NCBI GenBank assembly: GCA_019746225.1 | Contig: JAIESE010000042.1 | Coordinates: 18,154-82,153 of the forward strand | Reading direction: 5' to 3' | From: Alphaproteobacteria bacterium | Lineage (GTDB): Bacteria > Pseudomonadota > Alphaproteobacteria > Paracaedibacterales > VGCI01 | DNA length: 64,000 nt | The notes under the pieces: model-generated | The model's input: only the letters and a program-made list of their open reading frames with translations | Databases searched by the model: none | What the model was told of the DNA's origin: nothing | Shown here: piece by piece, positions 1 to 64,000 of the stretch | Layout: each line of letters begins with the position of its first letter | How positions within the stretch are numbered: the stretch's first letter is position 1 | Translations under genes and position numbers: made by a program

Positions 1-123
1 CTCCAACTCAATTAAAATAAGCGGATAGCGTGCTTTAGGAGGAAGGGCCAAATGGACATGATCACTCACCCCCTCATTTAACAAATGTCCCCTCACAGCT
101 GTAAGGACCTGAAAATCACTCAT
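1..123 (-). CDS. Tail terminator-like protein (DUF3168, GTA gp8-like), partial
   Basis: Only the first 41 codons lie in the window; the gene continues beyond position 1. The ATG at 123 overlaps the stop of the adaptor gene (ATGAGTGA, positions 123-116), the tight coupling usual in phage head modules. The visible residues begin MSDFQVLTAVRGHLL and continue through LPPKARYPLILIEL, which fits the start of DUF3168 proteins that cap the phage or GTA tail tube. The call rests mainly on gene order (portal, protease, capsid, connector, adaptor, then this gene), which matches the gene transfer agent of Rhodobacter. Being truncated, it could also be another small head-tail joining protein. Confidence 0.6.
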   Translation of the reverse strand, partial: MSDFQVLTAVRGHLLNEGVSDHVHLALPPKARYPLILIELE

Positions 124-451
124 TTTCCTCTCCAATATCATACATAAAACATGTTATCCATTGACGTCGCTCGTCTATTAAGGGAGGGCTCAATAGACTT
201 AAGGTCGTACCCTCCCATTTGACACGTGAAAACCGCCTCAAGCGAAACCTTAAGGTGACTTTATATTTACCTTGAGAAGGATTTAAGTTATTCCAACCCT
301 CACCAATAGAATCACGTACAGAGCAAGGAAGGACTTGAGCCCATACAGCGTCCCCCTCTTCCCACTTTTCAGTGAATGAACCATCCTTCTCCTCAACAAC
401 CCGTCGCCTTAACAGCACAATACGACTCCGCAAAGAATTGAGGTGCGTCAT
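116..451 (-). CDS. Phage/GTA head-tail adaptor protein
   Basis: A 111-residue protein of the length and character of SPP1 gp16/HK97 gp10-type head-tail adaptors, which join the connector ring to the tail. It has a basic N-terminus (LRSRIVLLRRRVVEEKDGSF), then the WAQVLPCSVRD stretch where such proteins usually read W A xV, and a beta-rich RFRLRRFSRVKW segment. The ATG at 451 overlaps the stop of the upstream connector gene by ATGA and follows a GAGG ribosome binding site. It overlaps the next gene by 8 nt. Translational coupling on both sides suggests it belongs to an intact late-type operon. Family assignment is from pattern and order, not from a search. Confidence 0.75.
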   Translation of the reverse strand: MTHLNSLRSRIVLLRRRVVEEKDGSFTEKWEEGDAVWAQVLPCSVRDSIGEGWNNLNPSQGKYKVTLRFRLRRFSRVKWEGTTLSLLSPPLIDERRQWITCFMYDIGEENE

Positions 452-1011
452 GCCAACCTCATCACACGATACGTTTCCAATATTTCTCGCGCCAACGTGT
501 TGCGTGGCATCGCGTCTGAATTTCGGTATTCATAAAAGTCTGCCACACTCAGGAGTATGGCTTGCCGTATCACCGGGGGAATGTCACTTGGTCGATCGCC
601 ATATCCAGCTTCATAGTCAATTTCAACGGCTTCTGGGATACTTGCAAAGACCAACCTTGGAACTTGATGATTCATTTCAAGGCGATGACGCCGTATAGAT
701 TGCCTATCCCCGGTGCTCATTAGCCGATTCACTGAAACAATGGCTCGCAATGGTGGATAGGGTAAGGAAACTGTGCACACATCTTCCTCCTGGGTTGATA
801 AATGAGGTGGATAGGGTCTTTCCTTCTCCCAAACCAGGCGCCAAACTTGACTGAGAAGAGATCTCCCGAGGTACTCCTCCACAAATCCGACCGCTGCCTG
901 AATAAGGGGCCTTAAATATTCATCCTCATGGGCATGGTCAAGGCGCAAATGCGCCTTGACTTCTGTTAACCCAACGGGAAGAATCTCTTGTGTCTTCAGT
1001 CGCGTCAGCAT
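448..1011 (-). CDS. Phage/GTA head-tail connector protein (gp6-like)
   Basis: A 187-residue protein starting at the ATG at 1011, four bases after the capsid stop. The reading frame is open upstream to 1278, but that would overlap the capsid gene by more than 260 nt, so the short start is chosen. The N-terminal part (LTEVKAHLRLDHAHEDEYLRPLI) is the classic signature of gp6/YqbG-type connectors: LxxxKxHLRI(D) followed by an acidic turn and a long helix. A later segment with the sense DYEAGYGD then DIPPVIRQAIL is also typical. The product would form the ring under the portal to which the adaptor binds. It overlaps the adaptor gene by ATGA. Confidence 0.82.
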   Translation of the reverse strand: MLTRLKTQEILPVGLTEVKAHLRLDHAHEDEYLRPLIQAAVGFVEEYLGRSLLSQVWRLVWEKERPYPPHLSTQEEDVCTVSLPYPPLRAIVSVNRLMSTGDRQSIRRHRLEMNHQVPRLVFASIPEAVEIDYEAGYGDRPSDIPPVIRQAILLSVADFYEYRNSDAMPRNTLAREILETYRVMRLA

Positions 1012-1015
1012 GGTT

Positions 1016-2206
1016 TTACGCCTTTGCGAATTGAACCAGTTTGAGAGCATCGAAGTTAATAACATCTCCGCCAACACGTTTTGTTGCATAAAATTCGACA
1101 TAAGGCTTCGCACTGAAAGGATCCCGCAAGACGTGCAGTCCTGCCCGATCAACAATTTGATACGCTTCTCTGAAATTCCCGAAAGCAATCGCCACGGATG
1201 GCTTTTTGACATCAAGTGCAGGCATATCGTCCGCGATGACAACGGGACACCCCAACAATGTCGCAGGCGTTCCCTCAATCATGCTGGGCTGCCATAAATA
1301 TTGTTTGTTATCCCCTTTCAACTTACGAATCGCTGCAAGGGCAGACCTAGCCATCATCCATGTGGCACCATTTAAATACTGAGCTTTTAATGAATGAAAG
1401 GCCTCGACCAAAACATCACCATCAGTCAGTGCATCATTGGCTTTTGATGAAACGGCTTCAAACTTTCCCCATTCTGGTTTCCCAACCTCAACCAGAGGAT
1501 AAACAAGAAACCCCTTTGGTTTTCCATTTCCATCACCATTGATAAATGCTGAATTTTCACTCAAACTCATCTTTTCTGCTATTTTCTGGGCAAGCCATGA
1601 TTCGATATCCACACTGGAGTCATCAAGAAGCTTCTGGCTTGCCCGTGGCTTGGCATAGATTTGATGAACGGGTATCCGAATCTTTTGGAGCTCTGGCGTC
1701 CCTGTCTCCGGCCGCTCAGCCGTTTCAGCGACCCAACCTACTTCAGCAGATCCCTTTTCTTGAAGGAGCTCCAAAGCATCTGTTGATATCCCCGTGACGC
1801 GAGATATAGACCTCATCGGAGAAGAAACCTGCATGCTTGAATGAATCTTGTCCAACATGCTGGGGGGAATCAGATAGCCTCCACTGGCGTCATTCAAACT
1901 GGTTAAAGACTTTTGTTCGAGCCCTTCCATGCCTTTGCGAACATAGGAAAAGAATTCTGCTTTCGCTCCAGTATCTTCATCTGCACCGAAGGCGAGATTG
2001 GGGCGTTGAGCAGCTGTTTCAAGACGCGTCAACCGATTTTGGGCCTGATCAATGGCAACATTTAGTTTTGTCACTTTTTCATCAACCAACGGATCGTTTA
2101 TGCCCTTTGTTTCCAATAGGGCCAATCTCTCATCATTTGCTGCCTTAAATTCATAAAACGCTTGGTGAAGCCCATCAACAGCATCACGCACTATTTGTAT
2201 TGTCAT
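1016..2206 (-). CDS. HK97-fold major capsid protein
   Basis: A 396-residue protein of the HK97 major capsid family, which builds the head shell. The first ~75 residues are helical and charged, as expected for the delta/scaffolding domain removed by the prohead protease. The capsid fold follows, with the recognisable GGYLIPPSMLDKI segment near its start, the AETAERPETG region, and PVVIADDMPAL towards the end. An in-frame ATG lies 30 nt upstream at 2236, but the ATG at 2206 is preceded by GGGAGA at an ideal distance and is preferred. It sits directly downstream of the protease gene, the canonical order. Nothing looks degenerate. Confidence 0.9.
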   Translation of the reverse strand: MTIQIVRDAVDGLHQAFYEFKAANDERLALLETKGINDPLVDEKVTKLNVAIDQAQNRLTRLETAAQRPNLAFGADEDTGAKAEFFSYVRKGMEGLEQKSLTSLNDASGGYLIPPSMLDKIHSSMQVSSPMRSISRVTGISTDALELLQEKGSAEVGWVAETAERPETGTPELQKIRIPVHQIYAKPRASQKLLDDSSVDIESWLAQKIAEKMSLSENSAFINGDGNGKPKGFLVYPLVEVGKPEWGKFEAVSSKANDALTDGDVLVEAFHSLKAQYLNGATWMMARSALAAIRKLKGDNKQYLWQPSMIEGTPATLLGCPVVIADDMPALDVKKPSVAIAFGNFREAYQIVDRAGLHVLRDPFSAKPYVEFYATKRVGGDVINFDALKLVQFAKA

Positions 2207-2275
2207 AAAATTTTCTCCCATCATTGTTTGTATCAACCTTATACAAAGTCCCTTATTTCATTCACCTTATGGGTG

Positions 2276-2830
2276 TTACTCGCCCCCCTCTCTTAAAAGC
2301 TTCCCCAATTGATCCAACCGATCCATCAGCGCTTCCACCTCAGGATCTTCCATCTTCACCCGTTCAACTTTGGCTTTTGGATTCGCAGCAAAGGTAACAA
2401 GGGATACTTCTTGCAAATTGACCTCTTCTAGGATCCGTACTTCTGATGTCCCTTGACCACCCTTCCCTCGTCTGGCACGAACGGTCACAAATCCAATGGA
2501 CAATCCATCAACAACCCCATTTTTCATTAAACTATAAGCTTCGCGCCCTTGAGTAAGATCTAGGAGCAATTGACCCTTCACGTATAAGCCGTGAGTATCC
2601 TCACGAATTTCACACCAATACCCAATGGGATGGCGATAATCGTGTTGCCACAGCATCTTCGGCATCTTCCCATTTTTCTCCCATGCTTTGAGGGACAGGT
2701 CAAAGGCGCCAGTGGCGACCTCCTCTCCTTGAGAATCTGTTATACCAAATACAGAGGCATATCCGCTGAAACTGCCGTCGGCATCACAGTTTTTGACCGA
2801 TAAAGAGCAATCAAGTATTTTTTTCATCAT
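2276..2830 (-). CDS. HK97-family prohead protease
   Basis: A 184-residue serine protease that cleaves capsid subunits during head maturation. The family hallmarks are visible: the FSGYASVFGITDSQGE opening, the catalytic His in MLWQHDYRHPIG, and the catalytic Ser in VVDGLSIGF followed by LQEVSLVTFAANP. Its length is normal for a stand-alone GTA-type protease. Two adjacent ATG codons (2830 and 2827) follow an AGGA site, so the exact start is ambiguous by one residue. It lies 12 nt after the portal gene and about 70 nt before the capsid gene, all on one strand. Confidence 0.9.
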   Translation of the reverse strand: MMKKILDCSLSVKNCDADGSFSGYASVFGITDSQGEEVATGAFDLSLKAWEKNGKMPKMLWQHDYRHPIGYWCEIREDTHGLYVKGQLLLDLTQGREAYSLMKNGVVDGLSIGFVTVRARRGKGGQGTSEVRILEEVNLQEVSLVTFAANPKAKVERVKMEDPEVEALMDRLDQLGKLLREGGE

Positions 2831-2842
2831 CGATTCCTGGTT

Positions 2843-4042
2843 TTAAGGGTGAAATATCCTGTCGCCATCTGGAATGGGTCCATACCCAACAGCCTGGCGC
2901 TTTTCGTTAATGGTGAGAAAGTTGGCCGACGCGATCTTGGACCAAACAGCTTCTCGGCGGGCGCTTAAGGCTGGAATTTCATCGGTGTTATAACTGAGGC
3001 TGAGCTTTTCATCAAAGGCAGGGGCCAACCAAAGGTTAAATTCAGCCACAAAGAACTCAAGAAGGGGAATAATTGTATCCTCCCACAAATGAAACCGCGC
3101 TTCCTTGTAGTTGGCAAAGGTCGCATCTCCTGCCACCCCCACAAGCATAGGAGGCACGCCGTAGGCCTGGGATATTTCTCGGGCTGTGAGCTTCTTCCCC
3201 TCAATAAAATCAAGATCCTTCGGGGACAGCCCCATCTCCTTCCACTCACAATCCCCTTCCAGAACCAAGATTTGACCCGCATTCTTGTGTCCTGCATAAA
3301 CCTCTTTCAAATCTTGTCGAAGAGAATCACGCTGCTCATCACTCATCCCCCTGGAGTTGGGTGAGGGTCGAACAATCAAACCGCCACTGGGCCTACCCCC
3401 ATTTTGAAGAAGAGCCAGATTGTGGCCGGCGACCGCATTGTGCTGATCAATGCTTCTGGCTGCTGCCTCAATGGGGCTCATGCCGTACCAATCATTTAAA
3501 GGGTGAAAGTTCTTTAAATGAAGAATTGACGAATGACCTGTAACCGGATCACAAGGCAGGATTTTGTGTTGTCCAGCGACACTGTACTCATAAGCAGAAG
3601 GAATGCCTCCTGATCCGGGAATAATTTTCATACGATCTGGGCGCAATGGATGAAGCTCAACAGGGCGACCCTCATGGTCATGAACCGCTTCAATATACGT
3701 ATTACCGGAAAGAAGAAGAAAGCCCACCACGGATTCCATGAAGGCGGATCCAGCCTGGCGGGGGCTTGGGGCATTAAGGAGGGTCAGCAAGGGATGATGG
3801 GCGAGTTCCTCATCGTCCTTATACAATAACCAAGGAACGCTGCTAAGACCCCGCGCAATAAGATTGACACATCGGTAAACAATCACATTTTTCTGGTAAC
3901 CCTCAGCCGCCAAGGAATCATACCGACGGGGCGTCCAAACAGGATTACCAACAGTCCCACAAGCGACAAGCGGACCGACACTGCTTGATTTTGTGGATTG
4001 TTTACGTCCTTTTGAAAAGAATGATTTTAAATAATCTGGCAT
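2843..4042 (-). CDS. HK97-family phage/GTA portal protein
   Basis: A 399-residue portal protein, the dodecameric ring at the head vertex through which DNA is packaged. Diagnostic segments are present: YQKNVIVYRCVNLIARGLSS near residue 50, the SGNTYIEAV stretch, LALLQNGGRPSGGLIV in the middle, and LDFIEGKKLTAREISQAYGV followed by PPMLVG in the C-terminal third. It is the most upstream gene of the head module here. In the Rhodobacter GTA the large terminase gene comes just before it, but here the next gene upstream (4131-5381) is an unrelated secreted protein. The terminase must therefore lie elsewhere or be lost. Confidence 0.9.
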   Translation of the reverse strand: MPDYLKSFFSKGRKQSTKSSSVGPLVACGTVGNPVWTPRRYDSLAAEGYQKNVIVYRCVNLIARGLSSVPWLLYKDDEELAHHPLLTLLNAPSPRQAGSAFMESVVGFLLLSGNTYIEAVHDHEGRPVELHPLRPDRMKIIPGSGGIPSAYEYSVAGQHKILPCDPVTGHSSILHLKNFHPLNDWYGMSPIEAAARSIDQHNAVAGHNLALLQNGGRPSGGLIVRPSPNSRGMSDEQRDSLRQDLKEVYAGHKNAGQILVLEGDCEWKEMGLSPKDLDFIEGKKLTAREISQAYGVPPMLVGVAGDATFANYKEARFHLWEDTIIPLLEFFVAEFNLWLAPAFDEKLSLSYNTDEIPALSARREAVWSKIASANFLTINEKRQAVGYGPIPDGDRIFHP

Positions 4043-4130
4043 TCGCTAGAAACCTTTCAAATATTTATGAAAGAATTTCTAACGATTGCCCTGATGAATT
4101 GTCAAATTTTGTGATTGCCCATTTGGCGCA

Positions 4131-5381
4131 TCAATTCAATGCTCTTTTCATGGATGACCCAAGCTCAGATCTTCTTTGAGAACTACGCATACCAAGCACT
4201 GGCTTGCATTGCAAATCAGCTAAGGTAGGAGTTTCAGCCGCTGGAATATTTTCGGCTTGTTCCGGCGTCAAACCAGCAGCTTTAAACTTTTCTAAGAGCT
4301 TTTTCTGACTATCTTCTAATTTGTTAATCGATACCGACAAGTCTGTCTTTATCTGACCTATAGCTGTCTCACGTTTCGTTTTCCACTTTTGGAGAAAAAC
4401 TTTGGTATTAGCATATTCTTTAACATCTTCACAAAACGCTTTAAGTTCAGCGTCTTGGCTTGCGTCACATGCTTTCAGCTTACTCAGATTTAATCCGCAT
4501 GTTCTTTTGAGATCAATGATCCCAATTGTATCTTGGAAACGAGCATTGATTTTTCTTTTGTCTTCCACACTCCCCTTAAGGTCCAATTTTCCACTACATG
4601 TGAATTTTTCCATATCACCAAGGGGGTCTATATTTTTAAGCTTATCTTCGGTGAGCAACTCTTCTTTTTTCACAAAGCGCCATTCCAAGTCTTTCTGTGT
4701 TTCTAATACCCCTGCTAGCATTTGCTGTTTAAATTTGCCCTCAGGTAAATCTTTAAGCTCTAGAAGTTTGTACTTATTGCCTGCATATAGCTTAATGTCA
4801 TTGCAAAAGCTTTCCCCTTGACCCTCTTGGCCCCGGTCATGTTCGATACATTCTTGTAGCTTTGCAAGATTTAAACCACAACTGCTTTTTGGATCAATAA
4901 CGCCTTCTCTAATTTTAGTACCCAAATAGTGATTTCCTTTTGAATCTACAGCCGGGCATTGTATGAATAATTCCTTGTTAACGATAGATCTTGTTGGAAT
5001 TTTGCCCAATTGTTGTGGGGTAATATTTGCCTTTAAAAGTTCATCCCGAAAGGGTTTGCGCGCTTCATCCAGTTTTTTTACATCACTTTTGATCTGTTCC
5101 AATTTCCTTGAGTCGATAGATTTAAGCTTCTGTATTGATTCATTTTTCTTCTTTATATTTTCCGTCTTTTCCGCGTAATTTTTAATCGCGTAACAAAACG
5201 CCCTTGCTTTTCTTTCGGCACTGACAGTTGTTTCTTCCTCAATCTTTAAGCATTCCTGATATTTCTCAAAATCAAGTCCACACTCGGTCGTGGGATCAAG
5301 AAGATCACCAACCTTAATAAGACAAGTAGCATCAGTTGAGAAGAGGGAAACCATAAAAAAACCGAAGAAAAACCGCTTCAT
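4131..5381 (-). CDS. Secreted protein with three four-cysteine repeats, function unknown
   Basis: About 416 residues beginning MKRFFFGFFMVSLFS, a clear signal peptide. An ATG 12 nt upstream (5393) is less likely, because GGAG lies at the right distance before 5381. The mature part contains three copies of one module: CGL, then Lys and Cys about 10 residues later, FC with a following Lys-x-Tyr-Ala, a charged helical stretch, a TP-Q-(L/A) turn with IP, and a last Cys. Cysteines fall near residues 34/44/63/142, 168/178/193/262 and 295/305/317/392. This regular pattern suggests disulphide-stabilised helical domains exported to the periplasm or beyond. I do not recognise the family. It sits between the GTA module and a metabolic gene. 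Confidence 0.75.
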   Translation of the reverse strand: MKRFFFGFFMVSLFSTDATCLIKVGDLLDPTTECGLDFEKYQECLKIEEETTVSAERKARAFCYAIKNYAEKTENIKKKNESIQKLKSIDSRKLEQIKSDVKKLDEARKPFRDELLKANITPQQLGKIPTRSIVNKELFIQCPAVDSKGNHYLGTKIREGVIDPKSSCGLNLAKLQECIEHDRGQEGQGESFCNDIKLYAGNKYKLLELKDLPEGKFKQQMLAGVLETQKDLEWRFVKKEELLTEDKLKNIDPLGDMEKFTCSGKLDLKGSVEDKRKINARFQDTIGIIDLKRTCGLNLSKLKACDASQDAELKAFCEDVKEYANTKVFLQKWKTKRETAIGQIKTDLSVSINKLEDSQKKLLEKFKAAGLTPEQAENIPAAETPTLADLQCKPVLGMRSSQRRSELGSSMKRALN

Positions 5382-5463
5382 GACAAACTCCATAATTGTC
5401 GAACAGAATACATGGGTTTTATCTTAAAGAAAGTTAGTTAAAATACGGTGAATGGAACTGATC

Positions 5464-6666
5464 TTAGCTCAACGCCCCCACCGCCTTTTTGATGCGCTGA
5501 CAGGCGTCTTTGAGGAGAGATGTCTCGATTGCATAGGAAATTCGGAAATAAGGGGAGAGCCCAAAGGCATCGCCGCTGACGCTTGCAATCCCGACGCTAT
5601 CGAGCAAATAAAGAGCAAACTCATTGTCCGTGCTGATGGTTTTGCCTTCGGGGGTTGATTTCCCAAGGACGCCAGCGCAGGAAATATAGAGATAAAAAGC
5701 GCCCTCCGGTTTGATACAGGACAAGCCTGGGGTTGCGTTAATGATCTCAAGGGCTATGTCTCGCCTGGCTTGGAAGGTGACCACCCAATCCTTCAAAAAC
5801 TCTTGGGATGCGGTGAGCGCCGTGATCGCTGCACTTTGCGAGATGGTGCAGGCACTTGACGTGCTGTGGGATTGCAACATAGTGATCGCCTTAATCAAGG
5901 ATTTCGGGCCTGCCCCATAGCCGATCCGCCACCCTGTCATGGCATGGGATTTGGACACCCCATTCACCGTTAGAATACGATCCTGCAGAGATGGCGCAAC
6001 CATCGCTAATGTTGCAAAAGGGGTTTGATCATAGATCAAGTGCTCATAAATATCGTCACTAATAACATATACTTGGGGATGGCGCGCCAGCACTTCTGCC
6101 AGCCCTTTAAGCTCAGAAATTGTATATACCCGGCCCGTTGGATTACTAGGGGAATTCAGGATCAGCCACTTCGTCTTTCGCGTAATCGCAGCCTCGAGCG
6201 CTTTCGGGGTGAGTTTGAAATGATCCTCCTCCCCACAATGGACAATAGCACTCGTGCCTGAGCACAAATGAACCATGTCGGGGTAGGACACCCAATATGG
6301 TGCTGGAATAATGACCTCATCCCCCTCCTCTACGGTTGCCAAGAAGGCGTTAAAGATGATCTGCTTCGCGCCATTTCCGACCGTGATTTGATCTACGCCA
6401 TAAGTTAGGTTATTCTCGCGGGCAAGCTTGTCCTGAATTGCCTTTCGTAATGGCAACAGCCCTTCCACCGCTGTGTACTTGGTCATTCCCTTTGCCATTG
6501 CTTCCCGGGCAGCTTGTTTAATATGCTCAGGCGTATCAAAATCCGGCTCCCCAGCACTCAACCCGATAATATCCTTTCCTTGGGCTTTCAGCTCAGCCGC
6601 CCTTGCGGTCATGGCAAGGGTGGGAGAAGGTTGAATGCGCGCAAGACGACCAGCCAAAAGACTCAT
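5464..6666 (-). CDS. aatA: Aspartate aminotransferase (class I PLP-dependent)
   Basis: A 400-residue cytoplasmic transaminase interconverting aspartate and 2-oxoglutarate with oxaloacetate and glutamate. Its length and motifs match the Ib subgroup common in alphaproteobacteria. These are LSAGEPDFDTP near residue 37, the YTAVEGLLPLR region, NSPSNPTGRVY near 171, SDDIYEHLIY near 203, and the PLP lysine at about residue 239 in GVSKSHAMTGWRIGY. Some enzymes of this group also act on prephenate, so substrate breadth is uncertain. An AAGGAA site precedes the ATG at 6666. It is transcribed in the same direction as the neighbouring secreted protein but does not obviously share a function. Confidence 0.93.
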   Translation of the reverse strand: MSLLAGRLARIQPSPTLAMTARAAELKAQGKDIIGLSAGEPDFDTPEHIKQAAREAMAKGMTKYTAVEGLLPLRKAIQDKLARENNLTYGVDQITVGNGAKQIIFNAFLATVEEGDEVIIPAPYWVSYPDMVHLCSGTSAIVHCGEEDHFKLTPKALEAAITRKTKWLILNSPSNPTGRVYTISELKGLAEVLARHPQVYVISDDIYEHLIYDQTPFATLAMVAPSLQDRILTVNGVSKSHAMTGWRIGYGAGPKSLIKAITMLQSHSTSSACTISQSAAITALTASQEFLKDWVVTFQARRDIALEIINATPGLSCIKPEGAFYLYISCAGVLGKSTPEGKTISTDNEFALYLLDSVGIASVSGDAFGLSPYFRISYAIETSLLKDACQRIKKAVGALS

Positions 6667-6771
6667 GGTATATTTTCCTTAAATTGATTTGCGATCTCGT
6701 GGATTTATGGTCCCATCATACCCGAAATTCTGGAGAAGTGGCAGCAGGAAAATTGCTCTCACCATATGATT

Positions 6772-8310
6772 TTAACCATCAATTTTGCATATATCTCTAT
6801 AGAGAGCCTCGAGATCTAGGCATTCTTTATCCGACAAAGCTTTAAATTCCTTTTCTCGAGCACCTTTCGACAATACACCTTTGTTCTGATGCAAAAATCG
6901 AATGAGTAAATCCATGGTCGAGTCAGGCATATCGAATAACTCGCTAATGGCCGCCTTTAAATGATCATACTGCTCAAGATAGTGAATTTCATCTGGCAAA
7001 GTCTTTTCAATGGTTTGTTGCACACATTCATAAAGAAATTCAGCCTGCCGGGTAGCGTCAAAATATTTATATAAATCAATTGTCTCATTGTTAACTTGAA
7101 CGTTTCCCTCCCCTGTCGGCTGCCATTGAATCAAATCGAGTCGAGGACGTGAGTATGACTCTAAAACTTGTCTGTATTCATCAAGTCTTTCCAAAATGAC
7201 AGCAGAGACAGGGAACACGATGCCTTTGGGACTAAATCCTAAGGTATCAAGAACATGATGGATTATATACCGATGAATGCGGCCGTTTCCATCTGCAAAT
7301 GGGTGGATAAAGACAAACCCAAAAGCAAGGCAAGCTGCAAGCAAAATGGGGTCGAATCCTTGTTCTTTGGCGTAAGCGTATGTTTCTAACAAGCTTTCCA
7401 TTAGGGAAGGTAAATCCTTCCAACGAGCCGAGATATGATCAGGAATTGGTGTACGGTTGAATCGGTCATGCTCTCCGACAAATCCCTCTTCTTGGCGCAA
7501 CCCCAACTTGACGAATCGTTCATCTGCGATAACGATAGACTGGAGACGCAACAGCTCCTCAATGGTTAATTGGTATCTTCCCGCTTGGCTGATCGCGCGT
7601 CCCCAACGCTCAGTCCTGTCTTTTCCAGGACGTTCGCCTTCAATCGCAAAGGAGGCCCTTGAATCATTTAATAGCATAAAGGCAGAAGCCCGCGTTAAAA
7701 GGTCAGAATGGATGGCCCCCGCCTGCTTGCTTGCTAATCCAGCAAGATCAAGAGAAATAAGCTTTTCCAGTTTTTCTGTGCGTCGAATCAGGGGACAAAA
7801 TCCACGTACCCCAGGCAAATTATTGTACACGCGCTGACGACGATAAGACACTGAGTTACTTGTTGCGTACTGTGATTTGGGATCTATAGCCTCTACAAAG
7901 TTTCCAGAGGTAGTATCTGGAACATCCAAAATATTTCCCGTCAACCATTCATAAAAGAACCATATTCGCCGACTGTAAATTCCTAAAGGTTCTGAACGAA
8001 TCCAAATGGACAACTGTTGAGGGTTGATTTTAATAAAAAGTGAATTTAGAACACTCAAGTCCACGCCTTCATATTTCAAAGCAAAGGTTAGATAACCTGA
8101 CAGAGAATGCGATGGCTGATGTCTTGGGGTAAAAGCGGCCCATTGATCTGTTTCATACCTCTGCTGCTTCTGACTTATAAAAGAAAGTTTTTCTGGGAGG
8201 GGAATTTGCAAATCATAGGCATCAATAAGAGCCGCGTAACCGGCTAGTGAAACAGCCTTTTCAGGCAATTCACGATCACGAAAGAAGTTATAAACTTTCA
8301 AGTCAGTCAC
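6772..8310 (-). CDS. Fic-domain protein, probable AMP-transferase with built-in inhibitory motif
   Basis: A 512-residue Fic/DOC protein. The catalytic motif HPFADGNGRIHR (residues ~336-347) is complete, so the protein should be able to transfer AMP or another nucleotide monophosphate to hydroxyl side chains of a target. An (S/T)xxxE(G/N) inhibitory motif, SFAIEG at ~220-225, precedes the core; this is the N-terminal (class II) arrangement, in which the Glu blocks ATP binding until released. The first ~170 residues are unassigned and a further ~150 residues follow the core. The start is a GTG at 8310 without a strong ribosome binding site. Upstream lies an array of 30-bp repeats that may control it. 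The target, bacterial or host, cannot be told. Confidence 0.88.
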   Translation of the reverse strand: MTDLKVYNFFRDRELPEKAVSLAGYAALIDAYDLQIPLPEKLSFISQKQQRYETDQWAAFTPRHQPSHSLSGYLTFALKYEGVDLSVLNSLFIKINPQQLSIWIRSEPLGIYSRRIWFFYEWLTGNILDVPDTTSGNFVEAIDPKSQYATSNSVSYRRQRVYNNLPGVRGFCPLIRRTEKLEKLISLDLAGLASKQAGAIHSDLLTRASAFMLLNDSRASFAIEGERPGKDRTERWGRAISQAGRYQLTIEELLRLQSIVIADERFVKLGLRQEEGFVGEHDRFNRTPIPDHISARWKDLPSLMESLLETYAYAKEQGFDPILLAACLAFGFVFIHPFADGNGRIHRYIIHHVLDTLGFSPKGIVFPVSAVILERLDEYRQVLESYSRPRLDLIQWQPTGEGNVQVNNETIDLYKYFDATRQAEFLYECVQQTIEKTLPDEIHYLEQYDHLKAAISELFDMPDSTMDLLIRFLHQNKGVLSKGAREKEFKALSDKECLDLEALYRDICKIDG

Positions 8311-8355
8311 GTGGAATTTTCCCTAATAATCCGTATATCTTATGTTAATATTTAC

Positions 8356-8475
8356 ATGAAAAACACTTACAAACTAGAGAAATTCATGAAAAACACTTAC
8401 AAACTAGAGAAATTCATGAAAAACACTTACAAACTAGCGAAATTCATGAAAAACACTTACAATATACCAGAATAT
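8356..8475. repeat. Four-unit 30-bp tandem repeat (iterons) upstream of fic
   Basis: Units start at 8356, 8386, 8416 and 8446. The first two are identical, the third has one change (gag to gcg), and the fourth keeps only the first ~17 bases. The shared core ATGAAAAACACTTACA recurs once more at 8507 with two changes (tg for ac). Spacing of 30, 30, 30 and 61 bp is near whole helical turns, as for binding sites of a repressor or activator. The array begins 46 bp upstream of the Fic start codon. Each unit is also open in the forward frame, giving peptide MKNTYKLEKF repeats, but no ribosome binding site supports translation. The regulatory role is an inference. Confidence 0.8.
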
Positions 8476-8647
8476 GAGAAAATTGACTATAATTATCCCC
8501 TTTTAATGAAAAATGCTTACACCCACGGAGATGAACTTGAAGAAGCCAAGAGGCAGAATAATGGGATATTTGCTATAGAAATCCTGTACTTTTCTTCAAG
8601 AAAAGCGTACATATAAAGGGATATAGGCCCTGGATATTGAGCAGATA

Positions 8648-10900
8648 ATGAGTAAACAAAGCGTAAATGACATCTCTTTTGAACAAGCGTTGAGTGAACG
8701 TTACTTGGCGTATGCCTTGTCGACGATTACGTCGCGCTCTTTGCCAGACGTGCGGGATGGTCTAAAGCCTGTCCACCGCCGCCTCATTTATGCCATGCAA
8801 CAGCTGCGCTTGAATCCCAACTCCAGCTTTAAAAAATCAGCCCGCGTCGTTGGTGATGTCATGGGTAAATTCCACCCCCACGGGGATCAGGCCATTTATG
8901 ATGCGCTTGTGCGCCTTGCCCAAGACTTTTCCGTGCGCTATCCCCTCATTGACGGCCAAGGCAACTTTGGGAATATCGACGGCGATAATGCAGCCGCTAT
9001 GAGGTATACGGAGGCACGCTTGACAGAAGTGGCCGCCCTTCTCATGGAAGGGATTGAAGAAAACGCCATTGATTTTCGCGCCACTTATGACGGTGAATCT
9101 GAGGAGCCGATCGTTTTTCCGGCTGCTTTCCCCAATCTTCTTGCCAATGGCTCCAACGGTATCGCGGTTGGTATGGCAACGTCCATTCCTCCCCATAATC
9201 TGGCTGAGCTCTGTCAAGGACTTGCCCTCCTCATTGAGAAACCCGATGTTTCTGTAGCCCAGCTTGTAGACCTGATTCCAGCCCCAGACTTCCCCACCGG
9301 CGGGGTCTTGGTTGAAGGAAAAGAGTCCATTCTGAAAAGCTACGAGACGGGTCGTGGTAGTTTCCGCCTTCGAGCCCGTTGGGAAACTGAGCAAGTCAAA
9401 GGCGGCACCTACCGCATTATCGTGACCGAAATTCCTTTCCAGGTGGGTAAATCGAAACTGATTGAAAAGATTGCCGAATTGTTGTCCGATAAGAAGCTTC
9501 CGCTTTTAGGAGACATTATCGATGAATCGACCGAAGATGTCCGCCTTGTGCTTGAGCCCAAAAGTCGGATGGTTGATGCTGAAGTTTTGATGGAGTCCCT
9601 GTTCCGCCATACGGACCTGGAGACCCGAATCTCTCTTAACATGAATGTCCTCGATGGGGGTAAAAACCCGAAGGTCATGAATTTGAAGGAAGTTTTGCAA
9701 GCATTTCTCAACCATCGGCAGGAAATCTTGACGCGACGCAGCCATCATCGCCTTAAACAAATTATCGATCGTCTCGAGGTCCTCGAAGGCTACTTGATAG
9801 CCTACCTCAACATCGATGAGGTCATCCGCATTATTCGGGAAGAAGATGAGCCCAAACCCATAATGATGGAACGCTTCAAGCTTACCGACACCCAAGCTGA
9901 GGCGATCCTGAACATGCGTTTGCGCAGCCTTCGCAAACTCCAAGAATTCGAAATTCGAAAAGAACATAAGGATTTGTCTGAAGAGCAAACAGAACTCAAC
10001 GACCTACTCCAAAGCACAGCGAAGCAATGGAAGCGCATCAAAGCAGATCTGAAAGCTATTGAAAAGCAATTTGGTCAAAATACATCTTTGGGGGCGCGAC
10101 GCACAACCTTGGCCGATGCGCCTCAAGTGGTGATGGTCCCGATTGAAGCCATCATTGAGCGTGAAGACGTCACCATCATATGTTCTGACAAGGGCTGGAT
10201 TCGCACCGTCAAAGGACACCAGATCTCAGCCGATGATTTGAAATATAAAGACGGTGACGAAGGTCGCTATGTAATTCCCGCACAAACCACGGATAAGCTC
10301 GTAATCTTTGCCACCAATGGACGCTTTTACACCCTTATTGTGGATAAACTGCCCCGTGGTCGTGGTCATGGGGAACCGTTGCGTTTGATGATAGATCTGG
10401 ATAACACAGAAGAAGTGGTTGATATGATGGTGATTCCATTTGAGCCCAAGCCAGATTCTAAAGACGCAACAACTCATTTCTTCCTGGCCAGTTCCGAAGG
10501 TCGCGGATTCCAAGTCTCTGCCAACGATATTTTATCTCAAACCCGTAATGGCCGTCAGGTGATGAACTTGAGCGGGGATGCGAAGGCAATTACTTGTCTT
10601 CCTATAACGCCCAGCCAATCTGGAAATCTGGTTGCAATCGTTGGTGAAAATCGTAAACTTGTCATCTTCCCCCTTTCTGAAGTGCCAACTCTGACCCGTG
10701 GCCGAGGCGTTACTTTACAAAAATACCGCCAAGGCACCGTCTCTGACTTAAAGATTTTCTCGGAAGATATAGGTCTGACGTGGCAACGCAATGGCAAAAT
10801 GCTCAAAGAAACAGATTTGCGTCCCTGGCGTGCTCGCCGTGGCGCCATAGGCCGCCTCGCCCCCATCGGCTTTCCTCGGAACAACAAGTTCGAAGGGTAG
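8648..10900 (+). CDS. parC: DNA topoisomerase IV subunit A
   Basis: A 750-residue type IIA topoisomerase subunit that cuts and passes DNA to decatenate chromosomes, working with ParE. The N-terminus ([20 protein letters not shown], then [16 protein letters not shown]) is canonical, and the catalytic Tyr is residue ~120 in [10 protein letters not shown]. The breakage-reunion domain is followed by degenerate C-terminal beta-pinwheel blades, shorter than in GyrA and without a GyrA box, which supports ParC over GyrA. In the quinolone region the residue after HPHGD (E. coli Ser80 equivalent) is Gln, with Asp kept four residues later. There is no strong ribosome binding site. The gene stands alone on the plus strand between the iterons and a secreted protein gene. 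Confidence 0.93.
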
Positions 10901-10977
10901 AAGGGCACTCTTCACCTATTTTTAATATGTCCTTGGTATACTTTAATTCGTAAAAGAATGAGAGGAGCCAGGGCCTT

Positions 10978-12195
10978 ATGAATTATCGTTTATTTCTTCT
11001 TCCCCTGATAACTTTGTTTCAGGCCCCCATCTACCAGGAAACACATGCATTTCCCATATCCACTGTATATGCGCAAGATAATCGCACAAAAGCTCTTCAA
11101 GAACAAAAAGCACGTCAAGACGCCAGCACGATTCAACGGATGGATGAAAGATCGAAAGGTCGGGTACTTCAGCAAATTGGGGGTACAATGGTCGATGTAA
11201 CAAATGATATCAATGATGTTTTAACAAATGCACCTCTTATGATCCGCCAACAGCACGCAACATCAGCTGTGGCTATCTTAAATCGCCTCGTAACGGGTGT
11301 TGGTCTAGGAATTAGAGCCTATGGCCGACGGAAAGTCGCTTTGCAGGGTATCGTCAGTACCAATGAACAGATTTTGGAAGTCACGATACAATCATACGAG
11401 AAGCTTGAAGCCTTGAGTAAAGAATTAGAGAAACTCCTGGGGAATAAAACTTTGCAGCAAGCTGTGCAAGACGTAAAATCCCAAAATCTTACGACAACTC
11501 AAAAACTACAAATCCTCCTTTCCCCGAGTAACTACATCAACGCCCTGAATAATTTTATGGATGATAAGTATATTACGGATAATAAGGCTGTTCGCTGGGA
11601 AAAGATTCGCAATCTCAGCAAAGAGTTAAAAGAAGAACAAGCGAAATTTGATGACTATATGGCCCTTTTGCAGATTAAATTTCTTGAAAACATGATTATG
11701 TCATTGCACCTTGTGCAAAATAAAGATGCCTATATGAAAAAGCTATCTGAGTCCGTGACTGCGCTGAATGCCGCGATTAACCTTAACGATAAGAAAATTC
11801 AAGACTTAAATCTTCCAAACCAAGGAGGCGTTGTTAATAAGATAAAGAAGGTGATGGGTAAAGACGAAGAAACCAAGTACCTCAAGGAGAGACAAGCCCT
11901 TTATGCTGAACGACAAAATTACATCAATAAGAGAACCTCGATCTTCGAAGAAATGAAGGCCCTTCAATCCAATAAAACGGATGCAGGCACAATTCAGCAG
12001 GAACGAAATGAGTTAATAACGAAAATATCTCAAATAAAGGGTCGAAGACAAGCCACCACAAATTTGGATGATATACGCAATGAAATCAATAGCCTAAAGG
12101 CACAAATTCAAAATGTTCAAACAGATCTTGCCTCCCTAAAGGGTTCCGGGCCGATGATACAACAACCGTTGAGACCCTTACAAACTACGCGTTAA
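10978..12195 (+). CDS. Secreted coiled-coil protein, function unknown
   Basis: A 405-residue protein with a signal peptide (MNYRLFLLPLITLFQAPIYQ and a likely cleavage near the VYAQDN region). The rest is strongly charged and heptad-like: long stretches of Lys, Glu, Gln, Asn and Leu, for example LSKELEKLLGNK and LKAQIQNVQTDL, predict extended coiled coils. One less polar segment (~80-125, GVGLGIRAYGRRKVALQG) interrupts this. I do not recognise a family. An extended -10 element (TGG-TATACT, 10934-10942) lies 36 bp before the ATG, and AGGAG precedes it. A bidirectional terminator separates it from rpsD. It is one of several exported helical proteins in this window. Confidence 0.75.
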   Translation: MNYRLFLLPLITLFQAPIYQETHAFPISTVYAQDNRTKALQEQKARQDASTIQRMDERSKGRVLQQIGGTMVDVTNDINDVLTNAPLMIRQQHATSAVAILNRLVTGVGLGIRAYGRRKVALQGIVSTNEQILEVTIQSYEKLEALSKELEKLLGNKTLQQAVQDVKSQNLTTTQKLQILLSPSNYINALNNFMDDKYITDNKAVRWEKIRNLSKELKEEQAKFDDYMALLQIKFLENMIMSLHLVQNKDAYMKKLSESVTALNAAINLNDKKIQDLNLPNQGGVVNKIKKVMGKDEETKYLKERQALYAERQNYINKRTSIFEEMKALQSNKTDAGTIQQERNELITKISQIKGRRQATTNLDDIRNEINSLKAQIQNVQTDLASLKGSGPMIQQPLRPLQTTR

Positions 12196-12239
12196 GAGCA
12201 CGCCTCATTATCGTTTGGACTCATATCATGGAGAAACAA

Positions 12240-12266
12240 AAAAACCCGGGAAAATCCCGGGTTTTT
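12240..12266. terminator. Bidirectional intrinsic terminator between the coiled-coil gene and rpsD
   Basis: A near-perfect hairpin: AAAAACCCGGGA, loop AAA, TCCCGGGTTTTT. The A-run before and T-run after make it functional for both converging transcripts, the plus-strand coiled-coil gene ending at 12195 and rpsD ending at 12289 on the minus strand. Confidence 0.92.
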
Positions 12267-12288
12267 TGCATAATAATGAATAATCAAA

Positions 12289-12903
12289 TTAACGAGAGTA
12301 AAACTCGACAACCAGGTTTGGTTCCATGCTAACCGGATACGGAACATCCGCTAGCTTTGGCCCTCTGATAAACCGTCCCTTAAAATCCTTATGATCCGCT
12401 TCAATATATTCTGGAACATCCCGCTCATTGGATTGCATGGCCATAGCCACATTCACGTTGTCTTTCATACGACCGACAACGACGATCTCATCCCCATCCC
12501 GAAGTTGATAAGAAGGAATATTAACGCGCTTGCCATTAACCAACACATGACCATGGTTCACAAACTGACGAGCCGCAAACACAGTGGAAACGAATTTCAT
12601 ACGGTAAATAACCGCATCCAAACGGCGCTCGAGAAGTTCAATCAAATTCTCAGAAGTATCTCCACGACGACGAACAGCTTCTTCATACAAACGGCGGAAC
12701 TGACGTTCATTAATATTCCCGTAGTACCCTTTGAGTTTCTGCTTTGCTCTCAACTGGATTCCATAATCCGAAGGTTTAGAACGTTGTTGGCCGTGTTGAC
12801 CGGGTCCATAATTACGACGATTCACAGGGCTTTTAGGACGGCCCCACAGGTTTACCCCTAATCGACGATCAATTTTATGTTTTGCTGTCACGCGCTTTGT
12901 CAT
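12289..12903 (-). CDS. rpsD: 30S ribosomal protein S4
   Basis: A 204-residue S4 protein, which binds 16S rRNA early in small-subunit assembly. The N-terminal [20 protein letters not shown] segment is the alphaproteobacterial form without the zinc-binding cysteines. The body includes [13 protein letters not shown] and [20 protein letters not shown]. The S4 RNA-binding domain (residues ~94-155) contains [20 protein letters not shown]. The protein ends in VEFYSR, as usual. It is monocistronic here, not within an alpha operon, which is normal for alphaproteobacteria. Confidence 0.97.
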
Positions 12904-12949
12904 GAATATAGCCTATCTTTTCAAGATCAAATAATAATGTCTATCGTTT

Positions 12950-12979
12950 CAAATACGACGTTTTCACCCCATTTGTCAA
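12950..12979 (-). promoter_or_regulatory. Possible promoter of rpsD
   Basis: On the minus strand TTGACA (12979-12974) is followed after 18 bp by TATTTG (12955-12950), about 47 nt before the rpsD start. The -35 is perfect; the -10 is weak, so this is a candidate only. Confidence 0.35.
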
Positions 12980-13155
12980 ACCGTTTATTGACAATAACAC
13001 TCATTTTTCTCATTTTTTTTTAAATGGTTGCTCGATCCCCCCTCTAAAGGGATCATTCTCATGAGCATTTATAGCATGACTCTATCATAGAACAAAATCC
13101 TTTCACGCATTTTTAACGAAAATTAGTGTATATTCATGTATAGGCCTTTTCATTT

Positions 13156-14769
13156 ATGGGAGTTATCGTGATCAACAAGAAGCCCGTTGTAATATTTATT
13201 ACTGCCCTTTCCTTTGTGGTACTGCCTGCCATAAGCGAAAACCCCCCACCTATAAATGATTCACTTGAAAAAGCCCTAACTTTAACGGATGATACCTTTG
13301 TAGCCGCTCTTTCCAATACAACTAAGTCTTCTGAAGATACAATCGCGTTTTATGCAAAAATGGGGAACCAACCAGTCTGGTATTTCCAAGGGAACCTTAC
13401 GAAATGTGGCCATATGGCCGTTGAGACCCTCCAAAACGCGTCACAAGAAGGCCTCAATCCCCATGATTATGAAGAGGCCACGAGCATAGCTGAAAACCCA
13501 AAAGATTGGATTCAGTCAGAGCTTCTCTTAACAAAGAATTTCCTTGAATATATAGATCACTTGCGTGTCGGTAGGGTTGATCCTATGCGCATCAGTCGCG
13601 ATATCAAGTTTCATAGTCCCAAGACCCACCCCGTGGAACTTCTTCTTGATGCTGTTCAAGACAAAGAAAGTGGCTGCGAGAAGCTTCGTCAAATGGCACC
13701 AACCTTTCCCCAGTACCAAGAACTTCGCAAAACCCTTGCTAAGTACCGTGAAATGGCCATAAAGAAAGATACTTGGCCCCATATAGAGGAGACTAAACCC
13801 TTTAAATTAGGGGATAAAAACCCTGAAGTCCAGTCTCTGCGCCAACTATTGATCCTTCACGGTGACTTGGAGGAAGTTGACACCAACTCAACAATATTTG
13901 ATGAGACATTGGACAAGGCCTTAAGACAATTCCAACGGCGCCATACTCTTGAAGCCGATGGGGTTGTTGGTGGTAAGACTAAGGAAGCCTTAAATACCTC
14001 TATAGAAGACCTTATACACAAAGTAATCCTGAATATGGAACGTTTAAGATGGCTTCCCGATGAGCTTGGTGAAAAAAATATTATTGTGAACGTGGCTGGT
14101 TACGAAGTACGTGCCTATGATAAAGATCAAGTGAAACTTGAGATTCCTGCCATTGTGGGACGCCCGAGCCGACGAACTCCTTTATTCTATGCTCAATTAA
14201 AGAATGTTGTTGTCAATCCGTCGTGGGGCGTTCCCTATAACATCCTGGTTCATGACAAATTACCAAAAATCATTAACGACCCGGACTATGTGCGTCGCTC
14301 AGGCTTTACGGTTACAGATGATAGTGGGTCTATCATTGACCCCGATCAAGCGGATTGGGAGAATGAAGGACGGCACTACCATCTTCGTCAAAGCCCAGGG
14401 CGTCATAATGCTTTAGGGCGCGTCAAGTTTAATATCGAGAACCCCTATACGATTTACCTGCATGGGACGCCAGACGAAAAGCTATTCAAAAAAACGGCAC
14501 GCCCCTTTTCTTCAGGTTGTATCCGCCTCAAAGCGCCCATAGACCTTGCGGTCTGGGTTTTAAATGATGAAAGCAAGTGGTCCGCGGACGAGATTCAGAA
14601 CTCCATTAATCAGGGAGGTACCAAAACCGTAAACCCCGCTGCTAATATTCCCGTATTCTTCACCTATCAAACGGTCTGGATAGGACAAGATGGTCTTATT
14701 CATATTAGTGATGATCCCTATAGACTCGATGCAAAAATGGAAAAGGTCCTGAAACCAGAATCTGAGTAA
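13156..14769 (+). CDS. L,D-transpeptidase with peptidoglycan-binding domain (YcbB-like)
   Basis: A 537-residue envelope enzyme that forms 3-3 crosslinks in peptidoglycan or anchors proteins to it. It has a signal segment (residues ~8-27), a YcbB-type N-terminal scaffold domain (~55-205), and a peptidoglycan-binding domain at ~215-280 (LGDKNPEVQSLRQLL to EADGVVGGKTKEALN). The YkuD catalytic domain is at ~305-500. The active-site signature is intact: His436 in YLHGTPD and Cys455 in SSGCIRL. Its length matches E. coli YcbB/LdtD (about 600) rather than short ErfK proteins. An alternative GTG start at 13168 is better spaced from GGGAG. It is a single gene between rpsD and an unknown secreted protein. 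Confidence 0.9.
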   Translation: MGVIVINKKPVVIFITALSFVVLPAISENPPPINDSLEKALTLTDDTFVAALSNTTKSSEDTIAFYAKMGNQPVWYFQGNLTKCGHMAVETLQNASQEGLNPHDYEEATSIAENPKDWIQSELLLTKNFLEYIDHLRVGRVDPMRISRDIKFHSPKTHPVELLLDAVQDKESGCEKLRQMAPTFPQYQELRKTLAKYREMAIKKDTWPHIEETKPFKLGDKNPEVQSLRQLLILHGDLEEVDTNSTIFDETLDKALRQFQRRHTLEADGVVGGKTKEALNTSIEDLIHKVILNMERLRWLPDELGEKNIIVNVAGYEVRAYDKDQVKLEIPAIVGRPSRRTPLFYAQLKNVVVNPSWGVPYNILVHDKLPKIINDPDYVRRSGFTVTDDSGSIIDPDQADWENEGRHYHLRQSPGRHNALGRVKFNIENPYTIYLHGTPDEKLFKKTARPFSSGCIRLKAPIDLAVWVLNDESKWSADEIQNSINQGGTKTVNPAANIPVFFTYQTVWIGQDGLIHISDDPYRLDAKMEKVLKPESE

Positions 14770-15087
14770 GATTGAATTATTGAGAATAAAAGGGCAATAA
14801 AGACATAGTGGGAGGGGGTCATCCCACCATCCCAACCAAACCTACTTTTATGGTAAATCCTGAGGTTTACATAATATAATATAGGATTTTTCCTTTCAAT
14901 TTGAAGGGGTATCTATCATTTTTACGGTTTAGTATGTCAGAGCACATTAACAGTAACTAAGTGCTATATTAAAAGAGACAACTTTCTGATTGTTATTTTC
15001 ATATTTAACACTTATATACTAACCATAGCCCAATGGGCATTTACCTATTACATTTTTTTTCGAGCCCATTAAGGATACGTAATAATT
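14770..15087. other. 318-bp intergenic region without a gene
   Basis: No supported reading frame on either strand. A weak hairpin (GTGGGA...TCCCAC, about 14808-14824) may end the transpeptidase transcript. The rest is AT-rich and presumably carries the promoter of the gene starting at 15088; I cannot fix a -35/-10 pair with confidence. Confidence 0.5.
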
Positions 15088-16218
15088 ATGAATAAATATT
15101 TCATCCACTTATCAAGCCTCGTGCTTGCGCTTACTACTGTTATCAGCGTGAGCAATGCTGCAGAAAATATCAATCAAAGCATCGATGGAAGACCTTACGG
15201 TGACTATGGTGGGACAGAAGGGAATTGGACCTTTGAAAGAAAGTCTCTGGTTTTAATTGACGCTCGAGCACGTGTGATTATGATGAAGCGAAAAAACCCA
15301 AAAACATCAACCATTCCAGCCTTAATGGATTGGCATCAATCCTCAATACTATTTTTAGCACAGCAGCGTCAAGAAATTGCTCGAGTTACCGCCACCCCAT
15401 CTTGGGAGAAATTTGGTCAAGTGAGGGATGATCTAGCTTTCTCAGTACCATCGACAACGAATGGATGGAGAGACTTTGCTATATTCCGCTGTCAGGAAAT
15501 GCTTCGTCAAAACATCGCGCGCTTCATTTCACCTGATGATCTAGAGATTTCAACACCCGATGCGGATACATTTTGCAAGATTAACGTCTACAACTTAAGG
15601 GGACTTCTGAACGTGCAAGCTTCAGTACTTAAAACACTAGAAGAACAACTTTTAATGGACAAAGTCCAAAAGCTCTTTACGAGTTGTCCTACGACCGAAA
15701 TAACCGAGAGACTTCAAGGCTTGATGGGAGAAGATAATGCCCTTAAGGTCGTGACATTCAGCTTTATGATGAAGACCGAAGAAGGTCCTGTATGCATAAC
15801 CCAAATCATCACATGGGTAGAAAGGGATCCAGAGACTCAATCTGGGTTTAGCCCAACGGTTATTGATAAAATGGGGGAAACTTCTGCAATATATATCTTG
15901 CATACAGCCCCTAAACTCATTCCTTTACTAATGGCCAAGGCAGATAGAAGTGCAGCAGAAGCAATATTGACTGACCCCAAAGCCACGGAGCTCCTTACGC
16001 AGAAAATAGGCAACTATGTCTATTGGATGACTCACCCAATGAAATTTAATCGCGGAACGGCCTCCATCATGGAAATGTTTGCTAAAGGAATCTGCGTATC
16101 AGATGACCTTGTCTATACATATAATGGCAGAGCAGACATGGACGCCTATTTATTCTATGATCCTGCTGAGTTTGTAAACCATTTCAAGAAAAGAGCAGTC
16201 CTTAAAGCTAAAGAATAG
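15088..16218 (+). CDS. Secreted protein of unknown function
   Basis: A 376-residue protein with a signal peptide (MNKYFIHLSSLVLALTTVIS, cleavage probably after SNAAE). The mature part is mixed alpha/beta with six or so scattered cysteines (FRCQEM, DTFCKI, FTSCPT, PVCITQ, KGICVS), spaced unlike a known domain. I recognise no family motif. An AAGGA site precedes the ATG. Its 3' end overlaps the convergent folD gene by 11 nt. The extracytoplasmic location is supported only by the signal peptide. Confidence 0.72.
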   Translation: MNKYFIHLSSLVLALTTVISVSNAAENINQSIDGRPYGDYGGTEGNWTFERKSLVLIDARARVIMMKRKNPKTSTIPALMDWHQSSILFLAQQRQEIARVTATPSWEKFGQVRDDLAFSVPSTTNGWRDFAIFRCQEMLRQNIARFISPDDLEISTPDADTFCKINVYNLRGLLNVQASVLKTLEEQLLMDKVQKLFTSCPTTEITERLQGLMGEDNALKVVTFSFMMKTEEGPVCITQIITWVERDPETQSGFSPTVIDKMGETSAIYILHTAPKLIPLLMAKADRSAAEAILTDPKATELLTQKIGNYVYWMTHPMKFNRGTASIMEMFAKGICVSDDLVYTYNGRADMDAYLFYDPAEFVNHFKKRAVLKAKE

Positions 16219-17080
16219 ACTTGATCTTTTGAGCCGCCATCAACGTATTTGATAAGAGATAAGCGATGGTCATGGGCCCCACGCCTCCGGGAACGGGGGT
16301 TATAAAGCCTGCAACTTGTGCGACCTCCTCAAAAGCAACGTCCCCTTGAATGGGGGCAGATTCGTCTGAAGTTGCCACACGGGTAATGCCAACATCGATC
16401 ACAACACCTCCTGGTTTGACATGATCAGACGTAATCAACCCTGGCTTGCCAACAGCTGAAACCAATATATCCGCTCGTCGACATTCTTCCTTCAAATTCA
16501 CAGTATGAGAATGGGCCTGCACCACGGTTGCGTTTTCATAACTCAACAATAGCGCTGTCGTGCGCCCCACCAATAAAGACCTTCCCACAACAACCACATG
16601 CTTACCATCTAAGTTGGGGACGACGGATTTTATGAGGTGAACACAGCCCAAGGGCGTGCATGGAACAAGATTTGGACGGCCCGAAAACAAAAGCCCAAGG
16701 TTGTGGGGGTGTAGTCCATCCACATCCTTATGAGGGGCAATGTGGGAAATCACGAGTGAAGTATCTATAGAATCTGGAAGGGGAAGCTGAATCAAGATCC
16801 CGTGGATACGAGGATCGGCGTTAAGATCCCTAATCTTGGCAAGAACTTGGTCTTGATTAGTCGAGGCTGGCATTAGGTGGGCTTGCAGGTCAATTCCCAC
16901 TTGGGCACAAGCTTTAGTCTTGTTTTTGACATAAACATGGCTCGCTGGATTGTCACCGACCAAAATAACACCAAGTCCTGGCGGAGAACCCATCATGTTT
17001 CGAAGTTCAATGACGCCCTTGGCAATGTCTTGACGTAAAGTCGCGGCTAAAGAACGTCCATCAATGAGTTTGGCCACCAT
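16208..17080 (-). CDS. folD: Methylenetetrahydrofolate dehydrogenase/cyclohydrolase
   Basis: A 290-residue bifunctional enzyme that converts 5,10-methylene-THF to 10-formyl-THF in one-carbon metabolism, using NADP. Family signatures are complete: SHVYVKNKTKACAQVGID with the catalytic Lys in the N-terminal domain, HGILIQLPLPDSID, KDVDGLHPHNLG, and in the nucleotide-binding domain VVGRSLLVGRTTALLL, then HSHTVNL and TPVPGGVGPMTIAYLL near the end. Ser is usual after GR in VVGRSxxVG, and it is present. It is last in a minus-strand operon dxs-yggT-folD with 12-nt gaps, and has a GAGG ribosome binding site. Confidence 0.96.
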   Translation of the reverse strand: MVAKLIDGRSLAATLRQDIAKGVIELRNMMGSPPGLGVILVGDNPASHVYVKNKTKACAQVGIDLQAHLMPASTNQDQVLAKIRDLNADPRIHGILIQLPLPDSIDTSLVISHIAPHKDVDGLHPHNLGLLFSGRPNLVPCTPLGCVHLIKSVVPNLDGKHVVVVGRSLLVGRTTALLLSYENATVVQAHSHTVNLKEECRRADILVSAVGKPGLITSDHVKPGGVVIDVGITRVATSDESAPIQGDVAFEEVAQVAGFITPVPGGVGPMTIAYLLSNTLMAAQKIKSIL

Positions 17081-17092
17081 CGGAACCTCGCC

Positions 17093-17407
17093 TCATAAGG
17101 AATGGCCGCCGATTAGCTTTATGATCAGTTGCACAAGGATCATTTGCAACAAATAAATGAGTAATAACAAGGCGATTGGAGAGAGATCAATGCCACCGAA
17201 ATTGGGAAGCAAACGGCGAATCGGCGTGAGTACTGGCTCGACTATTCGAAACAAAAACGTGTGGAGACCATAAACAAAATTGTTGTAGCGATTGATGACA
17301 TTAAAATGTTCAAGCCAACCAAGAATCACATAAATAACAACAGCCCACCAGTATAGATTTAAAGCCATAATTGTGACACGAATGAGGGGAACAATAATAA
17401 TATCCAT
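17093..17407 (-). CDS. YggT family integral membrane protein
   Basis: A 104-residue inner-membrane protein with hydrophobic segments at about 1-28 and 75-100 and the family's central cytoplasmic-side signature FRIVEPVLTPIRRLLP followed by GGIDLSPIALLLLIYLL. YggT proteins have been linked to envelope integrity and osmotic stress, but no biochemical role is established. AAGGAG precedes the ATG. It lies 12 nt after dxs and 12 nt before folD, so all three are probably co-transcribed. Adjacency to folD is not functionally telling. Confidence 0.9.
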   Translation of the reverse strand: MDIIIVPLIRVTIMALNLYWWAVVIYVILGWLEHFNVINRYNNFVYGLHTFLFRIVEPVLTPIRRLLPNFGGIDLSPIALLLLIYLLQMILVQLIIKLIGGHSL

Positions 17408-17419
17408 AACAAATCTCCT

Positions 17420-19357
17420 TTACGATGCCAATCTGGCAATTTCATTCATTTCATTTCGAATACCCAAAGCATCTAGTGCTTGAGCAAGAATATGAATCGC
17501 CGTTAATCCTGCCTCTTCATATTGCCTTGCTGGCGTGTCGTGGTCAATAAGGCGATCTGGCAACATCATAGGGCGAATCTTGATGCCCTTATCTAATATA
17601 CCAGCTGCTTCCAGCACGTGGAAGACCTGTGTGGCAAAACCACCCATAGCCCCCTCCTCAAGGGTAATAAGGACTTCGTGGTTACGTGCCAACTGACAAA
17701 GGAGGTCTTTGTCTATTGGTTTGGCAAAGCGAGCGTCCGCAACGGTTGTCGATAACCCATGAGCCATCAAGAGGTCGGCTGCTTTCAAAGCTTCAGCTAG
17801 ACGGGTTCCCAAAGAAAGAATAGCGATCTTCGACCCCTCCCGAACAATACGCCCTTTCCCAATATCTAGAATTTGAGCAGGAACATTAAGATCCAGCCCG
17901 ATCCCTTCTCCTCTCGGGTATCGGAATGCAGAGGGCCGGTCATCAATGGATGCTGCCGTTGCAACCATATGCTTCAGTTCCAACTCATCGGCAGCTGCCA
18001 TAATCACCATATTGGGTAAGCACCCTAAATAGGCCAAATCATAACTGCCCGCATGGGTTGCGCCATCAGCGCCAACGAGCCCTGCCCGATCTAAAGCAAA
18101 CCGTACCGGCAACTTTTGCAACATGACATCGTGTATGACTTGATCGTAAGATCTCTGCAAAAAAGTCGAATATATAGCAACAAAAGGCTTCAACCCCTCG
18201 CAGGCCATACCCGCAGCAAACGTTACGGCGTGCTGTTCAGCAATGCCCACATCAAAAAACCGTTCCGGAAAGCGTTTGGCAAAACAATCCAGCCCGGTGC
18301 CAGACGGCATAGCAGCCGTTACAGCAACGATACGATCATCCTTCTCAGCCTCCTCTGCTAAACTCTCGCCGAAGACCTTGGTATAACTTGGAACAACCGT
18401 CTTCGAGATATGCTGAATCCCTGTGACGACATCAAATTTGTTTACCCCATGGTACTTGTCCGCAGAAGCTTCCGCTGGCCCATAGCCACGTCCCTTTTGG
18501 GTAACAACATGGAGGAGGATCGGACCTGACTCTGCGCGATCTCGCACATTTTTCAGCACGGGAATCAGGTGGTCCAGGTCATGCCCATCAACAGGGCCCA
18601 CATAAAAGAAACCCAGTTCTTCAAACAACGTCCCTCCGGTGACCATTCCTCGGGCAAATTCTTCAGCTCTTCGTGCCGCTGTTTCAAAGGACTTCGGGAG
18701 ATGGCTTACCATGTCTTTTGCCATTTGACGCAAAGAATGATAAGACCGTGAGGAAAGAAGTCGTGACAAATAGCCACTCATCGCCCCAACTGGCGGCGCA
18801 ATAGACATATCATTATCATTCAAAATGACGATCAGTCGACTGGCCATGGCTCCGGCATTATTGAGCGCCTCATAAGCCATACCTGCGCTCATGGCCCCAT
18901 CACCAATGACCGCAACAATATTGTGTTTTTCAGCCTTTAAGTCTCTGGCCACCGCAAAACCAAGGGCTGCAGAAATGGATGTGGCCGCATGAGCCGCGCC
19001 AAAAGCGTCATATCGACTTTCACTTCGACGTGTAAACCCTGAAGGGCCTCCGACTTGGCGCAGATTCGCCATTTGCTCACGTCGCCCCGTTAATATTTTA
19101 TGAGGATAGGCTTGGTGGCCCACGTCCCAAATAAGCTTATCTTCTGGCGTGTCAAAAACATGATGGAGCGCAATCGTTAACTCCACCACGCCGAGACTTG
19201 CACCTAAGTGACCACCTGTGCGTGATACGATATGAATCGTTTCCTGGCGAACTTCATCTGCCAAGAGACGCAACGCATCCATCGATAGCCCCTTCATGTC
19301 GGCAGGAATGTGAATCTTGTCAAGATACGGGGTCTTCTTCATTTTAGGGTCAATCAC
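17420..19357 (-). CDS. dxs: 1-deoxy-D-xylulose-5-phosphate synthase
   Basis: A 645-residue thiamine diphosphate enzyme, the first step of the MEP isoprenoid pathway (pyruvate plus glyceraldehyde 3-phosphate to DXP). Motifs seen are [20 protein letters not shown] near residue 40, [20 protein letters not shown], the ThDP/Mg site [20 protein letters not shown] near 151, the catalytic Glu region [17 protein letters not shown], and [20 protein letters not shown]. The start is a GTG at 19357 with an upstream GGAG; an ATG 15 nt inside is the alternative. It heads the dxs-yggT-folD operon. The farnesyl diphosphate synthase of the same pathway is at 27688 in another operon, not adjacent as in many bacteria. 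Confidence 0.97.
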
Positions 19358-19560
19358 GCGATTTTGGTCTCCGACAAATAATGACTATTCTGAACTATAG
19401 CATCTTCCCCCAGAATTTAAGCAAGGCTCATCCTTAAAGCAAGAAATATATCCATTTTCATGCTTTTTTTTTGAAATATTTTCTGCAACCCATTTACAGT
19501 TTGTTTACAAATAGATCGGTATGCTAAAATATAAATTAGGTATAATACTGGGAGTTCGCA

Positions 19561-20217
19561 ATGTATAAAATGGCTTTTTGGGTTTTAATCAGCCTAACAC
19601 TGATTATGGGAGGGGTAACAAAGATATATGCGCCAACTCTCAACCAACCAATACCTAACCAAGTCACTCCTCCAAAACTGGCTCAACTTCCTTTCAATGG
19701 CTATGAAGTGAGCATCGGCCAAGAGCATGCGCCCCTTACAATAATAATGTATTATTCTCTGACTTGCCCCCATTGTCATGAGTATCAAGAGGTAGAATTA
19801 CCCAAAATTCAAAAGGAATTTATCGATAAAGGCCTTGTGCGATTTATATTTCGGGATTTTCCAACAGATTTAATTGCCTTAAAGGCTGCAAAAATTGCCT
19901 GGTGCCATGGTAAGGAGCAATATCTAACATTTGCTCGAAAGCTTTTGGCAACACAAGAAAAATGGGTTTTGGATCCTTCTGAAAAGAAACTCCATAAAAT
20001 TGGATTAGACCTTGGAATTACCCCAACTGACTTAGAAAAATGTACTTGTCAAGACACGGATACGGAAAAGACAATAATGAAGACATGTTTTGAGGCTCAA
20101 AGGACTCATGAAATTATGGCCGCCCCAGCGTTTATAATTAATGGAAAGGTCTACGATGGCATCCCGGATGCAGCAATCATCGGGAAGATGTTGTTGAAGA
20201 TGGGAATTCACGGTTAA
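19561..20217 (+). CDS. DsbA-family periplasmic thiol-disulphide oxidoreductase
   Basis: A 218-residue thioredoxin-fold protein with an N-terminal membrane anchor or signal (residues ~4-22). The active site is CPHC in YYSLTCPHCHEYQ (about residues 75-78), and the cis-Pro loop is probably MAAPAFIINGKVYDG near 185. This architecture matches the alphaproteobacterial DsbA-like (thioredoxin_4) proteins that oxidise or isomerise secreted proteins. It would serve the several Cys-rich exported proteins in this window, which is an inference. Two further Cys (CTCQ, near 162) lie in the helical insert. GGGAG precedes the ATG. It is convergent with the MFS gene 15 bp away. Confidence 0.88.
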   Translation: MYKMAFWVLISLTLIMGGVTKIYAPTLNQPIPNQVTPPKLAQLPFNGYEVSIGQEHAPLTIIMYYSLTCPHCHEYQEVELPKIQKEFIDKGLVRFIFRDFPTDLIALKAAKIAWCHGKEQYLTFARKLLATQEKWVLDPSEKKLHKIGLDLGITPTDLEKCTCQDTDTEKTIMKTCFEAQRTHEIMAAPAFIINGKVYDGIPDAAIIGKMLLKMGIHG

Positions 20218-20232
20218 AAGACGATCGCCCCG

Positions 20233-21576
20233 TTATGCAACCACCTTCTGACGGTGATGATGGTGCGTTTCCTTGACAAAATAGAGAATCAAGAAACTAA
20301 CAACAAAACCAACGGGGAGAGCAATCATCGCTGTTTGATAAGCAGTCTCGCTATAAATACGAACACCATCAGCAGCAAGCGTCCCATCCCAACACAAATC
20401 GAGCAGTTCCCCAAGAAGCGGTTGGAAGATAACACCACTCATCATGACAACAGCGTTGGTAAATCCAAGGGCCGTCCCACTAATACGGCGAGGAAGAATT
20501 TCCTTAACGCACGCAAAAACCAAGACCTGCCCCCCATTGCACACACCACCGACAAATAAGAGAGCAAACATGAGCGGCAAAGGAATGGCAGGACCAAATA
20601 CAATTGCAGAAAAAATAAGTGTTAAGAAAACTGAAGATATCTTCATGGTTCGAATCCGGCTTTTAAGCTTTTCGGAAACCCAAGCGGCCAAAGCGCCGCC
20701 AATTGCAAAGCCAACAAAGATCATCACTGTGGCAAAAGAGGCGTATTCATTATCGATGCTATAGGTATGCATCAGGTAAGGCACACCCCACAATTCGGCA
20801 AAAGCTGCAATGGGCAACCACATTAAGGAACCAAATACTGCAATCAACCATACTTGGGGATTTTTAAGAAGCAGAGCCAATGATTTACGAAGGGGGATTT
20901 CGTGACCTTGGTGGGGCATGTGAGATCTTGGGTGGTCTCTCACCATTACCCAGGAGAAAAGAGTCATAACAACCCCCGCATAAGCCAGAATCATCGTTGC
21001 CTGACGCCAGCCGCCCATATGATTGACCATCCAAGCTAAAGGAGGGCCCCCGAAAGTACCGCCCAGGGTACCCATCATATTTGTCATTCCCAACATGAGA
21101 GCAAACCTTACTGGTGAAAACCACTCAGCAACCACCTTCAAACAACTGATGAAAGCACATGCTGATCCAGCGCCAATCAAGAAACGACCAATTTGTGCCC
21201 AGATGAGACTATCCCCGGTCGCAAACATAAAGGCTCCCGTCGTGCATAGAGCCGCGGATGTGGTAATGATTCTGCGAGCCCCAAGAGCGTCAACCATCAC
21301 ACCACAAGGAACTTGTAACACAACATAGGCATACAGATAACAAGAAACTAAAACGCCAAGGGCTGTTGAGGTTAGAGAAAAATCATGCATGAGACCTTCG
21401 GTCATAACGCTTGGGGAGACCCGCAATATACATTCATACAAATAGAATGCAGCAGCACATACCCAAACAATCCAAGCTTGAGCGGAATCTAAATGAGCTC
21501 TGTCATTGGCACGATTTACCATGCCTATATTTTCCTGTGGGTTTAGGAGTGCAGCTGTTGATTCCATGTCAATCAT
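20233..21576 (-). CDS. MFS transporter (first of two paralogues)
   Basis: A 447-residue inner-membrane transporter with twelve predicted membrane segments in two halves and a central loop around residue 215 (RDHPRSHMPHQGHEIPLRK). After helix 1 it has ECILRVSPSVMTEGLMHDF, and in helices 2-3 VPCGVMVDALGARRI, the MFS motif A region. The RVSPSVM signature resembles the phagosomal-transporter (Pht)-like families of intracellular bacteria, which import amino acids or nucleosides; the substrate is not determinable here. It is closely related to the next gene upstream (21700-23040), so the pair arose by tandem duplication. Two starts are possible (21576 or 21567). Confidence 0.88.
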   Translation of the reverse strand: MIDMESTAALLNPQENIGMVNRANDRAHLDSAQAWIVWVCAAAFYLYECILRVSPSVMTEGLMHDFSLTSTALGVLVSCYLYAYVVLQVPCGVMVDALGARRIITTSAALCTTGAFMFATGDSLIWAQIGRFLIGAGSACAFISCLKVVAEWFSPVRFALMLGMTNMMGTLGGTFGGPPLAWMVNHMGGWRQATMILAYAGVVMTLFSWVMVRDHPRSHMPHQGHEIPLRKSLALLLKNPQVWLIAVFGSLMWLPIAAFAELWGVPYLMHTYSIDNEYASFATVMIFVGFAIGGALAAWVSEKLKSRIRTMKISSVFLTLIFSAIVFGPAIPLPLMFALLFVGGVCNGGQVLVFACVKEILPRRISGTALGFTNAVVMMSGVIFQPLLGELLDLCWDGTLAADGVRIYSETAYQTAMIALPVGFVVSFLILYFVKETHHHHRQKVVA

Positions 21577-21699
21577 CTCTCTTCAAAATGAAAAATATCA
21601 AAGTGTATTCATGTTCTAATAAATGACGAAACCCTTTCAAGCAGATATTTGAAAGGGAATCCTCAGCATATATATAATCACTTTTGCGAAAACCGCAAC

Positions 21700-23040
21700 C
21701 TATTTTGACTGATAATCGGGGTGTGTTTCGCGAACGAATCTCAAAATCACCCAAGCTAGGAGCAAGCTCAACGGGATCGCAACCAAAGCATAATGATAAG
21801 CATCTACGCTATATAATTTTACGCCATCAAGACCGACTTCGCCTTCTTCAAACAAGTCAATCAACCACCCGAGAAGGGGTTGGAAAACAAGTGCACTCGC
21901 CATGGTCAAACAATTCATAAAGCCCATTGTTGTGCCGTTAAATTCAGGGGGATTAATTTCTTTTGCAGCAGCAAAGTTCAGAATCTGCCAACCACAGAAA
22001 AATCCTGCACAAAACAACAAGCCAAAAACACTGTAAAGAGGCAGGCTATTGATATAAACCGCCGGCATAAAGGTTGCAAGGGCACCAAGTGCGCCAATAG
22101 ACATAACCTTCTTATGGCTACATAAATAATTTGCCAAAATCGGGCTCACTAAGCATCCCAGAGCCATTCCCATAAAGACCAGCATGCTGCCATAAGCTGC
22201 GGTCTCATTGTTGATTTCATAGGCAACCATGAGATAAGGCGTTCCCCACATTTCCGCAAAGGCAGAAAGAATTGTATACATAAGGGACGCATAGAGTCCA
22301 ATAAGCCATGTTTGAGGACTGGAAGTAATAATCCTCAAACCTTCCCAGAGATGGGTTGTTGTCATCGGAACATCTTGATTTTTGTTTTGGGTACCGCGCG
22401 TTGGGTGGTCCCGAATAATCATCCAAGCGGCAGCTGCAACAGCAACCCCAACGCTGCCAGCAATCGTCATGGCAATTCGCCAATCTGTTGCGTTGACGAG
22501 CATCGCAAGCGGTTTACCCCCAAAGAATCCACCGAATGTACCCATCATCATGGTAATACCGGCAATAACAGCAAATCGTTGAGCCGGAAACCACTCAGAA
22601 GCAATTTTCAAACAACTCAAATAAGCACAAGCAGAACCAGCTCCCATAAGGAAACGAGCCGCAGAGGCGGTAAATAAGCTTTCGCTTTCCGCAAAGACAA
22701 AGCTTCCCAAAGCACACATCACCGCTGAAATGGTGACCACTCTGCGGGTCCCCAACCAGTCAACGATCATGCCACACGGCACCTGCAAGGGCACATAGGA
22801 AAAGTAATAGGCGGATGTAAATATACCGAGCGCGGTTGAGGTAACCCCAAAATCCCGCATCAATTCATTTGTCATGACGCCAGGAGAAGCGCGCAATACA
22901 TATTCATAGAGGTAAAAAAGAGCAGCGGCTCCCCAAATAATCCATGCATACGTCGCAGATTTTTCCTTGAAAGAGCTTGAATTCATATCAACATCCTCAA
23001 GAGTTAGTTGATCAACAGTGGTATCTGCTGCAAGTTTCAC
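21700..23040 (-). CDS. MFS transporter (second of two paralogues)
   Basis: A 446-residue twelve-helix MFS protein. It shares with its neighbour the blocks YVLRASPGVMTNELMRDFGV, VPCGMIVDWLGTRRVV, FLMGAGSACAYLSCLKIASEW and the FGGFFGGKPLA loop. The start is a GTG at 23040 preceded by AAGGGA. The two genes lie head to tail with a 123-bp gap and are probably co-transcribed. Divergence between them is large enough to suggest different substrates. The same hedged comparison to Pht-like nutrient importers applies. Confidence 0.88.
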   Translation of the reverse strand: MKLAADTTVDQLTLEDVDMNSSSFKEKSATYAWIIWGAAALFYLYEYVLRASPGVMTNELMRDFGVTSTALGIFTSAYYFSYVPLQVPCGMIVDWLGTRRVVTISAVMCALGSFVFAESESLFTASAARFLMGAGSACAYLSCLKIASEWFPAQRFAVIAGITMMMGTFGGFFGGKPLAMLVNATDWRIAMTIAGSVGVAVAAAAWMIIRDHPTRGTQNKNQDVPMTTTHLWEGLRIITSSPQTWLIGLYASLMYTILSAFAEMWGTPYLMVAYEINNETAAYGSMLVFMGMALGCLVSPILANYLCSHKKVMSIGALGALATFMPAVYINSLPLYSVFGLLFCAGFFCGWQILNFAAAKEINPPEFNGTTMGFMNCLTMASALVFQPLLGWLIDLFEEGEVGLDGVKLYSVDAYHYALVAIPLSLLLAWVILRFVRETHPDYQSK

Positions 23041-23490
23041 GTCAATCCCTTTCGTTAACTTTCTATGGAGTTTTCTTTTCTAACAGAACTAATGAAAAAA
23101 AGCCATAACTAGCTCACTTCATTCAGTTGGCCTAAAAATTTAAACTCTACTTCATATCTTGATACTATCTATTTAATTACTCTTAGCACAAAGATCAAGG
23201 GTATTTAAGATAGAAAATACCACCAGAAAGGTAATAAAATTACCTTTGTGAGTCTAAACACATAATTTTTTGGATTAATTTCAATTTTATTAAGAGCAAA
23301 ATAAAATTCCGAAAAGAAGAGAGTCTTTAAGGGAATCATATCAAACGCAATGAATAGTATGGAAACCCGGTATGCAAACCTGCCACCAGCGAAAATATCC
23401 CCAGAATAGTAATTATGATGCGTAGTAGAGACTACATTGTGTGCCAGACTAAGTCAAGAAAACAGGGAAGTTAAACTAAGTGATTTCCGT
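23041..23490. other. 450-bp AT-rich intergenic region without a gene
   Basis: I see no supported coding frame. It holds a perfect 9-bp inverted repeat with a 3-nt loop (AAAGGTAAT/ATTACCTTT, 23227-23247) without a T-run, so a protein site or weak attenuator is as likely as a terminator. It must also carry the promoter of the MFS pair transcribed leftwards from 23040. Confidence 0.5.
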
Positions 23491-23973
23491 TTAGTTCGTC
23501 GTCTCTACCTTCTTGATGGTTACTCCCACGACTAAAGGTGTATAGTCAAAAAGTGAGAAGTTCCACATTGTCATGCCAGTTTCCTCCACCGTCTTTGTCC
23601 GTTTCTTTTGCTTTGTATGATGATAAGCGTTAAACTGAATTTTAGCCTCGGTTTCTTTAAAGCGATATTCTTCATATTTCCTTGTGCAATCTTGAATAAA
23701 ATTATCCAAATCTTGGGGTTCAAGTGAAGATAATTCTAGAGAATATAGGATTCTAGCGTATGTAAATTTCTGAGGGGACTGTAAAGTTTTTAGGGTCATG
23801 AGTGATAGATATGGTGGTTTCTGAGGTTTCCTAGAAGCAGAAGATAATAATTTAACATGTTTACCAATTGCCTCAATTTCTAACTGTTCTTCAGATTTTT
23901 CAGCTGGGATAGCTAAGTTTGAACACAGAAGCACCGTCGCGGTTATCATTATACTTTTGTAAAATTTCATCAT
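23491..23973 (-). CDS. Small secreted protein of unknown function
   Basis: A 160-residue protein with a signal peptide (MMKFYKSIMITATVLLCSNL, cleavage likely after IPA). The mature chain is basic, with a helical middle and a short beta-like end (WNFSLFDYTPLVVGVTIKKV). Two ATG codons in a row follow an AAGGA site. No family is recognised. It stands alone, with 450 bp of non-coding sequence downstream and a divergent operon upstream. Confidence 0.65.
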   Translation of the reverse strand: MMKFYKSIMITATVLLCSNLAIPAEKSEEQLEIEAIGKHVKLLSSASRKPQKPPYLSLMTLKTLQSPQKFTYARILYSLELSSLEPQDLDNFIQDCTRKYEEYRFKETEAKIQFNAYHHTKQKKRTKTVEETGMTMWNFSLFDYTPLVVGVTIKKVETTN

Positions 23974-24101
23974 TTGATTTTCCTTATTTTATGAATTTCA
24001 CTTACCCTCTTAATCTAATTAATTCTATAAAGCAAGTTGGTCGTCATAATGTTGCCATCTCCATTATTGCTCCGCTCACAAATTAGGTGTAACTTGTCCT
24101 T

Positions 24102-24299
24102 ATGACCCATTCATATCTCATGATTGCCCTTTTATGCGCCCTTGGAGCCACGGTTGGTGCCTTGGGATTTGGATTATTTGCCCTCTTCAAAGGCGGTGAA
24201 TTTAATGAAAAATATGGGAATCGTGCCATGCGCTGGCGGATTCTCCTTCAGGCTCTTACTCTTATTCTTTTTACGTTGATGTTAATTTTTGGAAGGTAA
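24102..24299 (+). CDS. Twin transmembrane (HIG1-domain) protein
   Basis: A 65-residue protein with two membrane helices (about 4-28 and 46-63) joined by a loop GGEFNEKYGNRAMRWRILLQ. The N-K-x-M-R-x-R-(I/V)-x-x-Q pattern before helix 2 is typical of the HIG1_N twin-TM family of alphaproteobacteria, the bacterial relatives of mitochondrial Hig1 proteins associated with respiratory supercomplexes. It is the first gene of a plus-strand run that continues with a cobalamin adenosyltransferase 12 bp downstream, a common alphaproteobacterial pairing. There is no clear ribosome binding site. Confidence 0.85.
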   Translation: MTHSYLMIALLCALGATVGALGFGLFALFKGGEFNEKYGNRAMRWRILLQALTLILFTLMLIFGR

Positions 24300-24311
24300 C
24301 AGGAGAAAACC

Positions 24312-24872
24312 ATGGTTCATCTGACACGCATCTATACACGCGGTGGAGATAAAGGGAAGACATCCCTCGGTTCTGGCGAACGAGTCTCAAAATCTGACGC
24401 CCGCATCAATGCGATTGGAGATGTGGACGAAGCCAATGCAGCGATCGGGTGGGTTCGAGAATATACACCCAAGACAATTGATCCTTTATTGATGCGTATT
24501 CAAAACGACCTGTTTGATTTGGGCGCCGATCTTTGTGTACCAAAAGGAAAACCGGACTCGCTCCGCATCGTGGACTGCCAAGTTGATTATCTTGAAAAGA
24601 AAATTGATGACCTCAATCAACATCTCGAACCTTTAACATCCTTTATCTTACCCGGGGGCTCCAAATCCAGTGCCGCCCTTCATTTGGCTCGAACTATTGT
24701 TCGTAGGGCTGAACGCTCTCTTATTCACTTGCATCAAATCCAACCGATTAATTTCGAGGCTATTAAGTATTTAAACAGACTTTCTGATTTATTATTTGTC
24801 TTATGTCGTCATGTAAACGGCAATGGGAAAGAGGACGTTTTGTGGGTTCCTGGCAAATCCCGGACGGAATAA
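24312..24872 (+). CDS. Cob(I)yrinic acid a,c-diamide adenosyltransferase (PduO type)
   Basis: A 186-residue ATP:corrinoid adenosyltransferase that makes coenzyme B12 from reduced corrinoid. The N-terminal TRIYTRGGDKGKTSLGSGER is the PduO signature, including the ATP-binding TRxGDxGxT. Later segments DVDEANAAIGWVRE, FILPGGSKSSAALHLARTIV and RRAERSLIHL complete the fold, and KYLNRLSDLLFVLCRHVN is the usual C-terminal helix. AGGAG precedes the ATG. As no B12 biosynthesis genes are seen nearby, the enzyme may serve salvaged cobalamin. It is followed by etfB at 19 bp. Confidence 0.94.
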   Translation: MVHLTRIYTRGGDKGKTSLGSGERVSKSDARINAIGDVDEANAAIGWVREYTPKTIDPLLMRIQNDLFDLGADLCVPKGKPDSLRIVDCQVDYLEKKIDDLNQHLEPLTSFILPGGSKSSAALHLARTIVRRAERSLIHLHQIQPINFEAIKYLNRLSDLLFVLCRHVNGNGKEDVLWVPGKSRTE

Positions 24873-24891
24873 AAAGGGAGATAAGGCTTAA

Positions 24892-25650
24892 GTGAAGGTA
24901 TTGGTCGGTATCAAAAGGGTTATTGACTATAACGTCAAGATACGCGTCAAGAGCGATGGATCTGGCGTTGAGACCAACAATGTCAAAATGTCCATCAATC
25001 CCTTTGATGAAATTGCCGTTGAAGAAGCTTTACGCCTAAAAGAAAAAGGTATTGCTACAGAAATCGTTGTCGTCTCCATAGGTCCTGATGCTGTCGTTGA
25101 TACCATTCGCCATGCCCTTGCGCTCGGCGCGGATCGCGGCATCCATGTCGACATGCCCGAATTCCCTGAACCTTTATGGGTTGCTAAAGCCTTAAAAGCA
25201 ATTGCTGCAACTGAACAACCCCAGCTGATTTTGCTGGGTAAACAAGCCATTGATGATGACTGCAATCAGGTTGCCCAAATGCTCAGCGCCCTTCTCGACT
25301 GGCCTCAAAGCACCTTTGTTTCTGCTCTCTCAATCCAAGATGGCAAATGTCAGGCTGTCCGCGAAGTTGATGGAGGCCTTGAAACCCTGATATTACCACT
25401 TCCTGCCATCATCAGCACGGATTTGCGCCTCAACACACCGCGTTATGCCACCTTACCCAACATCATGAAAGCCAAGCAAAAACCTATTCAACAGCTGACA
25501 GCTGCAGATTTGCATCTTTCTTCCGAAAACCACACCAGAATTTTAAAGGTGACAGAACCCCCAACTCGTAAAGGAGGTGTTGTTGTGTCTTCCGTAGCAG
25601 AACTGGTCGCCCACATCAACAAGCTCCCTCTCGAAAGGTCAGAATCATGA
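24892..25650 (+). CDS. etfB: Electron transfer flavoprotein subunit beta
   Basis: A 252-residue ETF beta chain, which with EtfA carries electrons from acyl-CoA and other dehydrogenases to ETF-ubiquinone oxidoreductase. It starts with GTG at 24892. Signatures are VLVGIKRVIDYNVKIRVKSD, NPFDEIAVEEALRLKEKG, the AMP-binding GADRGIHVD and LLGKQAIDDDCNQVAQML, and RYATLPNIMKAKQKP. Its length is normal. It overlaps etfA by ATGA, giving strict coupling that matches the 1:1 complex. Confidence 0.96.
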   Translation: MKVLVGIKRVIDYNVKIRVKSDGSGVETNNVKMSINPFDEIAVEEALRLKEKGIATEIVVVSIGPDAVVDTIRHALALGADRGIHVDMPEFPEPLWVAKALKAIAATEQPQLILLGKQAIDDDCNQVAQMLSALLDWPQSTFVSALSIQDGKCQAVREVDGGLETLILPLPAIISTDLRLNTPRYATLPNIMKAKQKPIQQLTAADLHLSSENHTRILKVTEPPTRKGGVVVSSVAELVAHINKLPLERSES

Positions 25651-26594
25651 AAGTCCTTATCATTGCGGAACATGATGAAACTTCTTTGAAACAGTCAACC
25701 TTAAATGCCATTACGGCTGGCCTTGCTTTGGCGCCAAAAATTAGTGTACTCGTTGGGGGAGCCAACATCAACACTGTGGCTCAAAGTGTCTCTAAAATTG
25801 CAGGTGTGGAGCGCGTTATCACTGCAACAGCTCCTGAACTTGCCCATCAACTTGCCGAACCGATGACCCAACTCCTGGAATCTATTGCCCCCCAGTTCAC
25901 CCATATCTTGGTTCCTGCCACGACTTTTGGAAAGAACTTGGCCCCACGGCTCGCTGCAAAGCTTGACGTGATGCAAATATCTGATCTGACAAGAATCCTG
26001 TCACCAGATACCTTCGAACGTCCCATATATGCCGGCAATGCAATTCAAATCATCCAAAGCTTGGATACGACCAAAATTCTAACAATCCGTCCAACAGCCT
26101 TCAACAAAGCCACGCCTAGTGACAAGGCAGCCCCCATCGACGTATTAACCGTACCTCCGTTAACATCCCGGGTAACCTATGGTGGCTTAGAGACTACCCC
26201 CTCTTCACGTCCGGAGCTTACAAACGCGCGCGTAGTTGTTTCAGGGGGTCGCGGCTTGCAAAATAAGGATAACTTTCGTCTTATTGAAGAACTCGCGGAT
26301 TGTTTGAATGGCGCTATTGGGGCGTCACGCGCGGCCGTTGATGCGGGCTTTGTTCCCAACGACTATCAGGTTGGGCAAACCGGCAAAGTTGTCGCCCCGG
26401 ACTTGTATATTGCCGTTGGAATCTCCGGTGCCATCCAACATATTGCCGGCATGAAAGACAGCAAAATTATTATTGCCATCAATAAGGACCCGGATGCCCC
26501 CATTTTTCAAGTAGCAGACTTTGGCATTGTGGGAGATTTATTTGAGATCCTCCCTGAACTCACCAAATCATTGAAAGAGTCAACTCATGCTTGA
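25647..26594 (+). CDS. etfA: Electron transfer flavoprotein subunit alpha
   Basis: A 315-residue FAD-binding ETF alpha chain. The C-terminal FAD domain carries the family pattern [60 protein letters not shown] and [20 protein letters not shown]. The N-terminal half holds [12 protein letters not shown] and an adenine-binding-like domain. It overlaps etfB by 4 nt and hbd by 8 nt, so the three are one transcription unit. No acyl-CoA dehydrogenase or ETF dehydrogenase is in the window. Confidence 0.96.
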
Positions 26595-27441
26595 GAATAT
26601 TGCCGTTATAGGCGCAGGTCAAATGGGCTCCGGCATCGCTCAAGTTTTTGCCCTTGCCAACAAAGAAGTACAACTCATTGATATATCTGAAGACCAATTG
26701 GCACACGCGCGTGCGTATATTGAAAAGAACTTGGACAAACAAGTCACCAAGGGAAGCATAACAACCTTAGAGAAAGACAGTGCCCTTAAGCAGTTGCGTT
26801 TTTCAAATGTCATCCAAAATCCTGAAAGCCTCGATCTTGCTGTGGAAGCGATTGTTGAGAATTTCGACCTCAAGGCGCACATTTTCAAAAGTTTGGACAG
26901 CTCCCTTAACGACGCTGCCATCATCGCCAGCAATACCTCTTCCCTCTCTATTACTGAGCTTGGCAAGATAACGTCACGTCCGGATCGGGTTATTGGGATG
27001 CATTTCATGAACCCCGCGCCAATCATGCCGCTGATTGAGATCATCCAGGGACAAAATACGTCGCAACAAACATATAACACCATAGTGACGATGGTTCACG
27101 AGCTCAAAAAGACGCCCGTCACTTCCAAGGATTCTCCCGGTTTCATCGTCAATCGCATCCTTATGCCCATGATTAATGAAGCAATTTTTGCCCTTAATGA
27201 TGAAGTGGCAAGTGCTCAAGACATTGACACAGCGATGAAACTTGGCACGAATCAGCCTATGGGCCCTTTAGAACTTGCGGATTTCATCGGTCTTGATACC
27301 TGTTTATGGATAATGCAAGTTCTCCATGAAGGATTTGCCGATGATAAATATCGCCCCTGCCCTTTGTTGCAAGAATATGTTACACAAGGAAGACTCGGCC
27401 GCAAATCCGGTCACGGTTTTTATGAGTATCCGAAAAAATAA
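26587..27441 (+). CDS. hbd: 3-hydroxybutyryl-CoA dehydrogenase
   Basis: A 284-residue NAD(P)-dependent dehydrogenase acting on 3-hydroxybutyryl-CoA or acetoacetyl-CoA. The Rossmann motif GAGQMGSGIAQVFA is at residues ~9-22. Catalytic signatures are IASNTSSLSITEL, the His motif RVIGMHFMNPAPIMPLIEII, and PGFIVNRILMPMINEAIFAL, followed by DIDTAMKLGTNQPMGPLELA. It is a single-domain enzyme of the usual length. Co-transcription with etfBA suggests short-chain acyl-CoA oxidation or a polyhydroxybutyrate/butyrate route, but partner genes are missing here. Confidence 0.94.
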   Translation: MLENIAVIGAGQMGSGIAQVFALANKEVQLIDISEDQLAHARAYIEKNLDKQVTKGSITTLEKDSALKQLRFSNVIQNPESLDLAVEAIVENFDLKAHIFKSLDSSLNDAAIIASNTSSLSITELGKITSRPDRVIGMHFMNPAPIMPLIEIIQGQNTSQQTYNTIVTMVHELKKTPVTSKDSPGFIVNRILMPMINEAIFALNDEVASAQDIDTAMKLGTNQPMGPLELADFIGLDTCLWIMQVLHEGFADDKYRPCPLLQEYVTQGRLGRKSGHGFYEYPKK

Positions 27442-27452
27442 ATGAGATAAGA

Positions 27453-27695
27453 ATGGCAGAAAACATACAACCCCAAGACGACATCAAGGACATGTCCTTT
27501 GAAAAAGCGATGACGGAGCTCGAAACCCTCGTTCGTCGATTGGAAGAAGGCCGTCTCACCCTTGAAGAAGCGATTTCTTCTTATGAACGAGGGACTGCTT
27601 TGCGTACCCATTGTGAAGCAAAACTACGCGCAGCAAAGCTGAAAGTTGAGCAAGTGTTAGGCGAGCAAGAGAAAAATCAAGTTGATAATGCCTGA
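27453..27695 (+). CDS. xseB: Exodeoxyribonuclease VII small subunit
   Basis: An 80-residue protein with the XseB signature: MSFEKAMTELETLVRRLEEG, then LTLEEAISSYERGTALRTHC and EAKLRAAKLKVEQVL. It forms the helical arms of exonuclease VII with XseA, which is not in the window. It overlaps the ispA start by 8 nt, the conserved xseB-ispA pairing of many proteobacteria. Here dxs, which often follows, is at 17420-19357 instead. Confidence 0.95.
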   Translation: MAENIQPQDDIKDMSFEKAMTELETLVRRLEEGRLTLEEAISSYERGTALRTHCEAKLRAAKLKVEQVLGEQEKNQVDNA

Positions 27696-28578
27696 AACCT
27701 CCAGCATGAGCCCAGACCTTGCCCGTTTATTTGATGAAACGAGGGATGCGGTTGAAGGTGTCCTCGCTCATTATCTTAGCCTACCGAACGTCCCTGCGCC
27801 CTTAGCTCAAGCCATGTCTGCGAGTGTTAAAAATGGGGGAAAGCGCTTGCGCCCTATGCTGAGCCTTGCCTGTGCGACTCTGTTTAACGTCCCCAAGGCT
27901 CAAGCGGCCCGCGTTGGTGCCGCCATAGAGATGGTTCACTGTTATTCTCTCATTCATGACGATTTACCGGCCATGGATAATGCGGATTTGCGAAGAGGAC
28001 ATCCAACATGCTGGCGCCAATTTGGGGAAGCCACGGCGATTCTAGCGGGTGACTCCCTATTGCCCCTTGCCTTTGAGGTTCTCACAGATGAGGCCACTCA
28101 CCCTTCACCTTCCGTCCGGCTTTCGCTAATCCAAGCCTTGGCAACAAGCTCTGGTGCCGCTGGAATGGCCGGGGGACAAATGCTGGATCTATCACCCCAT
28201 CTGATTGATTCGGTTGAGGACTCCATAACCATGCAAAATCTGAAAACAGGCTGCTTGATTTCATTTTCTTGTGAGTCAGGGCCAATTCTAGCTGAAGCTT
28301 CCCCTGAGAATCGCGCCCTATTAAGTCAATTTGGGTTTCTTTTGGGCCTGGCCTATCAGATTCAAGACGACCTTCTCGACATTGAGGGAAATGAAAAGGA
28401 TCTTGGAAAACCTGTTGGAATGGATCAAGACAAGCGGTCGCTTGTGGCTCTTTTAGGAACGGACGCCAGCAAAACTTACCTTGCCTCTCTTCAAGAAAAA
28501 ATGTCCCACCTTATTCGCCCTTTTCAACAACCCCTATTTGAGGAAATTATGACCTGGGCAACCACGCGTCAGATATAA
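27688..28578 (+). CDS. ispA: Farnesyl (polyprenyl) diphosphate synthase
   Basis: A 296-residue trans-prenyltransferase condensing IPP with allylic diphosphates. Motifs are GGKRLRPMLSLA, the first Asp-rich motif in HDDLPAMDNADLRRGHPTCW (about residues 90-108), and the second in YQIQDDLLDIEGNEKDLGKP. The short length and the class-typical spacing favour farnesyl over longer products. The reading frame opens at a TTG (27682), but the ATG at 27688 is preferred, translationally coupled to xseB. It ends the operon that starts at 24102. Confidence 0.93.
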   Translation: MPETSSMSPDLARLFDETRDAVEGVLAHYLSLPNVPAPLAQAMSASVKNGGKRLRPMLSLACATLFNVPKAQAARVGAAIEMVHCYSLIHDDLPAMDNADLRRGHPTCWRQFGEATAILAGDSLLPLAFEVLTDEATHPSPSVRLSLIQALATSSGAAGMAGGQMLDLSPHLIDSVEDSITMQNLKTGCLISFSCESGPILAEASPENRALLSQFGFLLGLAYQIQDDLLDIEGNEKDLGKPVGMDQDKRSLVALLGTDASKTYLASLQEKMSHLIRPFQQPLFEEIMTWATTRQI

Positions 28579-28758
28579 ATAATTCTCATAAATTTTATAT
28601 AATATTTATGTATATAGTTTCAATAATTCTACTTGACTCATGAAAAGGATCAGCATAAATCATAACTAAACCTAAATAGTTTCTTGGCCTTTGCTCGTAA
28701 CTTACAGCAGAGCTTATCGAAATTATAAACAATAAAATTAATAAGTTAGGAATGCCTC

Positions 28759-29643
28759 ATGAAAAAACTTATCATCAAAACAATTACTCTTACATTTTTT
28801 ACAGCAACTTTACTCAACCCTTCTTTCGCAATGGATAATGATGATCTCAAGAAGGGTCTAGGATATGGCATCGCGGCATGCGGCGTCATTTATACAACCC
28901 TCAGGATAGGGGGTTATCTTTTTGCCGACAAACCTCCAATTCCTTCTTCTACAAATGAAGAACTTACCAGCGTTAAACAAGAGCTTGCGGGTCTTAAAGA
29001 AAAAGTTGATAGCTTATCTTCTAAGGAAAATCCTGTCCGTGAGAGTTCTACTCAAGCCACATCTCCCTCTCTAAGCCAGAGGGACTTTGCTTCTGAACAA
29101 GCAGAAGGAACGACAACTTCTCCCGCTCAGCTCATGGCATTGGTCTGCAAGCTCCAAAGTGAAATTGAGCAATTGAAGGGCACATCCTTAAAACAACAAG
29201 AAACGATTCAAGCACAAGGTTCTGAGGTCCAAATACTGAAGGCCTTTTGCGAACGGCTTCAAAAGCAAAGCATGCCCACAACGGGAGTTATCCAAGAAGC
29301 ACCAAGTACTGTCACGCCCTTTGAAACGCCAGCAGGCGGTCAAAGACACAGTGCACGTGAAGAAGACCCAGGAATCCCTGGATCGGAAAGCAGAAACATA
29401 AATTACCTGGAAGGAATACCGGAAAATCAATTGGAAAAAGTGGTCCTCGAGATATTACAAAAGGGCGGCAAAAGGGCAGAGTTGACTCAAAAAGCGATCC
29501 GTAAGCATTTAGCAACTTATCCAGGTGTAACCATTAGATTCCACAAAGAAATTGAGGGTCAGTCCCTTCTTCTCAAAGATGATAAGAGTAAATTCTTAGA
29601 AGCGATTACCTATGGGAAAAAAAGCACCACCGTTAAGAAGTAA
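28759..29643 (+). CDS. Secreted coiled-coil protein with a shared C-terminal domain (paralogue A)
   Basis: A 294-residue protein: signal peptide (residues 1-24, ending SFAMDN), a short hydrophobic segment at ~35-51, coiled coil at ~65-90 and ~125-170, a Ser/Thr/Pro-rich linker, and a C-terminal domain of about 75 residues starting YLEGIPENQLEKVV and ending near EGQSLLLKDDKSKF. The same C-terminal domain ends the next gene (29678-30646), so these are paralogues that diverged in their linkers. The family is unknown to me. The domain is basic and could bind a partner. The pair stands 34 bp apart, probably co-transcribed, right after the ispA operon. Confidence 0.75.
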   Translation: MKKLIIKTITLTFFTATLLNPSFAMDNDDLKKGLGYGIAACGVIYTTLRIGGYLFADKPPIPSSTNEELTSVKQELAGLKEKVDSLSSKENPVRESSTQATSPSLSQRDFASEQAEGTTTSPAQLMALVCKLQSEIEQLKGTSLKQQETIQAQGSEVQILKAFCERLQKQSMPTTGVIQEAPSTVTPFETPAGGQRHSAREEDPGIPGSESRNINYLEGIPENQLEKVVLEILQKGGKRAELTQKAIRKHLATYPGVTIRFHKEIEGQSLLLKDDKSKFLEAITYGKKSTTVKK

Positions 29644-29677
29644 TAAATAATTCATCGATATAAGAAGGATTAAATCC

Positions 29678-30646
29678 ATGACCAAGATCACCGTTCGAAT
29701 GCTCTTAACAGCAACTTCATTAACATGGCTTATGGGAAGCGTTTCTCCTTCTCTGGCTTGTTGTTGCGGCGGAGGAGACAATCCTGAAAGCGACCCTCTT
29801 TTAGGGGCACCAGGAAGCGCAACACCAGGAAGCGCAACAGCAGGAAGCGCAACAGCAGGAAGCGCAACAGTAGGAATGGCTACTTCGGATCACCCTCCCC
29901 TCTCCTTAACAATGTCTGATGGCGCTCCACCGGCCGGAGGACAAGCACCAACGGGATCCCCATTATACCAACAATCCTTAAACCAAAGTCCCCCCATAGG
30001 GGACTCAGAAGCAGCCAGTACTGCAGCAGAAGCGGCGGAACTACAAAGAACTCTTGAAGAAGTCGAACGTTTAAAAAAGGAAGACGAAGAAAAAGAAAAG
30101 AGAGCAGCGATTCGAAGGCAACTTGAGGAAGCCAACAAAGCAAGAGATGAACAACTGGAACGCATGAAGCAAAAGGCGCTTGAGGATAAAAATTACTCCC
30201 CGGTTGCTGTTGCATCGGCACCCCTTTCAACGGGTAATGTCCCACCACGAACCCTTTTTTCTAATGAACAAACCCCGGCCCCCACTCCCCTTTCTCGCGG
30301 GCCTTCTGATGCTCGCGATCTTGAGACCCCTCACACATCTGTTTCTGGGACTGTCCTCCCAGGATCAGAGAAAGGCCGCGACCATTACCTAGAAGGAATT
30401 CCTCAAGACCAAGTGGAAGAGAAGGTTCTCGATATCCTTAGAACAAGCGATGTACGCGCAAGAAAAACTCATGCCGCGATCCTGAAACATTTGAAAACAC
30501 ATCCACAAGCAATCATTAAATTCCACAAAGAAAATGAGGGGCAGTCCCTCCTCCTCAAGGATGACAAGTCCGTGTTTATTGCAATACCCTACGGGGGCGG
30601 TAAAAGCACAACAAAGAAGAGCACAACTAAGAAATCTAATGAGTAA
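29678..30646 (+). CDS. Secreted low-complexity protein with a shared C-terminal domain (paralogue B)
   Basis: A 322-residue protein with a signal peptide (MTKITVRMLLTATSLTWLMG, then PSLACCCGGG; the Cys run could be a non-standard lipobox). A 15-bp minisatellite encodes repeats of about five residues (GSATP/GSATA) at residues ~45-65. A charged coiled coil covers ~110-165, then a Pro/Ser linker. The last ~80 residues repeat the domain of the preceding gene: YLEGIPQDQVEEKVLDIL to EGQSLLLKDDKSVF, then a Lys/Thr/Ser-rich tail. Function unknown. Its repeats could change copy number and so vary the exported surface. Confidence 0.75.
   Translation: MTKITVRMLLTATSLTWLMGSVSPSLACCCGGGDNPESDPLLGAPGSATPGSATAGSATAGSATVGMATSDHPPLSLTMSDGAPPAGGQAPTGSPLYQQSLNQSPPIGDSEAASTAAEAAELQRTLEEVERLKKEDEEKEKRAAIRRQLEEANKARDEQLERMKQKALEDKNYSPVAVASAPLSTGNVPPRTLFSNEQTPAPTPLSRGPSDARDLETPHTSVSGTVLPGSEKGRDHYLEGIPQDQVEEKVLDILRTSDVRARKTHAAILKHLKTHPQAIIKFHKENEGQSLLLKDDKSVFIAIPYGGGKSTTKKSTTKKSNE
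29810..29884 (+). repeat. 15-bp in-frame minisatellite, about five units
   Basis: Units of ccaggaagcgcaaca start at 29810 and 29825, then variants with g for the first c at 29840 and 29855, and a diverged unit at 29870. Being a multiple of three, copy-number change would lengthen the protein without a frameshift. Confidence 0.85.
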
Positions 30647-30707
30647 GATATTCTTATAATATTTATTAACCCACAAAGCGAAGTCTTTAGGACACGATTC
30701 TCTGTCG

Positions 30708-30863
30708 TCATTGCGAGGAGCGTTAGCACGTAAGTGCTGAAATGACGCGGCAATCCATGTATTCTAAACTAATATCAACATAAGAACTTTGTGAAAAATC
30801 ACATACATGGATTGCCACGTCGTTCGCCTCCGCTAGAAGCTACGTCTTAACTCCTCGCAATGA
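30708..30863. repeat. MITE-like imperfect palindromic repeat element
   Basis: The ends are inverted copies, TCATTGCGAGGAG (30708-30720) and CTCCTCGCAATGA (30851-30863). Inside lie a second pair, CGGCAATCCATGTAT and ATACATGGATTGCC (about 30748-30762 and 30803-30816). The phrase cattgcgag with ggcaatccatg is widespread as an intergenic palindromic repeat in Rickettsiales and other intracellular bacteria. There is no transposase. Transcribed RNA would fold into a long hairpin. Other copies elsewhere in the genome are expected but cannot be seen here. Confidence 0.75.
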
Positions 30864-31032
30864 AATAAGATTTCTGAACGCTAACATCTAATGGAGGAGA
30901 AATTGTCCTACGCATTTAAACAGTCTCATATAGGTGGTCACGAATAATCCATTTCACTTGCCAAAACATGATACCTCCCTTGATGGCCTCCCTAAGCAGA
31001 AATGAAATCAAAGATTCATCAATACTTCACAA

Positions 31033-31060
31033 AAAAGGGGCCCAATGCTGGGCCCCTTTT
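31033..31060. terminator. Bidirectional intrinsic terminator
   Basis: A perfect 11-bp stem, AAAAGGGGCCC and GGGCCCCTTTT, around a 6-nt loop (aatgct), with an A-run before and T-run after. It lies between the convergent paralogue-B gene and the coiled-coil gene at 31111-32232. Immediately to the right, an additional hairpin AAGGGTGT/ACACCCTT (31063-31091) follows. Confidence 0.92.
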
Positions 31061-31110
31061 GATAAGGGTGTCTAAAAGCAGACACACCCTTGGTTTAAGA
31101 TATTATCCTA

Positions 31111-32232
31111 TTAGTTGTTCACCAAACCATATCGAAGTAATACTGCCTTCTTTCCTTCCGGAGTTGTTTCAGCATTCCACTCTTGGCTAATTTGTTGTTG
31201 TTTGCCTGCGTCCAATCTGTCCCATACTTTTTTGACAGCACCAGTAGGTTTTTTGGTGCTAGCAGGTGATGAGGAATCAGCTACATCGAGTGCAGGCGCC
31301 AAGTTTCTTTTAGTCGAACTCGTTGATGCAGGAGGTGGCGCGTTACTCCTTGCAGGGGCTTCCCCCGCAGCAGAACCGGTTAAAGGCGTATCTGATGTTA
31401 AAGTGTTTTGCGCTTCCATCAATTGATCCGAAAGGCTGCTATTTTCAGTATTTAAGGTTAAGATTTCGGCTTGAAGCTTACCAACAGTATCTTCCAGGAC
31501 TCTAAGCTTAGCAACATAGGTCTGCTCAAGTTCCTTCGCCTTAGCTTCATTACCTTTCGCTGCTTCTCTTCTAAGAGCCTCTTCATGCTCTCGTTCCAAC
31601 ACTATTTCACGAGCTTCAACAGCGGCCTTTACTCTTTGCGCAATTTCAGCCTTAAACGCGTTATCGAAATCTGCTCTGAGAGTCTCTTCACGCCTCTGAG
31701 CAGCGGCCCGCTCAAGAACTTCGACCTCATCCTTAAATACTGCCTTTACATCTTTTTTGATCTCAACTACACGGACAGCAACAGCTGCCTTCTCGTGAGC
31801 TTCAACCTCATCCTTAAATACTGCCTTCACATCTGCTTTGATCTCCTTTTCGCGGGCAGCAACAGCGTCCCTCTCAAGAGTCTCAACTGCATCCTTAAAA
31901 TTTGCCTTCAAGTTTTTTGGTTTTACAGACGCTTTAAACGCTATAATAGCAGCCTGTTCTTTTGCTTGAATCTGTGGCGCAAATTCTCTATCAAAATTCT
32001 GTCTGAGCTCCGCATCCTTTTCTCGCGCTCCTTCACTTTTTGCTGTTTGCAGCTGAACAGGGTCCAGTTGTGGTTGAGGATTGTTTGCAAGGAGCCTTAT
32101 AGGTTGGGGTGCAACGCGAGCAACAGGGACAACAGGGGCATTTTCTTCAATCGCAGGTATATCAATAGCAAACACACTAGTTTCAAACGCTACGGCCGAT
32201 AGAAAAGCTAATGAAATTGTCTTTATTTTCAT
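31111..32232 (-). CDS. Secreted coiled-coil repeat protein, function unknown
   Basis: A 373-residue protein with a signal peptide (residues 1-22, cleaved after VFA). Residues ~107-210 consist of four imperfect 26-27-residue repeats with the core (D/N)VKAVFKDEVE(A/V)xE(K/R)AA. They predict a long alpha-helical rod, continued by more coiled coil to ~280. A Ser/Pro linker leads to a C-terminal module, KKVWDRLDAGKQQQISQEWN to VLLRYGLVNN. Repeats of identical amino acids with similar codons suggest recent duplications within the gene. I recognise no family. It is convergent with the paralogue pair and shares their terminator. Confidence 0.75.
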   Translation of the reverse strand: MKIKTISLAFLSAVAFETSVFAIDIPAIEENAPVVPVARVAPQPIRLLANNPQPQLDPVQLQTAKSEGAREKDAELRQNFDREFAPQIQAKEQAAIIAFKASVKPKNLKANFKDAVETLERDAVAAREKEIKADVKAVFKDEVEAHEKAAVAVRVVEIKKDVKAVFKDEVEVLERAAAQRREETLRADFDNAFKAEIAQRVKAAVEAREIVLEREHEEALRREAAKGNEAKAKELEQTYVAKLRVLEDTVGKLQAEILTLNTENSSLSDQLMEAQNTLTSDTPLTGSAAGEAPARSNAPPPASTSSTKRNLAPALDVADSSSPASTKKPTGAVKKVWDRLDAGKQQQISQEWNAETTPEGKKAVLLRYGLVNN

Positions 32233-32473
32233 GATATTTACTCCATTTCTTTATTGTTATTACTGTAGTGATCTAAAGATATAATGTCGCTTCTCGCCTT
32301 GCCAAAGTTAAGAGATAAGCGCACTACATATCATTTATTAATAATTTTTTAAAGCATTCCACAGATCGTGTAAAGGTGTTTTTAGGTAATATGATAAAAT
32401 AAATTATAATTTCTATATTTCATTATAATACATAAGGGTATTTTAAATTCATCATTGACAAGGAAAAAGGTAT
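32233..32473. other. AT-rich intergenic region between two secreted-protein genes
   Basis: With the hairpin at 32474-32521 this makes a gap of about 310 bp. No gene is visible; it presumably carries the promoter for the gene starting at 32232 on the minus strand. Confidence 0.4.
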
Positions 32474-32521
32474 AAAAATTCCCGCAATTAAGTTATTATC
32501 TAACAATTTATTTGCGGGAAT
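32474..32521 (-). terminator. Intrinsic terminator of the 32547-33086 gene
   Basis: On the minus strand ATTCCCGCAA pairs with TTGCGGGAAT over a 24-nt AT-rich loop and is followed by TTTTT. It lies 26 bp after the stop codon of the small secreted-protein gene. Confidence 0.7.
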
Positions 32522-32546
32522 ATAGGGTAAAAATAGAACAATATAA

Positions 32547-33086
32547 TTAATTTGTTATTTTCGTTGGTGTCGCTTTTAAATTTTGGCACCAAGTTGGAAA
32601 ATACGTAATATTAGTAACCAAATGCCAAACAGGGCGCAGCGCATAATCTACAGCAGGAGTCGCAACCCATTCTTTTCCAAAAACAAGTACTGGTATAATT
32701 TTTTGTCCCGCGCGAGTCGCCTCAAATCCCGACCAACATGCTTTCGCCTTTTTGGCATAAACAGATTCTACAATGAGCTTGGTATCATCATTTGTATTAG
32801 TTTTTCGAGCATTTTGAACTTCATCCGGGAAAAATTGTAACGACCTAGAACGAAGCTGAGCTTGAGAACCTGTAGCACCATTATTCCTTGATTTTGTTGG
32901 TGTAAAACTAAGTGCTCTTACCGGTGTTGTTGGTTTGTCATCAGGTTGTTCAGTCTTTGTAGGCGCTCCTAATATTTCGTCATCGTGACGTGGGGCGGGT
33001 GAAAGATTTGAGAAATCTACAGATAGAGCACAATCAGATAAAATAGCCGCAGTTAGTAGGGGCAATACGAGTTTTGTCAATTTCAT
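32547..33086 (-). CDS. Small secreted protein of unknown function
   Basis: A 179-residue protein with a signal peptide (MKLTKLVLPLLTAAILSDCA; a Cys near residue 19 might make it a lipoprotein, though the preceding residues are not a good lipobox). A Pro/Thr-rich linker spans ~30-75, and the C-terminal half (YAKKAKACWSGFEATRAGQK to HLVTNITYFPTWCQNL) has three aromatic-rich blocks with two Cys. No family is recognised. It lies within the accessory island of exported proteins. Confidence 0.65.
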   Translation of the reverse strand: MKLTKLVLPLLTAAILSDCALSVDFSNLSPAPRHDDEILGAPTKTEQPDDKPTTPVRALSFTPTKSRNNGATGSQAQLRSRSLQFFPDEVQNARKTNTNDDTKLIVESVYAKKAKACWSGFEATRAGQKIIPVLVFGKEWVATPAVDYALRPVWHLVTNITYFPTWCQNLKATPTKITN

Positions 33087-34285
33087 TTTTTACTCTCCAT
33101 ATAAGTTTAAATAGCAACTTTTATAAAATTGCGATTGCGAAAATAGTATCTACGAATTACATAAATACAGATTTTTTCGTGAGTTTGCTAAACAGCAAAT
33201 TCAGTTTATACAATCATATACTGTATTTGTAAAGCAATATTTTATTTTAAATAGTTTTTTTCATTCCTAGAAGCGTAGTTGTGATCTATTTGCACTATTC
33301 AAATACAAAATGAGCGTATTTTTAAAATTCAATACAAATAGAATAGAGTAATAAAAACATAAAACGATACTGAGAAGTTGATGCTAATATTTAACAATAT
33401 AACAATAAAGTTATAATAATATATTAAGGTATATAAGTATTTTCACCAACCGTAAGTCAGACACTTTATATCCTAAGAAAATAGAAATTCAAAAAAAGCA
33501 CTTAACCATATATTCACATACTGACGCAAACCGCGTGCATCTGTGATAAACAAGAAAGTGGCAACAAGAATGATGGTAATAGACAATTAGAGGAAATAAG
33601 ATGGGATAATAAGAGTGTCACTATTTTAAACATTTAATGGTCAAGGAAGGATAAACAAGAAAATCTCGGGCAGATCTAGAGGTAAATGTCTGTTTTGAAT
33701 CATATGTAGAGCACACAAGTTCGTAAGAATTATAAATATATTGTAGCGCTTCTACAGCCATAAGCGTTATGTCATTCCAGAATATTTAAGGACAAAAGAC
33801 TACCCGAAAGAACAGTCAGCCTATCGAGATCCAGAGGCAGTGTCAGAGTCAGAGCCTAATATCCTTAACAACACCAAGAGAGTCAGAGTCTCATATGCTT
33901 AAGAACACCAAGAGAGTCATTCAAGACCTCAAATAGAAACGAGACATTAGCACGAACACAATTGAAGAAAACGTAAGGACACAGCCAGATGCACACCGAA
34001 ATCCAAAGTCGCAGGGCTACACAGCAAAAGGCATAATCTCAGCTACAGCAAATGTAATAACCACTATCATTTCAGTATACATGACTGCATCCTTATGAAT
34101 TTAATGGGATAAGGGATAAGGGATAAGGGGAGTAAAAAGGGGGCAAGTTGGGAGTTTTTTTATCTAATATATTATATTCACAGGTGAAAACATCATCCTC
34201 TTGATCCTAGGGTATTGATATATCATATAGGGTCACTAAAGTGAATAAATATACTTAAGAGAATAGATTCGTATCTTAGAAGACA
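33087..34285. other. 1.2-kb AT-rich gene-free region with short repeats
   Basis: No supported gene is present on either strand; frames are short and lack ribosome binding sites. It contains two tandem 34-bp copies (33846-33879 and 33880-33913; each begins gagtcagag and ends aacaccaaga) and a GGGATAA triplication at 34107-34127. The region may be a decayed gene, a non-coding RNA, or long regulatory DNA of the flanking secreted-protein genes. I cannot decide between these. Confidence 0.5.
33846..33913. repeat. 34-bp tandem duplication
   Basis: Two adjacent copies with a few mismatches: gagtcagagcctaatatcc... and gagtcagagtctcatatgc..., both ending aacaccaaga. A third copy begins (gagtca) but diverges after six bases. 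Confidence 0.75.
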
Positions 34286-34343
34286 TAAAAAAACCGGGTC
34301 AATAATTTAAAGTTCAATAGTAACTTTAAACTACGACCCGGTT
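34286..34343 (-). terminator. Cruciform-like terminator of the 926-residue protein gene
   Basis: On the minus strand AACCGGGTC pairs with GACCCGGTT (outer stem, 34292-34300 with 34335-34343). It encloses a second perfect stem, TTTAAAGTT/AACTTTAAA (34306-34314 and 34322-34330), and is followed by TTTTTT. It lies 38 bp after the stop codon at 34382. Confidence 0.85.
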
Positions 34344-34381
34344 ATAACTACCTAATTTGCATTAGGGAATTTACAGTAACA

Positions 34382-37162
34382 CTATTTAGTATCAATCTTA
34401 TCTAAATCAACACCATTTCTTATTTGCAATGCTACTTTGATTATTGCAGCTGGGTTAAGTTTACCTGCAACTGTAGTTTTTGCGATATGAGCAGCTAAGA
34501 ACTTGATTGTATCAAGATCTTCATTTTGTGGATTCAATGGATCAACTACTGCATTCTTATTCGCAGCATCTTTCAACTCAACATAATATGTAAAGAAGAT
34601 TGATAAAAGATTTGGATTATTAAGTTCCAATTCTCTTGCAGATGTAAATCCAATGAGATCATAGGCAGCTGAGAATGACTGATTCTTAGCTTGCTGTGAT
34701 TTCTTGACATCAAGTGTGTGTCCAAACCTATAAAGTGCTTGAACTGCCTTATTTGCCCTCTCCATTTCTGCAGGATTTGGCATAGCACCAGTTGCTTGAT
34801 TAAACAATGCTACAGCAACGATCAAAGATGCTGATTCTTGTATATCAACAAACTTGGATTCTGCTCTAATATGTTGCAATGCATTAACAAGACCTGCTGT
34901 TACTTGATCTTCACTAGTACGCGCATCTTCGTATGCTCGCTCAATGGCACGTTCTACTCTCTCATCAGCAGATTTCAATAAATCTTCTGCTTCAAGCCCT
35001 GATAGTTTAGCAGCTTGTTTTTGAACTGTGTCAAGAGTAGCTGCTGTTATATCTGCTTCAGAAACAATAGTATGAGGACAAATCTTAGCAATTTGTGCTT
35101 CAAGATCACCGCTTCTGATTTCTTGTATCAATTTAAATGTATTAATAGCATCTGCATCAGGTAGTTTAGGGAATTGCGATGCAAGTGTTCTATAATCATC
35201 TGCATCATTTTGAGTAGGCACAGCGTCTTTATCACCACGAACTGTTCTTACGAATTCGATCATGGCTTCTTTTTCAGCGCGTGCTTTTTTCGCAGCAGCA
35301 AAATCATCAGCTGACTCAATATGTTTCCCTTTGTCATTTGCGAAATCAATGGCAGCATCAAAATCACTTTGATCTAAGAGGATTCCAGCTTGTTGCTTTT
35401 TTCCACCTTGACCGTTTAAAGCAACAATCCGTGCTGCTAATCTTACATTATCTAAGTTAATTGGTTGCTTAATTGCACTTAGTTTATTTGCAAGTTCAAC
35501 GGCAAATCTTGATGGATTAATACCAATGTTATTCCAAATTGAATACAAATTATTAACATAAGTTAATAAATGTGCATCATTTGTCTGAATTGGGTTTTGC
35601 ATAACTTCCTTCAAATAATACGCTCCAACAACAAATTCAGCCACATCTTTAGCATTGTCTTTAAGTTTTTTTGCTTCCAGTGCACCTTTAACAACAGGTT
35701 GCATTTGTTCTAAAAATGCAATCACTTCAGGTGTAGCTTTTTTAGGAGCTTTGTCTTGCAAAAACTTAGCAGCAAATGTAAATGCACTTTTTGCATCTGC
35801 TTGATTAAAAAATTCAAATACTTGGAGTTGTGTTAAGTTTCTTGGGCTAGCTTCTAGAACACTCACATAATGTGCAACTATGTTCAAATTTTCTAAGTTA
35901 GCTTTAAAACCTTGATTATTGACAGCCAAAATACGTACTGCTTTCAATGCATCAAAATGATGCTTTGACAAATTTTGTACTTTCAAATGGGTCAAAGTTG
36001 TCAAGTCAATAATTTCTTGCTGTGTTCCTTCTAATCCTAAAGCTTGAACATCAACAATACCTTCAAAATTGGGGTCTTGAATATCATTTTGTAAGATAAA
36101 AGCAGTCGCCTTTACATTGGCTTTAGTTATTTCATTTGGAATTTTAAGGTCAGCTTTTTGCTTCTCAAACCCTTTGTCTCCACGAATAACTTGCAAGGCT
36201 CTAAAATCATATTCTGTTGGTTCCGTGATACCAAGGCTACCAATCAAAACTTTTGCTTCTGCTATATTATCATCATTCTCATCTATATGAGCACTTCTGA
36301 GGGCTTTTAAGGCATAACAGTCAAGAGCTGTCACATTACCTTTGCTTTTTTCGCCGGCTTTACGTTCTAACTCTGCTTTAATAGCTTTCAAATCATCTGT
36401 TGGCTTATCAAAAAGAGAGGATAATACAAGATAGTCCTTAAAAGTCATTTTAGGCGCGTTTTTTGTACCCATGTCTTTAAGGTATTGGTTTGTTACCTTA
36501 AGGTAAGTATTAAATTTTGGATGGTTAAAATAACCTGCGTCATAAAGATGCAATCCTGCAGGTGCGTATTCTACAATAGCTTCACTGTCAAGTCCCATTC
36601 CAACTAATTTTTCGTTTACTAGACTTTCTTCAATTTCTCTTCCTGAATTCTTTGCTGGAGGTATCGGGTCAACAAGAGTTGCATCAATATCATTCTTCTG
36701 AGAGTCAAAACGTTCAACAGTTTTGATATTTGCAGGAGCGTTTTCATCTGCAACAACTGCTTCTTCACCAGCAACTGCTTCTTCAACAGCAACTGGTTCT
36801 TGACCTGCTGCAAGAGCTTCTCTTAATACTCTAGCTTCTTCAGCTTTCCTTGCTCTCTCTAGTCTTTGCAACTCATAATAAGGCGCTGCGACATCAGACA
36901 ATTTCGAAGTTGTATCTGCAACAAATCGACTTGTTACAGCAGCTTTGTGCTCTACTGGTAGAGATGCAAATGATGTCTGGTTTGAAATTGATGAAGCAAC
37001 TTGAGCAACAAGCTCCTTTGGCATTTCTTTAACGACATGTGCTGGGGTTCCTTGAGCTTGAAGAACAGATCTATTAAAGGCATCTGCTGATATAGCCGCA
37101 GGTATTGCCAATGTTGTTGCCAACAAACCCATAACTATTTTTTGCGTTTTCTTTAAATTCAT
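34382..37162 (-). CDS. Large secreted helical protein, function unknown
   Basis: A 926-residue protein beginning MNLKKTQKIVMGLLATTLAI with signal cleavage after ISADA. Residues ~90-140 contain an Ala/Glu/Val-rich tract (EEAVAGEEAV). The remainder is mainly alpha-helical with recurring DxxALKAxR or DFxALxxIRG motifs (for example YALKALRSAH, DFRALQVIRGD, HFDALKAVRIL), suggesting a degenerate helical repeat of roughly 60 residues. No transmembrane or enzyme motif is seen. Codon use is more AT-rich than in neighbouring core genes, consistent with acquisition or relaxed selection. It may be surface-exposed or an effector, but nothing shows this directly. Confidence 0.75.
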   Translation of the reverse strand: MNLKKTQKIVMGLLATTLAIPAAISADAFNRSVLQAQGTPAHVVKEMPKELVAQVASSISNQTSFASLPVEHKAAVTSRFVADTTSKLSDVAAPYYELQRLERARKAEEARVLREALAAGQEPVAVEEAVAGEEAVVADENAPANIKTVERFDSQKNDIDATLVDPIPPAKNSGREIEESLVNEKLVGMGLDSEAIVEYAPAGLHLYDAGYFNHPKFNTYLKVTNQYLKDMGTKNAPKMTFKDYLVLSSLFDKPTDDLKAIKAELERKAGEKSKGNVTALDCYALKALRSAHIDENDDNIAEAKVLIGSLGITEPTEYDFRALQVIRGDKGFEKQKADLKIPNEITKANVKATAFILQNDIQDPNFEGIVDVQALGLEGTQQEIIDLTTLTHLKVQNLSKHHFDALKAVRILAVNNQGFKANLENLNIVAHYVSVLEASPRNLTQLQVFEFFNQADAKSAFTFAAKFLQDKAPKKATPEVIAFLEQMQPVVKGALEAKKLKDNAKDVAEFVVGAYYLKEVMQNPIQTNDAHLLTYVNNLYSIWNNIGINPSRFAVELANKLSAIKQPINLDNVRLAARIVALNGQGGKKQQAGILLDQSDFDAAIDFANDKGKHIESADDFAAAKKARAEKEAMIEFVRTVRGDKDAVPTQNDADDYRTLASQFPKLPDADAINTFKLIQEIRSGDLEAQIAKICPHTIVSEADITAATLDTVQKQAAKLSGLEAEDLLKSADERVERAIERAYEDARTSEDQVTAGLVNALQHIRAESKFVDIQESASLIVAVALFNQATGAMPNPAEMERANKAVQALYRFGHTLDVKKSQQAKNQSFSAAYDLIGFTSARELELNNPNLLSIFFTYYVELKDAANKNAVVDPLNPQNEDLDTIKFLAAHIAKTTVAGKLNPAAIIKVALQIRNGVDLDKIDTK

Positions 37163-37308
37163 AATATTACCTCATTTATAATAATGTTAGTTGATAGATT
37201 CCCAAATTCATTTTGGTAATCATCATTTTCATAACTCTTATATACTAAACTCTATTTTACTACAACATAAAATTTCTTATTAACATAATTAAGAAAATTA
37301 CTTAACAA

Positions 37309-38013
37309 TTAAAACCTATACGCTGCGCCAATTTTTACTGTCCAATAGTTTTGCTTTACTGATTGGGCATAACCTGATCCTGCAGCGAAAGGAGGATTCG
37401 GTAAATTGAAAGCTTTCTTTGAGTTTCCATAAATTTCATAGCCTACATTTGCGAGCAACGATACATTTTGTGTTGCTGCATACTCAAAACCTACAGAAGG
37501 AACAAATCCAACTCTGGTTTTGCTTGCACTAACAGAAAACGGTGTATTTGGAACGCTTGCTTTTGTCTTGATATTTGAAATCCCAAGCCCTAGGCCCAAA
37601 TATACATGGTAGCGAGAACAAAAGATTTTACCAATCTGAATGTTAGGAATGAAGCTATAATTACGATGCGCATTGTTTACAAAGTCTGTGTTAAACAAAC
37701 GCACAGTAGCATTTGCGTTATTTGTTGTGTAAAGATTTCCCTCTAGAATTGCTGCCAATGTAATCCCATCGTTAAAAATTTGGCGATATCCACCAAAAAG
37801 CCCAAGTACTGCAGCAGTTTTGTTTGCTGACTTTTTACCTGTCTGACTTACACCAGGCGCAGATGCTGTCCCAGTAAAATCATGCTTCCCAAAAGATGCA
37901 CCAACATGGGCACCGACTAGCCATCCTGACTTGTAATGGCAACCTGTGTTTGCTTCTGTTACACCACAAAGTGCTGTTACGATTGATCCTAGAGCTACTG
38001 TTTTCTTTAGCAT
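37309..38013 (-). CDS. Outer membrane beta-barrel protein
   Basis: A 234-residue protein with a signal peptide (cleaved after TEA) and alternating amphipathic strands: GWLVGAHVGASFGKHDF, VLGLFGGYRQIF, YHVYLGLGLGISNIKTKASV, VSLLANVGYEIYG. It ends in KIGAAYRF, the aromatic C-terminal residue recognised by the BAM machinery. Size and style match OmpA-like or OmpW-like eight-strand barrels of the porin/surface-antigen type. The two Cys near the N-terminus (TGCHYK and LCG in the signal) are unusual. It marks the right end of the accessory island; proS follows at 38185. Confidence 0.82.
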   Translation of the reverse strand: MLKKTVALGSIVTALCGVTEANTGCHYKSGWLVGAHVGASFGKHDFTGTASAPGVSQTGKKSANKTAAVLGLFGGYRQIFNDGITLAAILEGNLYTTNNANATVRLFNTDFVNNAHRNYSFIPNIQIGKIFCSRYHVYLGLGLGISNIKTKASVPNTPFSVSASKTRVGFVPSVGFEYAATQNVSLLANVGYEIYGNSKKAFNLPNPPFAAGSGYAQSVKQNYWTVKIGAAYRF

Positions 38014-38184
38014 TTCTTGACTCCTTAAAGGTTTGACAATTCTATTAGTTCGATTTTATTGAACGTTCTTGCGTCCATTACTGGTTAAGTTACTCTAATA
38101 TTATTTCTCTAGGCAAGAGGGAAAATTAACCAAAAATTAATTTAGATTCATTAATGGGGAACTGTGATATATTTGTTTCATTTT

Positions 38185-39489
38185 TTAAGTCGCGGCAACG
38201 GGCTGGGAGCCACAAACTTTGTTCAAAGCATCCTCAAGAGACAGTTCTTCCCTTTGTCCAGTTTTGCGACACTTTACCTCAACCATCCCTGAATCCAGGG
38301 TTCGCGCTCCCACAATGATTTGCCAAGGCAGGCCGATCAGGTCCATGTCCGCAAATTTCGTGCCTGCCCGCTCATCCCGGTCGTCATAGAGCACTTCTAC
38401 GCCTTTTTTGCACATTGTGTGATAGAGGGTTTCCGCAATCGTTTCCACGCGTTTGTCATCCATCTTAAGATTCAGCAGACCCACCTTAAATGGCGCCACG
38501 GCCTCGGGCCATTTAATGCCTTGATCGTCATGATTTGCCTCAATGATAGCCGCAACGAGCCGTGACACCCCAATGCCATAGGACCCCATCTCTAGGGTAA
38601 TCATTTGCCCATCAGGCCCCGCAACTTTTGCTCCAAGGGGTTCTGAGTACTTCGTCCCGAAGTAGAAAATATGCCCTATCTCTATGCCCCGTGCCGTTTT
38701 GATCCGATCCGCAGGGATTGGGCAATTTGCAGGATCATGCTTTTCATCCGCAGCTGCATACAAACCAGACACATTATCTAATGTCATTTGCTCTAAAGTC
38801 AGATTATCAAAAGTTGCATCGTAATATATGGCGCTTTCCCCAGTTGGGGCAACAATTTGGAACTCATGACTCATGTCTCCACCAATGGCCCCGCTATCAG
38901 CCTTAACGGGAATCGCAGTCAAATCCATTCGTGCAAAAATACGCAAATAGGATTCAAAGATTCGTTCATAGGTCTTTTTCGCACTTTCAAAATCAAGATC
39001 AAATGAATAACCATCTTTCATCAAAAATTCACGACCCCTCATCACCCCAAAGCGTGGTCGAATTTCATCTCTAAATTTCCATTGAATTTGATACAACACT
39101 TGCGGAACCTGACGATAACTCTTCACGTATTGGTGAATGATGTCGGTTATAACCTCTTCATTTGTTGGACCGTATAGCATTTCCCGGTCATGACGATCTG
39201 TAATGCGAAGCATTTCCTTGCCATAATCGTCATATCGACCACTGGCACGCCACAGCTCAGCAGGTTGAATCGTCGACATCAAAACTTTATGACACCCAAT
39301 GCGATCTTGCTCTTCACATATGATTTTTTCAATCTTCTCCATAACCCGCAACCCCAGCGGCAACCATGTATATATCCCAGAAGTGGTTTGGTTCACCATC
39401 CCAGCTCTGAGCATAAGCCGATGAGAAGCAATCTGTGCCTCGGCTGGAACTTCTTTCAAGGTTGGCAAAAAGTATTTTGATAAACGCAT
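38185..39489 (-). CDS. proS: Prolyl-tRNA synthetase (short type)
   Basis: A 434-residue class II synthetase charging tRNA-Pro. It has the alphaproteobacterial architecture without the editing insertion: [20 protein letters not shown] near the start, class II motif 2 around [20 protein letters not shown], and motif 3 in [16 protein letters not shown]. The anticodon domain begins around [13 protein letters not shown] and includes [27 protein letters not shown] precedes the ATG. It follows lolC-lolD on the same strand by 80 bp, as often in alphaproteobacteria. Confidence 0.96.
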
Positions 39490-39569
39490 GGAGTATTTTT
39501 CCTGTTATATATAAATTTATGTTCGAATGACAATTCTAGAGGGAAGCTCGTGAAATGGACGAAAGCCCC

Positions 39570-40247
39570 CTATCCCGAAATGAGCTTCCCATCAATCAAC
39601 TTCACCGATCGATCCATCTTGGCGGCTAATTCAAGGTTGTGTGTCGCAACCAAAGCCGCAAGGCCCGTATCTCGAACCAAGGTCACCATTTCATTAAAGA
39701 CGGATTCCGCCGTTGACATGTCCAAATTGCCCGTTGGCTCATCGGCTAACAGTATTTTAGGCTGATTCGCAATTGCCCGGGCAATGGCGACACGTTGCTG
39801 CTCGCCCCCCGATAACTTTTTGGGGCGATGATGTAAACGGTGGCTCAACCCCATTTTGTTTAACAGAAATTCAGCGCGTTCGATGCTTCTAGCGCGGGAT
39901 TGCCCTGCAATCAGACAGGGCAGCATGACATTCTCCAAAGCTGAGAATTCTTGAAGAAGAAAATGAAACTGATAAACAAACCCCGCAAACTCACGGCGTA
40001 ACGCTGTTCGCTCCGCATCCGTTAAATTATTGCAGTCCTTGCCATTCATCATGACCATCCCATCACTGGGCAACTCCAACAAGCCCGCAATTTGGAGCAA
40101 CGTCGTTTTCCCTGCGCCGCTCGGTCCAACAAGGGCGACTATCTCCCCAGGCGCAATTTTAAGATCAACCCCCCGCAACACATGGATTGTTTCCTCGCCT
40201 TGAACGAAGCTGCGCGTGACATTTTGCAATTCCAGAGCTTGTGTCAT
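39570..40247 (-). CDS. lolD: Lipoprotein-releasing ABC transporter ATP-binding protein
   Basis: A 225-residue ATPase of the LolCDE complex, which extracts outer-membrane-bound lipoproteins from the inner membrane. Walker A is GPSGAGKTT, the signature LSGGEQQRVAIARAIAN, Walker B ILLADEPTGNLD, and the H-loop LVATHNLELA. It overlaps lolC by ATGA. Its specific FVYQFHFLLQEFSALENVML segment (Q-loop with LPEF-like sequence) is typical of LolD within the MacB/LolD family. Confidence 0.95.
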   Translation of the reverse strand: MTQALELQNVTRSFVQGEETIHVLRGVDLKIAPGEIVALVGPSGAGKTTLLQIAGLLELPSDGMVMMNGKDCNNLTDAERTALRREFAGFVYQFHFLLQEFSALENVMLPCLIAGQSRARSIERAEFLLNKMGLSHRLHHRPKKLSGGEQQRVAIARAIANQPKILLADEPTGNLDMSTAESVFNEMVTLVRDTGLAALVATHNLELAAKMDRSVKLIDGKLISG

Positions 40248-41524
40248 TGTCGTAATGCCTCCACAGGATCAAGGCGAGCTGCCCGCCAGGATGGGTAAAG
40301 GGTTGCCAGGAACGACAAACCTAAAGCCATACAGATCGTAGCGGTAACATCGCCGCTATCCACTTTACATGGCATTTGGGTCAAGAAATAGATTTCTGCA
40401 TTAAACAATTCCATATCGAGCAAACTCTCTAGCCACCGACGAATCGACTCGATATTCATCGCAAACGCAAGGCCCCCAGCCACGCCCGTAAGGGTGCCCA
40501 ACACGCCAATGGTTGCGCCCGTTAAAAAGAATATTCGCAACACCGTCCCTCGGGTTGCCCCCATGGTTCGCATAATAGCAATATCCCTCATCTTGTCTTT
40601 TACCAACATGATCAACCCAGAAACAATGTTGAAAGCCGCGATCAGGATGATAAGTGTCAGGATGATGAACATCACGTTGCGCTCTACCTGAACCATTTGA
40701 AAAATGCTCGTACTGATATGCTTCCAGTCGTTGATCACAACCGAGTTCCCCAGGAGATGCTGTATTCCAAACCCATATTCGGCAACCAATTCGGGGTTAT
40801 CCACAAAAACCTCAATGACAGGGGATCCCCCCTTCTCGTTCCCTTGTTGACCAATCTTGAAGAAACTCATGGCCGTTTCAAGGGGCATGAAGATGATAGA
40901 TTTGTCATATTCATGAAACCCAACTTCAAAAACACCAACCAAAGTAACACTTTTCTGTCGGGGCATCGTCCCAAAAGCGGTCACGTTTCCTTGAGGACTT
41001 ACCAGGCTAAATCGATCTCCGATGCGCAACCCCAAATCCTCTGCAAGCCTGCGCCCCATTACAACATTATCGCTGAGGCGGCCTGGATCATCCGATTTTC
41101 CGAAAGAATCAAGGCTCCCAGCCTTCATATTTTTCGAAATCATGCCTCGCGATTCAAGATCTTTCTTTCGAATGCCATGAACAATGGCCCCTCGGGCTTG
41201 AGATTGGAACATCACCATGGCCTGCTGAGCCACCACAGGCATAACAGATTGCACACCTGCTACCTTTCGGACTTTTTCGGCTACCTCATCGAAATCCGTC
41301 AATCCCCCATTAACTCCCTGAAGGGTGATATGTCCATTCATTCCGATAATGCGGGTTAAAAGTTCTTGGCGAAATCCATTCATAACAGACATGACAATTA
41401 TAAGGGTTGCCACGCCCAAAACGATCCCTACAAAGGAAAATCCCGCGATGACAGAAATAAACCCTTCCTGGCGGGGGGACCGCAAATAACGATACGCAAT
41501 CATCCGTTCAAATAAGGAAAACAT
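40244..41524 (-). CDS. Lipoprotein-releasing ABC transporter permease (LolC/E)
   Basis: A 426-residue permease with one N-terminal membrane helix, a large periplasmic domain (~50-270) and three C-terminal helices. The signatures FERMIAYRYLRSPRQEGFIS at the start and GVATLIIVMSVMNGFRQELL are diagnostic for LolC/LolE. The C-terminal FtsX domain includes IMRTMGATRGTVLRIFFLTG. A single permease paired with LolD suggests a LolF-like homodimer as in many non-enteric bacteria. The frame opens at a GTG (41533), but the ATG at 41524 is taken. It overlaps lolD by 4 nt. Confidence 0.93.
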   Translation of the reverse strand: MFSLFERMIAYRYLRSPRQEGFISVIAGFSFVGIVLGVATLIIVMSVMNGFRQELLTRIIGMNGHITLQGVNGGLTDFDEVAEKVRKVAGVQSVMPVVAQQAMVMFQSQARGAIVHGIRKKDLESRGMISKNMKAGSLDSFGKSDDPGRLSDNVVMGRRLAEDLGLRIGDRFSLVSPQGNVTAFGTMPRQKSVTLVGVFEVGFHEYDKSIIFMPLETAMSFFKIGQQGNEKGGSPVIEVFVDNPELVAEYGFGIQHLLGNSVVINDWKHISTSIFQMVQVERNVMFIILTLIILIAAFNIVSGLIMLVKDKMRDIAIMRTMGATRGTVLRIFFLTGATIGVLGTLTGVAGGLAFAMNIESIRRWLESLLDMELFNAEIYFLTQMPCKVDSGDVTATICMALGLSFLATLYPSWRAARLDPVEALRQ

Positions 41525-41597
41525 GTTCAACACTTTAAAAATTTGCCTATAATTTAATATCTATCACAATGGATGTCTTTGGGGTATCCCCATTCTT

Positions 41598-42707
41598 CTA
41601 AAGTGGTAAAGATTCAACCCCTTCCCTTAACACATCATCCCACATTTGAAGAACAGACTCCTCCCGATAGCGATCGGGCAATGTTATGGCGCCTTTGGAA
41701 AGAACAAGACGTTGGGGAGCATCTTCTATTAATTCCCTCAAAAGTCTTGTAAGCTGTGGTAAATCTCCCACTCCAAAGAGGCGCCCATCAACCCCATCTC
41801 TCACAATATCAACATTTCCTGAACAATTTGAGGCGATAACCGGCAAGCCTATCGCCATGGCCTCACATAAGGCATTTGGGAATCCCTCATAATGAGAAGG
41901 AAAAGCAAACAGATCTGCTTCATAAAGCACCGTCTCGATGTCACGGACAACGCCTGGAAGAAATACAACCTTAGAAAGACCAAGGTTATGGATCAGCGCT
42001 TCCAGGATGGTGCGTTCACCCCCTTCCCCATATATGGTGAGCGTCAATTCAGGATTGCGGCCCACAATCTTAGAAAAGGCTGTTATGAGTGTGCTAAATC
42101 CTTTGTTCGGGCACAAGCGTCCGACAGAAATGATTTTGTGAACCGGCTTTAAAATATCAGCCGTGCTCTTTTGTCTCTTTGGTCTCTTGACGGTGTTGGG
42201 GATAATGGCCTTTTTTTCAGATAATAAATACGAAAAACAATCGTTAGCAGAGTGCGTTTGTGTGATAACCTTAGACGCCCACGGATAGGTTAAGGTTCGT
42301 AGTTTTTTGTAAAATTCGGGAATTTGATGATGGAATGGATGGGTTCGTTCGGAAACAATAACAGGTATCCTGAGCTTTCGTGTGGCAAGAAGGGTCGTCA
42401 TATTCATCACATCAATAAACGAAACAACGATATTTGGCTTTAAAGTCTTCACGGTTTGGCGAATTTTTAAAATACGTTTTATTATATTAATGAAGCGAAC
42501 AATAAACGAAGCATCTTCCGTCGTCTTTTGATCGAGATATATTAACTGAATATCAGGATGAAGTGGGTACGTTGGGGGGTGATCAGAAGCCCCCAATGTG
42601 ATGAGAGATATTTTGTACCCCCGAGAGATCCACGCATTTGCCAATTCGGACAAGACACGTTCCGCGCCTCCGGTCTCAAGAGAAGAAATGATGAGAGCAA
42701 TATGCAT
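41598..42707 (-). CDS. Glycosyltransferase family 4 protein
   Basis: A 369-residue GT-B fold enzyme. The N-terminal domain starts IALIISSLETGGAERVLSEL, the glycine-rich acceptor-side loop of GT4. The C-terminal domain has ISVGRLCPNKGFSTLITAF, VFLPGVVRDIETVLYEADLF and the E-x7-E donor site in AFPSHYEGFPNALCEAMAIG LPVIAS. It resembles enzymes that build lipopolysaccharide or exopolysaccharide by retaining transfer from a nucleotide sugar. It is a single gene between lolC and cmk, so the acceptor is unknown. AAGGG precedes the ATG. Confidence 0.88.
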   Translation of the reverse strand: MHIALIISSLETGGAERVLSELANAWISRGYKISLITLGASDHPPTYPLHPDIQLIYLDQKTTEDASFIVRFINIIKRILKIRQTVKTLKPNIVVSFIDVMNMTTLLATRKLRIPVIVSERTHPFHHQIPEFYKKLRTLTYPWASKVITQTHSANDCFSYLLSEKKAIIPNTVKRPKRQKSTADILKPVHKIISVGRLCPNKGFSTLITAFSKIVGRNPELTLTIYGEGGERTILEALIHNLGLSKVVFLPGVVRDIETVLYEADLFAFPSHYEGFPNALCEAMAIGLPVIASNCSGNVDIVRDGVDGRLFGVGDLPQLTRLLRELIEDAPQRLVLSKGAITLPDRYREESVLQMWDDVLREGVESLPL

Positions 42708-42884
42708 GTATGAACCCTTAGAGTGTAATTATAATAGAGCATAGAGATGAAGGAATTTCAACGATATACCCGCATCACGATTATATCGAGTTTCAGGCAA
42801 CTTGTATGAAAAGATGGATTCACCACCAAATTTTATGGTAATACATAAAAAAATGAAAAAGAACCGTACAGTTAAAGGAAGTCG

Positions 42885-43541
42885 ATGATTATTGCCGTAG
42901 ATGGTCCTGCAGGGGCAGGTAAGGGTACCATTTCTGAATATTTAGCCATGAAATTTGACCTGATGTATTTAGATACAGGGTTGCTCTTCCGCGCTCTGGC
43001 TAAAGCAGTTCTTAAAGAAGGAATTAATCCGACCCATCGAGAAGCTGTTGCTCGTATTGCCCGGACGATACAAGTGAGTGACATCGATGATCCAGATTTG
43101 CGGGGGGAAGACATTGCTGCCGTTGCCTCGCAAGTAGCCGTGATAGAGGAAGTCAGGCAAGTCCTGACAGACCTTCAAAGACAATTTTGCCGTTCTGTCA
43201 AAGCTCCCTATAAAGGAGCTATTTTAGACGGGCGTGATATTGGAACGGTAATTTGCCCTGATGCCACCTGTAAACTGTTTGTAACCGCCCGTCCTGAGAT
43301 CCGCAATAAGCGCCGGCTTTTAGAGACACAAATGAGTTCAGACGCGACCAAAGAGGTAGAATCGGTCATTTCTCAAAAGATCGCTGAACGCGACAGCCGT
43401 GATTCAACAAGGAAAATTGCCCCTTTGACACCGGCTCCAGATGCCATTATAATTGATACATCAGACTTGACAATTGATGAAGCATGTACTAAAGCGGCAT
43501 TATATGTTGCTGAATGTTGCATGAAAATTGAAGAGCGATAG
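42885..43541 (+). CDS. cmk: Cytidylate kinase
   Basis: A 218-residue P-loop kinase that phosphorylates CMP and dCMP. It opens with IIAVDGPAGAGKGTISEYLA (Walker A with GPAGAGKGT), then the acceptor site LDTGLLFRALAKAVLKEG and the family motif ILDGRDIGTVICPDATCKLF. The LID-like segment follows with AERDSRDSTRKIAPLTPAPD and IDTSDLTIDEA near the C-terminus. AAGGAAG precedes the ATG. The pairing with rpsA 48 bp downstream is a conserved proteobacterial arrangement. Confidence 0.96.
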   Translation: MIIAVDGPAGAGKGTISEYLAMKFDLMYLDTGLLFRALAKAVLKEGINPTHREAVARIARTIQVSDIDDPDLRGEDIAAVASQVAVIEEVRQVLTDLQRQFCRSVKAPYKGAILDGRDIGTVICPDATCKLFVTARPEIRNKRRLLETQMSSDATKEVESVISQKIAERDSRDSTRKIAPLTPAPDAIIIDTSDLTIDEACTKAALYVAECCMKIEER

Positions 43542-43589
43542 GCGCTCATATTAACCTCTAACTGTTTTTTTAAGGATTTAACCATTAAC

Positions 43590-45464
43590 ATGACAAAAAC
43601 ATCATCCAAAGACAACACATCAAACATCCCCTCCTCTACCGAAGATTTTGCAACCCTCCTTGAAGATTCCTTATCAGGCAAGACGAGCTTTGAGGGAAGC
43701 GTTGTAAAGGGCCTTATTGTTGGAATTCACAATGACATTGCTATTATTGACGTCGGTTTAAAGTCCGAAGGTCGCGTGCCCATGAAGGAATTCACAGGCC
43801 ATGGCCGGACCGTGGAGCTTCGCATTGGAGACACTGTTGATGTGTATGTTGAACGCATGGAAGACAAAAATGGGGAAGCCCTCTTAAGCGTTGAGAAAGC
43901 GCGTCGTGAAGCAGTTTGGGGTGAACTCGATAAATCCTACCAAGATGGTATTCTTGTAAATGGTGTTATCTTTGGAAAGGTTAAGGGAGGTTTCGCTGTT
44001 GATTTGGATGGCGCTGTTGCCTTCTTGCCTGGCAGCCAAGTTGATATCCGACCCATTCGCGATATCACGCCCTTGATGAATATCGTTCAACCGTTCAAAC
44101 TTTTAAAAATGGATAAGGCGCGCAGCAACATCGTTGTTTCTCGCCGTTCTGTGCTTGAGGAAACAAGAGCTGAAGCCCGCACTGAGTTGGTTTCAAACTT
44201 ATCCGAAGGTCAGATCCTAACAGGAGCTGTGAAGAATATTACGGACTATGGTGCCTTTATCGATCTCGGGGGCGTTGATGGCTTACTTCACGTAACAGAC
44301 ATATCCTGGCGTCGTATTAATCACCCAAGCGACATTTTAAAGGTTGGCGAGAACATTCAAGTTCAAGTCATTCGCTTTAACAAGGAAAATCAACGCATTT
44401 CGTTGGGTATGAAGCAGCTGGAAGAAGATCCATGGAAGGGTGTTGAAGAACGCTACGTCATCGGCGGCCGCCGCAAGGGTATTGTTACAAATGTAACTGA
44501 CTATGGGGCATTCATTGAACTAGAACCCGCTGTTGAAGGACTTATTTACGTAACAGAAATGAGCTGGACAAAGAAGAATATTCATCCAGGCAAGATTCTT
44601 TCAACAAGCCAAGAAGTTGAAGTCCAAGTCTTGGATGTAGATATGAATAAACGCCGTATTAGCCTTGGTTTGAAACAATGCCAAGAAAATCCATGGCAGA
44701 AATTCAAAGATACACATCCAATCGGGGACATCTTAGAAGGTGAAGTTAAGAATATTACGGAATTTGGTTTATTCGTTGGTGTCGCCCATGATCTCGACGG
44801 CATGGTTCACTTAACCGATTTGTCTTGGTCTAAATCTGGCGAAGAAGCCTTATCTGAATACAAGAAAGGTCAAATGATCAAGGTAAAGGTTCTTGATATT
44901 GATGCGGAAAAAGAGCGTATCAGCCTTGGCGTGAAACAACTTGAGAAGGATTCCTTTGCCACAAGCTCGACAGGGCTCAAAAAAGGGGATATCGTAACGG
45001 GCACCATTTCAGCCGTTCTTGACAAGGGAATTGAAGTTGATCTCGAAGGTGGCCTTGTTGGCTCAATCCGAAAAGCTGACTTGTCCCGTGATCGCGACTG
45101 GCAACGTCCAGATCGATTTGCTGTCGGTGAGAAAGTTGATGCTAAAATAGCCTCCATTGATCGCGCAACACGCAAGGTTATTATGTCCATTAAAGCCAGA
45201 GAAATTGACGAAGAAAAGCAAGTCATGTCTGAGTTTGGCTCTTCTGATAGCGGTGCAAGTCTCGGAGACATCTTGGGCGCGGCAATGAGCAAAGCAAAAG
45301 CAAAAGCCAAAGAGGCTGACTCAGCTCCTAAGAAGGCTGAAGCAGCTCCTAAAAAGGCGGCAAAAGCACCATCAAACGATGAAGCCCCCAAAGAAAAAGC
45401 AGCAGCAAAGAAAGCTCCTGCAGAGAAAAAGCCTGCCGCAAAAAAGGCTGCTCCTAAAAAATAA
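43590..45464 (+). CDS. rpsA: 30S ribosomal protein S1
   Basis: A 624-residue protein with six S1 OB-fold domains (about residues 35-105, 119-185, 205-273, 290-360, 377-447, 463-530). Domains 3-6 carry the repeated NITDYGAFIDLGGVDGLLHV pattern. S1 brings mRNA to the 30S subunit, especially where ribosome binding sites are weak. From ~545 on a low-complexity tail of Ala and Lys (KAKAKAKEADSAPKK and similar) replaces the ordinary end. Such tails occur in some alphaproteobacterial S1 proteins; the codon-level repetition hints at slippage. It lies downstream of cmk. Confidence 0.95.
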   Translation: MTKTSSKDNTSNIPSSTEDFATLLEDSLSGKTSFEGSVVKGLIVGIHNDIAIIDVGLKSEGRVPMKEFTGHGRTVELRIGDTVDVYVERMEDKNGEALLSVEKARREAVWGELDKSYQDGILVNGVIFGKVKGGFAVDLDGAVAFLPGSQVDIRPIRDITPLMNIVQPFKLLKMDKARSNIVVSRRSVLEETRAEARTELVSNLSEGQILTGAVKNITDYGAFIDLGGVDGLLHVTDISWRRINHPSDILKVGENIQVQVIRFNKENQRISLGMKQLEEDPWKGVEERYVIGGRRKGIVTNVTDYGAFIELEPAVEGLIYVTEMSWTKKNIHPGKILSTSQEVEVQVLDVDMNKRRISLGLKQCQENPWQKFKDTHPIGDILEGEVKNITEFGLFVGVAHDLDGMVHLTDLSWSKSGEEALSEYKKGQMIKVKVLDIDAEKERISLGVKQLEKDSFATSSTGLKKGDIVTGTISAVLDKGIEVDLEGGLVGSIRKADLSRDRDWQRPDRFAVGEKVDAKIASIDRATRKVIMSIKAREIDEEKQVMSEFGSSDSGASLGDILGAAMSKAKAKAKEADSAPKKAEAAPKKAAKAPSNDEAPKEKAAAKKAPAEKKPAAKKAAPKK

Positions 45465-45491
45465 GGGTATGCTTAACTCTTAATGTATTTT

Positions 45492-45548
45492 ACCTCTCGC
45501 CAAGCCCAAGTATACCCCACAAGGGTGGTCAAGGGTCACGCGAGAGGT
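45492..45548. other. Hairpin-forming region after rpsA
   Basis: ACCTCTCG (45492-45499) and CGAGAGGT (45541-45548) enclose about 40 nt with an inner ACCC/GGGT pairing. No T-run follows, so it is a possible structured 3' end or attenuator rather than a clear terminator. Confidence 0.4.
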
Positions 45549-45639
45549 TAAAATGCAAATTTATATATGTATTTCAATCCCTCCTATCTATTTTCACTCT
45601 ATTTGCTAAACTGATCGTGACTATACCTAATTGTAGGAG

Positions 45640-46293
45640 ATGATTATGCTCGACCCGTACCTTAGAAAACTCATCGATCCCCATATGAAGACTGCTGGCA
45701 AATACCTTGCAGAACTTGGCATCGCTCCCAACACGATGACGCTCCTTGGCTTTGGCTTCGGTCTCTTGGCTATGGGAGCCATTGTGCAACATCAGTACAC
45801 AATTGCAGCATGTTTGATTGCTCTCAATCGACTCCTTGATGGCTTGGACGGGGCCATTGCCCGAATCACCGCACCCAGTGATTTTGGAGGTGTATTGGAC
45901 ATCGTTTGTGACTTTATCATTTATTCCGGTATCGTCTTTGCTTTTGGTATAAGCGCCCCTGAGAGCCTGTTTTATGCAACCTATCTTATATTTAGTTTTA
46001 TTGGTCCTATAACAACGTTTCTAACCTACGCTATCATTGCTGCAAAGAGACAGGTTCATTCAACCAAACGCGGCATAAAGTCATTTTATCACTTAGGTGG
46101 CCTTTGTGAAGGTACGGAGACCACCACTGTCCTGTTGTTGATATGCCTTATCCCTGAAACCTTTGAGTGGGCTTGCATCATCTATGGTGGATTGTGCTGG
46201 ATTACAACCTTTGGACGTCTTTATCGATCCTGGGTTGATTTTGAAGAGATTCACTTACCGCTTGCTGAGCCTCTTATAAAGAATCGGCAGTAA
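45640..46293 (+). CDS. CDP-alcohol phosphatidyltransferase family protein
   Basis: A 217-residue membrane enzyme with about five hydrophobic helices. The catalytic signature DGLDGAIARIT(x)8 GxxxD with three further Asp (DFGGVLDIVCDF) is intact: D-G-x2-D-G-x2-A-R-x8-G-x3-D-x3-D. Such enzymes join a CDP-activated lipid to an alcohol (inositol, glycerol phosphate, serine or others); the acceptor cannot be told from sequence. Its 3' end overlaps the convergent TVP38 gene by 39 nt. AGGAG precedes the ATG. Confidence 0.9.
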   Translation: MIMLDPYLRKLIDPHMKTAGKYLAELGIAPNTMTLLGFGFGLLAMGAIVQHQYTIAACLIALNRLLDGLDGAIARITAPSDFGGVLDIVCDFIIYSGIVFAFGISAPESLFYATYLIFSFIGPITTFLTYAIIAAKRQVHSTKRGIKSFYHLGGLCEGTETTTVLLLICLIPETFEWACIIYGGLCWITTFGRLYRSWVDFEEIHLPLAEPLIKNRQ

Positions 46294-46944
46294 AGACAAA
46301 ACCCCGAGCCCGCCTAGAGCTAACAGTACCTTCGGCTGAATAACAATTTGTGGCGTCAATTGAGAGGTTGAAATGACTTCTTTCAACGCATTCCCAATGG
46401 ATACATAAATGAACGATCCCGGTATAATCCCAAAGAAAGTTGCGATCACGAATTCTTTCAGCTTCATTTGAAAAAAAGCAGCAACGAGGTTAATGGCCAC
46501 AAATGGAAAAATGGGGATCAGTCGCAACGTTAACAAATAGTAAAAGGCATCTTTTTGAAACCCCGCCTTCATTTTCTTTAACCACAGTCCAGCTCTCTTA
46601 AGAAGCAAATCTTGAGAAGCCATCTTTGCACTGACGAACAAAATAGTTGCCCCGATTGTTGCCGATATCACAACCAACGCTGTGCCCAAAATCTGTCCGA
46701 ATAAATATCCCCCACAAAGTGTCATTAAGGTAGCCCCGGGAATGGAAAGCCCGACAACGGCAATATAAATTCCCATATAAAGAGCAAGAGCCCTTATGGG
46801 ATAAAGAGAAATATAGGCATTGAGCTCAAGATGGTGGAGTCGAAGCTGCTCTAGGCTCAAATATTGATGAAGCCCAAATGCCCAGACAACAAGGGCACAT
46901 CCTACGATAATGAGAAGAGGCAGATATCTCTTTATCTTCTTCAT
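46255..46944 (-). CDS. TVP38/TMEM64 family membrane protein (SNARE-associated/DedA superfamily)
   Basis: A 229-residue protein with five or six membrane helices and the family core GLSIPGATLMTLCGGYLFGQ, then the G-x-V/I-x-x-x-x-A-T-x-G segment VVISATIGATILFVSA and the LRLIPIFPFVAINLVAAFF motif with the conserved RLxPxxPF. The family may scramble or flip lipids. It is last in the operon msrB-msrA-oxidoreductase and overlaps the oxidoreductase gene by ATGA, a gene pair often seen together (mercuric-reductase-like protein with TVP38). Confidence 0.9.
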   Translation of the reverse strand: MKKIKRYLPLLIIVGCALVVWAFGLHQYLSLEQLRLHHLELNAYISLYPIRALALYMGIYIAVVGLSIPGATLMTLCGGYLFGQILGTALVVISATIGATILFVSAKMASQDLLLKRAGLWLKKMKAGFQKDAFYYLLTLRLIPIFPFVAINLVAAFFQMKLKEFVIATFFGIIPGSFIYVSIGNALKEVISTSQLTPQIVIQPKVLLALGGLGVLSLLPILYKRLSKR

Positions 46945-48386
46945 TTTTTTAATCTCATGATGCCCTTCACGATTTTTTGCATCAGGGGGCTAAAGAGTTT
47001 CTCAGCATAATAAATTCCCGAAACTCTTTTACTCACCTCGCTGAAGGTGGGATAAGGCGCAATGACATTTGCAAGAGCAGAGATTTTAAATCGATTTTGA
47101 ATAGCCATAACCCAAGGGAGAATCAACTCTCCCGCCTGAGCGCCCAAGATGCTTGCCCCTAAAACATACCCTTTGGGGGATATCAACACTTTAATTTTCC
47201 CTACCGTCTTGCGTTCTGTTTGTGCTCGATCATTCTTCTCGAAGGGAAACCTCAAAACCTTATGAGCAACACCCGCCTGCAGAAGCTGAGCTTCTGTTGC
47301 GCCAACATGAGCAAGTTCAGGATCCGTATAGGTGACCCAAGGGATGGCATGTGCTTGAACCTTTGCCTTAAGGCCAAATATACTGTTACGAATGGCTAAC
47401 CCTGCATGGTATCCCGCGACGTGTGTAAACTGATAACCCCCTGTACAATCGCCAATCGCATAGACTTTTGGGTTAGTTGTTTTCAGGTACTCATCAACAA
47501 TAATTCCCTTTTGAGAGTACTCAATCCCAGCGGATTCAAGATTCAGGGAGTCAACATTGGCCTGACGCCCTGTCGCAATAAGGAGATGGGAACATTTAAG
47601 GGTCTGAATTGTTTGATCAGTGTCGACATAGGACACATTCGTTGCCTGGCCCTTTGACTGAATTTTCAGTATTTTGATGTGTTCTTTGAGGACAATATCC
47701 TCTGCTCGCAAAATCTCTATCAGGGTAGTAGTAAGCTCTGGATCATCCTTAGGCAAGGCAGTAAATGCCTCAAGAATGGTTACCTGACTGCCCAATCGGC
47801 GGAAAGCCTGTGCCATCTCAACGCCAATGGGCCCTCCCCCTATGACAACAAGATGGTCAGGTAATACTTGAAGATCGAAGATTGATTCATTAGTATAAAA
47901 CGGTACTTGTTGAAGTCCCTCTATTGGCGGAATAAAAGGCCTGCTCCCCGTTGCAAGGATATATCTCTTGGCATGTATAATATGACTTGGCGATTCAAGG
48001 GTGGCTTTGTCACGAAAAACAGCCTCACCTTGGATAACTTTAACCCCAAGCTTTTCAAATCGCTCAACAGAATCATGGGGCGCTATTGCTGAAATAACCT
48101 TATGAACATGCCTATGGACTTGCTTAAAGTCAGCTTTAGGGGATTTTAACGACCACCCAAAATCTTCGCATCGTTTGAATTCATGGGCGAATTTAGAGGC
48201 AGCAATTAGCGCTTTTGAAGGTATACACCCATAATTAAGGCAATCTCCCCCCATAACACCCCGTTCCACCAGAATCACAGAGGCACCCATTTGAACAGCC
48301 GCAGCCGCAAAGGATAACCCTCCTGAGCCCGCGCCGATCACACAAAAATCAGCTTTTCGTTCCTTTTTTACTAATTTGCGTGCCAT
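46941..48386 (-). CDS. FAD/NAD(P)-dependent disulphide oxidoreductase (mercuric reductase/dihydrolipoyl dehydrogenase-like)
   Basis: A 481-residue flavoenzyme of the class I pyridine nucleotide-disulphide family. The FAD motif is GAGSGGLSFA (~18-27), the redox Cys pair C49/C54 lies in GGDCLNYGCIPSKALI, a second GGGPIGVEMA Rossmann motif binds NAD(P), and YAIGDCTGGYQFTHVAGYHA is the second FAD motif. The dimerisation domain includes TYTDPELAHVGATEAQL. It lacks the HMA domain and C-terminal vicinal Cys of true mercuric reductases. Its operon partners (MsrA, MsrB and TVP38) suggest supply of reducing power to a redox system, which is an inference. Confidence 0.9.
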   Translation of the reverse strand: MARKLVKKERKADFCVIGAGSGGLSFAAAAVQMGASVILVERGVMGGDCLNYGCIPSKALIAASKFAHEFKRCEDFGWSLKSPKADFKQVHRHVHKVISAIAPHDSVERFEKLGVKVIQGEAVFRDKATLESPSHIIHAKRYILATGSRPFIPPIEGLQQVPFYTNESIFDLQVLPDHLVVIGGGPIGVEMAQAFRRLGSQVTILEAFTALPKDDPELTTTLIEILRAEDIVLKEHIKILKIQSKGQATNVSYVDTDQTIQTLKCSHLLIATGRQANVDSLNLESAGIEYSQKGIIVDEYLKTTNPKVYAIGDCTGGYQFTHVAGYHAGLAIRNSIFGLKAKVQAHAIPWVTYTDPELAHVGATEAQLLQAGVAHKVLRFPFEKNDRAQTERKTVGKIKVLISPKGYVLGASILGAQAGELILPWVMAIQNRFKISALANVIAPYPTFSEVSKRVSGIYYAEKLFSPLMQKIVKGIMRLKK

Positions 48387-48410
48387 TTGCTCTTCATACC
48401 CATGAAACCT

Positions 48411-49019
48411 TTATCTCCAAATCTCGTTTAATCTTTTGTCCCGCCCACAATTCCAACGGTACACGTTGTAACGTACAGGATTCTTCTTTTTATAGTCTTG
48501 ATGATACGCTTCAGCATCAAAAAATGCTGACGCAGGCTTGATTTCCGTAACGACAGCCTTTCCAATCCGTTTTTCAACAGCCCCTTTGCTCTCGAAAGCC
48601 TGTTTCTTTTGGTCTTCATCCTGATAATATATAGCAGAGGTATAAGGGGCTCCTTTATCACAAAATTGCCCATTAGGGTCAAATGGGTCCACATTATGCC
48701 AAAAGATATTGAGTAATTGGGCATAAGTGACTTTAGTAGGGTCATAAACCACTTTTACAGCCTCCTGGTGGCCCTCATGGGAGGCATAGGTGGGATTAGT
48801 TGATATTCCCCCCGTGTAGCCTGATTTTATCTCTAAAATTCCTTGCAAAGGCACATTTGTATCATGATCGGCAAATGCAGCAGCCCCACACCAAAAGCAA
48901 CCCATGGCAAAAATGGCTTCCTGACGCGTAGTTGGTATCAAGGTCCCCTCCTGAGCTGAACATAAATGATTTTCACTGCATAATAACATGAAGATGAAGG
49001 CTAGGAGGGTATTCTTCAT
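48411..49019 (-). CDS. msrA: Peptide-methionine (S)-S-oxide reductase, exported
   Basis: A 202-residue MsrA with a signal peptide (MKNTLLAFIFMLLCSENHLC), so it acts in the periplasm. The catalytic Cys41 sits in FAMGCFWCGAAAF, where CFWC is present instead of the usual GCFWG. GYTGGISTNPTYASHEGHQE, VVYDPTKVTYAQLLNIFWHN and AYHQDYKKKNP are the other family blocks. It overlaps msrB by 4 nt (ATGA), forming a two-enzyme repair unit for oxidised methionine in exported proteins. It resembles the periplasmic Msr domains of pathogens rather than a cytoplasmic form. Confidence 0.93.
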   Translation of the reverse strand: MKNTLLAFIFMLLCSENHLCSAQEGTLIPTTRQEAIFAMGCFWCGAAAFADHDTNVPLQGILEIKSGYTGGISTNPTYASHEGHQEAVKVVYDPTKVTYAQLLNIFWHNVDPFDPNGQFCDKGAPYTSAIYYQDEDQKKQAFESKGAVEKRIGKAVVTEIKPASAFFDAEAYHQDYKKKNPVRYNVYRWNCGRDKRLNEIWR

Positions 49020-49594
49020 GACTTAGGTTTCACTTCCTCAGAATCCTCCTCAAGCTTATGAACAGGTGCTTTACCATCCGGAACAAATGTTAAAGCAACA
49101 GAGTTCATACAATATCGCTTTCCTGTATGTTCTTTGGGGCCATCATCAAATACATGGCCCAAATGTCCTCCACAGCGTGAACAAACAACCTCTGTTCGTG
49201 GCCAAGCCCAACCCGTAAGACCCCCTCGATCCTCTTTTTCTATAACACTCGTGGGGGTGATGGGCGCCCAAAAGCTTGGCCAGCCAGTGCCAGAATCAAA
49301 CTTAGTCTCTGAACTATAAAGGGGATGGTCACCCCCACAGCATGCGCAAGTATACGTCCCCTTTTCAAAGAAATGGTCATATTTACCAGATCGTGGGGCC
49401 TCCGTACCCTTTTGACGACATATATTATACACTTCGGGTTTCAGATGCTTTTTCCAAAATTCATCCGGCTTATTCATATAATCTATCGTCATATCTACGT
49501 CTTTCCTGATCGTCATATTATTAACATCTGAGCACATCCCCATGGTGAACAACCCAGTTAAAATTACAAGATATATTATGAGTTTTGCGACCAT
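49016..49594 (-). CDS. msrB: Peptide-methionine (R)-S-oxide reductase, exported
   Basis: A 192-residue MsrB with an N-terminal signal (VAKLIIYLVILTGLFTMGMC). It is complete: two zinc CxxC pairs (TCACCGG and VCSRCGGHLGH), FDSGTGWPSFWAPIT, and the catalytic Cys in KRYCMNSVALTFVP. The frame opens at a TTG (49600), but the ATG at 49594 has the better GAGG spacing. Both R and S sulphoxide reductases exported together, with a flavoenzyme downstream, suggest an envelope oxidative-stress unit. It is first in the operon. Confidence 0.93.
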   Translation of the reverse strand: MVAKLIIYLVILTGLFTMGMCSDVNNMTIRKDVDMTIDYMNKPDEFWKKHLKPEVYNICRQKGTEAPRSGKYDHFFEKGTYTCACCGGDHPLYSSETKFDSGTGWPSFWAPITPTSVIEKEDRGGLTGWAWPRTEVVCSRCGGHLGHVFDDGPKEHTGKRYCMNSVALTFVPDGKAPVHKLEEDSEEVKPKS

Positions 49595-49811
49595 CCTCAA
49601 ACCTCGTTTCTCAATGACACAACAAGATTACATTATCACACTAAAGTTAAATTATGATAAAGAATATAATCCTTCGGACATTAGGTTTTTATTAAGTTTT
49701 TGTATGTATTCTTAAATATTGTAAGTGAAAGTCATGGCGAACAGAAAGTTAGCCATATAACCAATGTCAAAGTTAATAATAATTTGACAAAACTTTTGAA
49801 AGGAAAAGATA

Positions 49812-50525
49812 ATGACAACGCAAATCGGAACATTTATTCCCCTACAATCACATAACTCTGGTTGGGGTTCAAATAGATTAAATCATGTTGGAAGCTTTGG
49901 CATTCCTGGTTGGAACCCAAATTCAATCCTTGGACAAAATCTTTCTCACAACCCACAAAATTCAGCATTTCTTATAGCTCCAGCAGCTGGATTTTCTTGT
50001 GGAACTGCTCTTGGTGAAATTTCACAAAACATTTTGCCAAATTGCTCAACAGTAGCTTTCGTTCCAAGCCAGGGTCAAATTTCTGGTCCTTCTTTTGCTC
50101 CAGTAAGTGCCCCTCTTCATGGAATGAATCCAGCAGCTCTTCTTGGCTTAACACCTGCTCTTCAAGGTCTAAACCAAGGTTTGGCTGGTCTATCACATTC
50201 ATTTGCAACAGAATTGTCTGAAAACAATCAAGAGTACGTTGTTGCTGTAGATGTACCAGGAATTGAAATCCAAGATCTTGATATTTCATTGTCTGGGAAC
50301 ACAATTCATATTAATGGTGTTCGTAAAGAATGTCATGAAGCATCAACTTTAGCATACTCAGAAGTTGCTCGTGGATGCATTTCACGCGCGATTGCTGTAC
50401 CTTTTGATATAAGCCCAAGCAAAGCAATCAATACATCATTGGAAAATGGTGTTTTGAAAATCCGCATTGCAAAGGAAGCTCAGTCCGAAAGAAAATCAAC
50501 AGCTCGTAAAGTAAAAATTGGCTAA
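49812..50525 (+). CDS. Small heat-shock protein (Hsp20/alpha-crystallin) with long N-terminal extension
   Basis: A 237-residue protein. The alpha-crystallin domain occupies the last ~100 residues (NNQEYVVAVDVPGIEIQDLD, then ISLSGNTIHINGVRKE and ENGVLKIRIAKEA), complete with the G-V-L motif. The first ~130 residues are rich in Gly, Asn, Ser and Leu (SGWGSNRLNHVGSFGIPGWN) and are longer than in ordinary Hsp20. It is an ATP-independent holdase for unfolding proteins. A terminator-like hairpin follows. It directly borders the secreted-peptide cluster, convergent with it, but a link is unproven. Confidence 0.88.
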   Translation: MTTQIGTFIPLQSHNSGWGSNRLNHVGSFGIPGWNPNSILGQNLSHNPQNSAFLIAPAAGFSCGTALGEISQNILPNCSTVAFVPSQGQISGPSFAPVSAPLHGMNPAALLGLTPALQGLNQGLAGLSHSFATELSENNQEYVVAVDVPGIEIQDLDISLSGNTIHINGVRKECHEASTLAYSEVARGCISRAIAVPFDISPSKAINTSLENGVLKIRIAKEAQSERKSTARKVKIG

Positions 50526-50534
50526 TGATTAAAA

Positions 50535-50564
50535 TCCCATCCTGAATATCTGTTCAGGATGGGA
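50535..50564. terminator. Shared terminator of hsp20 and the peptide cluster
   Basis: A perfect 12-bp stem TCCCATCCTGAA and TTCAGGATGGGA around a 6-nt loop. A run of A before it gives TTTT on the minus strand, so it ends the peptide transcript best; it may also end the hsp20 transcript. Confidence 0.8.
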
Positions 50565-50626
50565 CTTCGAATTCTAAATATCATTGGATATAGTTCCATC
50601 TTAGCTTGGTGAATTGACCTTTTAAC

Positions 50627-50830
50627 TTATGTCGTTATACCTTGTATCAAGCTCGCAGCTGAAGGTGCTAAGTTTCCTGCTACGACAACAACACCCACAT
50701 TCATATTCAACCGTGGTCCGTATAGTTTCAAGACTGTTACTGGCTTTACATTAATGTTAAATGTAACGGAAGTGCCACCAGATACGGTCGTCATATCTTC
50801 ATGACTTAATTCATTTGCTAGTTCTAACAT
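50627..50830 (-). CDS. Double-glycine-leader secreted peptide 1
   Basis: A 67-residue peptide with the leader MLELANELSHEDMTTVSGG and a core of ~48 residues (FNINVKPVTVLKLYGPRLNM, then hydrophobic VGVVVVAGNL and a Ser/Ala tail). The leader is the typical ABC-exporter leader cut after GG by C39 peptidases. The YGP motif is shared with peptide 5. A strong GGAGG site precedes the ATG. It is the last gene of the cluster on the minus strand. There is no Cys, so lanthionine or disulphide rings are not expected in this one. Confidence 0.82.
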   Translation of the reverse strand: MLELANELSHEDMTTVSGGTSVTFNINVKPVTVLKLYGPRLNMNVGVVVVAGNLAPSAASLIQGITT

Positions 50831-50862
50831 TTATTCCCTCCTTTATTTTATGTACGGAAAGT

Positions 50863-50891
50863 TCCCAGGGCTCTTCTCAGAGCACCTGGGA
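50863..50891 (-). terminator. Intercistronic hairpin after peptide 2
   Basis: TCCCAGG pairs with CCTGGGA and an inner GCTCT with AGAGC (loop TCTC). It lies 22 bp after the stop of the peptide 2 gene and 32 bp before the start of peptide 1. With no clear T-run it could be a weak terminator or a stabiliser of the upstream mRNA. Confidence 0.6.
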
Positions 50892-50913
50892 TTTTCTGCA
50901 CAAACCATATCAT

Positions 50914-51120
50914 TTAAAAGGCTGATGTATTTCCCATTGTGATACTTTGAGCTACTAAAACGTCAATTGAATTGCCTCCACCTATTAATTTATTGCGCTC
51001 TACTTCTACTTTTGAATAGTTCTTGTTACTAATATCAATTTTAGCTGTATATTTCTTGTTGGTGCCGCCAAAGAATCCACCTGAAATTTCTTCAAGAATC
51101 ATATCATTAAGTTCTAACAT
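50914..51120 (-). CDS. Double-glycine-leader secreted peptide 2
   Basis: A 68-residue peptide starting MLELNDMILEEISGG. The in-frame ATG at 51132 is rejected, because the GGAGG that would ribosome-bind overlaps that codon and is correctly placed for 51120. The core after GG is basic at first (TNKKYTAKIDISNKNYSKVE) and ends IDVLVAQSITMGNTSAF. It is a close paralogue of peptide 6, sharing leader, core layout and the end VLVAQSI(T/D)MGNTS(A/V)F. A promoter with a 16-bp spacer lies upstream at 51189-51216. No Cys. Confidence 0.85.
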   Translation of the reverse strand: MLELNDMILEEISGGFFGGTNKKYTAKIDISNKNYSKVEVERNKLIGGGNSIDVLVAQSITMGNTSAF

Positions 51121-51188
51121 CGGTTCCTCCATATATTTTCTATTTATGACTTGTGAATAAAACCATTTTACTCACACTTACGATTGGT

Positions 51189-51216
51189 AAAATAGGACGA
51201 TAATTGAAATAGTCAA
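51189..51216 (-). promoter_or_regulatory. Promoter of the peptide 2 gene
   Basis: On the minus strand TTGACT (51216-51211), 16 bp, TATTTT (51194-51189), then ACCAATCGTAAGTGTG. The same layout precedes peptide 6 (TTGACT-16-TATCTT) and peptide 3 (TTTACT-16-TATATT), with TCC directly before the -10 in all three and a GTAAG box downstream. Confidence 0.75.
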
Positions 51217-51419
51217 GAACTTAAATTAAATTTTTTTATTATTTAATATTTATATATACGCAAAAGACGTCTATTGATGTTTTTACGTTATATTGGAAGG
51301 AGAATTTAAAGAGGTATATTGCCGTTTTGTCTAAGAAAACGGATTTATAAAGAGAAAGTCAGAGCCCAATGTAACAATACGGCTATATCCCTTATACAAG
51401 GCAAGCCCCCTACCTAACT

Positions 51420-51602
51420 TCATGAGCTAGGCAAAGTCTGCGTGACGGAAACCGTAATGACACCACAACCTGTATTGCCCTGCTTAACAACATTACTTAT
51501 ATTGCAGTTAACAATACTCACAGAAACACTCCGACTTCTACCACCACCTATGACAGTCTCAAGGACTTCATCATCAAGTTCAATCATATTTATATTAAGC
51601 AT
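51420..51602 (-). CDS. Double-glycine-leader secreted peptide 3 (two Cys)
   Basis: A 60-residue peptide beginning MLNINMIELDDEVLETVIGG. The core of ~40 residues (GRSRSVSVSIVNCNISNVVK then QGNTGCGVITVSVTQTL) contains two Cys about 13 residues apart, which could form a disulphide; Ser and Thr are also abundant. The VxVTQ end recalls the VLVAQSI end of peptides 2 and 6. AGGAGG precedes the ATG ideally. It is preceded by its own promoter-like element (51668-51695). Confidence 0.82.
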   Translation of the reverse strand: MLNINMIELDDEVLETVIGGGRSRSVSVSIVNCNISNVVKQGNTGCGVITVSVTQTLPSS

Positions 51603-51903
51603 GAAAACCTCCTATATCTGATAAATGGATAACGTAATTTATTTACAGACTTACGTTTACATATTACAATATAGGATTCCCATTACAAAAGTAAATACTT
51701 TGTTAATATTTGGTTAATTATATATTAACTAACAACAACTCTTATTATTAGTCAATTTGTTTGACACGACCTGGCGTAGCCTTAAGGATTATCTTTTTAC
51801 AATAATACTTTAAGTAAAAATTTTTAAAGTCTTTATCGTATGAAAGATTCAAAATTTTTATTGAGTATTTTTCTTATATCAGATAACAATATACGCACAG
51901 TCC
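51603..51903. other. 301-bp intergenic region between peptide 4 and peptide 3
   Basis: No coding frame with a leader motif is found. It carries the peptide 3 promoter candidate near 51668-51695; the remainder is very AT-rich and I see nothing further. Confidence 0.5.
51668..51695 (-). promoter_or_regulatory. Promoter of the peptide 3 gene
   Basis: On the minus strand TTTACT (51695-51690), 16 bp, TATATT (51673-51668), preceded by TCC and followed by GTAATATGTAAACGTAAGT. It shares spacer length, the TCC before the -10 and the CGTAAGT box with the other peptide promoters. Confidence 0.7.
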
Positions 51904-52032
51904 TTAATGATTGTCTTTAATGACAATATTCGACATGTTACTGTTAGATATAACCACTTTATACTTTTTTAAGAAATTTGAGCTCCAACCGCCCGAAATC
52001 GCTTCTAGATCCATTTCATTTATTTCTACCAT
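51904..52032 (-). CDS. Double-glycine-leader peptide 4 (short or truncated)
   Basis: A 42-residue peptide starting MVEINEMDLEAISGGW with GGAG upstream. The frame stays open back to 52161, but that extension has no leader character. The core of only ~27 residues (SSNFLKKYKVVISNSNMSNI) corresponds to the first half of peptide 2 and 6 cores and lacks their VLVAQSI end. It may be a natural short form or a truncated copy. No hidden continuation is found in the other frames. Confidence 0.65.
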   Translation of the reverse strand: MVEINEMDLEAISGGWSSNFLKKYKVVISNSNMSNIVIKDNH

Positions 52033-52078
52033 AACACACTCCATTAAATTTATATTTTTTATCACCATATGAGGATGC

Positions 52079-52118
52079 ATGCCGATTTGAACCCCTAATC
52101 CTTGATCCAAATCGGCAT
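52079..52118 (-). terminator. Intercistronic hairpin after peptide 5
   Basis: A perfect 11-bp stem, ATGCCGATTTG with CAAATCGGCAT, around an 18-nt loop. It lies 81 bp after the stop of the peptide 5 gene and 46 bp before the start of peptide 4. A T-run is not adjacent, so termination, processing or mRNA protection are all possible. Confidence 0.65.
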
Positions 52119-52198
52119 CACGAGAGCTTGAAAAGCCTTTCAAATTACGGCTAAACAACACCTACGCATCAGGATGAATTACAATGAGCAATCAGAAA

Positions 52199-52456
52199 TT
52201 ACATTTCGATACTCTGGAACACCCCAATGTCAATAGATCCGTAAATTGTATTATTTGATATATTAATAATACTAATATTGTTATTTGTAATATAAGTAGG
52301 CCCATAAAAGTTATTTACACGAGTTGGTGTAGAGGCTACTGTTGTAGATCCACCTCCTCCACCGTAACCTGGTGAGTTATTATATGTATGGAACCCACCT
52401 CCAACAACACTTTCCATCTGCTTTTCACTTAATTCTGTATATAAATTTGTTTTCAT
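52199..52456 (-). CDS. Double-glycine-leader secreted peptide 5 (Gly/Asn-rich)
   Basis: An 85-residue peptide with the leader MKTNLYTELSEKQMESVVGG. The core of ~65 residues has a Gly run (SPGYGGGGGSTT), the motif NNFYGPTYITNNN and an Asn/Ile-rich end IYGSIDIGVFQSIEM. That end aligns with the SIDVLVAQSI end of peptides 2 and 6, tying it to the same family. AGGAGG precedes the ATG. Gly-rich tracts like this occur in microcin-type class II peptides, but the activity is unknown. Confidence 0.82.
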   Translation of the reverse strand: MKTNLYTELSEKQMESVVGGGFHTYNNSPGYGGGGGSTTVASTPTRVNNFYGPTYITNNNISIINISNNTIYGSIDIGVFQSIEM

Positions 52457-52553
52457 GATAATCCTCCTGCAATTATTAAGTTTTGTTCATAAAGTTTGCT
52501 TATTCACATTTGTTTTTTGTGCTTTTTTATATTTTGCTTATTTGGGAGACAGA

Positions 52554-52585
52554 CTTCCCAGACATAAGTAATCATGCCTGGGAAG
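52554..52585 (-). terminator. Hairpin after the peptide 6 gene
   Basis: CTTCCCAG (52554-52561) pairs with CTGGGAAG (52578-52585). It is 22 bp after the stop of peptide 6, at the same place and with the same CCCAG/CTGGG core as the hairpin following its paralogue peptide 2. Confidence 0.6.
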
Positions 52586-52606
52586 CTATTTGTGCTTTTT
52601 TATTAT

Positions 52607-52807
52607 TTAAAATACTGATGTATTTCCCATGTCGATGCTCTGAGCAACAAGAACGTCTATTGAGTTATTTAGACCAAAGAGTTTGTTTTTTTCAATTTCT
52701 ACAGTTGACTTGTTTGAATTTTTAATTTCAATTTTTCCCTTTTTGGTTGTACGTGAACCCCAACCACCAGATACTGCTTCAAGCATTGTTTCATTTAATT
52801 CCAACAT
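52607..52807 (-). CDS. Double-glycine-leader secreted peptide 6
   Basis: A 66-residue peptide starting MLELNETMLEAVSGGWGS. The ATG at 52819 is rejected for the same reason as in peptide 2: GGAGG overlaps it and fits 52807. The core (TTKKGKIEIKNSNKSTVEIE) ends SIDVLVAQSIDMGNTSVF. Peptides 2 and 6 clearly arose by duplication including the promoter, since the upstream 65 bp also align. It lies nearest to the exporter genes, about 230 bp downstream of the ABC gene at 53038. Confidence 0.85.
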   Translation of the reverse strand: MLELNETMLEAVSGGWGSRTTKKGKIEIKNSNKSTVEIEKNKLFGLNNSIDVLVAQSIDMGNTSVF

Positions 52808-52876
52808 CGTTTCCTCCATTTATTGCTATTTAATCCCAACGAACAAAAACCATTTTCATTCGCGCTTACAATTGGT

Positions 52877-52904
52877 AAGATAGGACGCTAAAACAAATAG
52901 TCAA
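52877..52904 (-). promoter_or_regulatory. Promoter of the peptide 6 gene
   Basis: On the minus strand TTGACT (52904-52899), 16 bp, TATCTT (52882-52877), then ACCAATTGTAAGCGCG. It is nearly the same as the promoter of peptide 2, showing both genes are controlled alike. Confidence 0.75.
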
Positions 52905-53037
52905 CAAGTTGTCTCAAATTTTTTTTAAATATTGACATAATTCTATTCAAACCCTTTGTTTGCCTGCAACATAATTTAGTTAAATTTTTATTAGATATAA
53001 ATGACGAAGGGAATTCTATACTTAAACTGCTATATCT

Positions 53038-55218
53038 CTATCCTTTTGGATACTCTGAAGGAAATAGTCTAACATCCTGTCCTTGCTCTAATTGGTAAGT
53101 TGCTGGATTTTGAGCATGCTCTACGATTTTTCCCTTCTCCAAAACGATCAGTCGATCCGCACTTCTAATTGTAGATGACCGGTGGGCAACCGTGATCCTT
53201 GTGATCGGAAGCTTCTTTAAGGTAGTTAGGATGATATCCTGGCTAAAGTTATCAAGGGCACTGGTTGCCTCATCTAGCAGGATCAGCGATATTGGTTTTG
53301 CTAAACACCGAGCCAGCACCAAGCGTTGACGTTGGCCCATAGAGAAAGTGCGCCCATCCCCCATAATAATGGTGTGCAAGCCCATCGGCATATTGACAAC
53401 ATCATCATGAATGGCAACAAGCTTTAAAAGGGACTCCATTTCCTGCTCTGTTATATTGGGATTGGAAGCACGCAAGTTATCATAGATACTTCCCGGCAAG
53501 AGTTGCGTATGCTGCAAGACCGTCGCAATTTGGCTTCGAGTTGTCGGCATATCAAGGTTTTGAATGGGAATATCGTCTATTAAGATTGTTCCCTTGTTAC
53601 ACTTTTCAAGGCCAAGCATCAGCTTGATGAGGGTCGACTTTCCAGCCCCTGAAGGGCCCACAATCGCCACCCACTCCCCAGGATTAATCGTAAAGCTCAC
53701 ATTATCAAGGGTGAGTGGCCCTGAAGCATCATAATGGAAGCTCACGTTTTGAAAGGTAATTTTGCCTGTCAGGAGCGTCTGGATCTTCTTTGGTCCATCT
53801 TGTTCTCCTCTTTCAAGTAGAATTGGCCTAACCCGTTCTAAATGCGGAATTAAATGGAGGAGACGATCTATAACCCCAAGCATCCCCATAAGAGAACCAA
53901 AGTATTGACCAACTGCCATCTGAAGGGCAATAAACTTACCAATACTTAACGCAGGCTTAAGGGGAGCCAAAGGCGTGTTCCCAATCATCAGAAAGTATAT
54001 AGACACCATAATAAAGAGAGGGAATATAAATTCTAATATATGATAAATTACCAAGATATATTGTGCCCCTAAAAAGTGGTTTGTTTTGCTAAACTCCATA
54101 TTTAACCACTTCTGAAAGACACGCTTTTGGGCATTCGATGTTTTAATTTTGACAACACTTCGTATAGCTTCAAAGAGGAAGCTCAGCAACTTGGCATTCG
54201 TCTGAGTAATAGATCTATGGTGGTTAATCATCCGACGGATCAGGTATACGCTCACAGCTCCAAAAGCGAGAGTCGCAAGAAATACAATAAGTCCCAGCAT
54301 TGGCATGTAATATGTTATGAAACCCAATATAACGACTGAAAAAACACCTTGAGAGAGGGCATTCATTGAAGATGTGGTTAGTTCTTTTTGAACCTGATCA
54401 ACCGCCACCAGTCGATCATGCAGATCCCCTAATCTGAAAATCTTAAAGAAGTTTAAAGGAAATGATAGCACACGGTTCCACAAAGCTGATTCAAGAAAGG
54501 CACTGCTCTTCACTTGAAACCGGATCATTGTAAAATTTTGCACAACTTTAAAGGCCATACCCCCGATAGCTGCCGCAAGAAGGCCCATAAAGACTTGATC
54601 AATCAAGCTATATTGACGTAATTTAACGACATCATCGAATATAACACCAGATAGGTACGGCTGTAATAGCATCAATAGCCCAATAGCCAGTTGTAAAAGG
54701 ATAAATCGCTTCCACTCAGCCCGGGTTTCCTTAACAGCCATTTTTGCCATGCTGATGATTGTTTTGGACTCTTGAGGCCATTTTTTGTAGAGGGCAAAGC
54801 CCATTACGTCCAAATGTTTCATCCGTTCGGCATCAAGTGGGTCATGCTTTCCAGACTCTGGTTCATAAATGTAGGGGAGTTCATCTTTATAATAAATTAG
54901 CCCTGGCATGGATGTTCCAGCCGTGAAAACAAGAAGAGGGTTAGATTCCGCCGATAAATTAAGGTTATGAACGTTCACTTCTCTCGTCATGAAGCCACAG
55001 GTATCCGCTATTCTATTAATGGCCTCCTCAATGGTTCTGGCAAACGGGTCCAAAGACGGCTTTGCGTGAATATTATTCATATAAGCAAGTGCTTCAAAAC
55101 AAGCCAAGAGGGCTTCCTCATAACTAAAGGCACCTAAGTTTGGAAACATGGCTTCCTTTAATTTGGGCGCCGCCTTAAACAACGGGTCACTAAATGGAAA
55201 GCCTTGTTGATCTTTCAT
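53038..55218 (-). CDS. NHLM-type bacteriocin exporter, ABC transporter without peptidase, altered signature motif
   Basis: A 726-residue membrane ABC protein, starting at the ATG at 55218 (AGAGG upstream; the frame opens at a TTG 21 nt earlier). The N-terminal ~150 residues resemble a C39-like domain without the catalytic residues. Five or six membrane helices follow (~165-440), then the nucleotide-binding domain: Walker A IVGPSGAGKSTLIKL and Walker B SLILLDEATSALD. The signature reads FSMGQRQRLVLAR instead of LSGGQ, so one ATP site of the pair is probably modified. It is the second ABC component of NHLM systems (TIGR03797-like), forming a heterodimer with the C39 ABC protein. Confidence 0.85.
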   Translation of the reverse strand: MKDQQGFPFSDPLFKAAPKLKEAMFPNLGAFSYEEALLACFEALAYMNNIHAKPSLDPFARTIEEAINRIADTCGFMTREVNVHNLNLSAESNPLLVFTAGTSMPGLIYYKDELPYIYEPESGKHDPLDAERMKHLDVMGFALYKKWPQESKTIISMAKMAVKETRAEWKRFILLQLAIGLLMLLQPYLSGVIFDDVVKLRQYSLIDQVFMGLLAAAIGGMAFKVVQNFTMIRFQVKSSAFLESALWNRVLSFPLNFFKIFRLGDLHDRLVAVDQVQKELTTSSMNALSQGVFSVVILGFITYYMPMLGLIVFLATLAFGAVSVYLIRRMINHHRSITQTNAKLLSFLFEAIRSVVKIKTSNAQKRVFQKWLNMEFSKTNHFLGAQYILVIYHILEFIFPLFIMVSIYFLMIGNTPLAPLKPALSIGKFIALQMAVGQYFGSLMGMLGVIDRLLHLIPHLERVRPILLERGEQDGPKKIQTLLTGKITFQNVSFHYDASGPLTLDNVSFTINPGEWVAIVGPSGAGKSTLIKLMLGLEKCNKGTILIDDIPIQNLDMPTTRSQIATVLQHTQLLPGSIYDNLRASNPNITEQEMESLLKLVAIHDDVVNMPMGLHTIIMGDGRTFSMGQRQRLVLARCLAKPISLILLDEATSALDNFSQDIILTTLKKLPITRITVAHRSSTIRSADRLIVLEKGKIVEHAQNPATYQLEQGQDVRLFPSEYPKG

Positions 55219-55256
55219 AACACAACCTCTTAATATCAATAATTATTTCGCCTGTC

Positions 55257-57860
55257 TCATTCTGTCTCTAGTTCCATAAGGTCCTTAAATATGCCTCGCT
55301 TCTTAGCAAGCTGCTTGGGTGTCCCACTTTGGCTTAAAGTTCCATTGTCAATCACATAGACCATATCCGAATTTTGAATTGTTGAAAGTCTATGGGCAAT
55401 GATCACGGTCGTAATATCCAGCTTACTCAACGATTCAAAGATATGTGATTCATTTGGTATATCCAGGGAACTTGTCGCTTCATCGAGAATTAACACATCC
55501 GTCTTTCGAAGAATTGTTCGGGCAATCTCTAAGCGTTGACGTTGTCCACCACTCAATGTCGCCCCATTTTCTCCAACGGGGCAGTATAACAGCCCCCGTG
55601 GCAACAACTCATCATATAAACCGACAAGTCTAAGAGACTCGACGAGCACGTCATCCTCAACATTCTTATTCCAAGACGTCAGATTGTCACGAATCGTGCC
55701 ATCAAATAGGTAGATATCTTGGTCAACAAGAGAGATTCTCTTGTTTCTGTGTTCAACATTTACTTCTTGGATGGGGTTGCCATCCCAAAGTATTTCTCCG
55801 GATGTAATAGGGTATAAGCCACAAATAATCTTTGAAATTGTTGATTTACCAGACCCACTAACCCCAACAAAGGCAACAGTCTTTCCACGGGGAATCACCA
55901 AGCTTAACTTATTGAAAATAGGCGCATCCAAAGGCGCATAGCCAAAAGTGACATCTTTCAGAACAATTTCCTTCTTTAAAGCCGGCAAGTCGATTTGAGG
56001 CGTAGAAACCTTACGCGTGGCCGTGGTCATTTCTTCCCATGTCTCGTGGCCTAAAATATCATTGAAGCGATTGATCGAAGCCTTGATCTTCTCAATTTTA
56101 CTCGAGAAATCCAAGAGAGTCATAACAGGACCGTCCAAATAGTTCGCTAAGATGATAAAGGCCATAAGCGTACCAATGGTGATCTCCTCCCCCATAATCA
56201 GATAGGTACCGCGGAAAAGCAAACCCACGGTCATCAGCGTCGCAAATCCCATCATCCATATACTTGTCCGTTGATCTACGAAGGCTACTTTTTGATGGTT
56301 ATTTAAAAGCGCATCATGGTTTGCTGCCCAATTTTTAAAGAACACACGTTCTAAATTATTGGCCTTTAAGGTATCAATCATCTCAAGGCCATTCATTGCA
56401 ACGCCTGAAACTTTACCAAATTGTTGCTGATACTCGATGTTTGTTTCTCGAATGCTATTGCGGCTGAAGTAAAAGACCAGGATCCTCAAAGCAATGAAAA
56501 TGAGCATAATCAAGAACATGGCTGGTGATAGTAAACTTAAAACAATCGTAAAAACCATTATGCCAAATATATTTGATAAGGCTCCCATAATCTCGAGAGA
56601 CAAAAGGTTTGACAATTCTTCCGCTGAGGAAAGACGGGACAAAATGTCACCGCTGAACCTTTGGTCAAAGAACCGAAGCGGCAGGTAAAAAAGCTTATGA
56701 ACAACGAGACTCTCAAGACTTAATTTAAAGTGGATGCTAAGGCGCACCAGCAACCGTTGGTGCAACGCCATAATAAACGATTGCAATGCAACACATCCAA
56801 CCAAAATTATAGTCATGGGAATAAGCCAATAGGCCAGATTTTTCACAAGAATATAGTCGATGAATACTTTGCTCGAAAAAGCAAGAACGAGACTCGGTAG
56901 GACCTGCAAAATGCTCAAAAGGCAAGCTGCAACAATCCCACTAAACCCATTCTCAAGGGAGGCAACAAGAAACTTTGCCAAAGCATTGGGTTGTGACTTT
57001 GTGGTGAACCCCTTGGCCGGCGAGAGGACAAGAATAATACCTGTAAAATTGCGATTAAACTCATCGTACGTAACGCGCCTGCGCCCCGTCGCTGGGTCGT
57101 TAATATAGAAATAATTTCCCTCACGCCCTTCAAAAACGACGAAATGGTCAAAATTCCAGTGGATAACCGCTGGAAGCGTGCAATTTTCTAAGTCGTCAAT
57201 ATTATGGACGCTATACCCTTTTGCCGTCATGTTGTATTGGCGGGCTGCGCGTACGATATGGCTCGCCTTACTTCCGTCGCGAGAGACGCCACAAGCGATA
57301 CGGGCCTCCTCCGCTGTTAATTCATGACGATAATAAGCCAAAATAATGGAAAAACAAATAGATCCACACTCAGTTGCTTCCATCTGTAGAAACGTCGGGG
57401 TGCGATGTATCTTATGTGACCTTAAGGCTCTGATGTAAAGGACAAGATCTGACCAATTTTGTTGCAGTTTCTCCTTCGTCTTTACTAACCCATTGTATAT
57501 CTTAGGTGTTCTTTTATGGAGGAAGGTAGTGATGACCGTTAGATACGGTTTCATGCGCTTGTGAAGCTTCTTATTCCATTTCCCTATGAGAGAATTAAAG
57601 GGTCGCAAGCCTCTGGCCACTTTCCTTTTTTGCTTTATAAGAAAAGCACCACAAGGTTTTAGTTTTTTGCCAACTTTCTTCATCACTTTAAATTGGAATG
57701 AAAAGTAAGGCCTCAGAAATTTAACAGCCTTCTTTTTCTCTTTCCCAAAGAACGATGGTAAATTAATAAGCCCTAGAATAAACTTCTTCTTCACCCTTTT
57801 AGAAAGAGACTTCCAGGAACTCTTAAATGACTTTGCTGACGATAGCTTCCATTGTTTCAT
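55257..57860 (-). CDS. NHLM-type peptidase-containing ABC exporter with basic N-terminal extension
   Basis: An 867-residue protein in three parts. Residues 1-150 are an unusual Lys/Arg-rich extension with repeated (K)FLRPYFSF-like elements. Residues ~150-280 are a C39 peptidase: Cys165 in QMEATECGSICFS, His239 in WNFDHFVVFEG and Asp255 in INDPATGR, so the leader-cutting triad is intact. Membrane helices (~300-560) and an ATPase (Walker A FVGVSGSGKSTI, LSGGQRQRLEIAR, VLILDEATSSLD) follow. NHLM exporters (TIGR03796-like) cut double-glycine leaders while exporting the peptide. The gene overlaps the adaptor gene by ATGA. The extension is not typical for the family. Confidence 0.9.
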   Translation of the reverse strand: MKQWKLSSAKSFKSSWKSLSKRVKKKFILGLINLPSFFGKEKKKAVKFLRPYFSFQFKVMKKVGKKLKPCGAFLIKQKRKVARGLRPFNSLIGKWNKKLHKRMKPYLTVITTFLHKRTPKIYNGLVKTKEKLQQNWSDLVLYIRALRSHKIHRTPTFLQMEATECGSICFSIILAYYRHELTAEEARIACGVSRDGSKASHIVRAARQYNMTAKGYSVHNIDDLENCTLPAVIHWNFDHFVVFEGREGNYFYINDPATGRRRVTYDEFNRNFTGIILVLSPAKGFTTKSQPNALAKFLVASLENGFSGIVAACLLSILQVLPSLVLAFSSKVFIDYILVKNLAYWLIPMTIILVGCVALQSFIMALHQRLLVRLSIHFKLSLESLVVHKLFYLPLRFFDQRFSGDILSRLSSAEELSNLLSLEIMGALSNIFGIMVFTIVLSLLSPAMFLIMLIFIALRILVFYFSRNSIRETNIEYQQQFGKVSGVAMNGLEMIDTLKANNLERVFFKNWAANHDALLNNHQKVAFVDQRTSIWMMGFATLMTVGLLFRGTYLIMGEEITIGTLMAFIILANYLDGPVMTLLDFSSKIEKIKASINRFNDILGHETWEEMTTATRKVSTPQIDLPALKKEIVLKDVTFGYAPLDAPIFNKLSLVIPRGKTVAFVGVSGSGKSTISKIICGLYPITSGEILWDGNPIQEVNVEHRNKRISLVDQDIYLFDGTIRDNLTSWNKNVEDDVLVESLRLVGLYDELLPRGLLYCPVGENGATLSGGQRQRLEIARTILRKTDVLILDEATSSLDIPNESHIFESLSKLDITTVIIAHRLSTIQNSDMVYVIDNGTLSQSGTPKQLAKKRGIFKDLMELETE

Positions 57861-59152
57861 GACGTCATCTCAATAGTTTTTTTGATCTCTGGAATGATAA
57901 TTTCAAATGGGGAACGGCGCTCCACAATCACACGGCCGTAAATCCATGTTCCAGGGGTTAGTTTAAATTGCTCAATCGTTGCTTTAGAGGCCTTTGTTGG
58001 ATCCTTTGTAATTTTAACACGGGCACTGATCGGAGGACTTGCTTCTGTGAATTTTTTAACCAACTCCTCATTTTGCAATGTCGACATCAAGCTTCGAACA
58101 GTTTCTGGATAAGGCGATACATCCATCACTTCTCCTTGAACATAACCAACATTCTCTTTTTCAAGGTGAGTTGGAATCATATAGACTTTCATGCCAACCT
58201 TAACCTCTTTTCCTTCAAGCGGATTTAGGTAAATCAACGCTTCAAGCTGATCTTCATCACCTTGACTGACGGTCAACAATGGCTCATTGGCTGGTACATT
58301 ATCTCTAACCTTATGGTAGATCCCGGTAACCCTCCCTGTTATAGGGCTTCTAATTGTCTTTGTTGTCTCTTGGCGTGTCTTCAAATCATTAAGACCCCGT
58401 TCTTCATCTCCAAGCTTCAAAGCGATCTCCCGCTCTTTTTGATCCCAGTTCTCTTGATCAACCATAAGTTCTTTTTGAAGCTGCACGAGTTTTTCCTTAT
58501 TTCTCGTGGCATCTTCCCTTAAGGCATTGAGCTTGCTTTCAGCATCCAGCACGTTTTGATGGCTTGCATAGCCCTTTTCCAACATGGCCCTTTGCTTTTG
58601 TAAATTGTGTTCCAAATGATTTCTGAATTCAACTTTTGAAGTGTCGCTGTCTTCAATGATTTTCTTTTGCTTCTCATAATTAATCTTTTTTTCTTTGATG
58701 CTGATCTCGGCCTCCTTTGTGAGATCTTCTTGCTTCTTTCTTAAATCAGCAATATAAGCAGACCGAACTTCAATGTTTTTAGAAATCTCTGGATTATCAA
58801 GCAAAACAAGCACTTGATCCTTTTCAACGTATTGGCCTGACTTCACGTTCAGCTCTTTAATTGTATTAAAACCCTCAGGTGAGTTAATGCTTTTAAAAAC
58901 ACCTTCCTTAGGTATCAAAATCCCTTGACCCTGAATCGTAATCGGAATGCTTCCCCAAAATAGCCACCCTAGACCCATCACCATGGCAACAACAAAGACA
59001 ATGATCAAAATCCAAGTGCCCGACCCAATCACTTTGATGAGCTTATTCACATCATTTGGAGTCGATATATATGCCAAGGCCTCATCGCGAAAAATGGGTT
59101 GCGATTCAACTAGTTGTTTTGAATGAGAATTTTCGTGTGAAGAATCTGTCAT
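57857..59152 (-). CDS. NHLM-type secretion adaptor (HlyD/membrane fusion protein)
   Basis: A 431-residue adaptor with a cytoplasmic N-terminus, one membrane helix (~48-68, LIIVFVVAMVMGLGWLFWG), a biotinyl-lipoyl domain half (GQGILIPKEGVFKSINSPEG), a long coiled-coil hairpin (~110-270), the second lipoyl half (TIRSPITGRVTGIYHKVRDN) and a beta-barrel C-terminal part. It should link the ABC proteins to an outer-membrane TolC-like channel, which is not in the window. It is the first gene of the exporter operon and overlaps the C39 ABC gene by 4 nt. Confidence 0.88.
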   Translation of the reverse strand: MTDSSHENSHSKQLVESQPIFRDEALAYISTPNDVNKLIKVIGSGTWILIIVFVVAMVMGLGWLFWGSIPITIQGQGILIPKEGVFKSINSPEGFNTIKELNVKSGQYVEKDQVLVLLDNPEISKNIEVRSAYIADLRKKQEDLTKEAEISIKEKKINYEKQKKIIEDSDTSKVEFRNHLEHNLQKQRAMLEKGYASHQNVLDAESKLNALREDATRNKEKLVQLQKELMVDQENWDQKEREIALKLGDEERGLNDLKTRQETTKTIRSPITGRVTGIYHKVRDNVPANEPLLTVSQGDEDQLEALIYLNPLEGKEVKVGMKVYMIPTHLEKENVGYVQGEVMDVSPYPETVRSLMSTLQNEELVKKFTEASPPISARVKITKDPTKASKATIEQFKLTPGTWIYGRVIVERRSPFEIIIPEIKKTIEMTS

Positions 59153-59491
59153 TTTACCATTTCTCTACTGCTTGGGTTTCTAATATCCTTTCTAAATTGT
59201 AAGAGAAGTTTGCTAATTATTCGTTAACTGTGGAATGAGAGAGAGATTGAATTCATAATTAAATACACTGCTTTTTCGGTTACCATTGGACATGCAGGAT
59301 TAGTTTTTCTTACCAAACACCAGATTGTTGCGGAAGAATTTAACTTATTATTTACACCTATTGATTTTTTATCTTTTAAATATATATTTTATATTAGAAA
59401 CAGGCATTGTTGGCTCTGATTTGGGTATTTCATTCAAGGGATAGAGTGAGAATATAATTGCTCACCTTCGATAGCTAATAGGAGAAGAAAA
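59153..59491. promoter_or_regulatory. Divergent promoter region between the exporter and the first RTX-like gene
   Basis: A 339-bp AT-rich region without a gene. On the plus strand TTGATT (59361-59366), 16 bp, TATATT (59383-59388) lies about 100 bp before the RTX-like ATG. The ~60 bp around it are repeated almost exactly before the second RTX-like gene (61752-61812). The exporter promoter on the minus strand is not clearly resolved. Confidence 0.65.
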
Positions 59492-59870
59492 ATGGCTAAT
59501 ATTCTGAAAATCTTTTCAAACAGTCTCGTTCAAGGCACAGATGATGACGATTTCATCACGGTCCTTGCCGGAAACGCAACCATTGAGGGTAAGCTTGGGA
59601 ATGACAAGATCATTACCCTTATTGGTAACAACACCATTTATGGAGATCTGAGCGCGGTTACAGTTTCAGCTGTGGGGGGAATTAATACCCCTGTTACGGG
59701 TGGAAATATAACGGCGACTTATGGAAATGACTGTGTCTATGCGGGACTTGGCAATGACATCGTTGTGGGCGATGTGGGAAATATTCTTCTGCGAGCAAAA
59801 GCTGGAAGTACCATATCTGCACTTATCGCCAGCAACGCAAATGCCTTGTTGGAAAATGTTTCCCTCACCA
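59338..59870 (+). repeat. Direct repeat, left copy (RTX-like promoter and 5' gene)
   Basis: The promoter block and first ~380 bp of the first RTX-like gene recur at about 61749-62281 with only scattered changes. The stretch between the promoter block and the ribosome binding site is less alike. Confidence 0.85.
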
Positions 59871-61672
59871 TGGGCATAGATACTTTATACGGCGGATTGG
59901 GCGATGATAGCCTTTATGGCGATGTACGGACAATGAACCTTGAGTCACTTGCGGGCACGGCTAACAACCCCACTGCAGGTAACCAATCCGCTAACTCGCG
60001 CATTCAAGGTGTTACATTCCTAGGAGCTACTGACTATCTTTATGGAGGTAGTGGGAACGACGTTCTTCATGGCGACATTGGTAGCCTGAATTTACTGGCC
60101 CAAAGTAACGACGCATTAGGCGCTGACGACCAATCAATTGCTTTTATTAGAGCGCAGTCAGTTCCCCTAACAAACGTATTCACCATGGGCAACGATAGTC
60201 TTTATGGGGACAACGGAAACGATACCCTTTTTGGAGATATTGGCATTATCAGTTTAAAATCCCTTGGCGGTACAGTGAATGGTGGCATCTCTGCGCAATC
60301 ACAAATTTTAGGTAATACGTTCAACATGGGCAGCGATGAGCTTCATGGGGGAAATGAAGATGATAATATTTATGGAGACGTTGGTAAAGTTGCATTGTTT
60401 CTCCAAGGTGGAAATACATCCTCATCATTTTCAAGTAGTATAGCATTTATCAGATTTGTAAATTCTTCACTGCCCGTTCTTCTCGATATGGGTGATGATC
60501 ATCTTTATGGGGACAATGGCAATGACAAGCTGATTGGTGATATAGGAACTGTGACGATTAATAACACAGCCCGTTTAAATAGTGCAGCTGTTGTCGTAAC
60601 AAATTTTCTTATGGGAAATGATACCCTTGAGAGCGGTAATGGAGATGATTTTCTTTGGGGGGATGTGACATCAATTGAACTTATTGGGGATGGAGGAATA
60701 ACCGATGGAAATGGAAGTCCTTTTTCAGGTGCGATAACCGGATCCAGTTTCAGTATGGGGATTGATACCCTTAAAGGGGGCAGCGGAAATGATATCCTTT
60801 ATGGAGATGTAGGTTCATTTACATACAGCCTAAAATCAGGAACAATCACCAGCTCAAATACTGATCCTGATGCAGAAGCAGAGACAGGATCCGGAGCTGG
60901 ACCAATCAATGCTCTCATTTTAAATATGGGAGATGATACCTTACTCTCAGGAGAGAGTGGGAATGATGTGATTTATGGTGACGTGGGTGCAATGAGTCTC
61001 AATTTACAAGCAGGGAATAACTTCTCCATCGCATCAACCCTCAACTTTGCAGTAGCCTCTTTCATTTCAGATGGAATCTTCACTATGGGTAATGACACCC
61101 TTGATGGAGGGAATGGCAATGATCAGCTTTATGGAGATCTTGGATCCCTTTCAATATCTCTCATCAATGGTACAGGTCCAGGTTCGGGAACTGCTATTAA
61201 CAACACTATACTCCAATTTGGAAATGATACGCTTATTGGGGGATCAGGTAACGATATTCTTGTTGGAGACATTGCAAATCCCTTACAATTATTGCCATTT
61301 TTGAATGCGCCTCTAACTCCTACACCTCCGACACCTACAATTCCCAACCAACTCAATTTCGGAAATGATACGTTCGTGTTCACCCTTGGTGGAAACAATG
61401 GGAACGATATCATTAAGGACATGAATGTGGGAGCAACGAGTACCGCCACAACAACCGTTACCAATGTCATGGATACCCTCAAATTCACAGATGTCAAAAA
61501 CGTTGGTGCTCCGGTCCTAGATTACCATGATGTTGACGCGGCCGTCTCATTCTCCAATAGTGGCGGGCACCTCAAAATGTCCTTTGCTGGAGGCTCCGTG
61601 CTCTTTGAGAACATAAACTATGCAAATCAGCACAGTGTCCTCGACATCACGCCAAATGTCATCGTCGTTTGA
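59492..61672 (+). CDS. RTX-like repeat protein 1, probable type I secretion substrate
   Basis: A 726-residue acidic protein without a signal peptide. About eleven units share the core MGNDTLYGG(x)GNDxLYGDVG, each a pair of RTX nonapeptide-like turns separated by 30-45 variable residues rich in Ser, Ala, Asn and Thr, so each unit is about 55 residues. Calcium-binding beta-roll folding outside the cell is expected of RTX repeats. The last ~110 residues lack repeats (DTFVFTLGGNNGNDIIKDMN and onward) and end in a hydrophobic IVV, like a C-terminal type I signal. AGGAG precedes the ATG. It is divergent from the exporter operon and followed by a strong terminator. Confidence 0.85.
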   Translation: MANILKIFSNSLVQGTDDDDFITVLAGNATIEGKLGNDKIITLIGNNTIYGDLSAVTVSAVGGINTPVTGGNITATYGNDCVYAGLGNDIVVGDVGNILLRAKAGSTISALIASNANALLENVSLTMGIDTLYGGLGDDSLYGDVRTMNLESLAGTANNPTAGNQSANSRIQGVTFLGATDYLYGGSGNDVLHGDIGSLNLLAQSNDALGADDQSIAFIRAQSVPLTNVFTMGNDSLYGDNGNDTLFGDIGIISLKSLGGTVNGGISAQSQILGNTFNMGSDELHGGNEDDNIYGDVGKVALFLQGGNTSSSFSSSIAFIRFVNSSLPVLLDMGDDHLYGDNGNDKLIGDIGTVTINNTARLNSAAVVVTNFLMGNDTLESGNGDDFLWGDVTSIELIGDGGITDGNGSPFSGAITGSSFSMGIDTLKGGSGNDILYGDVGSFTYSLKSGTITSSNTDPDAEAETGSGAGPINALILNMGDDTLLSGESGNDVIYGDVGAMSLNLQAGNNFSIASTLNFAVASFISDGIFTMGNDTLDGGNGNDQLYGDLGSLSISLINGTGPGSGTAINNTILQFGNDTLIGGSGNDILVGDIANPLQLLPFLNAPLTPTPPTPTIPNQLNFGNDTFVFTLGGNNGNDIIKDMNVGATSTATTTVTNVMDTLKFTDVKNVGAPVLDYHDVDAAVSFSNSGGHLKMSFAGGSVLFENINYANQHSVLDITPNVIVV

Positions 61673-61693
61673 GGCAACATCTATTTCAACTTG

Positions 61694-61724
61694 AAAGAGG
61701 CCCAAGGAGGGCCTCTTTTTTTAG
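61694..61724 (+). terminator. Terminator of RTX-like gene 1
   Basis: A perfect 10-bp stem, AAAGAGGCCC with GGGCCTCTTT, around a 5-nt loop (aagga), then further T residues. It begins 22 bp after the stop codon. Confidence 0.92.
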
Positions 61725-61772
61725 AGGTGAAAGGACCATTGCGTCAAATTATTAACTTATTATTTACACCTA

Positions 61773-61800
61773 TTGATTTTTCATCTTTTAAATATATATT
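61773..61800 (+). promoter_or_regulatory. Promoter of RTX-like gene 2
   Basis: TTGATT (61773-61778), 16 bp, TATATT (61795-61800). This is the copy of the element upstream of RTX-like gene 1, with one mismatch in the spacer, about 104 bp before the ATG. Confidence 0.65.
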
Positions 61801-61903
61801 TTATATTAGATACATGCTTTACTAAGTTTTAATTTTAGTATTAATCCAGGAGAATAATTGAGAACTTAATTGGTCACTTTCGATAACTAATAGGAGAAGA
61901 AAA

Positions 61904-64000
61904 ATGGCTAATATTCTGAAAATCTTTTCAAACAGTCTCGTTCAAGGCACAGATGATGACGATTTCATCACGGTCCTTGCCGGAAACGCAACCATTGAGG
62001 GTAAGCTTGGGAATGACAAGATCATTACCCTTATCGGTAACAACACCATTTATGGGGATCTGAGCGCGGTTACAGTTTCAGCTGTGGGGGGAATTAATAC
62101 CCCTGTTACGGGTGGAAATATCACGGCAACTTATGGAAATGACTGTGTCTATGCGGGACTTGGCAATGACATCGTTGTGGGCGATGTGGGAGATATTCTT
62201 TTGCGAGCAAAAGCTGGAAGTACCACAGTTGCACTTTTCTCCGGTAACGCAGATGCCTTGTTGGAAAATGTTTTCCTCACCATGGGTATGGATACATTAT
62301 ACGGTGGATTGGGCAATGATAGTCTTTATGGCGACGTACGGACAATGACCCTAGAGAGCATGGCAGGCACAGCGAATGCTGGCTCCAATGCTGGAAACCA
62401 ATCAGCTAATGCCCGTATCCAGCTGGTTACTTTCACTGGAGGCGTTGACCATATTTATGGGGGCGATGGAAATGACAATCTTTACGGTGACATCGGCACC
62501 ATGACTCTCATAGTCCGATCTGGTAATTCATTAGGAACTTCTGATGCCGCCAACGCATTTATTCGCCCAATAAGTTTTGATGATTTAAATACATTCACCA
62601 TGGGCAATGACTTTCTCTACGGAGACAATGGAAATGATATCCTTTCTGGGGATATTGGCAATTTAACCCTAAAAGCTGGAGACTTGAATGGAATCTTAGT
62701 AAACCGGGGGGGTAATAATGTTGTTTTATCAGATGCCACTCAAATTCAAGCTGGAGATATCTTTATACCCGACGGGAGTGGAACCGGTATTGGGAATGCC
62801 CAAGCCAGAGGACAGATTATCGGCAATACGTTTAATATGGGCGCTGATGAGCTCCATGGCGGGAATGGAAATGATACCCTATATGGTGACATCTCTAACC
62901 AGTTAATATTTGCTCAAGGAGGTCAGACCCTTTCCACAGGCGCAAGTACGACTGCTTTCATTCAACTGATAGACATTAATCCTGATCTACAGCCCGATCT
63001 TTTCAATATGGGCATAGACCAGCTTTATGGAGATAATGGTAATGATAATCTCATTGGCGATATAGGAACACTAACAATTAAAGGGGTTGGGGGCTACGCT
63101 AACTCAGGAACAGCTACTAGCGGCATATCAAATGCTCAAATAACAGCCAATTTTAATATGGGAGGAAACTATCTTGATGGCGGACAGGGTAATGATTCCT
63201 TGTGGGGGAATGTAACCAATCTGCAAATTATTGGTGTCTCAGGAGCAATCAGTGGAACTGGGTTAGAAGTTGGCGCAGACGTTGGCTCCAAGATCTCCAT
63301 GGTCACGACTGATACCCTACTAGGGGGAGATGGAAATGACGTTCTCTACGGAGATATAGGTGATTTTACCTACAACATGGCTGTAGCAACAAATTCAACT
63401 ACTGCTAACCCAACATTTTTGTTCGCTGGGTCACAATCTGAATTTGCTGTTAGCCTTACCTTAGGAGCAGATAATCTATCAGGGGGGAATGGGGTTGATG
63501 TTCTTTATGGTGATATGGGAACATTGAGTCTCTCACTATCGTGTGGAACGAACTCTGGGTCTTCAACACACCAATTTTCTGCAGAATCTGATCTCCGCGA
63601 TGCAACTTTCATCATGGGGGCAGACACCCTAGATGGAGGAGCGTCTAATGATACTCTTTATGGAGATATAGGATCTTTCTCTGCTATCCTCACGCCTGGA
63701 AGTGGGGTCGGCACAACCCCCCTTATTAACAACACTTTAATACAGTTTGGGAATGATACCTTAATTGGAGGATCTGGGAATGACACTCTTATCGGGGATA
63801 TTGCCAACCCATCACAGCTTTCAAGCTTTATGAATGCCACCCTACTTTCCGCTGACTCCGATGGTAACGCACCAATTCCAAATCAAATTATCTTCGGCAA
63901 TGACACGTTCGTGTTCACCCTTTGTGGAAACAATGGGAACGATATCATTAAGGACATGAATGTGGGAGCAACGAGTACCGCCACAACAACCGTTACCAAT
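61904..64000 (+). CDS. RTX-like repeat protein 2, partial (continues past the window)
   Basis: The ATG at 61904 (AGGAG upstream) opens a frame with no stop for all 699 codons to the window end. I read it through and found it intact. The first ~125 codons are nearly identical to RTX-like protein 1. The middle has its own repeat units (for example MGNDFLYGDNGNDILSGDIG and MGADELHGGNGNDTLYGDIS) with longer inserts. The last ~95 visible bases again match gene 1 almost base for base, so about 65 codons probably remain outside. Two units have lost core positions (NGVDVLYGD and SNDTLYGD). Function as for gene 1. Confidence 0.87.
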   Translation, partial: MANILKIFSNSLVQGTDDDDFITVLAGNATIEGKLGNDKIITLIGNNTIYGDLSAVTVSAVGGINTPVTGGNITATYGNDCVYAGLGNDIVVGDVGDILLRAKAGSTTVALFSGNADALLENVFLTMGMDTLYGGLGNDSLYGDVRTMTLESMAGTANAGSNAGNQSANARIQLVTFTGGVDHIYGGDGNDNLYGDIGTMTLIVRSGNSLGTSDAANAFIRPISFDDLNTFTMGNDFLYGDNGNDILSGDIGNLTLKAGDLNGILVNRGGNNVVLSDATQIQAGDIFIPDGSGTGIGNAQARGQIIGNTFNMGADELHGGNGNDTLYGDISNQLIFAQGGQTLSTGASTTAFIQLIDINPDLQPDLFNMGIDQLYGDNGNDNLIGDIGTLTIKGVGGYANSGTATSGISNAQITANFNMGGNYLDGGQGNDSLWGNVTNLQIIGVSGAISGTGLEVGADVGSKISMVTTDTLLGGDGNDVLYGDIGDFTYNMAVATNSTTANPTFLFAGSQSEFAVSLTLGADNLSGGNGVDVLYGDMGTLSLSLSCGTNSGSSTHQFSAESDLRDATFIMGADTLDGGASNDTLYGDIGSFSAILTPGSGVGTTPLINNTLIQFGNDTLIGGSGNDTLIGDIANPSQLSSFMNATLLSADSDGNAPIPNQIIFGNDTFVFTLCGNNGNDIIKDMNVGATSTATTTVTN

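Follow-up and report, generated by a model that had tools for sequence, protein, structure and literature searches.

What might six small genes for double-glycine peptides, lying beside a probable three-gene exporter in an alphaproteobacterium, send out of the cell? The preliminary description of this locus placed six small minus-strand genes with a shared leader next to genes for an HlyD adaptor, a C39-peptidase ABC protein and a second ABC protein. An open reading frame listing of the window (the whole 64-kb stretch of DNA that was analyzed) confirms the peptide genes at 50627–52819 and the exporter genes at 53038–59152; RTX-repeat genes adjoin the locus. The six peptide genes, all on the minus strand, are p1 (52607–52819, type C, 51-residue core), p2 (52199–52456, type A, with a Gly-rich spacer and a 65-residue core), p3 (51904–52032, short, 27-residue core), p4 (51420–51602, 40-residue core, two Cys), p5 (50914–51132, type C, 53-residue core, a paralog of p1) and p6 (50627–50830, type B, 48-residue core). 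The places first given for these genes stand, but several starts do not. Because the first ATG of p1 and of p5 runs into the Shine–Dalgarno GGAGG, the most likely starts lie four codons downstream of those first written (MLEL..., at 52807 and 51120), giving products of 66 and 68 residues. The p3 gene starts at ∼52032 (MVEINEM...) rather than at the mechanical ORF start of 52161, and ABC2, judged by comparison with a homolog, probably starts at an ATG near 55218 rather than at the TTG at 55239. Run against the 2.38-Mb assembly, a profile of the six peptides recovers the array and nothing else at E ≤ 1. An additional hydrophobic ORF (52483–52725, plus strand, TTG start) lies antisense to p1 and has no Pfam match.

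The shared double-glycine leader is well supported. A strict pattern, which is the originally reported motif slightly widened, matches five ORFs in the 64-kb window, all inside the array, and none in 30 first-order Markov simulations; it finds p1 through p5 and misses p6, which has Thr in place of Glu. A looser pattern recovers all six peptides plus two ORFs elsewhere, with a mean of 2.0 and a maximum of 5 matches in simulated windows. The leaders are 15–20 residues long and mostly acidic. The available text on peptidase-containing (PCAT) transporters gives a leader consensus of hydrophobic residues at −12, −7 and −4, Glu at −8 and GG (PMC6959990). All six window peptides have the three hydrophobic positions and the GG, and none has the Glu, Asp occupying −8 in p3 and p6. 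Among curated leader models, only p2 reaches a cut-off, that of the TIGR01847 bacteriocin leader signature (15.7 versus 15.7). Other bacteriocin-leader matches are mostly weak, as are those to the CTB bacteriocin family (NF038167; 17.7 bits for p2 and 13.5 for p4, against a cut-off of 32) and to the ComC leader (E 0.12 for p4, below cut-off). The NHLP/Nif11 model is absent among the matches of the six window peptides. The proposed link to peptides of NHLM exporters is upheld for a PCAT-like GG leader but not for the long NHLP/Nif11 leader type that gave these exporters their name. Other loci of the class do have long leaders.

The exporter genes also lie on the minus strand. The HlyD-type membrane-fusion protein (57857–59152, 431 residues) has a gene that shares 4 bases with the next one, and it scores 199.6 bits against TIGR03794, passing the cut-off of 156.2. 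ABC1 (55257–57860, 867 residues) combines a C39 peptidase (Peptidase_C39, 8e-32) with a permease and an ATPase and is closest to TIGR03796, at 695.8 bits against a cut-off of 853.3 and 377 bits ahead of the next family (318.8). ABC2 (53038–55239), a second permease/ATPase that has no peptidase, is closest to TIGR03797, at 530.3 bits against a cut-off of 709.4 and 225 bits ahead of the next family (304.7). Assignment of the exporter to the NHLM type thus holds for HlyD; since the best match of each ABC protein is an NHLM family and yet falls below the curated cut-off, these two appear to be divergent members or sister proteins. The peptidase Cys, His and Asp are intact in ABC1 (ATECG, FDHFVV and NDPA), as previously reported. 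A feature newly noted here is a basic N-terminal extension of 84–170 residues on the C39 transporter; in ABC1, 158 strongly basic residues (44 K+R, 3 D+E) precede the C39 motif. Matches to OEP (TolC-type) proteins are found in this genome.

We then asked what accompanies the exporter in related genomes. Relatives of HlyD occur in G001, G002, G004 and G014 (70%, 70%, 53% and 48% identical, respectively). The leader motif, whose absence from homologous loci would have spoken against the family, is present in peptides beside the exporter in G001, G004 and G014, of which two belong to the same genus and the third to a different family within the order; beside the exporter of G002, also of the same genus, leader peptides are absent. 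A scan of the named genomes with ABC2 yielded six loci, one from a close relative (VGEY01000020.1) and five that are distant ABC matches. The cores in the window, G001 and G014 are 27–65 residues long. G004 instead has two precursors with cores of just five residues, GLKGW and GIKGF, which cannot be the same material as the window cores. Sequence past the G004 stops is common to both copies, and these peptides may be decayed forms of longer cores.

Pairwise comparison against shuffled sequences relates several of the longer cores. The p2 core resembles that of G014a (z 7.7, 0/300 shuffles) and, more weakly, G001d (z 3.5, 1/300); p6 resembles G001e (z 7.1, 0/300), G001d resembles G014a (z 5.2, 0/300) and p3 resembles p1 (z 8.2). 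Judged by these similarities, several cores are homologous between species and some are kept between families. In profile tests, both G014 cores outscore all 200 shuffles against a G001-core profile, one of seven foreign cores does so against a window-core profile, and in the reverse test none of the six window cores exceeds all 200. The p1 and p5 peptides are 65% identical with a dN/dS of 0.20, and three paralog pairs, with values of 0.20, 0.11 and 0.19, are under purifying selection.

The 13 pooled cores are rich in Asn (15.6%), Ser (11.0%), Gly (10.5%), Ile (10.2%), Thr (9.6%) and Val (8.2%) and contain 0.6% Cys, in agreement with the earlier characterization of the cores as Asn/Ser/Ile/Val-rich and mostly free of Cys. 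By eye, a Gln lies close to the C-terminus in 12 of the 13, the short p3 being the exception. The cores had also been considered to fall outside described bacteriocin classes, and no core match in the six window peptides exceeds a Pfam or NCBIfam cut-off, no Pfam match does so in 15 peptides (the six plus nine related ones) and no PDB sequence matches a core up to E 10. Curlin was considered and rejected as a family assignment; with no Pfam curlin match in the same 15 peptides, the resemblance is one of likeness only. The composition of the cores is compatible with a functional amyloid. Hydrophobic alternation is weak: its summed value is reached by 76 of 2000 shuffles, and it falls below 0.05 alone in one of 13 cores. 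For a beta-like moment, two of the 13 cores fall below 0.05; for a helix-like moment, one does. An AlphaFold model of p1 from a six-row alignment of the window peptides is poor (pLDDT 57), with a leader helix and no strands.

Upstream of the peptide genes we noted promoter-like sites and 5′-UTR hairpins, all on the minus strand. The elements of p1 (52877–52904, TTGACT-N16-TATCTT) and p5 (51189–51216, TTGACT-N16-TATTTT) emerge both from pattern matching and from alignment of upstream regions, p1 with eight others; that of p4 (51668–51695, TTTACT-N16-TATATT) is a pattern match with three mismatches. Extra pattern matches occur in G000 C15, G001 C1 and G003 (C16 and C67); those in G000 C15 and G003 C16 have no GG peptide downstream. 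Hairpins of 10 pairs, or 11 with a flanking pair, follow at 52840–52862 (p1) and 51153–51175 (p5). With loops of 3–8 bases allowed, these 11-bp stems compare with at most 9 in 44 control regions and with ordinary stems of 5–6 pairs for p2, p3, p4 and p6; an inverted repeat before p3 (52079–52118, 15 pairs in the predicted fold) has a 10-base loop and so is uncounted. Read by hand, five pairs differ on both sides between the p5 and p1 hairpins with pairing retained. When 15 upstream regions were folded whole, none had a strong z-score (p6 came lowest at −2.13, ahead of G014b at −1.98; −1.34 for p1, −0.72 for p5), so the case for the hairpins rests on stem length and the paired changes in p1 and p5. 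Further hairpins lie between p1 and p2 (52554–52585, lacking a T run) and, G+C-rich and also predicted by folding, between p5 and p6 (50863–50891); a terminator-like inverted repeat with a T run follows p6 (50531–50562).

Several functions could be served by such a locus. If the peptides were RiPPs, a maturation enzyme encoded elsewhere would have to act on them. NHLM exporters have been described with modified NHLP/Nif11 peptides in the available text of PMC2887384, and a single SPASM match turns up in G001, on a different contig. However, genome-wide searches, which covered LanC-like, YcaO and SPASM proteins, found neither of the first two in any of four genomes, this one included, and no SPASM match in the three besides G001, again including this one; at E ≤ 0.001, all three protein types are absent from G000, a 97%-complete assembly. 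Together with the scarcity of Cys, these results make a modified product highly improbable, and because of the missing enzymes the peptides are probably unmodified, as the preliminary description suspected. Short cores freed by cleavage after GG could alternatively be pheromones, as in ComC-like signaling. This is suggested by the five-residue cores beside the same kind of exporter in G004 and by weak, below-cut-off ComC leader matches (E 0.019 and 0.07 for the G004 pair, besides p4), but the other cores are far longer, the G004 peptides may themselves be decayed, and by eye we recognized no receptor or kinase gene beside the array. We consider signaling very doubtful.

Bacteriocin cores are usually variable, whereas some cores here are kept across species and families. 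This conservation weighs against a multi-peptide set of unmodified bacteriocins or microcins, possibly surface-held and contact-dependent like Caulobacter Cdz, with cores that kill competitors. By eye, the array contains no immunity-like gene (the hydrophobic ORF antisense to p1 matches nothing in Pfam) and the cores contain no glycine zipper, and the helix-like moment noted above is confined to a single core. The gene grammar is nevertheless that of class II microcins, the leader-model matches point the same way, p2 at the TIGR01847 cut-off, and Cdz provides an alphaproteobacterial precedent; a killing function is unlikely rather than far-fetched. Export of effectors or adhesins into or onto a protist or animal host is improbable. 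Genomes of the order, at ∼1.1–2.8 Mb (some incomplete), would suit a host-associated lineage, and RTX-repeat genes are neighbors, but none of the six peptides has a eukaryote-like domain over cut-off.

The reading we favor, tentatively and at a little short of an even chance, is PCAT/type I (NHLM-like) export of unmodified double-glycine peptides that most likely self-assemble as beta-rich surface or matrix material. Each peptide would be made as a leader-bearing precursor; the C39 domain of ABC1 would bind the leader and cleave after GG, and ABC1, probably working together with ABC2, HlyD and a TolC-type channel whose gene lies elsewhere, would take the core through both membranes in a single step. 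The exported cores may then assemble into amyloid-like material with several subunit types. Where a hairpin and another peptide gene come after a gene with a promoter (p1–p2, p5–p6 and G014b–G014a), the first subunit would be made in excess of the second. The layout in G001 counts against a fixed unit of this kind, because there no clear hairpin lies between the A-type gene and the neighbor it follows, and a separate promoter site serves the B-type gene. A more ambitious version, which we regard as unlikely, is that an NHLM-like exporter has been turned into a fiber-assembly machine for one-step amyloid secretion, with the ratio of beta-rich A, B and C subunits set by promoters and by 5′ and intercistronic hairpins, and with the basic extension serving to collect acidic leaders or to anchor the complex. 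If true, this would be a surface-fiber route separate from the curli, Fap and chaperone–usher pathways. An NHLM exporter is usually taken to signal a modified antibiotic; a peptide set that is conserved and apparently unmodified suggests that this exporter type could also serve structural or social peptides, a reason against calling every NHLM-type locus a bacteriocin locus in genome mining. The locus also offers a compact, testable group of peptides that are candidates for self-assembly and come from an alphaproteobacterial lineage not yet in culture.

Among the titles listed in the literature searches none matched the peptide family, which does not establish that the family is absent from the literature, and the available part of a Holospora paper considered as precedent (PMC5911502) holds nothing pertinent. 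As in NHLM/NHLP systems, HlyD, C39-ABC and ABC genes lie on one strand, each with the corresponding best family; here, however, the ABC pair scores below cut-offs, the leaders are short, no modifying enzyme was found and a basic extension precedes C39. Class II microcins (colicin V type) share the GG leader, the C39-ABC and HlyD proteins and, probably, the unmodified core, but this locus has a second ABC protein, no recognized immunity gene and several paralogous Asn/Ser-rich cores. The Caulobacter Cdz proteins, 86 and 84 residues long, are exported by a type I system and form surface aggregates (PMC5380434, available text). Likened by description, they are small leader-bearing proteins of an alphaproteobacterium with no obvious modifying enzyme, but they are a pair rather than six and have glycine-zipper cores and the cdzI immunity gene. 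In Synechococcus elongatus, by the available accounts, efficient secretion of the double-glycine proteins EbfG1–4 needs the peptidase Cys of PteB, and EbfG1–3 behave as amyloids (PMC4997328, PMC9981879). That system belongs to another phylum, and amyloid behavior tested there is proposed here; by description rather than by sequence, the two are alike in pairing several small double-glycine proteins with a C39 transporter, whose role in this locus would be the same.

The exporter is encoded on the minus strand by three genes in the ORF listing, one for a membrane-fusion protein (HlyD, 57857–59152), one for an ABC protein with C39 peptidase, permease and ATPase (ABC1, 55257–57860), which overlaps the HlyD gene by four bases, and one for a second permease/ATPase lacking a peptidase (ABC2, 53038–55239). 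The preliminary description took this exporter to be NHLM-type. The NHLM families are indeed the best matches for all three proteins, and HlyD passes its cut-off (TIGR03794, 199.6 bits against 156.2), but ABC1 (TIGR03796, 695.8 against 853.3; next family 318.8) and ABC2 (TIGR03797, 530.3 against 709.4; next family 304.7) do not. The TIGR03796 cut-off is passed by none of 14 control genomes, nor by the window's own genome. By best match the three genes form the NHLM set; because two of its parts miss the curated cut-offs, it is labelled NHLM-like here. The C39 domain of ABC1 (E 8e-32) has all three of the Cys, His and Asp motifs ascribed to it earlier. TolC-type outer membrane proteins (OEP) are matched in the window's genome and in the same-genus genomes G001 and G004, with no match in G014, a 70% complete genome from another family of the order. 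We consider it likely that the HlyD/ABC1/ABC2 machine exports the peptides encoded beside it.

Absent from the preliminary description is a basic stretch of 158 residues preceding the C39 motif of ABC1, with 44 Lys/Arg against 3 Asp/Glu. The corresponding stretches in the same-genus genomes G001, G002 and G004 have 170, 109 and 84 residues, with Lys/Arg to Asp/Glu counts of 40/5, 21/5 and 24/2. The C39 motif was matched in 11 of the 16 sources surveyed, these four among them. Five other loci (L043, L046, L091, L092 and L093) have only 12–37 residues before the motif; a second system in G004 (L040) has 80 (13/4), L044 has 82 (12/8) in a reading without a sure start, and the open frame of the incomplete G014 genome starts at the motif itself. 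Judged by these sequences, the extension is a trait of the genus. One guess is that it anchors the complex or gathers acidic leaders.

Six short ORFs follow the exporter genes, all on the minus strand: p1 (52607–52819), p2 (52199–52456), p3 (about 51904–52032), p4 (51420–51602), p5 (50914–51132) and p6 (50627–50830). All six have a GGAG/GGAGG ribosome-site-like stretch 5' of the likely start. p1 and p5 probably start at their second ATG (MLEL), which matches the start in the G001 relatives, because the first ATG overlaps this stretch. The observation of six GG-leader genes next to an exporter is sound: the five ORFs of the 64-kb window that fit a strict leader pattern all belong to the array, whereas 30 windows simulated with a first-order model yield no such ORF. 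A looser pattern picks up the six peptides together with two ORFs elsewhere in the window (simulations: mean 2.0, maximum 5). The p2 leader reaches the cut-off of the TIGR01847 bacteriocin signature (15.7 bits for both), and all remaining peptide matches in Pfam and NCBIfam fall under family cut-offs. Over 66 codons, p1 and p5 are 65% identical (dN/dS 0.20), and among the G001 peptides the figures are 76% (G001a–G001b, 0.11) and 56% (G001b–G001c, 0.19), these NG86 ratios being rough at a dS of 1.5–2.1. In the first two pairs the differences lie mostly at third codon positions, a pattern of codon change that says the peptide ORFs are real genes under selection.

The array is flanked by an Hsp20 gene (49812–50525; HSP20 58.6 bits over residues 136–236, after a long N-terminal stretch) that is convergent with p6. 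G001 has a 51% identical gene in the same place (L037, 18603–19376), its N-terminal stretch Asn/Gln-rich; this position may be plain synteny, because MsrB lies beyond Hsp20 in G001 too. On the plus strand, two tandem RTX-repeat genes (HemolysinCabind; 59492–61672 and 61904–64000) are almost the same over their first ~95 residues; the second continues past the window end. At 1016–4042 lie genes of a prophage head, for which Phage_capsid, prohead protease S78 and Phage_portal each score above the Pfam cut-off.

With HlyD as query, 20 of 97 genomes, the window's own among them, have a match at E ≤ 0.001. The only close ones were G001 and G002 (70% identity each), G004 (53%) and G014 (48%); G003, of the same genus, had no match. 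In a 385-genome class sample that covers part of the order, and among whose matches these four genomes do not appear, 18 genomes matched at E ≤ 1e-20, own included, the others all at ≤31% identity. HlyD is split over two overlapping frames in G002 (L038, 14033–15293) and is interrupted by a single internal TGA in G014 (L041, 3139–4365), which may reflect decay or assembly error. A 15-peptide profile matched five of 43 genomes of the order at E ≤ 0.01: the window's own (six matches), G001 (five), G004 (four, two beside the exporter and two weak elsewhere), G014 (two) and G002 (one, weak, on a contig other than the exporter's). Leaders adjoin the exporter in four of the five close loci, window included; the leader patterns find none at the G002 exporter. 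Two G004 precursors (L039, 5885–5962 and 6227–6301) have five-residue cores after the GG, GLKGW and GIKGF; an inverted repeat comes after each precursor, and the sequence beyond the stops is common to both copies. G004 also has a second, diverged HlyD/C39-ABC/ABC set (L040, 3055–9399) with its own 115-residue GG precursor, and stand-alone GG-leader ORFs with another core type lie off the exporter contig in G002 (L055, 1296–1529) and G004 (L065, 1339–1551). Among 16 other class loci scanned, long-leader GG precursors occur in L092, L093, L099 and L044, and a separate scan found one in L043; L045 has one GG precursor with 33 residues before the motif. By eye, none of these loci has cores resembling the window's.

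An alignment of nine upstream regions (p1, p4, p5, four of G001 and two of G004) shows TT(G/T)A at −35 and CTA from column 22, which places TAT(C/T)TT-like hexamers after a spacer of 16 bases; the region upstream of G014b fits by eye. Allowing up to three mismatches, with the reversed consensus as control, we found four sites in the window's genome, three before p1, p4 and p5 (control 1), four in G001, of which three precede peptide genes (control 1), two in G003 (control 0), and none in G002 (control 1), G004 or G014. Stems of 11 bp lie upstream of p1 and p5, against a maximum of 9 in the 44 regions preceding other mechanical ORFs; on a hand reading, five of the ten base pairs have both bases changed between the two hairpins and remain paired. 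Intercistronic hairpins separate p1/p2, p5/p6 and G014b/G014a. There is no clear hairpin between G001c and G001d, and G001e has a promoter site of its own. The three hairpin-bearing pairs would be read as promoter, first peptide, hairpin, second peptide, with the hairpin limiting read-through or guarding the upstream message.

The 13 cores, excluding the five-residue G004 cores, are rich in Asn (15.6%), Ser (11.0%), Gly (10.5%), Ile (10.2%), Thr (9.6%) and Val (8.2%), with 2.3% Asp+Glu. Ranked against 1290 control segments, each 48 residues long and taken from 43 mechanical ORFs, all six cores of the window fall at the 95th–100th percentile for N+S+T+G+I+V+Q and at the 80th–100th for N+S alone. 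Beta-structure is suggested and no more, because hydropathy alternation is weak (76 of 2000 shuffles reach the summed value). Pairwise similarities scored against 300 shuffles suggest types A (p2, G014a, G001d), B (p6, G001e) and C (p1, p5 and p3 in the window; G001a, b and c in the relative). This grouping is our own and is not clean: p2–G001d reaches z 3.5 only, the two type C sets are joined weakly (p5–G001a, z 2.8), similarity crosses types (p1–p2, z 9.5; G001c–G001e, z 7.1), and p4 and G014b have no firm placement. Profile tests of core kinship are mixed. With a G001-core profile both G014 cores outscore all 200 shuffles, and with a window-core profile one of seven foreign cores outscores all shuffles. 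With a foreign-core profile none of the six window cores does so, the shuffles exceeding the core numbering 2 for p4, 4 for p2, 7 for p6, 9 for p3, 112 for p5 and 175 for p1 (of 200).

The preliminary description recognised no described bacteriocin class in the cores, and none of the families in the libraries searched is matched above its cut-off. In line with its remark on modification, no modifying enzyme is recognised by eye near the locus. Searches of the window's genome, G001, G004 and G014 left LANC_like and YcaO unmatched and gave one SPASM match, in G001, on a contig other than the locus's. Our leading, though tentative, proposal for function is that the cores assemble as beta-rich surface or matrix material.

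Several known systems can be set beside the window by their descriptions alone. TIGR03794/03796/03797 are tied to NHLP precursors, with Nif11 precursors noted beside them (Haft et al., PMC2887384); C39-ABC and HlyD clusters are described as widespread in cyanobacteria (PMC3140520), and NHLP-type exporters are reported in Legionella (PMC6959600). Cdz is an alphaproteobacterial pair with surface aggregation and contact killing (PMC5380434), and the gonococcal nap island is described as encoding GG peptides that leave competitors alive (PMC11798529). The nearest working model is EbfG/PteB, likened here by description and not by sequence, in which the C39 Cys is needed for efficient secretion of GG proteins that enable biofilm (PMC4997328) and EbfG1–3 are reported to be amyloid-prone (PMC9981879).
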